Origin: Crambe crambe
Taxonomy: Eukaryota > Porifera > Demospongiae > Poecilosclerida > Crambeidae
NCBI GenBank assembly: GCA_963924555.1
Contig: OZ004589.1
Coordinates: 1,798,001 to 1,862,000 of the forward strand
Length of the DNA: 64,000 bases
Reading direction: 5' to 3'
Shown one piece after another: positions 1-64,000 of the stretch; position 1 is the stretch's first letter, and each line of letters opens with the position of its first letter. The notes under the pieces were generated by a model that searched no databases, was not told the origin of the DNA, and saw only the letters and a program-made list of their open reading frames with translations. The position numbers were made by a program, and so were the translations under genes.

Positions 1-282
1 TTCAGCTGTAAATATCATCAGTAATTTTTTTTTTTTTTTTTTGGGTACCAACAAATAATCAGAGTCACATACTCTTTACACAAAAACCACAGTATCAATT
101 ATGAAAAACAAATTACATACTCTTCACAAAAGCAACATACTAAATGCTCAGTAATCACAGTTGGAAGTTACACCTATTGTCCTGTGTTGAGAGGTTGAGA
201 ATTTTCAGTCTACCCTATTATATATGGTCAAAGCACAACTTAACTTTCACTCTATTTCACTTACACTCCACTGGGCACTCAT

Positions 283-1324
283 CCATGGAGTCTGCACACC
301 CGGACCCATGCCCTCGTGCTGGACAACCACAGGAAACTGCTCGCTTGGAGACACGCCTTCCTCCATCCCTGTCAGATCTATCATCCATGGAGTTTGCACG
401 CCCTCGTACTGGACGACCACAGGAAGCAGCTCGCTTGGAGACACGCCCTCCTCCACCCCCATCAGATGCATCATCCACAAACCCACTCCCTCGTGCTGGA
501 CGACCAAGGGAAGCTACTTGCTTGGAGACACGCCTTCCTCCATCCTTGTCAGATCTATCATCTGTGGAGTTTGCATGCTCTCATACTGGACGACCACGGG
601 AAGCAGCTCGCTTGGAGACACACCCTCCTCCATCCTTGTCAGATCCATCATCCACAGAGTTTGCACGCCCTCGTACTGGATGACCACGGGAAGCTGCTCG
701 CTTGGAAACACGCCTTCCTCCATCCCTGTCAGATCTATCATCCAGGGAGTTTGCAGCCCTTGTACTGGACGACCACGGGAAGCTGCTCACTTGGAGACAC
801 GCCTTCCTCCATCCCTGTCAGATCTATCATCCACGGAGTTTGCACGCCCTCGTACTGGACGACCACGGGAAGCTGCTCGCTTGGAGACACGCCTTCCTCC
901 ATCATTGTCAGATCCATCATCCATGGAGTTTGCATGCCCTCGTACTGGATGACCACGGGAAGCAGCTCGCTTGGAGACACACCCTCCTCCATCCTTGTCA
1001 GATCCATCATCCACAGAGTTTGCACGCCCTCATACTGGACGACCACGGGAAGTTGCTCGCTTGGAGACACGCCTTCCTCCATCCTTGTCAGATCCATCAT
1101 CCATGGAGTTTGCATGCCCTCGTACTGGACGACCACAGGAAGCTGCTTGCTTGGAGACACGCCTTCCTCCATCATCGTCAGATCCATCATCCATGGACTT
1201 TGCATGCCCTCGTACTGGACGACCACAGGAAGAAGCTCACTTGGAGACACGCCTTCCTCCATCCTTGTCAGATCCATCATCCACAGAGTTTGCACGCCCT
1301 CGTACTGGATGACCACGGGAAGAT
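283..1324. repeat. 90-bp minisatellite, about 12 copies
   Basis: About twelve tandem copies of a 90-bp unit. The landmark GCCCTCGTACTGGACGACC recurs near 310, 400, 578, 668, 758, 848, 938, 1028, 1118, 1208 and 1298, with one 87-bp spacing around 488. Because 90 is divisible by three, several frames stay open on both strands, which makes long apparent ORFs with a 30-residue period; none has other support as protein. The array abuts, on the minus strand, the broken end of a transposase fragment. Confidence 0.93.
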
Positions 1325-1884
1325 GTGCAGATGAAACTTAGATAAAGTACTTTCTAACAAATCATAATATTTATCAAGAACTTCCTTATTCGTAGCCAGA
1401 TACCTTGCTCGGAAGGTGTTCGTAATACAACTTGAGAATGACGACGACAGAATGAAGTCCACCAGCCATTGCTAACCCTTTTGTCTCTGCCTCGATAGAG
1501 CAGGTATCGTTCCACTAAACTGATTACATCCTTACGAGTCTTTCCATATCCCATAGAAGCACAATGGAAGATGAATCCCTCCAGTTCTGATTCTTCATCG
1601 TCAGTGAGGAGCTCGGGAGGCCCACTGACACTTCCAGGCAATACCCGGCCACTGATGCGATCTCCAAGAGTAGTTCTGGGGATATTAAATTTTTCTGCAG
1701 CTAATCTAATGCTGAGACCACCTTCAATTACAGCTTTCATAGCCTGGCTCATGGTCTGAGATTCGTAGTTCTTGTATGTTGCAGCACGATGAAATGGAAG
1801 AGGGAGTTCGATAAAAGAATTAAACACAAACACTCGTTGCTTGAGGGGGGGGGCTCCCTGATAGAAATAGCCATCTGCAAACAT
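1325..1884 (-). pseudogene. pogo/Tigger-like transposase N-terminal fragment (HTH_psq + CENPB-type HTH), frameshifted
   Basis: On the minus strand, the stretch containing MSQAMKAVIEGGLSIRLAA and IPRTTLGDRISG reads as a pipsqueak-type helix-turn-helix. It is followed by a CENPB/Tc5-type HTH with GYGKTRKDV and a WWTSFCRRH core. These two DNA-binding modules stand at the N-terminus of pogo/Tigger transposases and of domesticated relatives. The frame breaks near 1408-1415 after LRTPSEQ; the expected continuation ARYLATNKEVLDKYYDLLE is in another frame. The sequence then runs into the 90-bp minisatellite, and no DDE catalytic domain is present in the window. It is therefore a decayed fragment. The first 35 or so residues before the HTH are unlike the family and may be intron or flank. 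Confidence 0.75.
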
Positions 1885-2751
1885 TATGTTTAGAGTTGAT
1901 CACATCCCCTTTTCCTACTCCAGACTAAAAACCTTGTTAACACCTGAAGCAATAGACTCAAATCATTATTAATTTTCGACCCTAAGTAGTAGAGACACTT
2001 TGCCAGACGATGGTGTCAAGTTATAGGGTCCACCCTAAGGAGTAACCTTAAAAACACACACACACACACACTAAGCTGACTGGTTTTTTTAAAGCTTGTT
2101 AGTACCTTCATTTATACTAGCAAATACCTTGCTACTTGAAAGAGACGACCCCCCAAGTCTGAGCACACCCTAGCTACCCAAGCCTACACAATAGGATATC
2201 AGAGCCTGGCATCTAGCAGGTGGGCAAAAATTAGAAATACAGTAATTTTGGGCTCTTTAACACAACTCTGGAATTTTATTACCCCTGCTACATAATAACT
2301 GGCTTTAGATAGGTAGCTAGCTACTCATGCTGCTATAACTACATGCAGTTGGTTATTCATGATTTAAACCACCACAAAACAAAAAGCATACCCCAATAAC
2401 TACTCTTTAAAGCAACATTTACCTCACGTACAGAAGCTGCAACCCAGCAAACCGAAGCAGAAGGTTCTAACCCAACACCACAGGCTCCAGGTTGTCGTTA
2501 ATTGCTGAAATAAACGTGGTTGGTACACTTCTACACTGAGCATGCGCATGTCGAATATTGAAACCCTGAGTCAGCATAATTAGCTACTTGCTGCTGCTGG
2601 AATTTTATTTGGAAGTAGACTAGTAGTGGTAGATGTCGCCTAGCTAGTTAGTAGATTGCAGCAGCAGAGTGTGCTGCTTTTGGAGGCAAGAATCGAAGTT
2701 AGAGTGGATCATCTGATTTGGTAGTATCTTCGGACGGTCGTTGTTTTTAGT
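1885..2751. other. Gene-free stretch
   Basis: No coding region was recognised. It contains a short (CA)n tract near 2055-2071 and one copy of the 12-mer TGAGCATGCGCA at 2537-2548 that recurs elsewhere in the window. The sequence is AT-rich with scattered TAGCTA-type strings. Confidence 0.5.
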
Positions 2752-3246
2752 GCTGCAGACTAGTCTGGCGTCGCCAGCCCAGTTTTTCTTCTTTTTTGGG
2801 GGGACGGGGAAGAAAAGTGGTCTGGGAGCTCTAGCATAAACTACTTGTGACACCCGCGCGCTCTCTCAAAAATAATTTAAATTGCAATATACATGCGTGT
2901 TGAATAATTTTCCGAAGCCAGTAGGTAGAATTGCGAACACATCGCCCTTGAAAATCGCTGATACAACTTTCAGCCGTTCAAGCTTCAGGCCAGGTATTCC
3001 TAGCTCTTTAAACACAGTTCTTGGTTACTCTCCATAGCTCTAGCTCTGCCAACCTGGAATAAATAGTGGGTGTGTCTCGCCAACATTAATACTACTTCAC
3101 GTGATCGTGACTGAATAGAGACGCAGCTATAGCTGCGCGCGCGGGCGACACAAGTAGTTGATGCTACTAGAGCCACCAGACCACTTTTCTTCCCCGTCCC
3201 CAAAAGAAAGAAGAAGAGCTGGGCTGGCGACGCCAGACTAGCTGCA
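2752..3246. repeat. Inverted repeat pair, about 110-bp arms
   Basis: The left arm (about 2752-2862) and right arm (about 3136-3246) are reverse complements. They share GTCTGGCGTCGCCAGCCCAG, then a purine/pyrimidine-biased stretch, GGGGACGGGGAAGAAAAGTGG, and end in GC-rich CCCGCGCG. About 270 bp separates the arms. The form fits a foldback or MITE-like element. Apparent ORFs across it on the minus strand are not supported as genes. Confidence 0.8.
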
Positions 3247-3855
3247 GACAGCCAGTAGACTCCAGCTGCCCAACTCTCGGTGTGCCACTTTGCACAGCAC
3301 AGGCCTACCCAAAGAAGGCAAGGTTTAGCCTCCGCTGTTGTTTTGTCTCTGCACAGCAGTGTCCGGCGATTGGTGGTGGTCAATTATTGAAGTTTTGCTC
3401 TACTAGGGCAATGTGCAACATTATTTGAAAGCGAGTAAGTGCTTCAACTCTTTAGAAGATTTTGCTGTTGAATTTATATGTAAAAAGATAGCTTATATGT
3501 AAAAAGATAGCTTAGAGCCTCTACAACTACTACTATAGCAATGTGCAGCATTTGACAGAAGGCTGAGTAGAACATGTTGAAGATGAGCAATCTCTCATAC
3601 TGTGAGCAATTAAAGTAGCTGATAGGCTCCAATAGACTACTTGATAATGCTGTAAGAGACAAGAGTCATGTAGCTAAGTGGTGGTTCCAACCAGGAAGCT
3701 CCATACATAGAAAGCTGTAAGCACTTAGATAAGCCAAGCGCCTACAACCCACTTAGATAAACCTAGCCCCTTCTATGACAAAAGGCTGTAGAAAACAATG
3801 ATTACAAGTACGTGGAGCAAATAATGCACACACACAGCACTACTAATTCGGGACA

Positions 3856-4447
3856 CATTAAAGGGCGTATCGACCTGTGGGGAGAGGGCATGCAACTCCG
3901 GACAGGTTGTATAGCCACTGAAATGCTGCAGGTTACTAAAAATAGATTTCAGTGTGCTATGTAATGATGCGTGGTGAGCTCATGAAATCAGCTGACCATT
4001 ATCATGACGTAGCTACACTAGCTAGCTAGCACTACAAGTACAGCCCTACAGATTGAGATGGAGTCACCAGGACTCCACAAGGAATGTGTTGAAGAAGTAC
4101 AAGCGACTATTTCTACTTCAATCTGTTCGTCAGAAGTTGCTGACCAAGTTTGCTTATCCAACTGTAGCTTCAATGGCGGAAGTAGGCTCGTTGAGCTCAA
4201 TCTTTCAGTTATCTATTTCTATCTTTTCCCCCAATCCCTGGTCTAATTCTCTAATTTGAAGTTTGCCTCAGCCATGCGCCTGCTGTTTGTGGGTGCATGT
4301 GTGGTATACTAGTAGTGATGAAACGTGATGCCAAACCGCAATTTATTTTTAGTAACCTGCAGCATTTCGGTGGCTATACAGCCTGTACGGGAGTTGCATA
4401 CCCTCTCCCCGCCTTCGGCGGGTCGATACACCCTTGACCTACCGTAG
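3856..4447. mobile_element. TIR element, about 590 bp
   Basis: Terminal inverted repeats of about 90 bp: about 3860-3948 (GGGCGTATCGACC ... GCTGCAGGTTACTAAAAATA) against about 4345-4436 in reverse complement (TATTTTTAGTAACCTGCAGC ... GGTCGATACACCC). No transposase is inside, so it is a non-autonomous element. The paralogous sequence near 13190-13207 lacks it. Confidence 0.78.
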
Positions 4448-4479
4448 TACGCCTGGGGCATTTTGGAGTGTGACCTAGA

Positions 4480-4765
4480 TATGCTGCTCTAACAGATGGC
4501 CAAAGCAGAATTTTGATGACTATAGCCAGTAAGTTGGTACTATTTAAAGAAAAAGAACAAAAGTTAATTTTAGAACTCGTTTTTTTTCTTATGTTAGCGA
4601 ATGAATTTTTGGTTTTTGAACATTCTCCTCTCTTCTTTGTAGATGTAATAAATCACTGTAACCTTCTGAGAACCTGTAGAGTAAAGGTAGAAGAGTTTTA
4701 GTTTATACAGTCTTATGACCTTTGACCCACCATCCCTACTTAGAGAGTGCTAATGCACTCTCGAT
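4480..4765. mobile_element. Non-autonomous dispersed element, copy 1
   Basis: An element of about 285 bp running from GCTCTAACAGATGGCC to GAGAGTGCTAATGCACTCTCG. An inverted copy lies at 15778-16070 within a p85 intron. It interrupts the string GACCTAGATATATATATTTACAATT, which is uninterrupted near 13220. The end motif AGAGAGTnC...GnACTCTCT plus GTAGGGATGG also occurs alone near 6806, 19094 and 27256. Confidence 0.75.
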
Positions 4766-5228
4766 ATATATATTTACAATTTCAATGAGTCATGACCTGA
4801 GAGTTAGCTCGCTCGCTGCACTCACTCGCTGAATTATGACGTATGTACCACCACCACCATAGGTGATCCCGGCACTGCGCCTCGGCACTCCGGTGCCAAG
4901 GCAAAAAACTGTATAGTGTGAAAATCTTTTTCATGATTCTGTAAGAAGTGAAATGTGACTCCTGTTAGCTACCCCTGACATGTATTCAGGACACTTTTTC
5001 AGGGATAAATAATATATGGACACTTCACTTTATCCTGGTCCTGAACATTTAGAGATTCCACTGGAGAGAAATACTATTATGTAAGAACCCAGTTATGACA
5101 TCAGTATGCAATATTGGGGGTCAAAGTTTTGTGGATTCTTGACAGGAATTATGGTTCACATTTAGAATTTGCAATAAAAATTTGTACTCTCATGTCACAT
5201 GATCCACATGATTCATTCCATGTGCTAG

Positions 5229-8200
5229 GCCTCTTGATGAATATGGAGAAATTCCTGCAGGGGCTTATGTGGAGTTTATTGGTGGTCCAGGATTCAAAGT
5301 TGATTCCAAGCCTCCCTGTTATTCAACTCAACTAGATCCTGAAGTCAATGACAAGTAAGGGTAAGGGTAAGGGTGGGTAAGGGTTGTCTTTGCTGCACAC
5401 ACGCCATGTGCGTGATTGCGCCGTGACGAATATCGAATGATGTTTGATATGACTGATTTTTTTGGAGGAAAACTGTGCGGATAACAATGGTAAAAGCACA
5501 TTGTGTGGTTATATCTGTACAACTTGAGCGATATGAATTTAATTGTCATAAGTGAAAGGATCATGAAGTTACAGCTATCAAAGAAGATGAATCTGATGAT
5601 GATGATGATGATGAATGAATCATTAGATTTAGACAGCGGCTGGTGCCGATTGTTGACACTGTTCTGGAGGAGTTTGAGTGGACATATCTTCTGCATTGTT
5701 TTCCAGATGTAAGAAGTTTAGTTGAGCCTGTAGCAAGAATAAAGGAAAAAATATCTATTCTAAATAAAAAGAGAAGTAGGGATGGCTGTGTGCGGTTCAA
5801 AAAAGTTCAGCAACAAGAGAGTGAACTTCAGTCAAGTAACCCCTTACCCATCACCAACTACGAGCCAACTATTCCTACTTCACTCCCATGATGAGATAAA
5901 AAGGGAGTGAAGTAGGAATAGTTACCTCGTAGTTGGTGATGGGTAAGGGGTTACTTGACTGAAGTTCACTCTCTTATTGCTGAACTTTTTTGAACCGCAC
6001 ACAGCCATCCCTACTTCTCTTTTTATTTAGAATAAATATTTTTTCCTTTACTTGTTCATCATCTTTTTTGATGTAATGTTCTATTTTTTTTTAAATTTTT
6101 TTATTATTATAGGCAACTGGATGCTATCAAGTTCATGTATTGTAGCTATGTAGTTCATTGCAGATTTCATCATAATATTGTACGAGCCGACTGATCTGGA
6201 GGATCTATACATTGACATAATTTTGTATATAATTTTTAAGGCCTTTATTTGATATGTACCTGATATACTGTTGCATCAAGGGTTGATTCATAACCAGACT
6301 AGTGCCTAGGGTTTACGCTCTGAGCATCGAGAGACCAACATCAAGAGAGAAAGCCTCGGAGAAAGCTAATGACAGATTCACTAATCAGTTGCGAGGTTGA
6401 AGTCCAAGAATCACGTGTTACGGGGCGGGGCATAAAATGTCTGCCTCGTTGTAGGTTGAAAGCTAACAAGTTGGAAAATGACGTGCTATTTTTGAACATG
6501 TTGATTTAAAGGTAAAGGATTATAGCGCAGTCATTTCTGAATAGATTGGTATAAGAATTATAGCATTTGAATGAACCATTTCTGAAATATGCTGTTTGAT
6601 GATGATGAATGACCAGATGAAAACGGCGATTTTTGAAGTCGCTGTAAAATGATACTGCTTTGTTCTCTGCTCATCATACTTGAGTCTTAGCATATTGAAA
6701 GTGTTCTGTCTTCAAGTTAGGAGTTACTGGCTGCAGGAGGTAAGTATTCTGGAGTTATGAAAGAAAATATCAAGTACTACTCCAATGGAGCATCCGTGCC
6801 ATCCCTACTTAGAGAGTACTATCGTACTCTCTGATATAGAGAGTCCAGTTTGTATTGTTCTAATGTGAGAAGCCATGCCCATTCCGTATTAACCCTACAT
6901 AGAGACTCTTTGATAGAGGATTCAAAATAGAAATATAATACCTCCTGCTCATTGGTGATCTGCTCAATATCTGCAAACACATTATGTACATACTAGGCAC
7001 TCTTAATGTGTGCTGAAGGTTAGCATTTTTAGTCATTATAGTGTTTTGTAATCATATACATTTGTAGTGATGCACAAGATGCAGAAGGCTACGAGATCAT
7101 AAATCCATCACCCAGACTCCCCTCCACCTCATTACCATTTTCCCTCATAGCCCCAAGGTTGGTATGGCCTTATATTTTACTTTAATTCTGCCTTATGCTG
7201 CCCACAGATACGTAGTTCATTAGAGTAGCCACAATATTGTGTAAAAACATACTGTATAGTGTGAAATCTTTTTTCAAGTACTATCACCAATCAGTATACA
7301 ATATTGGGGGTCATTGTGGAATTAATACAGGGAATTATGGTTCACATTTAGATTTTGTAAAGCAATAAAAATTTGTGGTTCACATTGAAGCAATAAAAAT
7401 TTGTGGTATATAGTACATGATTGTACTCTCACATGATCCACATGATTCATTCCATGTGCTAGGCCTCTTGATGAATGTGGAGAAATTCCTGCAGGGGCTT
7501 ATGTGGAGTTTATCGGTGGTCCAGGATTCAAAGTTGATTCCAAGCCTTCCTTGCCACACCCTCAACCCAAACCTCAACTAGATCCTGAAGTCAATGACAA
7601 GAGAGAAGGTGTAAAGGAAGAAGAAGAGGAACCACCTCCCCCTCTTCCCCTAAAACGACGTGCTAACTCAACAGATAACTATGTAGGATCCAGGGGCATT
7701 CCCCCTGCAGTTGCACACCAACATGCCCCTCAAAAGCAGGTGTTCACAGGTTCAGATAAAAGTAAGACAAAATCACCATTAAACTATTATTAAGTTAATA
7801 AAAAATAGTACAATAATAGCTATATATATATATAGTTCACATTTATAGAACCGAATTGACAGTTTTTATAGCTCTGGTTTTGTGCTGTAGAATTGAAGAA
7901 TTGAATAATCAGAGTCACTGTACAACAACACTTTGAGGCCTTTTGTAGCATCTGGAACATAAACACTGTAATTGTAGTTGCCAGTGCAATATTGCTCACG
8001 TTGCATTATTTCAGCCATAATTTCAATAACCACACCCATATTATCCAAATACTCTATCTCTACTTCACTCCTTATGAGTGAGCTCACTGATTATGTGTGA
8101 TAGACCCAGGTGGAAATTGGAATTAGCTAATTTGTCGCTGTTATTGGAGAAAAATGAATGCAAATAATTATTATTTCCACCTGGGACAATAATTATGTAT

Positions 8201-8611
8201 ATTTTCCTTTAATTATAGCACCTCTTCCCAGCCCTTTAGGAACCTCTCATCCTTGGGAGAAAACAACAAGGTGACTATTATAATTTTTGTGGCATTAAAT
8301 TAGTTGATGTTTGCAATCAATTACAGTTATGCACAAGATGCAGAAGGCTATGAAGTTGTAGATCATATTTTATTATCCAAACTCCCTCCTCCTCCATGCA
8401 CATCTCTATCTTCCTCTATAACCCCTTCTTTCGACAATGCCCGACAAAGAGAGTTTGGAAAGAAAGGAGAACCACAAACAAGAACCATCTCGGTAGCTAT
8501 GCTAAGTGAAGTCATGATGGCCTGACTAACTTTATTTTATTTCTCCCAGCACTTGCCTCCTAGTGTACATATATCCTCTCAACAGGATTATAAGAAACAG
8601 AGTGAGCCAAG
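5229..8611 (+). CDS. Probable upstream exons of the p85-type gene with duplicated partial SH3 segments
   Basis: Six candidate exons lie at 5229-5354, 7068-7157, 7463-7761, 8219-8270, 8327-8492 and 8550-8611. All have AG and GT borders and compatible phases (2,2,1,2,0,2), and the last joins the acceptor before 9376 of the SH3 exon. Two of them (5229 and 7463) encode near-identical ends of an SH3 domain, with GEIPAGAYVEFIGG followed by a proline-rich linker. This closely resembles GEFPAGAYVEFIG in the complete SH3 exon. Two others (7068 and 8327) share DAEGYE-(I/V)-(I/V). The arrangement suggests intragenic duplication. No SH3 N-terminal half was found upstream of 5229, and no start codon could be assigned, so these may be real exons, alternative exons or relics. 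Confidence 0.45.
5735..6055. repeat. Near-perfect palindrome, about 155-bp arms
   Basis: Sequence 5735-5888 is repeated almost exactly in reverse complement at about 5897-6055, with only a few bases between the arms. Shared strings include GTTCAGCAA...AGAGTGAACTTCAG, CAAGTAACCCCTTACCCATC and TATTCCTACTTCACTCCC. Diverged relatives lie at 19430-19680 and 27480-27765. The tight fold and high identity suggest a recent foldback MITE copy. Confidence 0.88.
6056..7067. other. Gene-free stretch upstream of candidate exon at 7068
   Basis: No gene was recognised. It lies within a probable intron of the upstream p85 exons. It contains an AGAGAGTACTATCGTACTCTCT palindrome with an adjoining CCATCCCTACTT near 6800-6832, the end motif of the dispersed element at 4480-4765. 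Confidence 0.4.
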
Positions 8612-9355
8612 GTATATATTTCAAGGTATACTTTTGTACCAATAGTATCCTGGTTCTATAATTATACAACTTAGAACACTATTTTGAATACAGTAATCTG
8701 ATTTGTCACTCTGAGGTCTTCTTATTCTCATGTCACCTGATATAGACACCTCCTCTTAGTCACATGCCAGTTACCTGATTGATCAGTTAAGGGGTCTCTA
8801 AATCCCATAGAGCCCTCCCGAGCAGGTTTTCTAAACCCGGTAAAGAGGGTCATTCCAATTGGTCCTTTTCTAGCAATGCATTGCGGCAGCCACAGTTATT
8901 ATTTCTAGGTGCGCTCTGATTCATGTTCATTGCATTTAAAAACCATGGTTATTGTTTCCAAGTGCGTGTTGAGGTAAGATAAAGTGATTGGCTATAGGTT
9001 AGACACCTTGACCAACGGGATCTACAATCTATTGTAGAAACCTTTGGGCCCTTAGTAGTAACCTCGCTGCATTTGGGAACTACAGCCCAGGGCTCTCAGG
9101 TTTCTAAATAGACCGTAGATTGGTGTCGAACTATTATTACGGGCATACTCTTTTAAGGGCATATACAACATAGCAACTATTTAAAAGCTAGCTAGCTAGA
9201 TGACTGCACAGAGACTGGCCCTTTCGAGTGTAGATTTCTACTTGGGACCTGGCATGGTTTTGAAAATTAACAAGTGGTTCACACTTCATACGGTCTGCAT
9301 GATTCATTCCATGTGCTAACATATTCTAGACACTTTCTTTGATTTTGGTCACATT
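8612..9355. other. Gene-free stretch, probable intron
   Basis: No coding region, repeat pair or RNA gene was recognised. It lies between the last phase-compatible upstream exon and the complete SH3 exon of the p85-type gene. Confidence 0.4.
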
Positions 9356-12300
9356 TTGATTTATAATGGCTGTAGTTCGACAACATGGTACAGAAGATAT
9401 GAAGCCAAGTATCCCTTTGAAGCCCGTTACGAGACTGAAGTTTCCATGAAGGAAGGGGAGACTCTCTTGGTCAAGCAACTAGCTGATGGTAGCTGGCCTC
9501 AAGATGAACGTTGGTTGAACGGTCTCAATGAAGTCACAGGGAAAAATGGAGAATTTCCTGCAGGGGCTTACGTGGAGTTTATTGGTGAAGTTAAGGTGGA
9601 TCCCAAGCCCCCCTTACCATGCCCTCAGCCCCTCCCCCCACACCCTTCCCCCAGGCACTCTGATAACATATACAAAGAGAATCAGGCAGATGGAGGGATT
9701 GATCCAGGCACTCTTGATCCAGGATCCCCGCCCCCTAGTATGGACCTCTCCTCTCAACATGGACCTCTAGAGGAACAGGGTTGGTACTGGGGGAACATTT
9801 CAAGGTGGGTGTGACCACAGTATGACCAAGGTGGGTGTGGTTGATATTAGTTTAGACCTGTCTTCTCAACTAGTCTCGCGGGCCAGACCCTTTACCAACC
9901 GCGAGGGAAGGAAAGAGTCTGGTCAAATCCAATGCACGATCTTGTTGTGCACAGTCAGCAATCTTTGGAAGGAGGGGCACGACTATGACGTCATTATACA
10001 TCACAAATTTAGGAAAAATCTGCGCTCCGGATTTCTTAGCGCACATGGCTGAGCAGGAATATGATTACAGACTGGAGGCTGCTATTCAAGAGAGTGGGAG
10101 AAGGCTTGGAAACTGCTTTCAGATCAGAAAGCAGTGCCTCCAACCTACGAATATTGATTTCAGTATAAAATGCTCCCATTTTCAGTATTTTACCGTGAAT
10201 TTCAGTATTTTCAGCCATTTTATAAGTAATGTAAAATAAAATGTGTATAGTCAGTTTCTCTAAATTTCAGTATTTTTGGTCAAATTTCAGTAAAAGTTCT
10301 GATGAATCAGTATAGTTGGAGGCTCTGAGAAAGTGTCGGAAATTTTCCAGTGTAACTCCTGGAGCAGTTCTTTGGCTGATGCACACCTTGGACCATGCAG
10401 CCTTTTCTTTTTCCTATGATCACCAACGAGATCTCTGCACACAAGCACAGCTCATTAACATGACTAAACTAGAACTACTCTGTAAGTGCACGCGTGAAAA
10501 AATCTGTTTGAGACCCGTGACGTATTGTGACGTTTTGTGCATGCCCGCCACCAAATCTTTGGCAAGTTGAAACAAGATCATGTATTGGATTTGACCAGGC
10601 TCTTTCCTTCCCTTGCGGTTGGTAAAGGGTCGGGCCCGCGAGACTACTTCTCAACATGGACTTCTAGAGGAACAGGGTTGGTACTGGGGGAACATTTCAT
10701 GGTGGGTGTGACCACAGTATGACCAGGGTGGGTGTGATTGATATTAGTTTAGACCTGTCTTCTCAACATGGACCTCTTGGTACTGGGGAACATTTCAAGG
10801 TGGGTGTGACCAAAGTATGACCAGGGGTGGGTGTGGATGATATAATGATATTGAGTGTAGTATTTTACTTTGTGCCATGTAATAAAACTTGTTCTTGACC
10901 TCATCTGTCCATGCATTTATAGAGAAGATGTGGTGAATAAACTAGTTGACACTCCTGATGGGACCTTCCTGGTACGTGACTCTCAGAGGGCGGGGGAGTA
11001 CACCCTCACAGTCAGAAAAGGTGCGGCTAACAAGCTGATCCGTATCATCTATGTCGGTGGGAAGTATGGTTTCACTGAGCCCACTATGTTCCCCTCCGTA
11101 CCTGCACTGGTCCAGCACTTCAGAAAGAACCCTTTGACTAGGTATAATGCTAGACTAGACACGACTCTAGTCCAGCCCATCTCAAGATTCGATAAGGTGA
11201 GCTTGACCCTGCGTGTAAATTATTATTCATTAGAGGCTACCATAAGATATTTCCCCCAAGTTTTCTGATTACCAATATTTTTAACCATTGACCTTTGTCC
11301 TCTACATGACCTTTATCCTTTGACCCCTGCCTCCAGGTTGAGGATGAGAGTGACGATGAAGAAGAGGCGGAGGGAGGCTGGGAAGAAGACAGGGAGGCCT
11401 TGGCCAATAGCATCCTGCAAAAACTGCAGGACATGGCAGAGATATTTGAGCAAATGAATGATGACTACACTGCCATGCAAGAGAAATCAGAAGTACTTCG
11501 CAAGGTATGTAGTACGTTGCATGATTCATATGTGATTGGGAAGGGGGAGGGTTCTAGCTAGTAGATACCTTCATACATCTCAAGAGGAAGTGGCAGCTGT
11601 TGGAATTATGATTAGACCTGAGCTGATTTCTGTTGTTGTTGTTGTTATTGTTGTTGTTGTGGTTGTTGTTTCATAACTAAAACTCTTTTGTGTCTTGATA
11701 GAAAGTGGAAGAGGCAAACAAGTTGCGTTTAGCCCATGGCTTGGTGCTGGACATGGTGAGGGAGCAACTTCAAGTCTTTGACGAATCAAATAAGGCTGGA
11801 CTCTCCAAGAAGGAAAGGCAACAGTAAGAATATTAGTCCTATCGGCAATTTTCGGTACCAAGTAGAAAATAATGAAACACCCCAAGTTAACCTAGAAATA
11901 ATAGAATGAAAATGTAGTGGGAAGGGTCGTCACCAGTATTAGCACAAAGTATGCTAATTATTATTCTGGTAGCAGCCTTATATAGCAAGATTCCACCCCC
12001 CTGAAGTTGCATAGTCTCGCAGGCTGACCCTTTAACAACCCAAGGGAAGGGTGGTCAAACTCACATGAGCATCAGTAAGTATAAAGAAAAGAAAATGGTA
12101 TCACACTATAGCCTATCTATGTTCTGAGAACTAGAAGATAGCATTAGGCCCACTATGCCTTAAGGGTGGTGGCACATACGTAGCAACGCACATGCTAACG
12201 ATTAAATATTAATAACTCCAAAATTACTATAGCTATGGACTTCAAATTGCACATAGTTATAAGGTAGTATATCACTAATACACACACTATAAATGAAGAA

Positions 12301-15300
12301 AAAAGGTTAATTCTTACAGGTGATATGAGTCTTTTTACTCTTTAGAGATAAAAATCATTGTTTCTCACCGACCGCTGAAATTAAGTGGCTGATTTTTGGT
12401 CTATAGCTTCTTAGTAGCCCTCTCTACAAAATTACAGAAGGATTTGTTGGTATCTACTTTACTTTTTGAGTTCCCAAAAGTGAGTATTTTAAGTTCCTGG
12501 GCTAAATCAAGAAGTAAAATAGATATCCTTCTGTAATTTTTTAGAGAGTGGTGCTAGAAAGCTACAGACCAAAAATCAGCCAGTGAAGTTTGGTGGTTTG
12601 TGAGAAGTAAAGCTTTTTAGTTTGAATTCAAAAACTGTTCATAGCACCTGCAGGACTTGACCTTTCTTCTTCTTTTTTTTTTCTTTTTTTTTTGTGTGTA
12701 GTATTACTAGGGCAATGTTCAACATTCTTCAACGATTGCTGTTGAGTATCTGTAGCAATGTGCAGCATTTGATAGTGAGCAATTAAAGTAGCTGATAGGC
12801 TTCAGTGCTTGATATTGCTAGAGTCATGTAAGTGGTGGCAGGCAGCTGCATACATGCTTACCTCAAAGCACTTAGTGCCTACAAGCTGCTTAGATAAGCC
12901 TCTTGTGCCTGCTGCCCAAAAGGCTGTAGAAATGTTGAGCTGATAGTTCATTTGTGCTTTGCTGTTGTGTTATGTAGCTAAGTGGCAGGCAGCTGCATGC
13001 ATAGAAAGCTAAGTACTTACCACAAAGCACTTAGATATGTCTAGTGCCTACAATCCACTTAGATAAGCCTAGCCCTACTATCCACCATGCTATAAACAAA
13101 GCGATGTAGAAATCAATCAAGCAATTACAACTGGAGCATGCGCATAAATGTACTCGAAGGGGCGCATAAATGTACTCGAAGGGGCGCTACTATTGCACGA
13201 CACATACGCCTGGGGCATTTTGGAGTGTAGACCTAGATATATATATATAATATTATTATATATATTTACAATTTCAATGAGTCATGACCTGAGAGTCAGC
13301 TCGCTCACTGCGCTCGCTCGCTGCAACTAAGCTGCTTTATAGCCATGTGCAGTTTAAAGTCTATGGTGCAAGTAGTTTTGGAGATATGACCCCTTAGCAA
13401 CCATGTGTGGGCAGGATATGCCACCACCCTTAAGATGCCACTGATGTGATATGTGTCAGGTTAGGGTCATCAATGCTGATTATGTATACGTAAGTGGTGA
13501 GTACTAATATGGGAAGAATAAAACTCGAGAGTCCCTGTATGAGCAGAAGCATTTTGTTTGTTGTTTTGTTATTGTTTACCACTACCTTATTTGTGTTATT
13601 GTTTACCACTACCTTGTGATTATGAGTGACAAACTGAATGAAAATTCTCACACAGTTTGGTGGATAATTTTAAATTGTTGGGGCAGAAGAAGTTAGAAGC
13701 AGAGAAGAACTTCAAGCAAGCTGCTTGCCACTTGCAGGAGAAAAACATAGAATTTAGGACCATAGACAAGGACATCAATACCATTAGACCTAGGCTGATG
13801 AAACTCCAGAGGAACAAGGATGAGTATACCAGGTACTATATAGATGAGTCTTGTGTACTGTGAGACCAGGAATGACTTTACAGGGAAGTAGGAAGGTCGA
13901 AATACATATAAAATAGGTGCTGTTGGGACATGGCAGAGTAGTTTTTTGCTTAGACAGTATATGACATGCATGTTACATTAAGTGTTTCATCTTTGTATCA
14001 TAGGAAACTGCTAGAGCTTGGCTGGTCCAAAGAACAGATGGTGAAGGAGAAAGCTATGTCTGAATCGGAGAGCACTTATAACACTCTCTATGGGACTCTG
14101 GGTTTAGCACCATCTGGTCCCTCTCTTCTCCCTCAGATACCAGAAAGGAAGCCTCGGAGACCACCACAGTTGCAGGATCCCCTCCCTCCTCCTCCTTTGT
14201 CTTCTTTTACCATGTCTTCATGTCCCCCCATCCCCCCTCGCACCCCTTCCTCTAACACCCAACAGAGAGCCAAACCTCCCAATGAGAGGATGGGAGGACA
14301 AATGAGACCCCTCCCGGTAATTTATATACTTTGAGAGCAGATCATTCTAATCAATACTATTGTAGCTATGATTCCCGACATCTAAAACCACCATAACATT
14401 ATGCATCACTTCACATCTTTCTATTACACTAACTACTTTTTCATAATTATAACTTCACTCAAAATTCCTTTAACACAGTACACTAAGTAAATCCTGAAAT
14501 TGTTCTCTCCTCATTCCTTCTTTCTTCCTATCATCAGACCCTCTATCTCTCATACCATTCAAGCACCACAACTTGGTATTGAGTATTTATTTATAATAAG
14601 CATGACAGAGGTACAATAATATTTTACTGCTTGGTTGATTAGTTGTTTTTTTTTTCCCTTGATGACAAATTTTATGATTTCTCTCTCTCCCCCCCCCCCC
14701 CTCTGGCCCTCTCTCCCTCCTTCCCCTTCTCTTCCTCCCTTTAGCCTGTGCCAACAAGCAACAATAAACCTCATATGAATAAGGACACTTGGTTCTGTGA
14801 TGTAGATAGGTAAGTATTCAGAGTGTATGCAAACATATTGCACACTCATAATAATTATACTGATCACTGGTCACTCACTATCCAAGTGAAATGGCTAACC
14901 AAATCCTTCATCTATTTTCTTCCTAGTTGCTATGGACAGATCCAGTCAGTATACTGGGCACTGTTAACTGTTAATTGTACATACTCAGTGAGGTATGCTA
15001 TCCAGCCATTTCTCAAACAATGCACTTTGATAATAATTATCCTAGTAGGGTTTCATCTGAGGAGGGGGGCACAGGGGAAGCCTCCCCCCAAACAGCTCAA
15101 CTTCCCCCCGCTTCCCTCCCCCCCCCCAAACTGACCCAGCCCCCCTCCCAAGATATTCCCAAAGGAAATTTTAGGACAAAAAATACTTCTAAGTGCATAT
15201 TTTTAGGATCCAAGCATTTAAGAAATACTTCTAAGTATTATTTAAGCATTTTTGGCTTCACGCTCTGTGCGGAAGGGGATACATCCCCCTCCCACACCCT

Positions 15301-17040
15301 CCCCTCACTGTGGCCTTACAGCCACATGTTCCATGAGCTTCCCCTCCAAGGTGAGACTTTTGTATAATTATTTGATAATGTCTCCACCAAATTTCAGACA
15401 CAAGTGGCCAAAATAATTACCAGTAGTTACATCTTATTCACCTGAGACATTCTCTTATTTTATGCAGCATTATTATTGCACAATAAATATACTTTCATGT
15501 TCAGAAATAAGTCGAGTGAGATGCTAATGGGTAAACCAAATGGGACATTTTTGTGTCGACCAACCCGCAAGCAGAGCAAGCTGAGGAATGGTGAATTGCA
15601 TACCCACACTGTGGACATAGTGTAAGTTATGTACAGTGTGCAATAGAACACTATTAGCAAGACCAGCAGTCTCAGGGACTCAGTTTGGGAATAAGTGTGG
15701 CAAATTGTTGGTGTCACTGTGCCTGTGAGTTAGACATGCTTTTGTTATGGCCACAAAAAAATTAAATGAATAAATGAGAGTGCGTTAGCACTCTCTAGGT
15801 AGGGATGGCGGGTCAAAGGTCATAAGACTGTATAAATTAAAAACTCTTCTTCTCCTCTACCCTTATTCTACAGGTTCTCAGAAGGCTACAGTGAATTATT
15901 ACATCTACAAAGAAGAGAGGAGAATGTTCAAAAACCAAAAATTCATTCCACCAACATATGAAAAAAAAGTGACTTTTGTAATAAGGATAATAAATATAAG
16001 ATCAACGTCCCGACTTACTGGCTATAGTCATCAAAATTCTGTTTCGGCCATCTGTTAGAGCAGCACCTAGAGGCTGATCTTAGATTTGATTAATAATTCA
16101 GTGATATTGAGCACAAGTTGGTAGGGGGCGGGGCCACATATAAGTGCACATGTGGCTACAGTACAGCCTAATAGCTAAGCTTCAGTTCAGTAGCTCTTAA
16201 CTGATGATGTTCCAGTCACTCCTTGCTGAATTGCAGTACAGATGCTCATCGTATTATAGCCACTTGGCTGTAGTGTAGTCAGCTCACTTCACCATGCCAT
16301 GCACATATCATTTATATTGCTGTTAATAGACAAAACTGAATAGCTACAACCAGTGACCGTACCTACAAAAGAAAAAGATAAGGCAGAGCTGGCTTTGTAC
16401 TCTACTGTATAGGTAGTGGATGTAAATGTATGGAAACAATCCCTACATTTACAACTGCCATAGCAAGCTATATGTATAGGTAGTTTACAACTGCCATAGC
16501 TAGCTATAGGTAGTGGATGTAAATGTAGGGATTGTTTTCATATGAGGCTGCAGTACATTATACAGCCCAGCTAGATTTTTGGCTATCCCTTTTTATTTAG
16601 AAGAAATTTTTTGCACTCACTTGTAGCTAATACAATCAGTACTGCATGTGGAATGGAAACTTTTGGTAAGATCCAGGAATGAATTTATGTATTGTAGATG
16701 GAGGTTTTTGCATTTCAGGGAGTGGGGTTCCCTTATCTAAGTACAGTGGAATGTCTCAATGTGGTGGAGTCCATTAATTCACATTAGGACTAATAATTGT
16801 AGAGGAGTATAATGAGGTGTACTCTAAAGATAAAGTTCTTTACAGCATTGAACTGAACTTGACAGGTACAATGGATTCAGGCATATGAAAGTGGTAAAGA
16901 TGGATGATAAGTATGGATTCTCTACTCCCTGCACGTACACTTCTCTGATGGAGCTTGTTCTTCACTACTCTGAAAACTCTCTAGTACAGCACAACCCTGG
17001 CCTCACCATTACTTTAGAACATCCAATTAAGAGTACATAA
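9356..17040 (+). CDS. PIK3R-like: PI3-kinase class IA regulatory subunit (p85-type), SH3-nSH2-iSH2-cSH2
   Basis: Exons: 9356-9804, 10923-11196, 11337-11504, 11702-11823, 13656-13832, 14004-14316, 14745-14809, 15505-15621, 16866-17040 (619 residues if the ATG at 9356 is used). Order: SH3 (about residues 13-82, with RWLNGLNEVTG and GEFPAGAYVEFIG as in p85); short proline-rich linker; nSH2 (WYWGNISRED, GTFLVRDS, YGFTEPTMFPSV); acidic then coiled-coil iSH2; a proline-rich insert; cSH2 (TWFCDVDRNKSSEML, GTFLCRPTRK, SLVQHNPGLTITL). In the family, iSH2 holds p110 and the SH2 domains bind YxxM phosphotyrosines at membranes. Both FLVR arginines are present. The RhoGAP/BH domain normally between SH3 and nSH2 is absent. 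The true start may be upstream: an AG acceptor precedes 9376 in phase with exons at 5229-8611. Confidence 0.92.
9748..10850. repeat. Tandem triplication of an exon end and its splice donor
   Basis: The 3' end of the SH3/nSH2 exon plus its donor (GGTACTGGGGGAACATTTC, AAG/GTGGGTGTGACC) and following intron DNA (about 115 bp) occurs three times: about 9748-9870, 10647-10762 and 10756-10850. The second copy has the donor altered to CATG/GTGGGT and the third is internally shortened. A TIR element is inserted between copies one and two. Confidence 0.85.
9871..10646. mobile_element. TAGTCTCGCG-type TIR element with 9-bp target duplication
   Basis: Begins TAGTCTCGCGGGCCAGACCC and ends in the reverse complement GGGTCGGGCCCGCGAGACTA; the TIRs extend about 60 bp. 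The flanks are direct 9-bp repeats CTTCTCAAC (9862-9870 and 10647-10655). It has no transposase. The TSD length suits Mutator-like elements. It lies in the first intron of the p85 core gene. A second full-size member is at 61873-62464. Confidence 0.88.
12161..13432. mobile_element. Large TIR element, TAAGGGTGGTGGC ends
   Basis: Left end TAAGGGTGGTGGCACATAC at 12161 and right end GTGGGCAGGATATGCCACCACCCTTA to 13432. Inverted similarity extends about 100 bp inward (ACTCCAAAATTAC; GGACTTCAAATTGCACAT). It contains the smaller palindrome at 12380-12595 and the repeat paralogous to 3400-4840. It sits in the p85 intron 11824-13655, has no recognisable transposase, and has no clean target duplication. 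Confidence 0.75.
12380..12595. repeat. Foldback repeat, about 85-bp arms
   Basis: 12381-12468 (GTGGCTGATTTTTGGTCTAT ... ATTACAGAAGGAT) is repeated in reverse complement at 12500-12592. It is nested in the larger TIR element, and its single-stranded form would be a long hairpin. Confidence 0.82.
14653..14742. repeat. Pyrimidine-rich tract before a splice acceptor
   Basis: A CT-rich run with ten consecutive C residues near 14691-14700 ends at the TTTAG acceptor of the 14745 exon. It probably acts as an extended polypyrimidine tract; no independent feature is evident. Confidence 0.5.
15778..16072. mobile_element. Non-autonomous dispersed element, copy 2 (inverted)
   Basis: Reverse-complement copy of 4480-4765, from GAGAGTGCGTTAGCACTCTC to CATCTGTTAGAGCAGCA. 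It sits in the intron before the last p85 exon. The same intron holds a small inverted repeat near 16430-16550 (GGTAGTGGATGTAAATGTA-type arms). Confidence 0.78.
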
Positions 17041-17597
17041 AGATAGGGGCATCCCTAGAATACCCCTCTGTTATGTATTATTTTTAGCTTGAGAGTGATC
17101 ATGGAGCCATATCTAGCAAGCATGGCCAACTAGTGTATCAATTTTCATTATGATCGTGTAATTTTCTAGTTGATAGCTAGCTATTAGCTAATTGCTGTGA
17201 ATTGTGTCTCTAGTTTAACAAGCTAGATCCACTCCTGGTCTTGGCAGCCAAAAGGAACTCGCCTCATGTAAAAAAGGACTCCAGCGAGATCTACTTGGCT
17301 ATATCAAGCAAAGGAAGCAGAGCCAGCTAAATGTAGTGCTATTAAATTTGTGATTTAGTATTTAATAATGTAGCTGTCTTCAAAGTATGTTTGCTCATGA
17401 AGGCCATCACAATAATTATGGTATACAGGAGGGTGTAGCTATGCAGCATCAGGTGTGAAAGAATTTCAATAAGATTCATGTGCTAAACGTGATCAAGCAA
17501 GCAAAACTGAAGTGGATACAGTTAGCTAATATGTAGTTAAAGCCTGCACATTAATAATTTTGATTTTGCATGGACATGGATTGTATATAGACTATGT

Positions 17598-18326
17598 AAC
17601 CGGGATTGGAAACGCAATAAACTGCCCGGCCACTCCTGCCCGCATTAATTAATACAACAAGAAAAAGACAATAATTTGTGTGCAGCCATTGATCCTGGTG
17701 ATTTCTTTCAGGTTCTTCTTCACCTCTGCACCTTCTTGTTCTCTTCCCAAACTATGAGTGAAGATATTGAAGCCTCCCTCTCAGTCGATCATCCCTGAGG
17801 AATATAGTATTAAAAATTAATGTACTCACTTTTTCTCGGCAAGGGAATGCATAGCTACATTTGGAAAGCATAGGTGGAGGGCATGAAGGAATAACTACTT
17901 GTTATGAATATAAATTGGGGTCACTAGAAACAACCACTTTACGCAAAGACACACCCAGCAAATGGCTGAAACTTTTGAATACATGCAAAGTTCACTACAT
18001 TTTAGGTATGATTTAGCTAGGTATGAGGGCATGAAGTAGCTAAGCTCTGAAACTGTAAGTTGCAAATCTATTCTTTCATGTATTAAAGGAGATACAGGTA
18101 CACAAAGCCAAAACAGGCTAGAACAGGCTGGCATGCCATGATGGATGTCTTAGCAGCAAAAAATTTGCTTTTTGTAGGAGTAAGGTGGTGAAGTTACTAC
18201 CTATGCTATGGACTTACTTCTGAACTTGAGAGGTCGATTCCTCTACGTTAAGCTTTTTCAGCTCTTCAACGCATCCCAATACGGATTGCTATAAATTATT
18301 GTTGCTATGGGGCGTTTCCAATCCTG
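17598..18326. mobile_element. GGGATTGGAAACG-type TIR element upstream of gene A
   Basis: Left end near 17598 (ACCGGGATTGGAAACGC) and right end near 18307-18320 (GGGCGTTTCCAATCC). The outer ends are eroded compared with the copies upstream of genes B and C. The right end lies about 65 bp before the signal-peptide ATG of gene A. No gene was recognised in the 17041-18384 intergenic stretch. Confidence 0.65.
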
Positions 18327-18384
18327 TAGTCGATCTACCGACCGCGTCATAGATACATGTTTCTCTTGGCCAATTTCAACCGGT

Positions 18385-21300
18385 ATGCTCAAGCTAATAT
18401 TGCTGATGTTGATGCTGCTCCATCGAGTTTCTGCCCAGGGTGAGTTACTAGCTAGCTGCGTACACGACTAGAATGGCTATTCTGATCATTGCTTGATATT
18501 AATTTTTTGTAAAGATCTGACTGTTTCGTCACAAGAGAGTACCTTTCGACTAGCAGGTCAAGGATTATTTAGTAGGACCTGCAGGTATAGTGGGTAAGTA
18601 TATAGTTGAGTCTAGATTTCAGGGGCATAGCTAGCTAGCTATTATAAATTTCCAAGTACATCACATCCTAGTGGTTGTTTGACATGGTTACAAGCATCCT
18701 TGTGGATGGTAGGCTATACACTTCACTATAGCCAATATAATCTTAACTTCTATTCTAGCATTCAAATCTCAACAGATGGCAATTTTCTTTTTCTCTGTAT
18801 AGGCCAGGACTAGCTAGTTAGCTAGCTAGCTATATCTATTAGCTATATGCATCTCTAAGATTTTTTTTATTATTGGCTTGAATTTTCTTTAGGAATGATG
18901 CAAGTTTTCTGCGATTGGATTGGTACCTGAATGGAACTTTACACCCTAGAGGAATGGGGGTCATGGGAGACAAATTAAACCGCCTAATCCTTCAACCACC
19001 AACAATTAATGATGCAGGAGTGTATAATTGTACTGCAGTATTTTCTGATGGCAATTCAGTTCATATTGGTGGTGGATCTCTTATGATCATCAGTGAGTAT
19101 CAGAGAGTACTGCAGTACTCTCTAAGTAGGGATGGATTGCCCCATTGGACTAATACTTAGTTTTTTCTTTAATTCATAACTCCAGAATACTTCTCTCCTA
19201 CATGCAGTCAGCAACTCCTAACTTCAAATGTGTGACATGTTCAAAAATAGCACATCATTTTCCAACCTGTTATATAGCTTTCAACCTACAACGTGGCAGA
19301 CATTCATAAAAATATGCCTTGCCCTTGGACCTTAATTGACTTTGCATCTGATAGCATCTGATAACTTTCTCTCTTGATGTTGGTCTCTACATGAACCATA
19401 TTTTCATCTGTCGATGAACAAGTAGCCAAATGAATAAGGCAAGTGTGTACAATTCAAAAAAGTTCAGCAACGAGTGAGTTATAACGGTAAACCCCTTAAT
19501 ACCCACCACCAAATCCACCAATACTATTCTTCCTTACGTATAGCTAAAGTGAGTGAAGTAGCTTGATATTGATGTGGTTCTTGAGTTTGGTGATGGGTAC
19601 AGGTAAGGGGTTACTTGTTGCTGAACTTTTTTGAACTGTTACACATACTTGCCTTTTTCATTTAGAATAAAATTTTTCCTTTACTTCTAATTGCTAGTTA
19701 ATAATGGATAGAAATGAAGTGGAAATCATTGATGGCAATATATACCCTCTTATCCTGGACCATGGCCCACATCACCACTTGTCATTTTTATATCATTACA
19801 CAGATCCGGCCCAAGTAATTAATGCTCCCACAATTCAGTACGTATCGGCAGGTGACAGTACTGTCCTAAACTGCTCCACAACTTTCCCTCGCCATCTGAT
19901 ATTCATCACATGGCTTTATAACTCTTCAACTATTTCTAATGTGATCAATAGTGCCAGTTTAGAACATGCTGGACAATATAATTGTCTCATTTATGAAACT
20001 GTAACGAGTGTTGTAATATATAGAGCCAATATCCAGCTGGTGGTCATTGGTAAGTAATTAGTGCATGTCATCTAAACTATAGCCCCTAATTATCTAGCTA
20101 ATGGCTACACCAAACATTCAGTATATATTACTCTTATATAGATGTGAGGGTTTCTTCTATAAATGACACTGTTCAAATGCTAGGACGTGGGAGCTTCAGT
20201 AGGACATGCACATACAATGGGTAATTAGCTATAGTACCTACAGGGCTGTATACCAATATCTTGTTACATGCATGCATGATTTCAGGAGTGAAACACATTT
20301 TACTCGGTTGGATTGGTCACTAAATGGAAGTACTCACTCAATGGGAATGGGGGATGTAGGGATGAAATATAATCATCTCTTCATCCAGCAACCTACAATT
20401 GAAGATGCAGGAGAGTATGCATGCTCTGCAATTTTTCCCAATTATTCATCAATACCTGTCAGTGCTGGATCCCTTAGATTTCTCCGTGAGTACTTAACTT
20501 GCATGATTTTAAAAATGCATGGGCATGGTCAAGCAAAGGGTGGTAAGCATGCATGTCACTTTCAGCACCCCCCAATTGTCTACACCCCTGCTGCACCCAT
20601 GGCATTGCATAGTTCTTTATGCGGTCATGAAATATTTCTTCATATCAATCTATACACCCATTAATTTTATGATCACAACTCTTCACTTGCAAAGTCTAAT
20701 TGTACACACATAATAGCTAGCTACATACGTATGTGTACCCTATTCTTCTTCTCTTGCAGCTCCACCCTTCATCAATGTCAGTCTTATAGATCCAAATGTT
20801 TCATCACTGACTGTTTCGTCGCAGCATAATACCTTTCGAATAGCAGGTCACGGATCATTTGGTAGGACCTGCTGGTATAATGGGTAAGTAGTTGCGTAGC
20901 TAGCTTTAAGGTACAGCGGATGTCAGACATCCATATGGTTACAATTAGATGTGGATGGTACAGGCTTAAGAGAGTCTGAACTGCATAGCCTAGCAATAAT
21001 ACACTTTACACTATAGCTAAACTATGTATGGCCATAATCAACTATAGCTTCTATTCTGGCACTCGAATCTCAGTTTCTTTTTTGGACTAGCTAGCTATAA
21101 ATTATTATGTATAGCTACTCATGCCTGCCTTAAATTTTTCTCTAGGAGTTATCCTGGTTTTGTGCGATTAGATTGGTTACTGAATGGAACTTTACACCCA
21201 CGTGGGAAGGGAGTCGTGGGAGTCAAATTAAACAGTCTTATCCTTCAACCACTAACAGTAAATGATGCAGGAATGTATACTTGCCAGGCATTATTTTCTA

Positions 21301-23098
21301 TTGGCAAAACAATTTCTATTAGTGGTGGATCTATTTTAATCTTCAGTGAGTATTAATGATGTTTGACTAGAAATGAGTAGATGGCTCTCTTGATCATAAC
21401 CACTAACCTGAGCATGGCCACTGGTGCATGGCAGAATATGGGGGTCACCATTCATTTCTATCATTACAGGTCCAGTAATTTATGCTCCCACAATTCAATA
21501 TGTATCAGCAGGTGACAGTACTGTCCTAAATTGCTCCACAGCATTCGCTCCCAGTCTGATACACATCACATGGTTTTATAGTAATTCACCTATTTCTAAT
21601 GTGATCAATAATGCCAATTTGCAACATGCCAGACAATATATTTGTCGCATTTATGAGTCTGAAACAGATGCTGTACTTTATAGAGTTGATATCGATCTGG
21701 TGGTCATTGGTGAGTGAAAAGTGTAATTTTTGCATGTTCACACCAAGTCATCCATTTACTAATGGCTACACCTAACTATAATATTATATTTCTATAGATG
21801 TGAGGGTTTCTTCTATAAATGACACTGTTCAAGTGCTAGGACGTGGGAACTTCAGTAGGACATGCACATACAATGGGTAATTAGCTATAGTACCTACAGG
21901 GCTGTATACCAATATCTTGTTACATGCATGCATGATTTCAGGAGTGAAACACATTTTACTCGGTTGGATTGGTCACTAGATGGAAATACTCACTCAATTG
22001 GAATGGGGAATGTAGGGATCAAATATAACCATCTCTTCATCCAGCAACCTACAGTTGAAGATGCAGGAGAGTATACATGCTCTGCAATTTTCCCCAATTA
22101 TTCATCAATACCTGTCAGTGCTGGATCCCTTAGATTTCACTGTGAGTAATAATACCTAGTTGCCAGTTATCCTCTTCTGGATAGCTACTTGTAAATTTTC
22201 ATTTAACTTAATGATGCATGCATGTGTATCAGTGGACAAGATAAAACAACATAATAAACAAAAATAAGAGCAAAAACAAACAAACAACAAAACAATTTCA
22301 TGGACTACCTGACCTTGAATTTCTAATTCTCAGATTACTCAAAATCCCCCAAGGCTACTAATTTTGTTGATCATGAGTTTCTCATCAGATGGTTTTGCTC
22401 GGCATAGTATAAGCCATTATGTCATTATTTTGACAGTCATTTTCCTGGAAAAACCACATCATAATGCAAATCCTGTAGGTAGAGTAAACTTGTAATCAAC
22501 CAATAGTGGCCTTAGCTGTTACTTCACTTGCAATGTCCAATAGAATCATCCATTTTCTCCCTCTCTTGCAGTTCTACCAGGTCCACCCTTCAATGTATAT
22601 GTCGAACATATTTCTAACTCCTCTGTTTTAATAGAAGCACGACTCTCACACATTGGAACTACACCCATACTCTCCGCCCACCTCAAGATTGCTATTGCTG
22701 GCAATAATATCTCTAGGGCAGTCTATAGTGCTAGTGTAACAAAAGATCTAACCTTGGGAAAAGTGGTGGAGTTTTTCGTGACTGATTTATTACCTGCTAC
22801 CACTTACTCTGTGTTTTTGTATGCTGTTAATATATTTGGCAGAGGCCAAGTGAGTGAGAAGAACTTCACAACTGTCAATGTTCCTGTTACTCCTACTGTT
22901 AATGCACCACGGGTGGTTCTTGTGGTGTTCTTCTGGTTATTCATTCTCATTTCTGGAATAGTATTTACAATATTGTGTGTTTATAACTACAAGATCAAAA
23001 TGAAGCACGCATCACGTGTACTTCCTCCTTTGGATTCTTCTTTTTTAGACCTGATGAAGAAAAAATTTACCCGTAATCAACAAGATTCTACTTCATAA
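18385..23098 (+). CDS. Ig/FN3 transmembrane receptor A (six Ig domains, chimeric)
   Basis: Twelve exons: 18385-18439, 18515-18593, 18893-19092, 19804-20049, 20142-20220, 20286-20485, 20760-20883, 21146-21345, 21470-21709, 21798-21876, 21942-22141, 22572-23098 (742 residues). Signal peptide MLKLILLMLMLLHRVSAQ, then two successive Ig1-Ig2-Ig3 modules, one FN3 domain (PGPPFNVYVEHIS to RGQVSEKNFTTV), a TM helix (VVLVVFFWLFILISGIVFTI) and a basic tail of about 40 residues containing DSSFLDLMKK. Ig1 and Ig3 are each split by a phase-2 intron after the first cysteine; modules are bounded by phase-1 introns. The first module resembles gene B and the second gene C, introns included. Exon 7 joins FN3-like PPFINVSLIDP to Ig1-type LTVSSQ. 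The ligand is unknown; a recognition or adhesion receptor is inferred. No kinase domain or YxxM motif was seen. Confidence 0.85.
19430..19680. repeat. Diverged palindromic MITE copy in a gene A intron
   Basis: Inverted arms containing TTCAAAAAAGTTCAGCAAC and GTTGCTGAACTTTTTTGAA with CCCCTTA/TAAGGGG inside. It is related to the near-perfect palindrome at 5735-6055 and sits in the intron between Ig1 and Ig2 of gene A. The equivalent intron of gene B also has a copy. Confidence 0.75.
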
Positions 23099-24204
23099 GT
23101 GAGCAGCAAGTTTACATTAGCTAGGTAATCGTAGCAAGCTCCATATTAGGGACTAGTAGGGAGTTGACTTTCACTATTTCTAACATTGCAGTTTCCTTTT
23201 GTGATGCCTTGGGTAAACTGAGCATGTGCACTCGATGCCACATTGTCCTACTCAGACTCATAATAGTTCTATAGCTACACTAGAAAATGCAAGCATTGTA
23301 GTGTGGTAGACTAACGTTATGAGTCTTTATGTCAGTTGTGGAGTTGTTGTCTATTATTACATTGCTATAGCTATTGTGCATGCAATACACGTGGAATAAT
23401 TATGGTAAGATAATTCCACAAGTGGCATCATGAGCCAAAGTAAGACTTTGTGTGTTTTTTATCAATTTCAGCATTTTTTTATCAATAGATAAGGAGGTTT
23501 GAGTATATGAACTGCTTCAAAATAATTTTGGATTATGTACTGTAATTTTTGTTATTCATGTCAGACTCTCGTTACAGTCACTCTCTCAAAAGCTTTTCAA
23601 ACTGTATTGATTTTGTTCTTTTTTTTTTTTTTGAATGTATGTAGCTATACTCCCAAAATAAGAATTTTACCAGCCAGAGTATAATAGAGTTCTTCTCTAC
23701 TTTATGATGCGCACAGGAAATTTTCCTAAGAAATATTATGTGATTTATCAATCAATTCATCTCTATGAATCATCCAATGAATTTTTCACCAGCGAGAATT
23801 ACGTATATATAAAATATGTAAGTGATTTTCAAATGTAAAACCATTAAGGGAGGATTATACCATAAAAAATAAAAAATTTTAAAACGTCCATATCTTCATT
23901 ATACTACCCCCTATAAGCTTGATTTAGGTCTCAAAAGAGAGCTCTCTTTGAGAGCTTTCCAATAGTTACAACTTTATGGAAGACCTGATATGACCTCCGA
24001 AATTAAAAAAAAAATTTTTTTTAATTACCACATACTTAGGAGGCCTTTGATACTCTTATCATAGCTTCTATGGGCCTAGCTGCTTTGAATGAGTGATGGG
24101 ATTTCAAGGGGGGAGGGGGTATGGTTCCAAAAAAAAAGGTAAATGTGAAAAAAGTGTCATTTTTTTACGGAACCATCCATTTGTTGATAATACAACTGTA
24201 AAAT
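23099..24204. other. Intergenic, 3' flank of gene A
   Basis: No gene was recognised. The first 370 bp (GAGCAGCAAGTTTACATTAGC, TTAGGGACTAGTAGGGAGTTGAC, GCCTTGGGTAAACTGAGCATG) recur after genes C and D, so the duplicated unit included 3' flank. An A/T-rich stretch with long poly-A and poly-T runs lies at 23850-24030. Confidence 0.6.
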
Positions 24205-24420
24205 CGAACATCCAGTATGTAAAGATAGGGGCATCCCTAGAATAAGCCAGTGGAAATTATGTATCAAACTACTGTATTTTAGCTTGAGAGTTATCATGGA
24301 ACTATTCTAGCAAGCATTCATGGCCAACTACATAGCTATAGTGTATTAATTTTCATATGATTACATATGATAATTTTCTAGTTTTTAGCTATTAATTGCA
24401 TTAAAGTAACTAGTGAATTT
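24205..24420 (+). repeat. Duplicated 3' end and UTR of the p85 gene
   Basis: GAACATCCA followed by GTAAAGATAGGGGCATCCCTAGAAT, TTAGCTTGAGAG, ATCATGGA and CTAGCAAGCAT...GGCCAACTA matches the p85 stop-codon region and downstream sequence at 17016-17190. Only the last few p85 codons are present, so it is a relic. It marks the left edge of the segment duplicated to create the gene B unit. Confidence 0.8.
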
Positions 24421-25302
24421 GCTGCCCTAATTTTCACGAATAATGGAAGACAATAATTATTTGCATGTATACAACAGAGCTCAAATTGTTAGCTATACCT
24501 GTTAGCTACTCTAGTACTCTTGCTGTGGAAGTAGGAATAAATACAACTGAAATTAAATCTTTAAAATAAAAAGATGACAGATGGTCAAGCTGTGTGCAGT
24601 GTTGTAGCTGTACTAATCATGATTATTATCGATTATAATATTGTACAGTCCTCATATATGCAAGTTCCATTCATGCATTCTTGCCACTATATAATAGCAT
24701 GGGAAGTAACTTTGAAATGAAAATGATAGTTTAGGGTCAAAGGTTAACCCCTCACCTGTCACCCAAAACAGCAAATATAGCTAGCTTGGCTCATAGCTAA
24801 TACTGAATATAATATATATTTTTTGTTGATGGATAACACTTACTGTAAGTATTGAGTCTAAACTGGCAGTGTGTCAGTTATATTATGCACTAGGAGAATT
24901 TTCATTGGGTGGGGGAAGCTTCTCTCACAAAATAATGTTCCCCACAAAATTTCTCACACTGTATTTTTAAGGCACCCTTATTAGATATTGACTACCATCA
25001 TCCTTGTGAGTGTTGAAACAGCTCCCTCTACATCACAGCAGGCTTACTTTGCCCTAGTGAATATTGTATATTAGCTAATTATATCAGGAGAGCTATAATT
25101 ATATCAGGAATCCCTCACATTATCATGATGACACAGACAAGAAGTTTTGTACAAAGGTTAGCTAACATACTCTTACATGGATATAATCAATGGTTTTTAC
25201 AGAGTGACTGTTGAGATGAGATCGGTATAAAGAACCATACAATAGCTACAGCTTCCTATAACTAGTAGCTATTCTGCATGAATGTAGAATCTAACATACT
25301 AC

Positions 25303-26322
25303 CATAGATAGTATATTACCGCCCCGGGATTGGAAACGGTAGCATAGGCTAATTGAAAATTCCGCGGGCACTCCGTGTTATGGTTTGCGACCAAGAAACT
25401 TACCTAGTTACGTGGGTAGCAACGGGCTGCAGCGGTCCGCTAGGAGGCGTGTGGCTGCTCTTTCACAGGGAAACTGCAAGCGGCGGTTAGTATTTATAAT
25501 TTGCATCCACAATTTCAATTATTCCTACTAGTATAATGGCTAAATTCCACACTTTAGCGATATAGAAAACTAGAAGAAAATTTGTCGGGGGAATGGTAGT
25601 CTTCATAACTTAGGTTTGTGCTTATTATCTAGTTTTGTGAGTAGAGTCATCCTTCTTTTATAGAATGAGTGGCATTAGATGCATGTTACTGCATTAATGG
25701 TGAAAATATAAACCAATTACTTAGAGCACTCATGGGAGGAAGGAAGCATCGGCTATGTACAAGAAAGTAATGGTCATGTAACCTCCACTGCTGCACTCCA
25801 TTCCAGATATCCTGGTCACTCCACAGTTCATGCCAGTATTAAATGATCAATAGTGTCAATATCATTTATAGATTGCAACATGACCCTAAAAATTGTTCCG
25901 GCATTACAGCTCCTGTGTCTCTCTAGTAACTGTGCCGGATTGATTCCAGCAAAATTGTGTTGGTAACTCTGATGACTGCATCTTGGCATTGAAGTTCATT
26001 GACAATTTTGATGGTATAATATTATATTATTAGCAACTCTGCATCAATTTTTGTGATCACTTACTTGTGCATGCAAATCAGAAAGTAATTATTATATTGT
26101 GTAGTATAATTATTGTGTAGTAGCCTTCTTGACTGATGAATAAGGAGAGGAAGAAGAGTCCATCACATCACTAGTAGCATGCACTGTGTATGTATTGCAC
26201 ATTATCACTGTATGTTCTGTAATAATTATTAGATTCAAGCGCGCGCGCGTTGACTTCATAACACGGATTGCCCGTGGAATTGGTTCCGTTTCCAATCCCG
26301 GGGCGGTAATATACTATCTATG
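25303..26322. mobile_element. CATAGATA...GGGATTGGAAACGG TIR element upstream of gene B
   Basis: TIRs of about 37 bp: CATAGATAGTATATTACCGC, CCCGGGATTGGAAAC at 25303-25340 and the reverse complement ending TACTATCTATG at 26322. The flanks are 7-bp direct repeats ATACTAC (25296-25302 and 26323-26329). It is about 1.0 kb with no transposase recognised. It lies about 175 bp upstream of the gene B ATG. The rest of 24421-26497 shows no gene. Confidence 0.85.
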
Positions 26323-26497
26323 ATACTACAATTGAATACAGTGGAACATGATCGTTACACCGATCTGAGCATGCGCATTGATAATAATAATTTTGATTTT
26401 GCATGGATACGCCATAGATACTGCGCCATGTATTATGATACCGCGTACTGTTGTTGGTAAGTTTCTTTTGTCCGATGCCGAGCTAATTTCAACAAGT

Positions 26498-29479
26498 ATG
26501 CTCAAACTAATATTGCTGATGTTGATGCTGCTCCGCCAAGTGTCTGCCCAGAGTGAGTTACTAGCTACTAGCTACAGGTAGCTACATACATAACTAGAAT
26601 GGCTATTCTGATCATTGCTTGGTATTAATTTTTCATAATAAAGATCTGACTGTTTCGTCACAAGATAGTACCATTCGAATAGCAGGTCAAGGATTATTTA
26701 GTAGGTCCTGCAGGTATATTGGGTAAGTATATAGTTACACCATAGATAATATAAATACTCCGTAGGTACTGTATTATCTATGGTTACACTGATGCATAGT
26801 CTAGATCTCAGGGGCTAAGGTATTAGCTACGTATAAATTTCCAAGTACATCACATCCTAGTGGTTGTTTGACATGGTTACAAGCATCCTTGTGGAACAGC
26901 TATATAGCTATGACCAATATAAGTATTAACTTGATCAAATAAAAATAGATGGCAATTTTCTTTTTCTCTTAGGCCAGGACTGGCTAGCTAGCTATCTATT
27001 AGCTATGCAGGGCGCTATGCATTCCTAAAATTTTCTTGAATTTTTCTTTAGGAATGATACAAGTTTTCTGCGATTGGATTGGTACCTGAGTGGAAGTTTG
27101 CACCCGAGTGGGATGGGGGTCATGGGAAGCAAATTAAACCGCCTAGTCATTCAACCACCAACAACAAATGATGCAGGAATGTATTATTGCATTGCATTAT
27201 TTTCTGATAACAATACAGTTCCTATTAGTGGTGGATCTCTTAGGATCTTCAGTGAGTATCAGAGTAGCTACTCTCTAAGTAGGGATGGCACAGATTGCAC
27301 CTTTAATAGTATTTTCTTTCATAACTCCAGAATACTTCTCTCCTACAGTTGGCAACTCCCAACTTGGCAGACATTAATAAAATATGCCCCGCCCTGCATG
27401 TGATTCTTGGACCTTGACCTTGCATCTGATAGCTTTCTCTCTTGATGTTGGCCTCATATTTTCATCTGAAATAATTATTTATTAAGGAAAATGTGTACAG
27501 TTCAGCAACAAGACTTAGAGAGTCAAGTAATGGTAAAACCCCTTACCTGTATCCATCACCAAACTCAAGAAGCACACCAATATTACCAAACTATACAAGC
27601 TAACTATTCCTTCCTTATCCCATGACGTGCCAGGATGAGAAGTAAAGTAGCCAGAATAATTTGGCTACAGGTAAGGGGTTCCTTGACTCTCTTGTTGCTA
27701 AACTCTTTTGAACTGTACACATAGCCATCCCTACCTGCCATTTTTATTTAGAATATTTTTCTCTAATCCAACTTCATTTTGAATTAGTTTATGGATAGAA
27801 ATGAAGTGGAAATCATTGATGGCAATACCTCTCTTGATCATATTATCCTTGAGCATGGTCACTGGCAGAATAGTTAAATGGTCATCACCACTTGTTATTT
27901 TTATAATTATCATTACAGGTCCGGCCCAAGTAATTTATGCTCCCGCAATTCAGATTGTATTAGCAGGTGACAGTATTGTCTTAAACTGCTCCACAACCTT
28001 CCCTCGCCACCAGATATTCATCACATGGCTTTATAACACTTCAACTATTTCTAATGTGATCAATAATGCCAGTCTAGAACATGCTGGACAATATAATTGT
28101 CTCATTTATGAAACTGTAACGAGTGTTGTAATATATAGAGCCAATATCCAGCTAGTGGTCATTGGTAAGTAATTAGTGCATGTCATCTAAACTATAGCCC
28201 CTAATTATCTAGCTAATGGCTACACCAAACTTTTGGTATATTACTCTTCTATAGATGTGAGGGTTTCTTCTATAAATGACACTGTTCAAATGCTAGGACG
28301 TGGGAACTTCAGTAGGATATGCACATATAATGGGTAATTAGCTTGCTATAGTACCTACAGGGATGTATACCAATATCTTGTTATATGCATGCATGATTTC
28401 AGGAATGATACACATTTTACTCGGTTGGATTGGTCACTAAATGGAAATACTCACTCAATGGGAATGGGGGATGTAGGGATGAAATATAATCATCTCTTCA
28501 TCCAGCAACCTACAATTGAAGATGCAGGAGAGTATGCATGCTCTGCAATTTTCTCCAATTATTCATCAATACCTGTCAGTGCTGGATCCCTTAGATTTCT
28601 CCGTGAGTATAATATTGATACATGTATTATCTTCAGGATAATTAAGAGTAATATCACACAGCTAGCTATAGTATCATTTCCCCCTTTTTCTATATTAACT
28701 TGCATGATTGTAAAAATGAGCATGGTTAAGTGAAGTGGGCATGGGTCAAGCAAAGAATGCAAGCATGCATATGCACATGTCACTTTCAGCACCCCCCCCC
28801 CCACCCCCCACCCCCCCACCCCCTCTCCAAATTGTCTACACCCTGCTGCACACATGCATGGCATTGCATAATTCTTTAGCAGTTATGAAATTTCTTGATC
28901 AATCTACACCCATTTTATGATCACAACTCTTCACTTGCAAAGTCTTATTGTAGCTACACACATAGATAAGTCACCATAGCTAGCTATGTACATAATATAT
29001 CCTCTCTTGTAGTTCTACCAGGTCCACCCTTCAATGTCAATCTTATTTCTTCCTCTATCGATTCTCTCACGATACAAGCACAACTCTCAAACATTGGAAC
29101 TATCCCCATACTATCTGCCCACCTCATGATTACTTCTCCTGGCGATAACTTTATAGAAGTTTACAATGTTACTGAAGATCTATCATTAGGACAAGTAGTG
29201 GAATTTGTGGTGAATGATTTATCCCCTGATACCACCTACTCTGTACTTGTGTATGCTGTTAATACTGTTGGCAGAGGCCAAGATAGTGAGAGGAGGAACT
29301 TCATGACTAGCAATCTTACCACCATGATCACTCCAACTCCTTCTGATACACCTTATGGTCTTGCCGCTACATCTTCTACCACTCCTGCTGAGAATGTAGC
29401 AGTGTGGACTATTATGTTACAGTCTTTCTTGTCACTTGTCATCATTTTTGGAATAGATCAGGTGAGCATCTTTTTATAG
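26498..29479 (+). CDS. Ig/FN3 receptor B (three Ig domains, truncated C-terminus)
   Basis: Seven exons: 26498-26552, 26644-26722, 27052-27251, 27919-28164, 28255-28333, 28403-28602, 29013-29479 (441 residues). Signal peptide MLKLILLMLMLLRQVSAQ; Ig1 (DLTVSSQ, TIRIAGQ, LDWYLSGSLHPSGMG, NDAGMYYCIALF); Ig2 (APAIQIVLAGDSIVLNCS, FITWLYN, HAGQYNCLIYE); Ig3 (DVRVSSINDTVQ, LDWSLNGNTHSMG, EDAGEYACSAIF); FN3 (PGPPFNVNLIS to RGQDSERRNF); then a hydrophobic stretch after a Ser/Thr/Pro linker. The reading ends at 29479 a few residues after an acidic IDQ inside the presumed TM segment, so there is no cytoplasmic tail. A consensus donor (CAG/GTGAGC at 29461/29462) could lead to an unseen exon. It shares FN3 type with gene D and first-module Ig sequence with gene A. 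Confidence 0.82.
27480..27765. repeat. Diverged palindromic MITE copy in a gene B intron
   Basis: Arms with GTGTACAGTTCAGCAACAAG, AAACCCCTTACCTGTA and their reverse complements to about 27745. It is at the same intron position as the 19430-19680 copy in gene A, so it predates the A/B duplication. Confidence 0.75.
28790..28824. repeat. C-rich low-complexity tract
   Basis: Runs of C broken by single A residues in the last intron of gene B; the orthologous intron in gene A has a short CACCCCCCAATTG instead. It is a simple-sequence expansion. Confidence 0.85.
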
Positions 29480-30127
29480 CTATATAACTGCAATATAATT
29501 AATTATTAGTCTTTTAATATCCCTAGCCCTTACATCTAAAAGAGTTTAAATAGCTTACTGGTAACACTGGAAGAAATTTAGTTGCCTTTTTATAGTAGGT
29601 GGTACAGTAAGCAAAAATATTCATAGAGGTCATGTTGCAGTTGCTGTCCATACATATTGAGCTAAGTACCATAGGTCCTATAGCAAGTTATAGCTAATAC
29701 TCAAGCCACCTGGGCTGTCAAGATAATTATTATAATAATTATATATCTTTTAGTCAACAGGTAACAAAGATTGAGTCTAAAAAGTTTGACAAGAATTTAG
29801 TTATGCATAATAGCTACTGTCTGTATAAGAAAGGTGATTTTTGTTTTCTAGTGGTACAGATTTTTCCATGATCACTTATACTGTATAAGACTGTATATAG
29901 AACCTGATGATCCATTGGTGTACGTAATTTAAAGGAGGGTGCAATAGTTACAGGATATTGTCTGATGTCCGAGCGAGGGCAGAGCCCGGCAATTATATAT
30001 CCTGTACAGCGCGAGGGCGAGGCATGTCGCTTGTAATAATGCTACCTCACTATAGTTCTAGCTCTCATTGTACTAGCTTCTTTTTTATATATTTTTTAGC
30101 CTCTAGCTCTGTAGCTTGAACCCTTTA

Positions 30128-30572
30128 CAAGGGTGTAGATAAGTTTTTTCAACTGGGGGGGCTGCATGAATGTATATGGTATTATGTGTGAAATGCAGCA
30201 GTGCATTCTAGGGGGGTCTGGGAGCATGCTCCCCCGGGAAAATGTTTAATCTCAGGTGTTCTTAGATTGCTTCTAGTGAGATATGAGGTGATTATAATTA
30301 TCACTATTCATTATAACAGTACATGCATAATCAATTAATTAGTCAATGATGCACTACTAAAACATGCACTGTACAAGCTCAAATTATATTAGTGGCCATT
30401 AAACACTACATGCACGCAAGAACAAAACTGACCATTCCTTTACTTACAATTGCAAAATGAGTTCATACTAAAATTAATATTTGGCAATAGCATAGCTTCA
30501 TTCTAATAATACTATATGATTCAAAAATTCTGGGGGCTTTAGCCCCCCAAGCCCCCCTTACCTACACCCTTG
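30128..30572. mobile_element. CAAGGGTGTAGATAA TIR element
   Basis: Begins CAAGGGTGTAGATAAG and ends CTTACCTACACCCTTG. It is flanked by CTTTA on both sides (possible 5-bp target duplication). It is about 445 bp, with G-rich and C-rich inner ends and no coding content. It lies in the B-C intergenic stretch (29480-31109), where nothing else was recognised. Confidence 0.72.
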
Positions 30573-31109
30573 CTTTAATAGCTAATTAATAGCTATTAGC
30601 TATGCGTTATGTACTTATAGCTATGCTGCACTCCTCTGAGTCCTCTTCTTGATCACATGCAGGAACCACAGGATAGCTATTTAGTGAATAGATAGCTATT
30701 ATAACAGACGACACAAACAAGGAGTAAAGGAATAGAAGTATACTCATGCATGGATCATGAATGAAATTGTGGATGGTTAATTGGTCAATGGGAAATATCA
30801 TCAAATTCTCTCAATCTGACAGCTGTCTAGGAAATGAGGGCCTTGCATCCTCCACCGGAGCACTTTCAGGTGTTTCGTATTAGAGGTAGTTCTCAGCTTA
30901 TCCTCAATAATTATGACTATTGCCCATGATTATTATCAATCAGGCTCAAGATCAGTATATGAAGAAGTAGACATCTAGCTAACTTATTGTGTTTCTGCAT
31001 GACTGTAGCTAAGAAGCTTATTTATAGCTATTCATTTAGCAGTAACTGTGTCCATTATAATTATGAGAAGAGTAATCTGAGCATGCGCATTGTAATCAAG
31101 TCTGCCTCA

Positions 31110-31821
31110 TGCAGGGGACTGGCTTAATGTGGTGCCATCAACATCACTGGGTCTTCACCTTCAAGACAGAGAATTCCAATGCTGCCTGCGGTACTGGCTG
31201 GGAATTCCTCTCCAAAGTAATCCACTTCCTTGCCCAGAATGCCGGGACACTGCTGACATCTTTGGTGATCACCAGGTTGGGTGTAGTGGAAACGGTGACC
31301 GCATTTCCCGGCATAATGCCATACGTGACGTGGTCTTCTCTGCAGCCCAGTCTGCAGCCTTGGCCCCTTCCAAGGAGACCCCTGGCCTCCTTGCCAGCTC
31401 CCTCTCTCGCCCAGCTGATATCCTTCTACCCAATTGGAAAGGGGGCCGTCCTGCAGCTCTGGATGTCCATGTAATCAGCCCCCTGCAGCAGCAAACTCTA
31501 AATGAAGCCTCCTTCACCCCAGGCCATGCCCTTCAGGTGGGAGTGAACCGCAAGCTAGCATCCTCTTTATCAGCTTGCCGCTCGGCAGGCTTGCACTTCA
31601 TTCCTCTGGTAGCAGAAACATTAGGGGGCCTTGCTGATGACACAATTCAAACTGTTCGCTCCATTGGCAAGGCCATCGCAGACAGAGTGGGTACTACAGA
31701 TTCCTCCAACTCTTCCAAGCACCTCTTTGGTCGACTAGCCATCGCCCTGTGGCGTGGCAACGCCTGTTTATGGCTACATCGCCTCCCAACTCTCCCCCCC
31801 TCTCTAGACGGAGTGCCATGA
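31110..31821 (+). pseudogene. 3' end of a retroelement-type ORF (zinc knuckle plus RPAD...LDV nuclease-like motif)
   Basis: An open frame without internal stops, from a GDWLNVVPS motif near 31114 to TGA at 31819-31821. It contains CPECRDTADIFGDHQVGC (CX2C-X8-HX4C knuckle), a GDRISRHNAIRDV segment and RPADILLPNW...AALDVHV. The last fits a PD-(D/E)XK pattern when taken with the upstream glutamate. Such C-terminal ends follow reverse transcriptase in some eukaryotic retroelement proteins, but no reverse transcriptase is present here, so it is a 5'-truncated copy. The coding sequence is GC-richer than its surroundings. The assignment to a clade is uncertain. Confidence 0.6.
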
Positions 31822-32570
31822 CTTGGACTTGTTTGTTTGTCTGTGTATAATCATAGATACTATAAACTACGTGTACGGGATTGGAAACCCGCCCCCGCAT
31901 CCGTATATGGCAATGTAATTCATCCTTGTCCGAGGTTTCCTAGACAAGTTAGTTTCCTGTTTTGGCGAATTTCGCGTGTTCTACGCATCCCAAGTTCATC
32001 TCCAAAGGAGGAATAGTTCCTGCGGTGGATTAGCAAGGTAACTATGCAAAGCTTTTACATGAAAGAGTTGCAGAAATAGTTCATAAACTCTAGTTACCGT
32101 GAATATGGCTACTTTTTTGCATGTTAGTAACATTAACTTGCCTAGAACTCACAGTGAATAGTAATGACAATGAAAATTAGTTGGAGAATAGTTTCTTACA
32201 TGTACTTAACCATATTTTAAGTCATGTAATACTATTACATTCAGCAGAGTGAACAATTTGGATGAAAAAAAACCGGTTCAACTGTAGTAACACTTCCTAC
32301 ATTACTATTAGCTAAAATGCCTACCACTCTACTGAAAGTGGTAGAGCAATGCTTACCATATGTACCTGTAACAAGCTTTTGATGCTAGAGAAAACAGTTA
32401 ATTTGTTACACTTTTTTGAAAATGACTATTATTAAAATTGAATTATAGCTATGAGTCAAAGAAATGTATGTATTCCAGTGCTAAAAGACAGCAACAGTCT
32501 CACAGTGCTAGTGATGATTGGGTCGAATCTGCAGAGATGTAAAAGAGGCAGAATTAGGGGAGATAATCAT

Positions 32571-33117
32571 TCAGAACATCTTCAACAATATTGTTAATGT
32601 GCATGGGAGAGTATCTATTCCTGTTATATTAAAATGGCACCGTGTACTATATTCTATGGCACATAGGGTATAATAAAAGCTGTCATTAATACGGATTAAA
32701 CCTCCCCTATCGATGGCACACATCCATTCCTCCGATTCAGATGGTTCCATGTTATCGTCACTGTTATGTACGTAAGTCGTCAAGTCCAAGTAAAATTTCT
32801 TTGACTGTGCAGTCTTTGTGAATGGATCTGACTATGTAGCCTCCAATATACCTAATTGCACACTGTCCTTCGTATATTAGCTCCTTTATATTGGTGTGTA
32901 CATCATCATCAACTGTCACAGGTAATGCTTTTTCTATCAGTGAGATGAATAAATTCAGAGTAAGTTGCTGATAAAATAGGGGCTCAATGGTTATGCCACA
33001 ATCAGTGAGGAATTTCACCCACTTATCAATAAATGAAGATGAACTCCAGAGTGAGTGAATACTTGAAAACTTTCTATACCTTTTGTAATGATTTTTGAGA
33101 TAGAATCTAGAAGCCAT
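32571..33117 (-). pseudogene. Transposase C-terminal remnant inside the TIR element
   Basis: Two minus-strand open stretches in different frames: 33117-32764, with CAIRYIGGYIVRSI, and 32789-32571, with EEWMCAIDRGGLIRI and NDSFYYTLCAIE. The first motif resembles the aromatic-rich YIaGYvvR segment found near the C-terminus of P-element/THAP9-type and some hAT transposases. The second resembles the RGGL segment that follows it. The frame is broken near 32770-32790 and the N-terminal half is missing, so it is inactive. It identifies the element as a decayed autonomous copy. Superfamily assignment is tentative. Confidence 0.5.
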
Positions 33118-33185
33118 TTACTGAACTCAGTAATAATGGAATTGGGTTGCTGGTATAGCTCGTATAACTTAGTAGCCATGTCAAT

Positions 33186-33512
33186 TAGGCCACTATTTAT
33201 AGAATGATTGTTTCCTGTCCACCGCCCGCGTATTGAAAATGTTACCGCATCAAAAAATATTACTGCCTAGCGCCTGCCATTGCTCATGCGTGCAGTAGAG
33301 CGCGCACATTTGGCTTCACATACAGCTCTTTTTGGCAAAGCCCGTGGTGAATGACTAGTCTCGCGGGGCGCGAGACTAGTGAATGATGAAGACAGGACCC
33401 TTGAGATAAACAACGAAGCAGTAATAGAATAATTATAATAACCGCCCGCCCGCAGCACTTGTGGATGTTTTCTTGGACAGGAAACTAGGATTCTATAAAA
33501 TAGTGGCCTTAA
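33186..33512. mobile_element. 330-bp MITE, TAGGCCACTATTTATAGAAT ends, copy 1
   Basis: TIRs TAGGCCACTATTTATAGAAT and ATTCTATAAAATAGTGGCC, followed inward by CTGTCC/GGACAG. It is repeated in inverted orientation at 37523-37849. In its centre is a 23-bp insertion at 33356-33378 made only of the TAGTCTCGCG inverted ends, flanked by GTGAATGAC and GTGAATGAT. Confidence 0.85.
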
Positions 33513-34041
33513 AATCTTACAATTATCCACGGAGGTATCATAATCTGCATGCTCATATTATGGCAAGCAGCTTTTATAGCTTCCACACAACTATCTGCAG
33601 ATATGTAGCCTCTAGCTAACTTAAATATCACCTAGCTACCTAATTTTCATTTTTCTCCCTCCCTTTTTTATACAATAATAAGTTGTCAGCTAACCTTTAA
33701 CTTGTGGAATGCAAGTGGCCATAGGTAACTCAGAGGATCACAGAGATCAGTAGCTAGCTTAGCTCGATGTAGCGGCAATCTCCCGCGTTACGTTGCTCGC
33801 GGATAAAGAGTTAAGCAAGGCCACGCCCTCGGACACGGATTCAACGGGTTAATGTGCCGTTTCCAATCCCGTACACGTAGTTTATAGTATCTATGGTATA
33901 ATCTAATTCCAAAAATTAAAAAAAATAAAAAATTCAAAAAAAAATAAAAAAAATCCATGGATACCGCGCGCACGTACCGCGTATATACCGTTGACATGTT
34001 TTCTCTTGTCCGATGTGTGTGCCGAGCTATTCTCCAACGGT

Positions 34042-36326
34042 ATGATCAATTTAATATTGGTAGTATTAGAAATTTTTACGATGCTGGTACATCAAGGTTT
34101 TGCCCAAGGTGAATTCTAGCTACATACACGACTATAGAAAGGTCATTCATTACATATTAAATATTTTTAAATAAAGATCTGACTGTTTCGTCACAAAATA
34201 GTACCTTTCGAATAGCAGGTCAAGGATTATTTAATAGGACCTGCTGGTATAATGGGTAAGTAGTTGCGTAGCTAGCTTTAAGGTACAGAGGATGTCAGAC
34301 TTCCATGGTTACAATTAGATGTGGATGGTACAGGCTTAAGAGAGTCTGAACTGCATAGCCTAGCACTATACACTTTACACTATAGCTAAACTATGTATGC
34401 CCATAATTAATTATAGATCATTCGAATCTCACTCTTTTTTTGTTTGTTTGTTTTTTTGTTTTTTGGACTATATATAGCTAGCTAGCTAGCTATAAATTAT
34501 TATGCCTGCCTTAAATTTTTCTCTAGGAGAGATACAGGTTTTCTGCGATTAGATTGGTTACTGAATGGAACTTTATACCCACGTGGGAAGGGAGTTGCGG
34601 GAGTCAAATTAAACCGTCTTATCCTTCGACCACTAACAACAAATGATGCAGGAGTGTATACTTGCCGGGCATTATTTTCTGATACCAATACAGTTTCTAT
34701 TAGTGGTCATAACCATTAACCTGGAGCATGGCCACTGGCCATTGATCATAACCATTAACCTGGAGCATGGCCACTGGCGCAAGGCAGAATATGGGGGTCA
34801 CCATTCATTTCTATCATTACAGGTCCAGCCCAAGTAATTAATGCTCCCACAATTCAATATGTATCAGCAGGTGACAGTACTATCCTAAGCTGCTCCACAA
34901 TATTCGCTCCCTATCTGATACTCATCAAATGGTTTAATAACAATTCACCTATTTCTAATGCGATCAATAATGCCAGTTTGCAACAGGCCAGACAATATAA
35001 TTGTCACATTCATGAGTCTAAAACAGATGCTGAACTTTATAGAGTCTATATCCATCTAGTGGTCATTGGTGAGTGAAAAGTGCATGTTCACACCAAGTCA
35101 TCTAAACTATAGCCATTTAGCTACTAATGGCTACACCTAAACTATAATATTATATGTGAGGGTTTCTTCTATAAATGACACTGTTCAAGTGCTAGGACGT
35201 GACAACTTCAGTAAGACATGCACATATAATGGGTAATTAGCTATAGTACCTACAGGGCTGTATACCAATATCTTGTTACATGCATGCATGATTTCAGGAG
35301 TGATACAACAAGTTTTACTCGATTGGATTGGTCACTGAATGGAAGTACTCACTCAATGGGAATGGGGGCTGTAGGGATCAAATATAACCATTTCTTCATC
35401 CAGCAACCTACAATTCAAGATGCAGGAGAGTATACATGCTCTGCAATTTTCTCCAATTATGAGTCGAGACCTGTCAGTGCTGGATCTCTTAGATTTCACT
35501 GTGAGTATACTAGTTGCCAGTTATTCTCTTCTGGATAGCTACTTATAAATTCACCAAGTTTCATTTCTATTAACTTGATGCATGCATCTGTACAGCAAGC
35601 AATGAAGCAATAATATTATTGGTCTAATTATCATCAGTGGACAAGATAAAACAACAAAAATAAGAGCAAAAACAAATAAACAACAAAAAAGGACTGCCTT
35701 GCTAGCCCTTGAATTCCTAAGATTACTCAAAATTCCAAATCGCTTAATTCACTTGCAATGTCCAATAGAATCATAACATATAGCTATTTCCCCCCTCTCT
35801 TGCAGTTCTACCAGGTCCACCCTTCAATGTATATGTCGAACGTATTTCTTCCTCTTCTGTTATAATAGAAGCACGACTCTCATACATTGGGAATACACCC
35901 ATACTCTCCGCCCACCTCAAGATTGCTATTGCTGGCAATAATATCTCTAGGGCAGTCTATAGTGCTGGTGTAACAAAAAATCTAACCTTGGGAAAAGTGG
36001 TGGAGTTTTTCGTGACTGATTTATTACCTACTACCACTTACTCTGTGTTTTTGTATGCTGTTAATATATTTGGCAGAGGCCAAGTGAGTGAGAAGAACTT
36101 CACAACTGTCAATGTTCCTGTTACTCCTACTGTTAATGCACCACGGGTGGTTCTCGTGGTGTTCCTCTGGTTATTTTTTATCATTTCTGGAACAGTATTA
36201 ACAACATCATGTGTTTGTTACTACAAGATCAAAATGAAGCAAGCATCACGTGTACTTCCTGCTTTTGATTCTTCTTTTTTAGACCTGATGAAAAAAATTA
36301 ACCATGATGGATCTGATTCTTCATAG
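34042..36326 (+). pseudogene. Ig/FN3 receptor C, splice-damaged
   Basis: Same plan as gene B: signal peptide exon 34042-34108 (MINLILVVLEIFTMLVHQ), then 34177-34255, 34527-about 34701, 34823-35068, about 35154-35232, 35298-35500, 35806-36326. The last exon gives FN3, TM (VVLVVFLWLFFIISGTVL) and a tail with DSSFLDLMKK, like gene A. Two lesions: the end of the Ig1 exon and its normal donor are deleted, so it reads into intron to a TAA at 34717-34719; and the TTTCTATAG acceptor before the Ig3 first exon (about 35154) is missing. A weak donor A/GTGGTC at 34702 would keep phase, and skipping both Ig3 exons would also keep phase, so a shortened receptor remains possible. It is otherwise open, with no frameshift in exons. 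Confidence 0.75.
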
Positions 36327-37069
36327 CTATTAAGTAAGCAGCAAGTTTACATTAGCTAGCTAATCATAGCAAGCTCCATATTAGGGACTAGTAGGGAGTT
36401 GACTTTCACTATAATAGTTACCTTCTAACATTGCAGCTTCCTTTTATGATGCCTTGGGTAAACTGAGCATGTGCCACTTGTCCTGCATGTAGTACAATGA
36501 TAAATATTGTTCATGAGATAACTAAACATTGCTTGCTTCCTTAACCTTAACATTTGGAATATAAAAAAATTATTTGCTAAAAAGATGCCTGAAAATTCAC
36601 CTATTAGCTATGCTAGCATATTATGCCTGATGCTTGGGAGTACCCATCATGCCTAAAATTATTCCCTAGTAGTAACTCTTGCACGCACAGCAATGTAATA
36701 ATAGACAACAACTCCACAACTGACATAAAGACTCAAAACCGTGAATACAATAGTTATAACATTAGTCTACCACACTACAATGCTTGCATTTTTCTAGTGT
36801 AGCTATACTTCTTTTAAACCACCTGGCCTGGGCTGTCATGATATAACTATCATGAGTCTGAATGGAATAATCATGGTAAGATAATTCACAAGTGGCATCA
36901 TGAGCCAAAGGCGAGTGAAAATACAACCTACCAGTGAAATACCTCATACACAAATGGTTCATTCTATGCTTAAGTTGACTATAGCTATACGTGCGTGCTC
37001 ATGCTCAGTACATCAGTAACTATGGAATAATTATTAATGTTACATCTATAATAAGTGTTATTTACAGTG

Positions 37070-37192
37070 AATTGCAGTGACCTTGCGACATTCAGAACAC
37101 CAAACCAAAATTTACATAGTCCTTTTAAGTAGCCCAAGTCTGTATGTAATTTTTGTTTGGTGTTCTGAATTTCATGTTGCAAGATTACTGCA
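37070..37192. repeat. Small foldback repeat
   Basis: TTGCAGTGACCTTGCGACATTCAGAACACCAAAC-type left arm and its reverse complement (GTTTGGTGTTCTGAATTTCATGTTGCAAGATTACTGCAA-type) with about 40 bp between. It is non-coding and lies in the 3' flank of gene C. Confidence 0.8.
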
Positions 37193-37522
37193 ACCCATTG
37201 TATTAATTTCAGCTTTATTATTATTATTTTATTCAATAGATAAGGAGGTTTGAGTATGAACTGCTTCACAATAATTTCGATTCATGTAGCTACTGTAACT
37301 AATGATAGTCATACATGTCAGACTCTCTTTATATGCACTCTCTTAAAAGCTTCTCAAACTGTATTGATTTTGTCTCTTTTTCATGTAATTTTTTTTGAGT
37401 GTTCACGATAGCATAGTCTTCCCCTCTCCAAGGAATTTTACCAGCAGAGTTCTTCTCTACTTTTACCTAGCCTGTGCAGCTCTATAGGGTTTGTAAGGCC
37501 TTTCAGACAATTTTATAGCTGT

Positions 37523-37849
37523 TAAGGCCACTATTTATAGAATCCTAGTTTTCTGTCCAAGAAGATATCCACAAGTGCTGCGGGCGGGCGGTTATTATAA
37601 TTATTCTATTACTGCTTCGTTGTTTATCTCAAGGGTCCTGTCTTCATTATTCACTAGTCTTGCGGGCCACAAGACTAGTCATTCACCACGGGCTTTCCCA
37701 AAAAGAGCTACATGTGAAGCCAAATGTGCGCGCTCTACTGCGCACATGAGCAATGGCATGCGCTAGGCAGTAATATTTTTTGATGCAGTGACATTTTCAA
37801 TATGCGGGCGGTGGACAGGAAACAATCATTCTATTAATAGTGGCCTAAT
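37523..37849. mobile_element. 330-bp MITE, copy 2 (inverted)
   Basis: Inverted copy of 33186-33512, sharing GTGCTGCGGGCGGGCGGTTA, ATTACTGCTTCGTTGTTTAT and GCGCGCTCTACTGCGC. It also carries the 23-bp nested insertion (TAGTCTTGCGGGCC...AAGACTA) at the equivalent site, so that insertion predates the amplification of this MITE. Confidence 0.85.
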
Positions 37850-39447
37850 AATGGTTTCTGGACACTACCCTGAGGTGGATCCCACTGGAAGTATGATAGT
37901 GTCAATAGAGATGCCATGCTTCATTGAAGTATTGAAACCTGTTGGCATAAGTGGCACTATAGCTAATAGACATTGTGAATCTATGCATAATAATTATGAT
38001 GTGAAGGAATGACAGTAGTTAGTGATCTAACTGACTGAAATAACAGTATAGTCTTAACAAGTGGACAGATTTCTAAGAGTGAACGACCACTTGCATGTAT
38101 GTGGTTACTACAATATATATTTCCACCTATAATAGTAAATTTAGAGCACGAGTATATAATGCCTCCCCCAGGGGATATATAGCTATAGACTAAAATCCTA
38201 TTCGTAGTTAGGGTGCAGTAATGAAAAGAAGACATGAACTAATGAATATGCTAAGTGTACATGCTATCTACTTTGGTGTCCGTACAAAGTAGCTATAGCT
38301 AAGTAGTTGCTTAATATAAAAGTTGAAACGTTGCATTCTAGATATTTCTTGAAGGCAGAGCAGGTCAGGGTTAAGAATTCTGTGCTCATCCAAGAAGAAA
38401 ACTACATGTAGTCGCCGGGGCTTGTGGATCTGTTGCACATGCATGCACGTACCCACCAGACCAGACCAGCTGAGGTGAATATACAACTGGGCACAGGCTA
38501 GCCTAGTTAGCTAAATTTGAAGAAAAAAGTCGTAGTTCTACGCATGGCATTGCGTATGTTCTGCCGTTCGATCGTGTATCTATGGCCTGAAACTGTACTA
38601 TTCTCTATAGCTCCAGCTCTGTTGAGTAATTAAGATAGATAAATCCATTACGCCTGATAGTCAGCCATTTTTAGCTGGTGATAATTATGCGTACTAGCCT
38701 GCACCCACAGAAAATCTGTGGTAATTTTATTTGAAATTCTAGCTAAGCCTATGCTTGAGTCCTTGTGAGGCTTTTCCTATGTATTTTTCTGGCTTGCTGC
38801 AGCCCTGCATAGGCTTACTGTAGTCTCCGGTTCCTTGCTTGTTTCTATCTTCGTTAGTCGCAGTAGCCATTGACCTTTGAACCGTATTTCTCTTTCTCCC
38901 CTCACTTCTTCGTAATGTTGGACTCTTAGAGCGTGTTAAGATTCATTATTAAGTCAAGTCCATAGCTAGAAACTCGAGTGCTTGGGCGTATCGGCTCGAT
39001 GACCTTTGAACCGTGACGGACGTACGTACAATTACAAGCGTATTAATAGTCGGCCAATCAGGTGGAACATAATAGTGGTTGCCTTGGAAATTACGACTGG
39101 TGAACAGCCTTGCGCCCTTGGACTCATATGCTACGATTTCATCGACACCGTAACGTAGACCTGACTCAAGGTATTATAGAGCTACTATAGCTACGAAAAT
39201 CATGTAGGCTACTTTCTTTATAACTAACATATTTATTTTTATCAGAACATTCGGCCATTGTGTTTCTGCATGAGTTGTAGGCCCAGCTATAGCCATTTGT
39301 GTCCATTATGAGTAGTAAATCTACATCATGCACTGCAAGCTGTTAAAACCGATCTGAACATATTGATTGCATTGCCTGAGCATTGATCTAGGACCTGAGT
39401 GACTGAGTTAAATTTTTTCTTGTCCAATGTGAGCTATTTCAACCGGT
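37850..39447. other. Intergenic between genes C and D
   Basis: No coding region was recognised on either strand. It has no copy of the GGGATTGGAAACG element that precedes genes A, B and C. Confidence 0.5.
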
Positions 39448-41775
39448 ATGCTCAAATTAATATTTCTGATGTTAGAAAGTTTCACAATTCTGCTCCATCA
39501 AGCTTCTGCTCAAATAGGTGAGTTAGCTAGCATATACACTCACAACTATTGAATGGCTATATAATTTGTAATAAAGATCTGACAGAGCTGGCTGTTTCAT
39601 CACAGCATAATACCTTTCGAATAGCAGGTCATGGAATATTTAGTAGGACCTGCAGGTATAGTGGGTAAGTATAATAGTCGCACAAAAATTATGCACTGAT
39701 GCAGCTTACATAATAGTTTACATAACTATAGCAGTTATCTTCTATTCTGGCATTCAAATCTCATATGTGTAGCTAGCTAGCTATAGAATATTATCCACTT
39801 AACCATTTTGCCCAATCTACTGTAGGCATGATCAAGCTTTTCTGCGATTGGATTGGTACCTGAATAAAACTTTACACCCTAGTGGGATGGGGGTCACGAG
39901 AGGTAGATTAAACCGCCTTATCATTCACCAACCAACAACAAATGATGCAGGAATGTATGATTGCACTGCATTATTTTCTGATGGCTTTGATCTCAATATC
40001 AATACAAGTGTTAGTGGTGGATCTCTTAGAATCTTCAGTGAGTATAATTATGATACAGTGGAACCTTCCCTCCAAGGAAAGGACAGCCTCCCAATAAAGG
40101 ACATTCTTTCAGGACCCTTTTCACATAGCAAAAGGATAACCTCTCTATAAAGGTCAAAGTGGCTGATCCCAAGGTGCCTCTTCGGCGGTTCCACAGTCTG
40201 TAGTCGATAAGGGTTATATATAACCAGAAATGAGGTGATGACATCTCTTGATCATAGCTATTATCCTAGAGTATTGCCATGCAGTACTGCATGGCAGAAT
40301 AAATGGGAGTCACCACTTATTAGTTGTTTTTTTATCATTACAGGTCCAGCCCAAGTAATTTATGCTCCCACAATTCAATATGTATCAACAGGTGACAGTA
40401 TTGTCCTAAACTGCTCCACAACCTTAGCTCCCAATCTGATATTCATCACATGGTTTTATAACTCTTCAATTATTTCTAATGTGATCAATAATTCCAGTTC
40501 GCAACATGCCAGACAGTATATTTGTCTCATTTATGAGTTTGAAACAGCTGCTGAAGTTTATAGAGCCAATATCCATCTAGTAGTCACAGGTGAGTGAAAA
40601 GTGTAATTTGCATGTTCACACCAAGTCATCTAGAATAACCATTTACTAATGGTTACACCAAAATACTATAATGACGAGCTGTTACGTATTATAGATGTGA
40701 GGGTTTCTTCTATAAATGACACTGTTCAAATGCTAGGACATGGGAACTTCAGTAGGACATGCACATACAATGGGTAATTATAGCTATAGTAACTGTATAC
40801 CAATATCTTGTTACATGCATGCATGATTTCAGGAGTGATACACATTTTAATCGGTTGGATTGGTCACTAAATGGAAGTACTCACTCAATGGGAATGGGGG
40901 CTGTAGGGATCAAATATAACCATCTCTTCATCCAGCAACCTACAATTGGAGATGCAGGAGAGTATACATGCTCTGCGATTTTCCCCAATTATTCATCAAT
41001 ACCTGTCAGTGCTGGATCCCTTATACTTCTCAGTGAGTAATACCAGTTATTCTCTTCTGTATGTTGTAAGAGTACACAGCTAGTTACCATTCATCAAGTA
41101 TTATTTTCCATTAACTTGATGCATGCATGTGTGCAGCAGGTGATGAAGCAATCGATGATTATTATTAACAGTGGACAAGATAAAAACAAAATAATCAAAC
41201 CTTATGGACTGCCATGTAGCCTCTAGCCCTAGTCATTAAATTTCTACTCGAAATTCCTCTCTTCTGTCAAATCACAACAATTCACTTGCAATGTCCAACT
41301 ATAACATCATAGCTTTTTTTCTCTTGCAGTTTTACCAGGTCCACCCTTCAATATCAGTCTTATTTCTTCCTCTATCGATTCTCTCACGATACAAGCACAA
41401 CTCTCAAACATTGGAACTACCCCCATATTATCCGCCAACCTCATGATTACTTCTCCTGGCGATAACTTTACAGAAGTTTACGATGTTATTGAAGATTTAT
41501 CATTAGGACAAGTAGTGGAGTTTGTGGTGAATGATTTATTCCCTGATACCACCTACTTTGTATTTGTGTATGCTGTTAATACTGTTGGCAGAGGCCAAGA
41601 TAGTGAGAGGAAGAACTTCACAACTGCTGCCATTACTCCTGCTGCTATTGTTATTACTACTGCTGCTACTCCTGTACCAGCGTGGATTATCGTGTTATCG
41701 TTTCTCTGGTCACTTGTCATCGTTTCCGGAGTACTGTTTATAATAGCATTTGTTTGGTACTCCAAGACAAAATGA
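39448..41775 (+). CDS. Ig/FN3 transmembrane receptor D (three Ig domains, minimal tail)
   Basis: Seven exons: 39448-39517, 39577-39664, 39826-40037, 40344-40589, 40695-40773, 40833-41032, 41330-41775 (446 residues). Signal peptide MLKLIFLMLESFTILLHQ...AQ; Ig1 (ELAVSSQHNTFRIAG, LDWYLNKTLHPSGMG, NDAGMYDCTALF); Ig2 (APTIQYVSTGDSIVLNCS, FITWFYN); Ig3 (DVRVSSINDTVQ, LDWSLNGSTHSMGMG, GDAGEYTCSAIF); FN3 (PGPPFNISLISS to RGQDSERKNF); Thr/Ala-rich linker; TM (WIIVLSFLWSLVIVSGVLFI) and a stop after WYSKTK. Compared with A and C, a net 2-bp difference in the juxtamembrane codons brings in TGA early and removes the DSSFLDLMKK tail. Exon 2 has a 9-bp insertion relative to its paralogues. Confidence 0.85.
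40054..40196. mobile_element. CAGTGGAACC-type MITE in a gene D intron
   Basis: Begins CAGTGGAACCTTCC after TA and ends GGCGGTTCCACAGTC, with AAAGGACA repeats inside. A relative is at 60605-60768. The CAGTGGAACC end is typical of pogo/Tigger-type elements (family knowledge); no transposase is present. Confidence 0.65.
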
Positions 41776-42652
41776 AGCATCACTTTGTTTCTCCATAAAA
41801 ACAACGTGACCTTGATCAACTAAGTGATTTTCTCTCTTCTATAATTCCAAATAGCATAAGTGAGAAGCAAGTTTACCTTAGCTACAGCTAGCTACTTAGT
41901 TCCACACTAGGGAGTTGATTTTCACTATAATTATTCTCATACCTTTTAACGTTGCAGCTTCCTTTTGTCATGACCCTGGGTAAACTGAGCATGCGCATGT
42001 GCACTCATCCCCCACAATGATGTTTGCATTTTTCTAGTGTAACTAGTTCTTTTAAACTGCCTGGGCTGTCATGATCGATGTAGTTAGCTATGAGTGTGAG
42101 TGGAATAATTATATATGGTATGATATTTTCGTAAGTGGCATCATATGAGCCAAAGGCAAATAAACCTACCAGTGAAATACCTCATATTCCACAATGATTG
42201 TAATAGCTATATAAATGGTTCATTCTATGCCTAAGCCGGCAACATAGTACTTACAAAATGGATGAATCCCATAGAGATAGTCAGAAGACACAGAACTTAC
42301 TTTGTGTGCGCGTTCATGCTCAGTACATCATTAATTAATTTTCAGTATTTTTATTATTCAATAGATAGATAATGAGGTTTGAGACTAACTCTCAACTTGA
42401 TCATAGGTAACTACCCATGGAGGCTTCGAAGTTCAAACTATAGTCCAATAAAGTATAGCTGATTTGTTAACCTGATCGTTTCTAATATCTAGTAGTAGTG
42501 ATTCCGGAAGCTAGACCTGTCCACATTATAACTAGCTCTATCTCAGACTGACAAATCAATACATGAACATGAAACTTATAGCTATCCAGCAGTAGCTTTA
42601 ACTATACTCAAACACCAAATGAAACAGTCATCGCCATTAAGATTTAGAAATT
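41776..42652. other. Intergenic, 3' flank of gene D
   Basis: The first part repeats the A/C 3' flank (GAGAAGCAAGTTTACCTTAGC, GGGTAAACTGAGCATGCGCA). No gene was recognised up to the tandem repeat at 42655. Confidence 0.55.
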
Positions 42653-42654
42653 TA

Positions 42655-42875
42655 TACTGGAAAACGGCAAATCTCTAGAGCATCTACAAACATCAAGCAC
42701 TTCTATAACCATCAGGCTGTGCATTCATACTGGAAAACGGCAAATCTCTAGAGCATCTACAAACATCAAGCACTTCTATAACCATCAGGCTGTGCATTCA
42801 TACTGGAAAACGGCAAATCTCTAGAGCATCTACAAACATCAAGCACTTCTATAACCACCAGGCTGTGCATTCATA
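42655..42875. repeat. 73-bp tandem repeat, three copies
   Basis: ACTGGAAAACGGCAAATCTC starts at 73-bp intervals (AAAACGG at 42661, 42734 and 42807). The copies are almost identical, differing by ACCATCAGG/ACCACCAGG. It is too short and spacer-free to be a CRISPR array. Confidence 0.93.
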
Positions 42876-43067
42876 GTAGCTATAGCTATTAAATATATCA
42901 GTAGCTATGCCACAGAATAAAATGATATGAGTATGAATGAAATTTAGTACAGCAGCAAATTTGATGTGAGATTATGTAAGTTGATACAAACAGTAGGGTA
43001 TTCTAGCTCTCTCTTGAATTTCACTAGAGTTCAATACAATAAAATTTTGACTTTGCTAGCCATGAAT

Positions 43068-45302
43068 TCAAAGAGAAGTGTTCCTACTACCCCAGTATTC
43101 CGTGATACCCCTACCCTTGGACATCAAAATGTGAGATGGATGAATGGTTGTACTTCTTTCTATAACATCGTGGTACGGATATCGTAGTGCTGTATCCAGA
43201 TCTGAAAACAATGGTCCAAGTGAATTACGCTGATAATGTGCCACCAATTTCTGTATGTGCAAATAAGAGAACGGAGTATACCCCTAGGCCCAGTAATTAT
43301 AAAATCCTTATTAGGCTATGCAACCTAGATTTGCTTTTATCGTCACAAGATTTTTCAGATTTCCATGAGGGAGGGAGGGAGGGAGGCCAACAATTATTCT
43401 AACCAAAAATAATAGCTAATTTTGATCAAGATTTATTCGATTGGAAAATATTTTGCTAAAATTGCCTCTTCAAAATTCAATATTTTGCTAACATGCATGA
43501 GGGGAGGGGAGGGGAGTATTTCATTTGCTTGGCCTTAAAATTACCTCTATTGTCACAAACTCAGGATCTTCATCATGTAAGTAGAATTTTTTTGTGTCTG
43601 CATTTTTAAAGATCCTAACATGTTTTGGCTGTTTGTTGAACCTGCAATGATAATGACTATTGATGAAAGCATAGCTAATGCATTACACTGGCAGTGCCCA
43701 GGCCATCCTTAAATTAATTTTGAAGAATAGTCATTTATCACTAACCACAAGGAAACCATCTTCCCACATCATTGTTACTATACAAGGAACCACTAAATTG
43801 AGGCTTGTGGGGGATTTTTTTTTGCATTTCATGCAGGGAGTCCCATTCCATTATAATGGCTATGTCAGTAATTAAGCCACAAAAATAATTAACAGCTGAG
43901 ATTAATTATTATACTTGAGTGCAATGGCATATTCCCCTGGGCGATCATAGCTTTCCCTGACAAGAAATACACCATCCTTCAGACGGCGAAGAGCTGCTTC
44001 TGCATCACTGCGACTCTTCTTTCCCAAGTACCAAGGAAAATTAGAGGTAGAAGATCCTGTCCCCACATCCACGTTATGAAGAGAAGAATGTACATGTATG
44101 TCTGATATCGTAATTATATATAGTTGTGCAATTAGCTTGAAATGCATATCAACATAGGGGTTCCGACAACTTAAAAGGAACTTTCCTTCATGGACAATCC
44201 CATTTCCATATAGCTTGCAATGATTATACAAACACAAGCCATATCATTATTATTACTTCCTGCTTGCTAAGGTTTCACCATGACTGTGCTGCTGAATAAC
44301 TGATTATTTGAAGGTTTGGAAACCCCCTAGCGGCTACAGCTAGATCCACCCTCACATTCTCATGGTAGCTAAGTAGCAGAATCTGCTGGCCAACTGACTT
44401 ACTGGACACTTGTCTGCTCTTAGCAGTTTCTAGTCTTTGTCTTTTTACAGAGAACTTAAGGTCATAAAAATCCATCATCTCTGGGATGGTTTTGAATACT
44501 TCCTCTTTCTTCTGATAGTGTAAATGGTATCCCCCTGATGTGAAGTCAATGACAACATGAGATATTAATCCCTTAATTTTCATCGATAGGACAAGGTCTT
44601 TGCCTGATTTTCGCACCAAGAAGCAGCTTTTCTCCGTTTCTTGGCTCAGCAATTCCATGGCGTATTCTTCGGTGGTCTTTCCGTGATACCAGTCATGTTT
44701 GTCCAGGTCTGCAAAGCTACTTTCAGAATCAACACCATCCTGGACATCTTCTATTTCTAAAAATCAAAAATAATGCAGTAGCTAGCTAGCTACCATGGCA
44801 GGTAGTCAGAAATTATTACATAGTTAGCTAGGGACTGATTTGGCATGGAGATAGTCCAATCATTTTAGCTAATACAGTAACACTTACCAGCATATTCATG
44901 CTCTAATGATTTACAAGCTACTCCCAAGTGTACAAGATCATTGCTCAAGTCAATAGCATTGAAACGATGATAAGAAACCAGTTCATTCAGATCACTGAAG
45001 CGTTTCTCTGATGATTGGACATGGTGTTCCAGTTGGTACCAGCCCGGTCCACGTTCTATTTTGATGTGTTTGATCTGTTTATCATGGTATCTCAGAGACA
45101 GGATAAGAGATCCTGTACTTTCTCGAACAAGGAAGCAGTTACTAGAGCCACAGTCTCTCAACGCCTCTTCAGCCTGAGCTTTAGTGAGCTCTCCACGATA
45201 CCAGTCTTTATCAGAGTCCGCTTGGGATCCTTGAACATAATCTGCCATAATTCTAGTTTCTGAGCATGCGCATTTCTTTATAATGGTGGAAGACACGCCC
45301 AC
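43068..45302 (-). CDS. Triple-SH2-domain adaptor protein (third SH2 Vav-like)
   Basis: Five exons on the minus strand: 45302-44888, 44756-44403, 44056-43915, 43641-43545, 43250-43068 (396 residues, or 378 from the ATG at 45248, which starts MADYVQGSQ). SH2-1: DWYRGELTKAQAEEALRD, CFLVREST, HIKIERGPGWYQL. SH2-2: DWYHGKTTEEYAMELL, CFLVRKSG. SH2-3: FPWYLGKKSRSDAEAALRR, VFLVRESY, GEYAIALK, FNKQPKHVRIFK, then KLVAHYQRNSLGPLF and LDTALRYPY; this last part follows the Vav SH2 pattern. All three FLVR arginines are present, so each could bind phosphotyrosine. No SH3, kinase or phosphatase domain was seen. It is divergent from the cadherin gene. Orthology is unknown. Confidence 0.85.
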
Positions 45303-45388
45303 CGAAAAGTAGGGCGTGGCTGATTTGAAAAGTGGGTGTAGCTGCTCGTTGGAGGCTAATTTTTTTCGCCTTCAGGCAAATCAGGAAG
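45249..45388. promoter_or_regulatory. Shared divergent promoter region
   Basis: Only 86-140 bp separate the start codons of the minus-strand SH2 gene and the plus-strand cadherin gene. The stretch contains TGAGCATGCGCA at 45261-45272, which resembles the NRF1 site core, but no clear TATA box. Promoter function is inferred from position. Confidence 0.45.
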
Positions 45389-48300
45389 ATGTCATCCAGA
45401 ACAAAGTCTTTGACGTTTATTGTGATCTGTACCTTGCTGAGAGTTCACCAGCTAACAGCGCAAGGTAAAACTATGCCACCAGGCTCTAAACTAACTAGCT
45501 ACGTAGCAGATGAATAGGCCGATACTGGCTAGCAAGCTCCTTCTTACAAATAGGCAGGAAGTGTAACTTAGGTATTAGTCTTTAAGTTAGGAAGCCAAAA
45601 AGCTTAGTTACATTAAGGCAGGGAGGCAAGGCTAAGGAATCTCCATGGACATAGTAAATAGCTAGCAAGTTAGCTAGTCTAACTCTCCAGGAGAAATGAT
45701 CCACAACTTATATGAAAGAGTAGGGGGCACCTGCCTCTGCCTCAATAGTAGCTAGTTATCCTAGGGAGCATAGGCAATAAGATAGCTCTACATGCAGGAT
45801 CAATTCTAGTGATAATGACATTGGTGACCGGCTCTGGGAAAACCCTCCGTCCGGTGCAAAAATCAATTATCAGATATGAGCACGTTTAGTTGGCAGTGCC
45901 AAAATTTGGCAAAAATTTTTTTTAAGCATAAATGACAAATATGATCCTTGAACAAAGCACAGATGAAGTTTGGAGCTCAGACTACAAGTACAAAGGCTTC
46001 AAATGAAGCGCTAAAGTTAGCTAGTCAGCCATTGAAGCTTCGTGCACGGAGATTCTAGTCAGGCTGAAATTCATTGAACTTTAGGCAGGCTTTCCAGCTT
46101 ATGCGCTGGGAAATATGAACTTACTAAGCTATCTGCGCTACCTTCGGTACCTTGCTTCTCTTCTCGGAGCTTCGGTTGGACCTTTCTCGAGCCAAAAGGC
46201 AAGAAACTAGCTTCTTACTAACTACAGTTCGAAACCCCACCCACTGTCAATTTACTAGTCCACGGGCATGTCCGGAAATAATGTTCACGTTGCTTAGTCA
46301 GCTTTTCTCGAAAAAACAATAACGCTAATGGACGCTACCTCGATCTTTCTAAGAGCTGTTCCTCAGGCGTCATAAAAGCTATAGCTTTGAAATTTGCGCA
46401 ATAAAGAGCCAAAGGGCCATAGATAATAAATTTTACCATAACAAAAAATTTTTAATTTTCACCCGACGGAGGGTTTTCCCAGAGCCGGTCACATTAATTT
46501 AATTTGTATGATTTATGCTTTTATAGGGTTGGCACCTTACGAGGAAGGCTCTGCCGATGCACAAAGCAGTGGTAACTCATCAATGTTCCCAAGCTCTGGC
46601 TCAGGATCAGAAATTCAGCAGCCAGATCTCACATGCTCAGCAGGACAAAATCGATCTTTAACAGTAGCAATTCTCTCTTCACTTGAGAGTCTATTTCAGA
46701 GATTTCAATGCACGAGCAACTCAAATGTACCACTTTTGTACATGCTCACATTTCCTGACAGCAGGGAAGGAACATTTCATGAAAGACAGGCACTAAATTT
46801 AACCATACTGGACGTTTTCAACACAGCAGGAGACACTTCTGTTTCTGTCAGAGTGTGTCGCGAAGGAGCTTCAGAAATGTGTGATCAAAGTTCTAGGATC
46901 GAAGATCTCGGAAGTATAACCGTATCTGTAAACCCACTCAGCAGTGAGCGATTGTTTCCCTATGGAGATCTTATGGATGATCAATCATTTCGTGGCGTTT
47001 TGGATGGAGCTAGGGTTATTTATCCCTCAGAAAGTATTCCTTTTTTCTCAAATTACTACCGAAGGCTTTATGTAAGAAACACTATTGTATTAATGGTGGC
47101 TTGAGTGTTAATTCTTAGAGATGCCAGTGAAAGGGGGATATGTCTGGTGAGATATTAGGCTATGCCATTCTAGAGGATTTTCAGTTTCATAATTATTAAT
47201 TATTTGTTTTGATAAGTCAGCTGTAGTACACCTGGGCATTCTGTTACTTACTCTTTAATTTTAATAGGTGAGCAGCAATGGGTTAGTTTCACTCGGCCAG
47301 CAATATCTTTCCTGGTGGCCAGTTCCATTCCCATACGGCAGGTCTCGAGTTCCAATCATCGCTCCATTCTGGGCTGACTTTGACTTCAGGAATAACATTC
47401 CAAGCAGCAGAATCTATTATCACGTCTATGAGAGGGGCAGAAATCCTTCTCTATCGGATCTCCTGATTCTTGATGAATTCCAGACAAGGCTTGGGGCTTA
47501 TAACGTGACATTCGATCCCAATTTTCAAGCAGAATGGATGGCAGTGATAACATGGAATGATGCAGTACCATACTACTGGAGCTACAACACAAATGAGGTA
47601 ACTCTTTCATTATGATTTTATTGGCTATACAGAGCTATCTGTAATTATATATTCCACCACCAGAAGATAATGATTTTAGAGAGGTTGAAAGGCATCTCAA
47701 AGCTTATGTACTGCATGTGTGAATACAGCAATACTTTTCTATTCTTCCAGAAAAATATTACTTTACTGAATTTTGATTTTGCTCCATATCTATAATACAG
47801 AGAGCTACATTCCAACTAGTGCTGGTGTCCGACTTCGTACAAACCCATGCCTTATACCTCTACCAAGACTCCACCCTACCCAGCTGGCAACATACTGTCA
47901 TTGGTTACGACACAAGGGACTTTGTTAACTACAACAATGTTGAATTTAACTCACAAGCAGAATTTCTGCAAGTCCATAACATGGTAGGTAACACGGGAAG
48001 ACCTGGAGAGTGGTTCTTCGACCTGACATCCCAGGAAGACAGAGGTAATCCCGAACAGAGATGCACCCTCTGGGCTAGGAGACAACAGGGACTGACTCAG
48101 AACATTAATCCACACTCCCTCAGAATAAATGCTTGTCCCTGCACACGTAGACAAGCACAACGAGACTGGAATTTTTGGTTTGCGTACTTCTGGGGACTTT
48201 CGTCTGCTCCCAATTGTGCAACAGTCTTGTTCTCACAAAGCCAGGGGACCATTGAGTGTTGCTACGACAACTCAGGGGCACTGATCGTTGGACCTCGCCA

Positions 48301-49252
48301 CGGAGGAAGCTTCAAGATGTACAACCCTCTTTTCTTTTATCAGCAGAACTTCCTGGAGGATTTGACACCGTATCAGGACTGCTGCGTGATGTCCAATAGG
48401 TGCAGAACTTACTACATGTATAGGCCACCAGATAACTGCTCACGCTATGTGCCTCCCGTTACTCGTAAGTTATCATTTACTATAATTATAAAATCACGTA
48501 TCCCTAAGAGCTAAGAGTGAAAGTATCTGAAGTCTATAATTATAAGCTATGACTAAGACCTCCCACTTATGCAATGTGTGAATCTTTCATCTCTTACTTG
48601 TGCTTGCAGAATTCACATTCGGTGACCCCCACTTCAGAACTGTTGACAGTGCAAATTTCACATTCAATGGCATTGGTGAATACGTTCTCATCCACTCACC
48701 TTCCGTCAAAGTTCAAGCACGACTACAGAAATTTAGCAGCAACGTCACAGGCACTGTGATATCTGCCATAGCAGTCAAGCAGGGAGATGTCCACACTATT
48801 CAAGTTCAAAACGAGAACGAAGAGATCGCAGTCTATATAGGAGGAGTGAAACATGAGATAAACGTGGGTGAGTCACCTCTCGTGGTTACAAGTTCAGGAG
48901 TCATTTCAAATGACCTGTCCGGAGGGATTTCCATAGAAGATGTAGGAGCTGGTGGTGATGCAATGAACATGGCAAACATGGAAAATCAAGTGTTCGTGAG
49001 ACGTGATAGTGAGGATGGTTTGGTCATCAGCACTGGAGGAGGTGCTTCTGTAAGCATCTCCCTCCAGACTAATTTCCTTGCAATTGTAGTCGAACTGTCG
49101 GAGACCTTTGAAGACATGACGAGTGGTTTGCTGGGTGTGTTTAATGGCAATCCCAATGATGACTTCCGCAACAGAGATGGTGACATTCTCAATCTATCAA
49201 CTGAAGAGGAGATTTATCATCAGTTTGGGCTAGCCTGTAAGTAGATATGTTT

Positions 49253-49297
<45 letters not shown>

Positions 49298-52200
49298 AAC
49301 AAAACAAAAACAAAAACACTAAAATTTCAGTCATAATACATTTTTTTTACAAAGTAAAATTTTCAATCATGCAGGGCATCTTCTTCAGAATGAAAGTATC
49401 TTCAACTACTCAATAGGCAGTACCTCCTACTCCGAGGTCAATGAAGGCTTCATGACCTATCTCCCAGTATTCACCGAAGATTTGATTGATTCTGTTCCTC
49501 AAGAGGTGATTGATTCCTGTCAGAGTAACTTGGATTGTGTGTACGACGCTACTGTGACTGGAAATATAGAAGTTGGAATCTCCACTTACAACATCTCTCT
49601 GACCAATGATGACATAACACAGACATTGCGTAAGTAATATATCCATTCCCTTAGCTCTGAGATCTTTTTTCCAATTGAGCACATGAAATAATTATGGCAC
49701 ACTGAAGAGCACCATGAAGAAGTATAGCAGGTGTTTGAAATCAGTAGAAATGTCATATCAACTGTGATTAGTTATAGCTAATCGGTGCTTTGCTGTTGAG
49801 AGTACAGCAAATGCATAAAACCTCTGTATTACATGTCATTCTGTAGTGATGAAATTATCATTTTCTGAAGCACTACCCATGCAAGCTTTCCACTAACATT
49901 ATTGAGTATTAGGACTTAGGCTATATAGCCATAAGCATGTATGTGCCCTCTCCAGTATATTCACGACTTGTTATTGTCTCAAAGAACTAATTATGAATAA
50001 CTCTTTGTCACCTGACAACTAAATACCTACAGTCATCACACGGGACTCAGATATCTTTGAATACCTTTACAACAGATGGTTCTCTAACTCAGTGCAATTA
50101 AGGCTAGGCTTAGAAATGTATGCGCAGCGCCGCATACGTAATGCTATGAATATCATTAAATGACGTATTTTATTAAATCGTGCTGTGAAGCTCTAGCCGG
50201 CCAGCATGGCTTAATATTAGAGGGCGGTGGCCATGGCAGTACGAGACCACGCCCCTGCATCGTTCGTGATGTCAAAACGGTGGATTGCATGCTAATGTCG
50301 GCAAGTAAGGGCTACGATGCCGTCCAACATTCTTCCCGCTATCGTGGACCTTCAGCAAGGGTAAGAAGTAGTAGATAAATAGGCCAAAAGCAATTCTGTC
50401 GGAGGGATTCTCGAAATAATGAGCCATACTGACGTTACTCGCAGAGTTGTATGCCGTCAAGCACCCTAGTTCGAGGTTTTCTGCGGCTCCTGCCTTCTCT
50501 GTTCAAGCTATTCACTATCCCTCCAGTGTAAATTTCAAGTATCATGCCAGGATTCTGCCCTCCAACTGTTAGCTTCATAGAACTAGTGCAACAATGTTGG
50601 CACTCTAGATTTATATGTTTAAGGTGCGGTTGTTTACAGATCAATCCACCCTCTATAATGTTTGCATTCCTGTGGTTATCTATATATATTGAAAGTGAAT
50701 GCTTTAACACTGTAGTAGAGCCTCACGAACCTACATGAAACATGGTACAAAGTGCAGTGGTACCTGGCCTTAATTGCACTGAGAATGCACCGCTAATACA
50801 TACGTAACTAAACACCATTATTCATTGAAGACAATATTGATGTCGATGTGGGACCTCTATCATACTGATTAACCCTTAACCCACAAAGTTCATGCAGTCT
50901 TGTTGCAACTAATTCTCTGAAAACATGTATCCAGTGGTCGTGGTTGTGGTCTTCAATAGCACAATTTGCCAATTGGCTAAGGGGATTCTCTAATAACTCA
51001 TACATTATTATTCATAAAGACCTCGAGTAAATTAATGGAATGCACCCATTTACTCCACAATGTATTTCCTATAATTAATTGCAGAAAATACTCCCCCTTC
51101 CTTGTCTGGAGAGTTCTTGCTCTTTGCCACCTCTGATACACCGCTCGAATCCACATATATGGCCAGTGACGCTGATCCTGGAGACACTATCGACACTCTC
51201 GCTCTAAAGGTCTGATCAGAATTATGTATAATCTAAAAGAATACAGAGCATTTTAGTTTCCTGGAAATTCCTCTCACTGATGAAAATTAAGTCTTGAAAA
51301 TAAGGGCAACTCTCAGGAGACATGACATTGACTGCCTTATTGATCTCTTCAAAATTGCTAATTCAATGAGAAATCAATGACCCAGTAACTGTATGTACAA
51401 CCCTATATCTTGTCATGAGCTTCTTACATATCACAGGAACCAATTCCTGATGGATTCGAGTACATGACCATGAATGGGAACACGCTGGTAGTGATGTGGT
51501 CAAGTCCAAATATCACCCTTCCTACATCATCCCTTGTATTGTTTGCCAATGACAGCAATGGAGCACCGTCCATCAGAAGCATCTCCATCGTCCTATGTGC
51601 TTGTGCCAATGGAGGAAGCTGCATAATTAACGAGGACAATTTAGGGTCGGCAGAGTTCAACCATAACAACCATTACAAGTGGCCATGTGATTGTCCTGAG
51701 TTTTTCGGTGGGGATTCATGTGAAGTTGATATGAAGGGGTGTGGAGAATTCAGCGTGTGTCCGGATTACTCTGTCTGTGCTAATAACAGCATGGTACCTT
51801 CTGGGTACACCTGCAATAACTGCTCAGAGGGATACGAGTTAGTAGAATCTGGTGGAAAATGCACTGGTACGTGAACTAGTTTGTTCTTAGTAACTGCATG
51901 TTCTAAACATGATGGTCAGCAGGGCTACAATCATTAGCTTATTGTGGCAAGGGGTGCTAGGAATTGGTTGCATGATCATGCCTATGGCATAATTATATGT
52001 TCCTTTTATTCTCAGAAACAGTGTTTTATAACTTTCTAGTAATCATAGAAGATTAGGGACCACATACTGTGTATGTTTCAATGTGAAGCTTGTACATGTA
52101 AGTGAGAGCATCCTAGCTGCTGGAGGGTATTGGTAGTTCCACGGAACGGACACTAAGACTTATGAGCTCTATTTGGAAGATGTATTATACTGCCATAATC

Positions 52201-55200
52201 ATATCCTCCAACTTTGAGCCAGCAGATTCGGAAATATTAATTTGGAGCATTGCAAGTATCCACCTGTAACTTAAACACTTTTTGTATGTAGATATCGATG
52301 AGTGCATGACTATGGCGCAAAATTGTGAACACAATTGTAACAATACCGAAGGGAATTACACCTGCAGCTGCAATGAAGGGTACAGGCTTGGAGGTGATCA
52401 AAGATCTTGCAAAGGTAAATATAATAGCTGAAGGTCTTAAGTCTTATGGCATTATATGAAAGACGGAAAAGGGAAGAGCTTAACTCCACCCATATCGAAA
52501 GATATACTTATGCTTAACATTATCATCATTTAGACATTAATGAGTGTGAAGAAGGATCATCTGGATGCTCTCAACGCTGTATCAATACTGACGGTGGATT
52601 CACGTGTGAATGTGAAAGTGGGTATAACCGTGATCCAGATGATATGACAATTTGCATTATAGGTAAGAATATTTATGCAGCTACGTACATAAAAGTATAG
52701 ATTGTGCATGAGCTTCATCCTTTGTAAACATTACATGTATCAATGGTTCCCTCTTGACAGCATCCTGTGGTACTGGAGCTGATTGTGGTGATGAATTCAT
52801 GTGTGCAATGGTGGGAAGTTCTTTGGAATGCTTGTGTCCTCCCGGCATGGAATGTATCGGCACTTGCAGTGTTACAGACCAAGATGACTTGTTAGGTACA
52901 CGGAAATGCCAGAGTAAGTGCTATTCAATCACTTTCATGATTATTATGGAATTGTAGAATTTGAATGTACCAAATATAAAATCGAAATCCACAAAACTTG
53001 TACACAATAATAATTATTGTTTATTTATTTTTACTCACTTTTTTTTCCATTTAGCATGTCCTAATGGCATGTATGGACTTCGTTGTGCACAGACGTGTGG
53101 GTGTGGTGACAATGGTAGGTGTGACAGTGTGACTGGATGTGTGTGTGAACCTGGATGGATGGGAGTGAACTGCACTATCGGTAAGGGAATCACAATAACA
53201 CAGTTCTAAAAGTTCTACCATATGCAGTATGGTGCATGGGACTGATATAGAAGGGGAATCAAGGGCCTCCTTCTATGAACATAGATAGTGCTTCGTCAGT
53301 ACCTAGGGACACACCCCTCCCCTTCATCGTTGCCATAGGATAGGCTACATTATCAGAATTGGACCCCTCCCTTGAATCTACCCCCTGACATGTATCATGC
53401 CTATCACATGCATGTCAGATACATTAATGCTCTCTCTAATAACAGTTATTCTAGTTAGGAAATAAAGATTTAAACTATCTTCCCATCTTTTTGAATTTAA
53501 GTAGCTATTAAGCAATGACTATTTCTTTACTCAGAAATAAACAATAATACGCCAGTCTTTCCTGATACCACTCCTTCCATGATCCAAGTGTATTGGAACC
53601 AAACGATGGGCACAGAAGTATTGAGAGTCATGGCCAGTGATGAAGATGTTGGTCCCAATGCAAGAGCGGTGAGGTACGGCCTAACTACATCGCGTTACCC
53701 ATTACCTCAAGAGATATCTGATGGTAGAACTGTATTTAGTATCAATGAAAGGTCTGGTGAGATCACTCTTCAGTCAGACTTAATTTCACTAGCTGGTATG
53801 TTTTCTGGATTCGTACTGACTATAACAGCGGAAGATAGAGGCATGCCTCCTATGTCAACTCAACACGTACTTACAATTGAACCTATTCCAGTACCAAATT
53901 TCCAACCTCACAGGCGTATGATACCTATCGATGAAGAATCGCCCCTGGGAACATCAATATCTACACTGATGTGCAATGAAACTGGACCCCCAAGTGGTTC
54001 AATAGAGTTGACTCTAAGCGGTGTGGGTTCAGAGAATTTCAGAATTGATAGAGCCTCTTCCTTAGTTGTTTTCAGGCGACTTGATTATGAATCACTACAA
54101 GAAGAAGAAAGGAGCTTCAACCTTGTGGCATATTGCAGAAATCACTTTAATCTCTCTGATAACATCATGATACGTGTGACAGTACGAAACATCGATGACA
54201 ACCCCTTCCTCTTTAATCTTCCTCATTATTCGGTAACAGTGCAGGAAAATTCCCCTCCTGGTACACATGTCACTACAGTCAGTGCTTCCGACAGGGATCT
54301 TCCAGAAGTAAGTATCACGTACAGCTTTCGGTCCACTGGAGAGACAAGGGACTTCAGAATCCTCCCGAACAATGGCACAATCCTATTAGAGAGTTCCCCA
54401 GATCGAGAGGAGAGAGCTCAGTATTCATTGTCAGTAGAAGCGGTTTATTTAGTTTCGAATGGCGTACAAGTAAGGACCACTACGCTGGTCACTGTTACCA
54501 TTGCAGATGTAAATGATGAACATCCGAGGTTCGACCCTCCCTTTTACATTGTCCGAAACATTACTACAATGAATGAGGTTGGGGAATCAGTTATCACTGT
54601 AACTGCTATCGATTCCGATGTGGGAGTGAATGGAGAAGTGAGTTATCTCTTAGAGGGAGATAGCCAAGAATTTGTGATCAACTCAACGACGGGCGAAGTC
54701 TCAATTGCAGCATCTCTCTTTCCCGAACTTTACTCACTTACAGTGAACGCAACGGATGATGGACAAGAACCACTGTCTTCCACCACTTCCATACTCATCT
54801 ACGTTCTCCCTTCACTCAGTCACATTGAACTTATGTTTAGGGATGACCCCATTGTACTATCCGAAAACACACCAGTGGGTTACCAAATCGGCCAAGCTGT
54901 TGCAGACGTCATTGATAACAGCAACACGACACTCAGCAATAGATCTGACTTAATATTAACATATGAAATTGTGAATGGAACAGATCGGGATCGCTTCCTG
55001 ATCAGCAGGACCATGGGTGGGATATTTTTACTAGGAATCTTGGACTACGATGCTTTGGCTAGAGAATACGACCTTATCATCAGTGCTACGTTAGTGGGAT
55101 TACAACTCACAGACGAAGCCGTTTTGAGAATCATGATCACAAATGTAGACGATAACCCACCATTTTTCAGTCCTAGTTTCTATGCTATATCTGTAGAGGA

Positions 55201-58200
55201 ATTCACTCTACCCAACACACTAATCCTCACTGTTAGTGCTACCGACCCTGACGGACTTGAGACCATCGAATATTCTCTGTCAGGCCCAGACAGCACACCT
55301 TTCAGTATCAATAATTCAACAGGCAGCATCTTTGCAGCTGTCGAGTTAGAAACGGCTCAAGATTATCGATTCTTCGCAGTTGCTAGTGACGGAGGAACTC
55401 AGATCTCGAGTGCTGTCGTGTATATATCAGTGACACGATCCGAATCTGTTGCACCATCTTTCACCAAAACCGAATTCCTCTTTGATCTCTCTGAAAGTGC
55501 CACTCCTGGGACATTTATCGGAATGGTTACTGCAGTTACCAGAGGCAATCGGTCTTCAACGGAATTCAGCCACTTGGGATTTCGAATAATCTTTCCTGAT
55601 CCCATCAGTTTCAATAACATTAGCTTAATTCCAACGAATACCTCGCAAGACCTCTTCCACATTGACCCCAGGTCTGGGAACATCAGTACTCAGTCATTTT
55701 TTGAGTTTGATTCTGAAAGCAGACAAATTTTCGTCTTCTATGTAGAAATTTTCAATGTGGATGATGGAACAGGTTATGAAAATACAACAGTTCAAGTCCG
55801 GCTTCAGGATGAAAACGATAACTCTCCTATCTTTGACCAATCTCTCTATACGCGTGTCATAAATACGTCTTTAGCAAGAAACTCAATCGTTGCTGTCTTA
55901 AATGCCTCTGATAGAGACTCAGGAAGCAACAGTAGAATCACCTACGAGATTGAGCGTCAGGATTTGCTCAAGGGTTTTGTCATAGGCCAAAGAACTGGAG
56001 AAATTTCAACTTCCAATTCCACATTAATACCTGGAGACTATTACCTCGATGTTATAGGCACTGATGGAGGAAACCCACCAAGAAGCTCACAAGCTAGAAT
56101 CTATATAGCTGTCATTCCCATCACACCAGAAGATATTGAGTTCACTCGAGAGATATATCACTTCACTACTGTTGAAGATGCTCCACCCAATACATTATTG
56201 GGAGCCATCAGAGCTGTGCAGATCAACTCTTCTCTATCCTCATCAGATATTACCTACTCGGTAATAAATGTGACCAATTGCTTCAGTATTGACTCACAAA
56301 GTGGTGAGATTAGGCTCTCCTGTACGATTTTGGACAGAGATACTATTGAAAGGTACGAATTTCCGGTCAAGGCTGAAGTCAATGGAGACGTTGAAGTTTA
56401 TGGGACAGTGAGAGTCACTCTTGAAGACATCAACGATAATGCACCTGATTTTTCACTTGATGTGTATACCAGTGTCATTGATGATCGCCATGGTAATTCT
56501 ACTCCTATACTTCAAGTTGTGGCTGTTGATGCAGATCAGGGGATAAATGGAACAGTATCTTACGAAATTGTCCCTCAAGATAACAACATTTTCAGAGTCA
56601 ACAGCACATCCGGTGAAGTCTTTCTCATCAATAACACAGTTCAAATTGGAGACTATAGACTGAGTGTACAAGCCACAGATATGGGAATTCCAGAGAGATT
56701 GAGTTCTTCTGCTCTTGTGCTGATATGCATCACCCGGGCCCATCCACAAACCTTGCAGTTTGCTACCCGTGATTTCAACATTACTGAAAACTCACCCCCA
56801 GGAACGGAGGTGGGTATCGTCACCCTGGCTACTAATGGAGGCAACATCATCAACACTGGCAATTTCCCAAATAACTTGCAATTCTCTATAACTGGAGGCG
56901 ATTCTCCAGACTTGTTTGAAATTGACAGAAATACTGGAAGGATAACCACTAGCTCCCGAAACATTAACAGAGAAGAGAGTACCTTCCACATCATACGAGT
57001 CCTTGCAAATTTCACACAATTTAATGATATCCAAATCCAGCATGTCGAATCCGATATCCGTGTAGCAGTTCTGGATGTAAATGATAATGCACCAGCGTTT
57101 CAGTTGAGGATCTATTCCACTGTCATTGACGACAACAGGGTCTTAGACAAAGTTATCTTCAACATTACAGCTAGTGATACTGATAGTCTGTCAAATGCTG
57201 AGCTGTCGTTTAGCATCAATCCACAGCCAGCATCATTCTTTGGAGTTCGAGTGACAAATGCAGATCCACCAAATACTTATGGTGAGATCTTTGTCAATGA
57301 TACTCTCACACCAGGAAATTATCGCTTTACCCTCACTGCTTCTGACAGAGGGACTCCTCCACTGAGTAGCAATGTGACTGTTGATATCATTGTGGAACAC
57401 GCCATCCCTGAAATGATCAACTTCACTTCTTCTAATTACTCCTTCTTCTTAAATGAAGAGACTCCTGATAGAACGGTAGTGGGTACTGTGTCTGTTCTTC
57501 CTGAAACGCCTGCTCTGGATCCTCTTATCTTTGCGATAGAAGGTGGTGATGGAGAGGAGTACTTCATCATCGATGCTTCAAGTGGAGTAATCATGAAAAA
57601 CCATCGAAGAATTGACCGAGAAAACATCACAGTACTCTCTCTGATGGTCAGAGCTTACTTACCTGAGCAGAATCCACCCCTGGAGGCTAGCACAGTGGTC
57701 ACAGTGACAATACAGGACATTAATGATAACCGTCCAAGATTTACAGAGGCAGTCTACCCCAGCATCGGTGTTGATACAGATATGATACAAGCCAATCATT
57801 CTCTGGTTACAGTAATGGCAACTGATGATGATATTGGAAGTAATGCTGAAGTGGACTTTGCTATCCACTCCATTATGTTCATGGGTTCATCGTACGGTGG
57901 ACACATATTCACCATAAACCAAGACGGACAGCTGTTCCTGTCACCCACACTTGAAACTGGAACGTATATTATCAGCATCAGTGGATCGGACAGAGGCAAT
58001 CCTGGACGAACAAGCTTCACGTCTGTGGTGGTGCAGATTCAGAGACCAGCTCCAGACAGCATCACTTTCACCAATCCAAGTGGGTACTCCTTCACACTGA
58101 CAGAGAACAACAGCTCGGTCACATTTGCACGTGTTGCTCTGGCTTCCATCCCGAACTATCTCCGCCAATTCATCAGGTACTCTGGAACAAGTGCTAATTT

Positions 58201-61200
58201 TTCGGTTTCCGACATGTCCGGCAATATCACAGCTCTTGGGACATTTGACTATGAAATGGTGAAGAATTTTTCATTCACGGTGACTGCCATGCTCAACGAC
58301 TCCACAAGATTGCCGCCTCTCAATCTCGAGGCAACAGTCAATGTCACTATTCTGATCATTGACGTGAATGACAATACTCCATTTTTCCTCAATTTTCCCT
58401 CTGAAATAACCCAATATGAAAATCGTACCACTCGGGAAGTGGTGTATGACCTCAATGCTAATGATAGTGATTCCAGCTCCAATTCTCAGTTGGTATATGA
58501 GATACAAAACACTGACATAGACTGGTTGATACGCATTAATTCAGCAAATGGTGAACTCACAACATCAGCGAGTTTGGACCGAGAGAACTCAATGCAGGCA
58601 CGAACACACATGATTGTGATAAGAGTATGTGACATGGGAACGCCACGCAGGTGTGTGCACAATTCAACTCCGTTTAGACTACTTGATATCAATGATAACA
58701 GACCTCGCTTAATATCGGGAGTGAGCTACAATGTCGCTGAAAGGAGACCACCAGGAAGTCGAGTCTTCTCCTTTCAAGGCATGGATCCTGATTCAGGAGC
58801 TAATGGAACTATCAGATACTTCATAACCTCATCAAATGTCCCGTTTTTATGTGATAGTGTTACAGGACAAGTCACCTTGACGGAAGAACTCGATTACGAA
58901 ATGAGGACTTTTTATATCATCATTGTACAACTGAATGACACGGGGACCCCTCAATTGACAACACATTACAACAATGTGAGGATTAATGTGGTGAATAAAC
59001 CTGATAATACACCAGAGTTTGTGCATAATGTTGGTGAAACGATGTACCGTAATAACACCGACCCTACAGTGTTAAGAGGAGATGTCTTGTTCCAAGTGAT
59101 GGCCAGAGATGCAGACATTCCTTCGAGTAACGATTCACTGAGATATGAGATCTTAAGTGTAGTAGCAGTGGGTAATAATAATACCGTACCTCAGCTGATG
59201 ATGGAAGCAACTACAGGACGAATCGTAAGTTCAGTCAACCAGGTCTTCATCCCTGAGGCAACCTTCACCCTCTCAGTTTTAGTATATGATCAGAGTGAGT
59301 TTAATCTCACAGACATGACGACCTTGTTGATCACAGTCATCCCCGATCCTTTAGCTTTCACTCAAACACAATATACTGTCTCCGTAAGGGAAGACTCTGG
59401 TCCAAGAGACTTGATTACTCTTCCTATCAGGCCTCTATCAGTGTCCTCAAATATAACTTACAGTATCGAAATTGTCAGACCAACATTGCCCATGGCTAGA
59501 TTTTCAGAAAGTGGGAATGGATTTCATAATACCACTATAAGGTATGTATCAGGACTGGACAGAGAGGTACAAGACGAGTATGTAATCAGAGTGACAGCTA
59601 CACGGAGTGTGAGGGATCGAACACAGACCACTCTTCTTGTGAGAGTCATTGATGCGAATGATAATAATCCTGTGATCATAGATAGAGTGGGAACAATATC
59701 CATCTCTGAAAACGTTCCTTCTCAGACGGTGATTACTAGAGTCAATGCAACCGATCGAGACATAGGTGATAATGCACTGCTGGTGTATCGCTTGAGTGAG
59801 AATGGTCTGCCTTTCTCCATGAACTCATCTACAGGAGTCATTAGAGCAGTGGGGAACCTGGATTACGAAACCACACCTTCTTACAACATAACAGTTACAG
59901 TCAGAGATTCAGGTAGTCCTCCGAGGGTAGTAAGCAGAGTCTACACAATAAATGTGGAAAATCTTAATGATAATTTCCCCGAGTTTTCTGCATTGGCCTA
60001 TTTTGGTGAAGTTTATGCGCGTGCTACTATCAATGAGTTTATCAGACACACAGAAGTGAGAGTAACTGATCGTGATGATGTCCGAAATCAGCAGATCCTC
60101 TCTTTCAGGATCTATTCTGAGACACGAAGTGACTTCCGTTTCCGTGTTGACCCAAGACCACCTTATCTGATTCGAGTGGAAGCCATTCCCGATGAAGCAG
60201 ATGCGAGTTCTCAACTGCTGGAGCTGAGGCTTGAAGTGACTGATGAAGGAGGAAAAGCTGCAACTGTGCCACTGTACATCTCAGTCTTCACTTCAAATAA
60301 CATAGCATCATACGTCTTTCATGGAGTGAGTGTCGGTCAGTTGCTATCCTGTGAGACTCCATCCACTTCTATATGCAACTTTCTGCGAGCTATTGGATCA
60401 CTGACCAGAATGGCCCTACAAGCAAGTGATACTGTCACATTTTATAACTACACAGTCAACGAATCACCAAGTAATCCTAATAGGTAAGTAAGTTTTATAT
60501 TATAGTGAATGCCAAGGAATGTACCATAGTTTAATCCAACCAAAACTGTATTATACATAAAGTGGTTGGAAAAAAAAAGTTCTTTTAGGTTAAAAACTGG
60601 GAAGTAATGTGGAACCTCCGAATAAAGGACACCTCTCTATAAAAGACACTTGTTGGTGTCCCACCATAGTACTTTGTGTATTAAATGACCTCTGAATAAA
60701 GGACACCCTTTCTATAGAGGACAATTTCAGTGGCCCCAACTTGTCCGTTATTTGAAGGTTCCGCTGCATAACTAGTTATCCCATTTCTATACCTTTCAAA
60801 CTACATAGGACCGGTGAATGTAGCTACAGAATATAATAATGAGTATGACATTGTACCATTAACTTTCTACTATATTATAGGATCATGGTAGAAGTATTCG
60901 GTTGGTATGGTAGCTCTGACTATCGTGAAAACAGGGGAGAACTCAACAGTCCAAATAGAATCCAGCCAATCAACTACGTCCCTTACAATGAAGAACTCTT
61001 CCAAGGAGTAGCCGAGGACAACTCCCTTGCATTTTTTGGATTTGCCATTGAGCTTGAAGAGAAGGTCACCACCCCTCCTCCTACTACGATGATTGTAACT
61101 GCAGCAGTGCCACTCACGACTATCATTGGAGTGGCTGTGGCAGTCGTGATTGTTGCACTGGTTGTCATTCTGGTCATTGTGCTTGTCTGCGTCTTTGGAA

Positions 61201-63676
61201 GGAAGAGAGACCAGCCAAAGAAAAAGAAGTAAGAATTTTAATGAATTTGATAGCTATTAGTCACCAGCAGTTATTTTAGTGGCAGCTGCTAGCTATCATA
61301 GTTAGCTATTGTAGCTAAAATTTCTAATCAAATGACTGGAAAATATTATTGTCATTCCCATAATGGATCTCATTAAACTGTAACACTACAGGATTTTCGG
61401 ACTGTAGATTCATGCACATGCACAATGGTAGCTGTATTGAAGTGTGTAGGAGTGTAGGCATAATGCTCTGTTCTGCAAGTAACTCATACAAAGATGCTAG
61501 GCTCATTCCTTATTGAATCATTCTCTTGGTTCTCAATAGAAACAGAAGACCAAGTGATCCCTATGACAGGAGCATCAACCGCCTTCGTAATCTAAACCGC
61601 TCAAAGAAGGGGTCATTTGACGAGACTCCCCTCCACTCAACAGGACAGAGTGACCTCGCTTATGAGACCATGTACGATGACGATGAAATTGTGGATACTG
61701 CACAGACTATGCCCTGGTTTGACCCCAAATATCTGGCTTCGGGAAAAGACGATGTAAGTTCCTTTGTCGTGCCTGTAGTAATCACTTTAAGGTCACTATA
61801 GAAGTCTCAGTAGTTTGAACAATATGGAATTACCTGCTATTTGAAATAGTACCACTTTACCTTACTTTATACTAGTCTCGCGCGCCAGACCTTTCTGCGG
61901 ACGGAAGGGGAGGGGGAAAGGAGGGAAAGGTCTGGTAACTATTGACAGGTTTTCGTGGACCTCCAGAATGTTGTAGTCACATGATAATCAGATGATTACA
62001 CGAGAGCTAGCGCGCGCTCAGAGAGATTGCAATCACTTGATCATGAGCGGACTGACTACTACAACTATTGAACTGGAGGACGTCCTTCTCAATTTGTCAA
62101 ACACAGAAAGAGATTTACCACTGCCAGTAGGAAGGCTCACGAAAGTATCTCGACCAGAGAGAAAATGTTTCATGATCTCTTCTTGCTTTTCACGAAGACT
62201 AGAATAGCCCATTTCTTCTTATCCTGGCATTTTAAATATTTAAATCTCTTTCTCCTAACTGCGATTGATAGTTTGCCACGTGAACTTTAGACAATCCATC
62301 TGATAATCTCGTGACAGCAACACCCATTTTTTTAAAATCTGAAATCTGATTGGTTCCACCAAGATTCTGGCGGAGGTCCATGAAAACCTGTCAATAGTTA
62401 CCAGACCTTTCCCTCCCCTTCCCCCTCCCCTTCTGTCTGCAGAAAGGTCTGGCGCGCGAGACTAACTTTATACATGGTAGCTGTAGCCAAGTAGCTATGT
62501 ATATTATTTCCATCAAAGAAGAGAAGAGTGTTGATAAAGAGATATTTTCATAATGGCTAGCTATGAAACCTGCCTTGACATGAACCTGATTCATCCTGAT
62601 AACGGTGTTCCTTATGGAGGACAGGCAAGATTAGCTTAATAACTCATCTTGTTTCTTCTTCTCCAGTATGACGGAGACACGGAACACACACTTGATCGAC
62701 CAGCAGGTAATAGGCAGGGAGTTCCCTTCAACCTCCGTGCCACTGTAGACGGAGATGCTCGCAGGGGAAGGAGACACTCGTCCGATGAGTCAGCAGTTGG
62801 AGGTCAGTCTGTGACGGAGTTGGATCACTCGGATTACCTTCAAGGCTACCAAAGCTCCACCCCTATGCAACCAGGTATAGCTTATAGTTCAATATAAGAC
62901 CAAAGCATTGTAATCAGAACTACATGAAATTAGCTATATCTAGCCATTATGAGGTCTTCACTAGCACACTCAAATTCTGTAGTGTCTAGTCACTGTTACA
63001 GTAATGAATGTCATTCCAGTATCAATGCTATAGCTAGTAAGCTAGAAGTCTATCTACATTCACCATGTCCCTTCACTATAACTGCTATAACTTTCTCAAT
63101 TCTTAACCAAATTTCTAGTTTAATGCATCAACAGAGAACTGATTAACCACTCTCTCTCTGCTGGTGTCTGAAATTTGAAATTTGGTTAATAGCTAGCTGA
63201 TGAGTTCGAGTAAGGGGCAAGGTGAATGCAAATCGACTTTAGTTAGGTTAATAGTAGTCTTGGCAATGTTCTCATAGCAAATTTTGCTCTCTTCTTCAGG
63301 TCAGAGAATGGGAGAGTTTGACATGTTTGCATCTCCTCGTGATCCTGACAAGCCCTTCAGACCATCTCTTGAGCATGCTCAGAACGAATGGGAACAACAC
63401 CAAAAACAGCTTCAGAGTCAAAGGTCCCAGCAACAAAGCCAGCAGAGGGTGACTACAAATCAGCCCAACCAACGACCTCCAGTTAACCAGCAACAGATGC
63501 CCAACCAAAGGGTTGCTAGCCAGCAGTTGCCAGGTCAACGGCTCCAACAGCAGAACCAGAGGGTTGCTAATGGTAACCAGCAACAGCGAATGCCAAATCT
63601 TAGGTCTGCCAATCAGCAGCGAATGCCCAATCAGAGGATAGCAAACTTAAGAGCCAAATATGGTCAAAATCAATAA
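45389..63676 (+). CDS. Giant NIDO-AMOP-VWD-EGF-cadherin transmembrane protein
   Basis: Seventeen exons: 45389-45464, 46527-47071, 47268-47597, 47801-48464, 48610-49236, 49375-49629, 51085-51209, 51437-51866, 52292-52414, 52534-52662, 52761-52913, 53055-53180, 53535-60483, 60881-61228, 61540-61753, 62667-62874, 63300-63676 (3,892 residues). Order: signal peptide; NIDO ([23 protein letters not shown]); AMOP ([31 protein letters not shown]); VWD opening with [12 protein letters not shown]4/SUSD2-like region; CNNCSEGYE; two calcium-type EGFs (DIDEC, DINEC); further Cys-rich/EGF units; about 21 cadherin repeats in one 6.95-kb exon; TM ([20 protein letters not shown]); cytoplasmic tail of about 277 residues, basic then acidic (YDDDEIVDT), ending Q/N-rich. 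Adhesion at the cell surface is inferred. No beta-catenin-binding motif was recognised. Confidence 0.92.
45824..46492. mobile_element. GTGACCGGCTCTGGG TIR element in intron 1
   Basis: GTGACCGGCTCTGGGAAAAC at the left end and its reverse complement GTTTTCCCAGAGCCGGTCAC at the right, with CCCTCCGTC/GACGGAGGG next inward. It is about 669 bp, with no transposase and no clean target duplication. It lies in the first intron of the cadherin gene. Confidence 0.85.
49254..49318. repeat. (AAC)n microsatellite
   Basis: About 15 AAC units followed by AAT/AAAAC variants, in the intron after the VWD exon of the cadherin gene. Confidence 0.95.
50088..50783. mobile_element. CTCAGTGCAATTAAGG TIR element in a cadherin-gene intron
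   Basis: Left CTCAGTGCAATTAAGGCTAGG and right CCTGGCCTTAATTGCACTGAG form the ends. Inside, near 50296-50358, is an exon-like stretch reading [20 protein letters not shown] and ending before AAG/GGTAAG, which may be captured host sequence or chance. The rest of intron 49630-51084 shows nothing. Confidence 0.65.
53181..53534. other. Intron before the giant cadherin exon
   Basis: No repeat or RNA gene was recognised; it ends in TTTCTTTACTCAG at the acceptor. Confidence 0.5.
60605..60768. mobile_element. GTGGAACCTCC-type MITE in intron
   Basis: Begins GTGGAACCTCCGAATAAAGG and ends GAAGGTTCCGCTG, with repeated AATAAAGGACACC units. It is related to 40054-40196 and lies in the intron after the giant exon. 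Confidence 0.7.
61873..62464. mobile_element. TAGTCTCGCG-type TIR element with perfect 9-bp target duplication
   Basis: Begins TAGTCTCGCGCGCCAGACC and ends GGTCTGGCGCGCGAGACTA; the TIRs extend about 90 bp and include CTATTGACAGGTTTTC and its complement. The flanks are exact 9-bp repeats ACTTTATAC (61864-61872 and 62465-62473). It is 592 bp with no transposase. It lies in the intron between the first two cytoplasmic-tail exons. Confidence 0.93.
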
Positions 63677-63677
63677 A
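63672..63677 (+). terminator. Candidate polyadenylation signal overlapping the stop codon
   Basis: AATAAA overlaps the TAA stop of the cadherin gene at 63674-63676. Such an early position would leave a very short 3' UTR, so another signal further on is possible. No gene was recognised in 63677-64000. Confidence 0.35.
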
Positions 63678-64000
63678 CAAAAGTAATAGAATGGATAATT
63701 AACTTATGCATAAAATAGAGGACTGTGAGTTTTTTTAAATGTCATATCTAGTTTATATTTTATAATGAATACATGTTATCTTATCAATTGCCATAATTAT
63801 GTATTTTGGATCAATTTAGCTCCTGCGTCTCAGTTCTGGTGTGCTGGAGCAACTATAGCCTTACTTATAAATGCAGATTTATGCCAGCATTTTGGGACTA
63901 ATCAGGACTTCAGGGAACCATAATTTGCCAGAATAATGGGGTACATTTTGGGGAATAACTGGAGCTGCTGCAAGCTAACATTATCGATCAGAGAGAGTGT

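Follow-up and report, generated by a model that had tools for sequence, protein, structure and literature searches.

A single gene within the analysed window (the whole stretch of DNA studied here, 64,000 nucleotides in length) joins a head made of NIDO, AMOP, VWD, MUC4-type C8-3 and EGF domains to a stalk of 21 cadherin repeats (ECs) and a transmembrane-like (TM-like) segment, and this composition is kept in a strongly diverged second copy located elsewhere in the genome. As for function, read from the sequence, this one gene rather probably codes for a giant adhesion tether, a type-I membrane protein whose head is of the MUC4/SUSD2 type and possibly cleaved.

Gene model and its surroundings

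The gene occupies positions 45389-63676 of the + strand. Its 17 exons were delimited by hand on the raw sequence and then checked with a script; 16 of the 16 introns are of the GT-AG type and the exon phases chain into a single frame. The coding sequence comprises 11,679 nt (3,893 codons, of which the last is the stop) and encodes a protein of 3,892 aa, which bears out the 17 phase-matched exons and 3,893 codons given in an earlier, sequence-only reading of this DNA. The frame of exon 13 is free of stop codons over 2,322 codons; among 200 order-1 Markov copies of the region, no frame exceeded 201 codons. The order of domains is NIDO, AMOP-like, VWD, MUC4-type C8-3, EGF units, 21 ECs, membrane-adjacent region, TM and tail. 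The features are listed below; C13 and C5 denote the contigs that carry two other copies.

45389-45464, + strand: exon 1, signal-peptide-like start (ATG, hydrophobic core, donor GTAAAA), by inspection
46527-47071, + strand: exon 2, N-terminal region (aa 26-207), homologous in C13 and C5
47063-48025, + strand: NIDO (aa 205-392; end of exon 2, exon 3, start of exon 4), Pfam PF06119, 81.8 bits, E 8e-23
47268-47597, + strand: exon 3, middle part of NIDO
47801-48464, + strand: exon 4, second half of NIDO and AMOP-like domain
~48053-48412, + strand: AMOP-like domain (aa 402-521), Pfam PF03782, profile positions 2-143 in the window member
48610-49236, + strand: exon 5, VWD domain with GDPH (VWD at aa 541-729, Pfam PF00094, E 7.3e-12)
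48621-48632, + strand: GDPH motif (aa 543-546) at the start of VWD
49375-49629, + strand: exon 6, MUC4-type C8-3 domain (C8-3_MUC4, aa 784-822, Pfam PF23263, E 2.6e-8)
51085-51209 and 51437-51866, + strand: exons 7 and 8, uncharacterised region and first EGF-like units (by eye)
52292-52414 and 52534-52662, + strand: exons 9 and 10, two calcium-binding EGF units (Pfam EGF_CA/cEGF), class 1-1 exons
52761-52913 and 53055-53180, + strand: exons 11 and 12, cysteine-rich and EGF-like units (by eye) directly before the cadherin array
53181-53534, + strand: head/stalk junction intron, phase 1, 354 bp
53535-60483, + strand: exon 13, 6,949 bp, all 21 cadherin repeats and start of the membrane-adjacent region
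54494-58702, + strand: EC4-EC16, duplicated two-repeat unit with alternating calcium-type and calcium-free linkers
60881-61228, + strand: exon 14, rest of the membrane-adjacent region (to ~61061), TM and start of the cytoplasmic tail
~61122-61196, + strand: hydrophobic TM-like segment in exon 14, by inspection
61540-61753, + strand: exon 15, cytoplasmic tail with the YETM motif at aa 3668
62667-62874, + strand: exon 16, cytoplasmic tail
63300-63676, + strand: exon 17, Gln/Asn-rich end of the tail, stop TAA

Exon 1 is the least supported exon, and its intron position is absent from the C13 and C5 models. The two-exon layout of exons 7 and 8 is found in both of them.

Several other features were noted in the window. 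An SH2-domain gene on the - strand (44275-45371; two SH2 frames, Pfam E 5e-11 and 9e-13) is located head to head with the giant receptor gene, their ATG codons (45248 and 45389) being ~140 bp apart; comparison of the SH2 frames with the C13 and C5 stretches gave one chance-level match only (E 0.36). Similar repeated frames occur on the + strand within 20203-41775 (at 22544, 28970, 35784 and 41305, and also at 20203 and 28338). Their appearance by eye suggests a tandem cluster of Ig/FN3-like membrane receptors, and the one frame of the cluster that was scanned gave a weak fn3 match (E 0.006). The region 9320-11268 (+ strand) contains a frame with an SH3-like domain (sub-threshold) followed by an SH2-looking frame (by eye), and the long overlapping frames of a degenerate tandem repeat at 144-1341, on the + and - strands, look by eye like a minisatellite and not a gene. 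Inside the giant receptor gene, the intron between exons 15 and 16 carries an inverted repeat (61873-61964 and 62372-62464; two pairs of arms that overlap, one of 58 nt with 90% complementarity and one of 56 nt with 89%), which is perhaps a small transposable element.

Domains of the head, the stalk and the membrane end

According to the Pfam analysis, the head contains, besides the NIDO, VWD and C8-3 domains listed above, EGF_CA (E 1.4e-12) and a divergent AMOP domain. A scan of the 1,200-aa head gave no AMOP at E<=1, and absence of this domain was considered and then rejected, as scanning exon 4 alone recovered it. In the window member, such a scan matched the profile in full length with an E-value of 3.5e-4 and 21.2 bits, the curated cut-off being 25. 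Since AMOP was matched in exon 4 of all three copies (best E 3.4e-5) and the match in the window is below the cut-off, the domain appears to be real but divergent. With this qualification, the NIDO-AMOP-VWD-EGF order and the approximately 21 cadherin repeats of the earlier reading are borne out by Pfam and by motif delimitation. A search of PDB sequences with a profile of the NIDO/AMOP exon gave no match.

Sushi and TIG domains gave no Pfam match at E<=1 in the window protein; because the MUC4-type C8-3 domain is present, the head is MUC4-like rather than SUSD2/Mesh-like. This sharpens the "MUC4/SUSD2-like head" proposed from sequence alone. A mucin domain of Ser/Thr/Pro tandem repeats was not found in the gene: no coding tandem repeats were detected, only intronic ones (an AAC run at 49253-49318 and one 23-bp repeat), and the S+T+P fraction varies from 0.20 to 0.25 by region.

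GDPH, located at the start of VWD, is known from VWD domains as a motif for Asp-Pro cleavage. Cleavage of FCGBP is described as autocatalytic, as increasing protease resistance and as abolished by replacement of Asp with Ala or Asn (PMC10880436). For SUSD2, the account in PMC6696261 makes cleavage dependent on GDPH and on inter-fragment disulfides and required for surface localisation, with the fragments remaining disulfide-joined after cleavage; that paper favours a serine protease as the cleaving agent. By analogy with FCGBP and SUSD2, the window protein is predicted to be cut between D544 and P545. At this site, the C5 copy also has GDPH and the C13 copy has GEPH; conservation of the cleavage motif thus does not extend to all copies.

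The stalk was matched by the Pfam cadherin profile in 20 stretches (E 8.2e-188), and 21 ECs were delimited by motif (aa 1197-3447, 53540-60292); an HMM built from these 21 ECs also yields 21, a count not independent of the delimitation. The region aa 1195-3570 contains 59 N-glycosylation sequons. In EC4-EC16, the mean EC-EC score is 99 at lag 2 vs 40 at lag 1. This part is built from a duplicated EC pair, and therefore calcium-type and calcium-free linkers alternate along it, which predicts a jointed stalk. The alternating pattern is also found in C13, and DxNDN-type motifs are kept in the remaining linkers of both the window copy and C13. A permutation test of the alternation gave 658 and 106 of 100,000, for a pattern that was called by hand and noticed before the test was run; the EC17/18 linker (PDN) is calcium-type in the hand-called pattern and not calcium-type by regular expression.

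Seven other cadherin arrays of the genome, taken from the top of a list of 150 candidates scored out of 618, served as controls. One of them alternates, five do not, and one with only seven detected ECs says little; the idea that alternation is unique to this gene was thus rejected. The alternating array (C19:3826001-3836000) belongs to another giant cadherin gene with a 7,262-codon frame, in which the ECs are of two alternating types and the linkers largely alternate. Among the 150 scored candidates, other cadherin arrays also lie in giant open frames of up to 9,990 codons. AlphaFold2 models of ECs show a bent geometry, which is weak evidence because the alignments had six rows, pTM was 0.56 and 0.65, and AlphaFold2 places no calcium. 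A three-EC module alignment was left out of the structure work, since overlapping modules aligned to their own copies.

The array is followed by a non-EC membrane-adjacent region of ~124 aa, split by an intron and delimited by inspection; in the search against the own genome, it gave, besides the window, only one weak match (E 0.014). No EGF or LamG domain was matched between the array and the membrane (Pfam, aa 3339-3892, E<=1). The TM and cytoplasmic tail of the earlier reading are present, the TM having been called by inspection. The tail gave no Cadherin_C match at E<=1 that would indicate a catenin-binding domain, and it contains one Yxx-hydrophobic motif, the YETM noted above. As stated in PMC5968619, most sponge cytoplasmic tails of the catenin-binding kind escape Pfam, so the window protein may still have a highly divergent one. 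In C13, EC20 is followed by a Ser/Thr/Pro-rich stem, a TM and a basic start of the tail, all inside the giant exon. These replace EC21 and the ~124-aa region that precede the TM in the window gene, so the membrane end is not conserved.

Copies in the genome and the junction of head and stalk

Other copies were sought in the own genome (143 Mb, 119 contigs). Exon 4 as a query gave 32 matches at E<=0.1, three of which were full-length with E <1e-60: the window itself (C12), C13:2200546 and C5:4930106. The remaining 29 matches were weak or partial (best 3e-11), and 24 were located on C8 and C1, two contigs with clusters of NIDO and VWD matches. The NIDO/AMOP exon was also compared with a genome-contig collection without animal genomes (97 pattern matches, none confirmed) and with viral contigs (58 pattern matches, none confirmed), results expected for such collections.

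Colinearity between the C13 copy and the window protein extends from ~aa 70 through EC20. Identity is 92/178 in NIDO, 115/202 in VWD and 991 of 2,144 aligned residues in aa 1195-3440. The C13 model extends from ~aa 70 to EC20 and includes the stem and TM, with the first exon and most tail exons lying outside it; exons proposed by the spliced aligner past aa 3348 contained three stops and were dropped in favour of the open frame of the giant exon. The C5 copy (C5:4925001-4945000) is a recent relative of C13 (dS 0.14-0.21, dN 0.035-0.06 in three stretches) that is shortened and frame-damaged. Its stalk matches are confined to ~aa 1195-1341 and 2842-3335, its model is interrupted by one stop and includes two false introns of 44 bp each, and this copy may be decaying.

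According to a spliced alignment blind to the window introns, all 11 window introns in aa 207-1195 are found at the identical residue and phase in C13 and C5. The phase-1 junction intron has an identical position in the three copies and a length of 72 bp in C13 and 62 bp in C5; introns of this size are too short to hold the end of one gene plus the start of the next. Between the window and C13, pS is 0.75-0.86 (at or near saturation), and nonsynonymous differences amount to 0.31-0.42 in the head, EGF part and array. From the near saturation of synonymous sites and the conservation of the protein, we infer that both halves have long been held together under purifying selection. Taken from these sequence comparisons, the placement of head and stalk in one gene is well supported and the two-gene alternative is very unlikely. 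The proposal that one gene joins a MUC4-type head to a long cadherin stalk is thus supported, and the case, envisaged in the sequence-only reading, of two genes meeting at 53535 is contradicted by the short junction introns of C13 and C5 together with the 11 intron positions that both share with the window.

Under that alternative, which we regard as highly improbable, two adjacent genes, one for a MUC4-like protein (secreted or membrane-bound) and one for a cadherin, would have been falsely joined in the gene model. The window junction intron carries one AATAAA at 53461, and read-through of exon 12 meets a stop 9 residues on, so a head-only transcript could end there. In addition, the genome has, at another locus (C8:8806001-8826000), a MUC4-like sequence that lacks a cadherin stalk, with frames arranged in the order NIDO, TIG, AMOP, VWD, C8-3, EGF and TM-like segment (Mesh/MUC4-like layout). 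The stalk query gave no match at E<=1 at this locus or at a VWD-bearing head locus (C10:8050001-8060000), and thus a plain head type also exists in the genome. However, the order of parts and the phase-1 intron position are identical in C13 and C5, the protein is conserved on either side of the junction, and the cadherin exon starts at a splice acceptor, where no signal-peptide-like start was seen by eye. The same AATAAA and nearby in-frame stop would also suit a gene yielding both the full receptor and a soluble head-only isoform that ends in the exon 12/13 intron, the soluble head being the main active product. This seems improbable, as a single AATAAA is hardly surprising in A+T-rich DNA of 354 bp and the junction introns of C13 and C5 leave little room for a poly(A) site.

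Proposed working and comparison with known systems

In the adhesion tether that we favour, the signal peptide and TM would put the head at the outermost end of the long stalk. As in SUSD2 and FCGBP, the VWD domain would be cut at GD/PH; the NIDO-AMOP fragment would not be released, and the tip would be a two-piece, protease-hardened binding module. The stalk would consist of calcium-stiffened EC pairs joined by calcium-free hinges and could fold or stretch between cells, or out through the glycocalyx or matrix. The tip and/or distal ECs would bind a partner and tether the cell to a neighbour or to the matrix or cell coat, and the tail, in which no catenin-binding domain is recognisable, would couple to the cell by another route. 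As for the origin, phase-1 exon shuffling may have set the single-exon cadherin array behind EGF exons; exons 9-12 are of class 1-1, and the array starts after a phase-1 intron. We propose only tentatively that the gene represents an undescribed adhesion-receptor family, made by phase-1 exon shuffling, with a self-cleaving MUC4-type tip and a jointed stalk of calcium-stiffened pairs and hinges. If true, this would be a chain-like tether with a reach governed by calcium and force, and a single molecule near the base of the animal tree would connect the adhesion systems of mucins and cadherins.

Two other functions were weighed against the tether. A mainly barrier or anti-adhesive role, with the protein serving as a mucin-like coat and the EC array as a mere spacer that lifts the MUC4 head and has no adhesive partner, is somewhat doubtful: the MUC4-type head, the 59 sequons and the alternate linkers without calcium ligands (a flexible spacer) agree with it, but no Ser/Thr/Pro tandem-repeat mucin domain was found, the S+T+P fraction is 0.20-0.25 by region, and the DxNDN-type motifs kept in the other linkers are not obviously needed by a pure spacer. 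We consider it unlikely that the product is a junction protein of the Mesh/SUSD2 kind, sealing or spacing epithelial cells with a gap set by the stalk, because sushi and TIG are unmatched at E<=1 in the window protein and NIDO-TIG-AMOP frames occur separately in the genome. Such a role would follow the example of insect Mesh and its rootworm orthologue, which are described as NIDO-TIG-AMOP-VWD-sushi-TM proteins acting at septate junctions, expressed Mesh inducing cell-cell adhesion (PMC4964579).

Returning to the adhesion tether, the gene is a chimera of two known adhesion families, which specialists in cadherins should find moderately surprising. As a rule, surface proteins of the mucin and cadherin types are regarded as belonging to distinct toolkits. 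The fused gene, duplicated and under purifying selection, would represent the making of a composite adhesion receptor by domain shuffling. Should the host be a sponge, it offers a concrete system for early-branching animal cell adhesion not relying only on classical cadherins, and the alternating-linker stalk gives a clear, testable mechanical prediction.

The domains of SUSD2 include AMOP and VWD, and SUSD2 is not known to contain cadherin repeats. The window protein shares the AMOP and VWD head and GDPH with SUSD2 and Mesh, and Mesh, as described in PMC4964579, also has no cadherin repeats. The likeness to MUC4 is greater in that NIDO, AMOP, VWD and MUC4-type C8-3 are arranged in order and followed by EGF and TM, with GDPH at the start of VWD; in contrast to MUC4, the window gene has no Ser/Thr/Pro mucin repeats and contains 21 cadherin repeats between the EGF units and the membrane. 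Coral mucin4-like proteins are reported to have NIDO, AMOP, VWD and EGF with TSP1 as an extra domain (PMC4890752), and those of anemones NIDO, AMOP and VWD with SEA, CUB, ZP and FN3 as extras (PMC9080433; the word "cadherin" is absent from the available text of this source). Thus, addition of domains to a MUC4 head is already known, and cadherin repeats are not among the additions named in these texts. No description of NIDO/AMOP/VWD and cadherin repeats in one protein was found in the accessible text of the open-access literature, which is not proof of absence; a legend in PMC7853314 gives the domains of several proteins, with AMOP, NIDO, vWD and cadherin repeats included.

Among proteins of early-branching lineages, lefftyrin, coherin and hedgling of sponges and choanoflagellates likewise combine cadherin arrays with other domains; theirs, as given in PMC6030884, are of the TMEM132-type set, whereas the window protein has no TMEM132 match at E<=1. 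Ephydatia choanocyte cadherins are similar as non-classical sponge cadherins, proposed to be microvillar linkers, and differ in that the legend key in PMC4942974 names cad, TM, DUF, TSPN and LamG3 and no NIDO, AMOP or VWD. The tandem ECs with calcium motifs place the window protein in the cadherin superfamily. Unlike FAT and the classical invertebrate cadherins, it has no EGF/LamG match between the ECs and the membrane (Pfam, E<=1), and, unlike classical cadherins, no Pfam-detectable catenin-binding domain in its tail. At the position of the MAD domain of protocadherin-15 and cadherin-23, it has the intron-split non-EC region without a clear relative in the genome. With FAT, Dachsous and other giant cadherins it shares a long EC array with bendable calcium-free linkers, the kind of linker at which Drosophila N-cadherin is reported to bend (PMC8325961); it differs from FAT and Dachsous in the N-terminal MUC4-type head and in the strict alternation over EC4-EC16.
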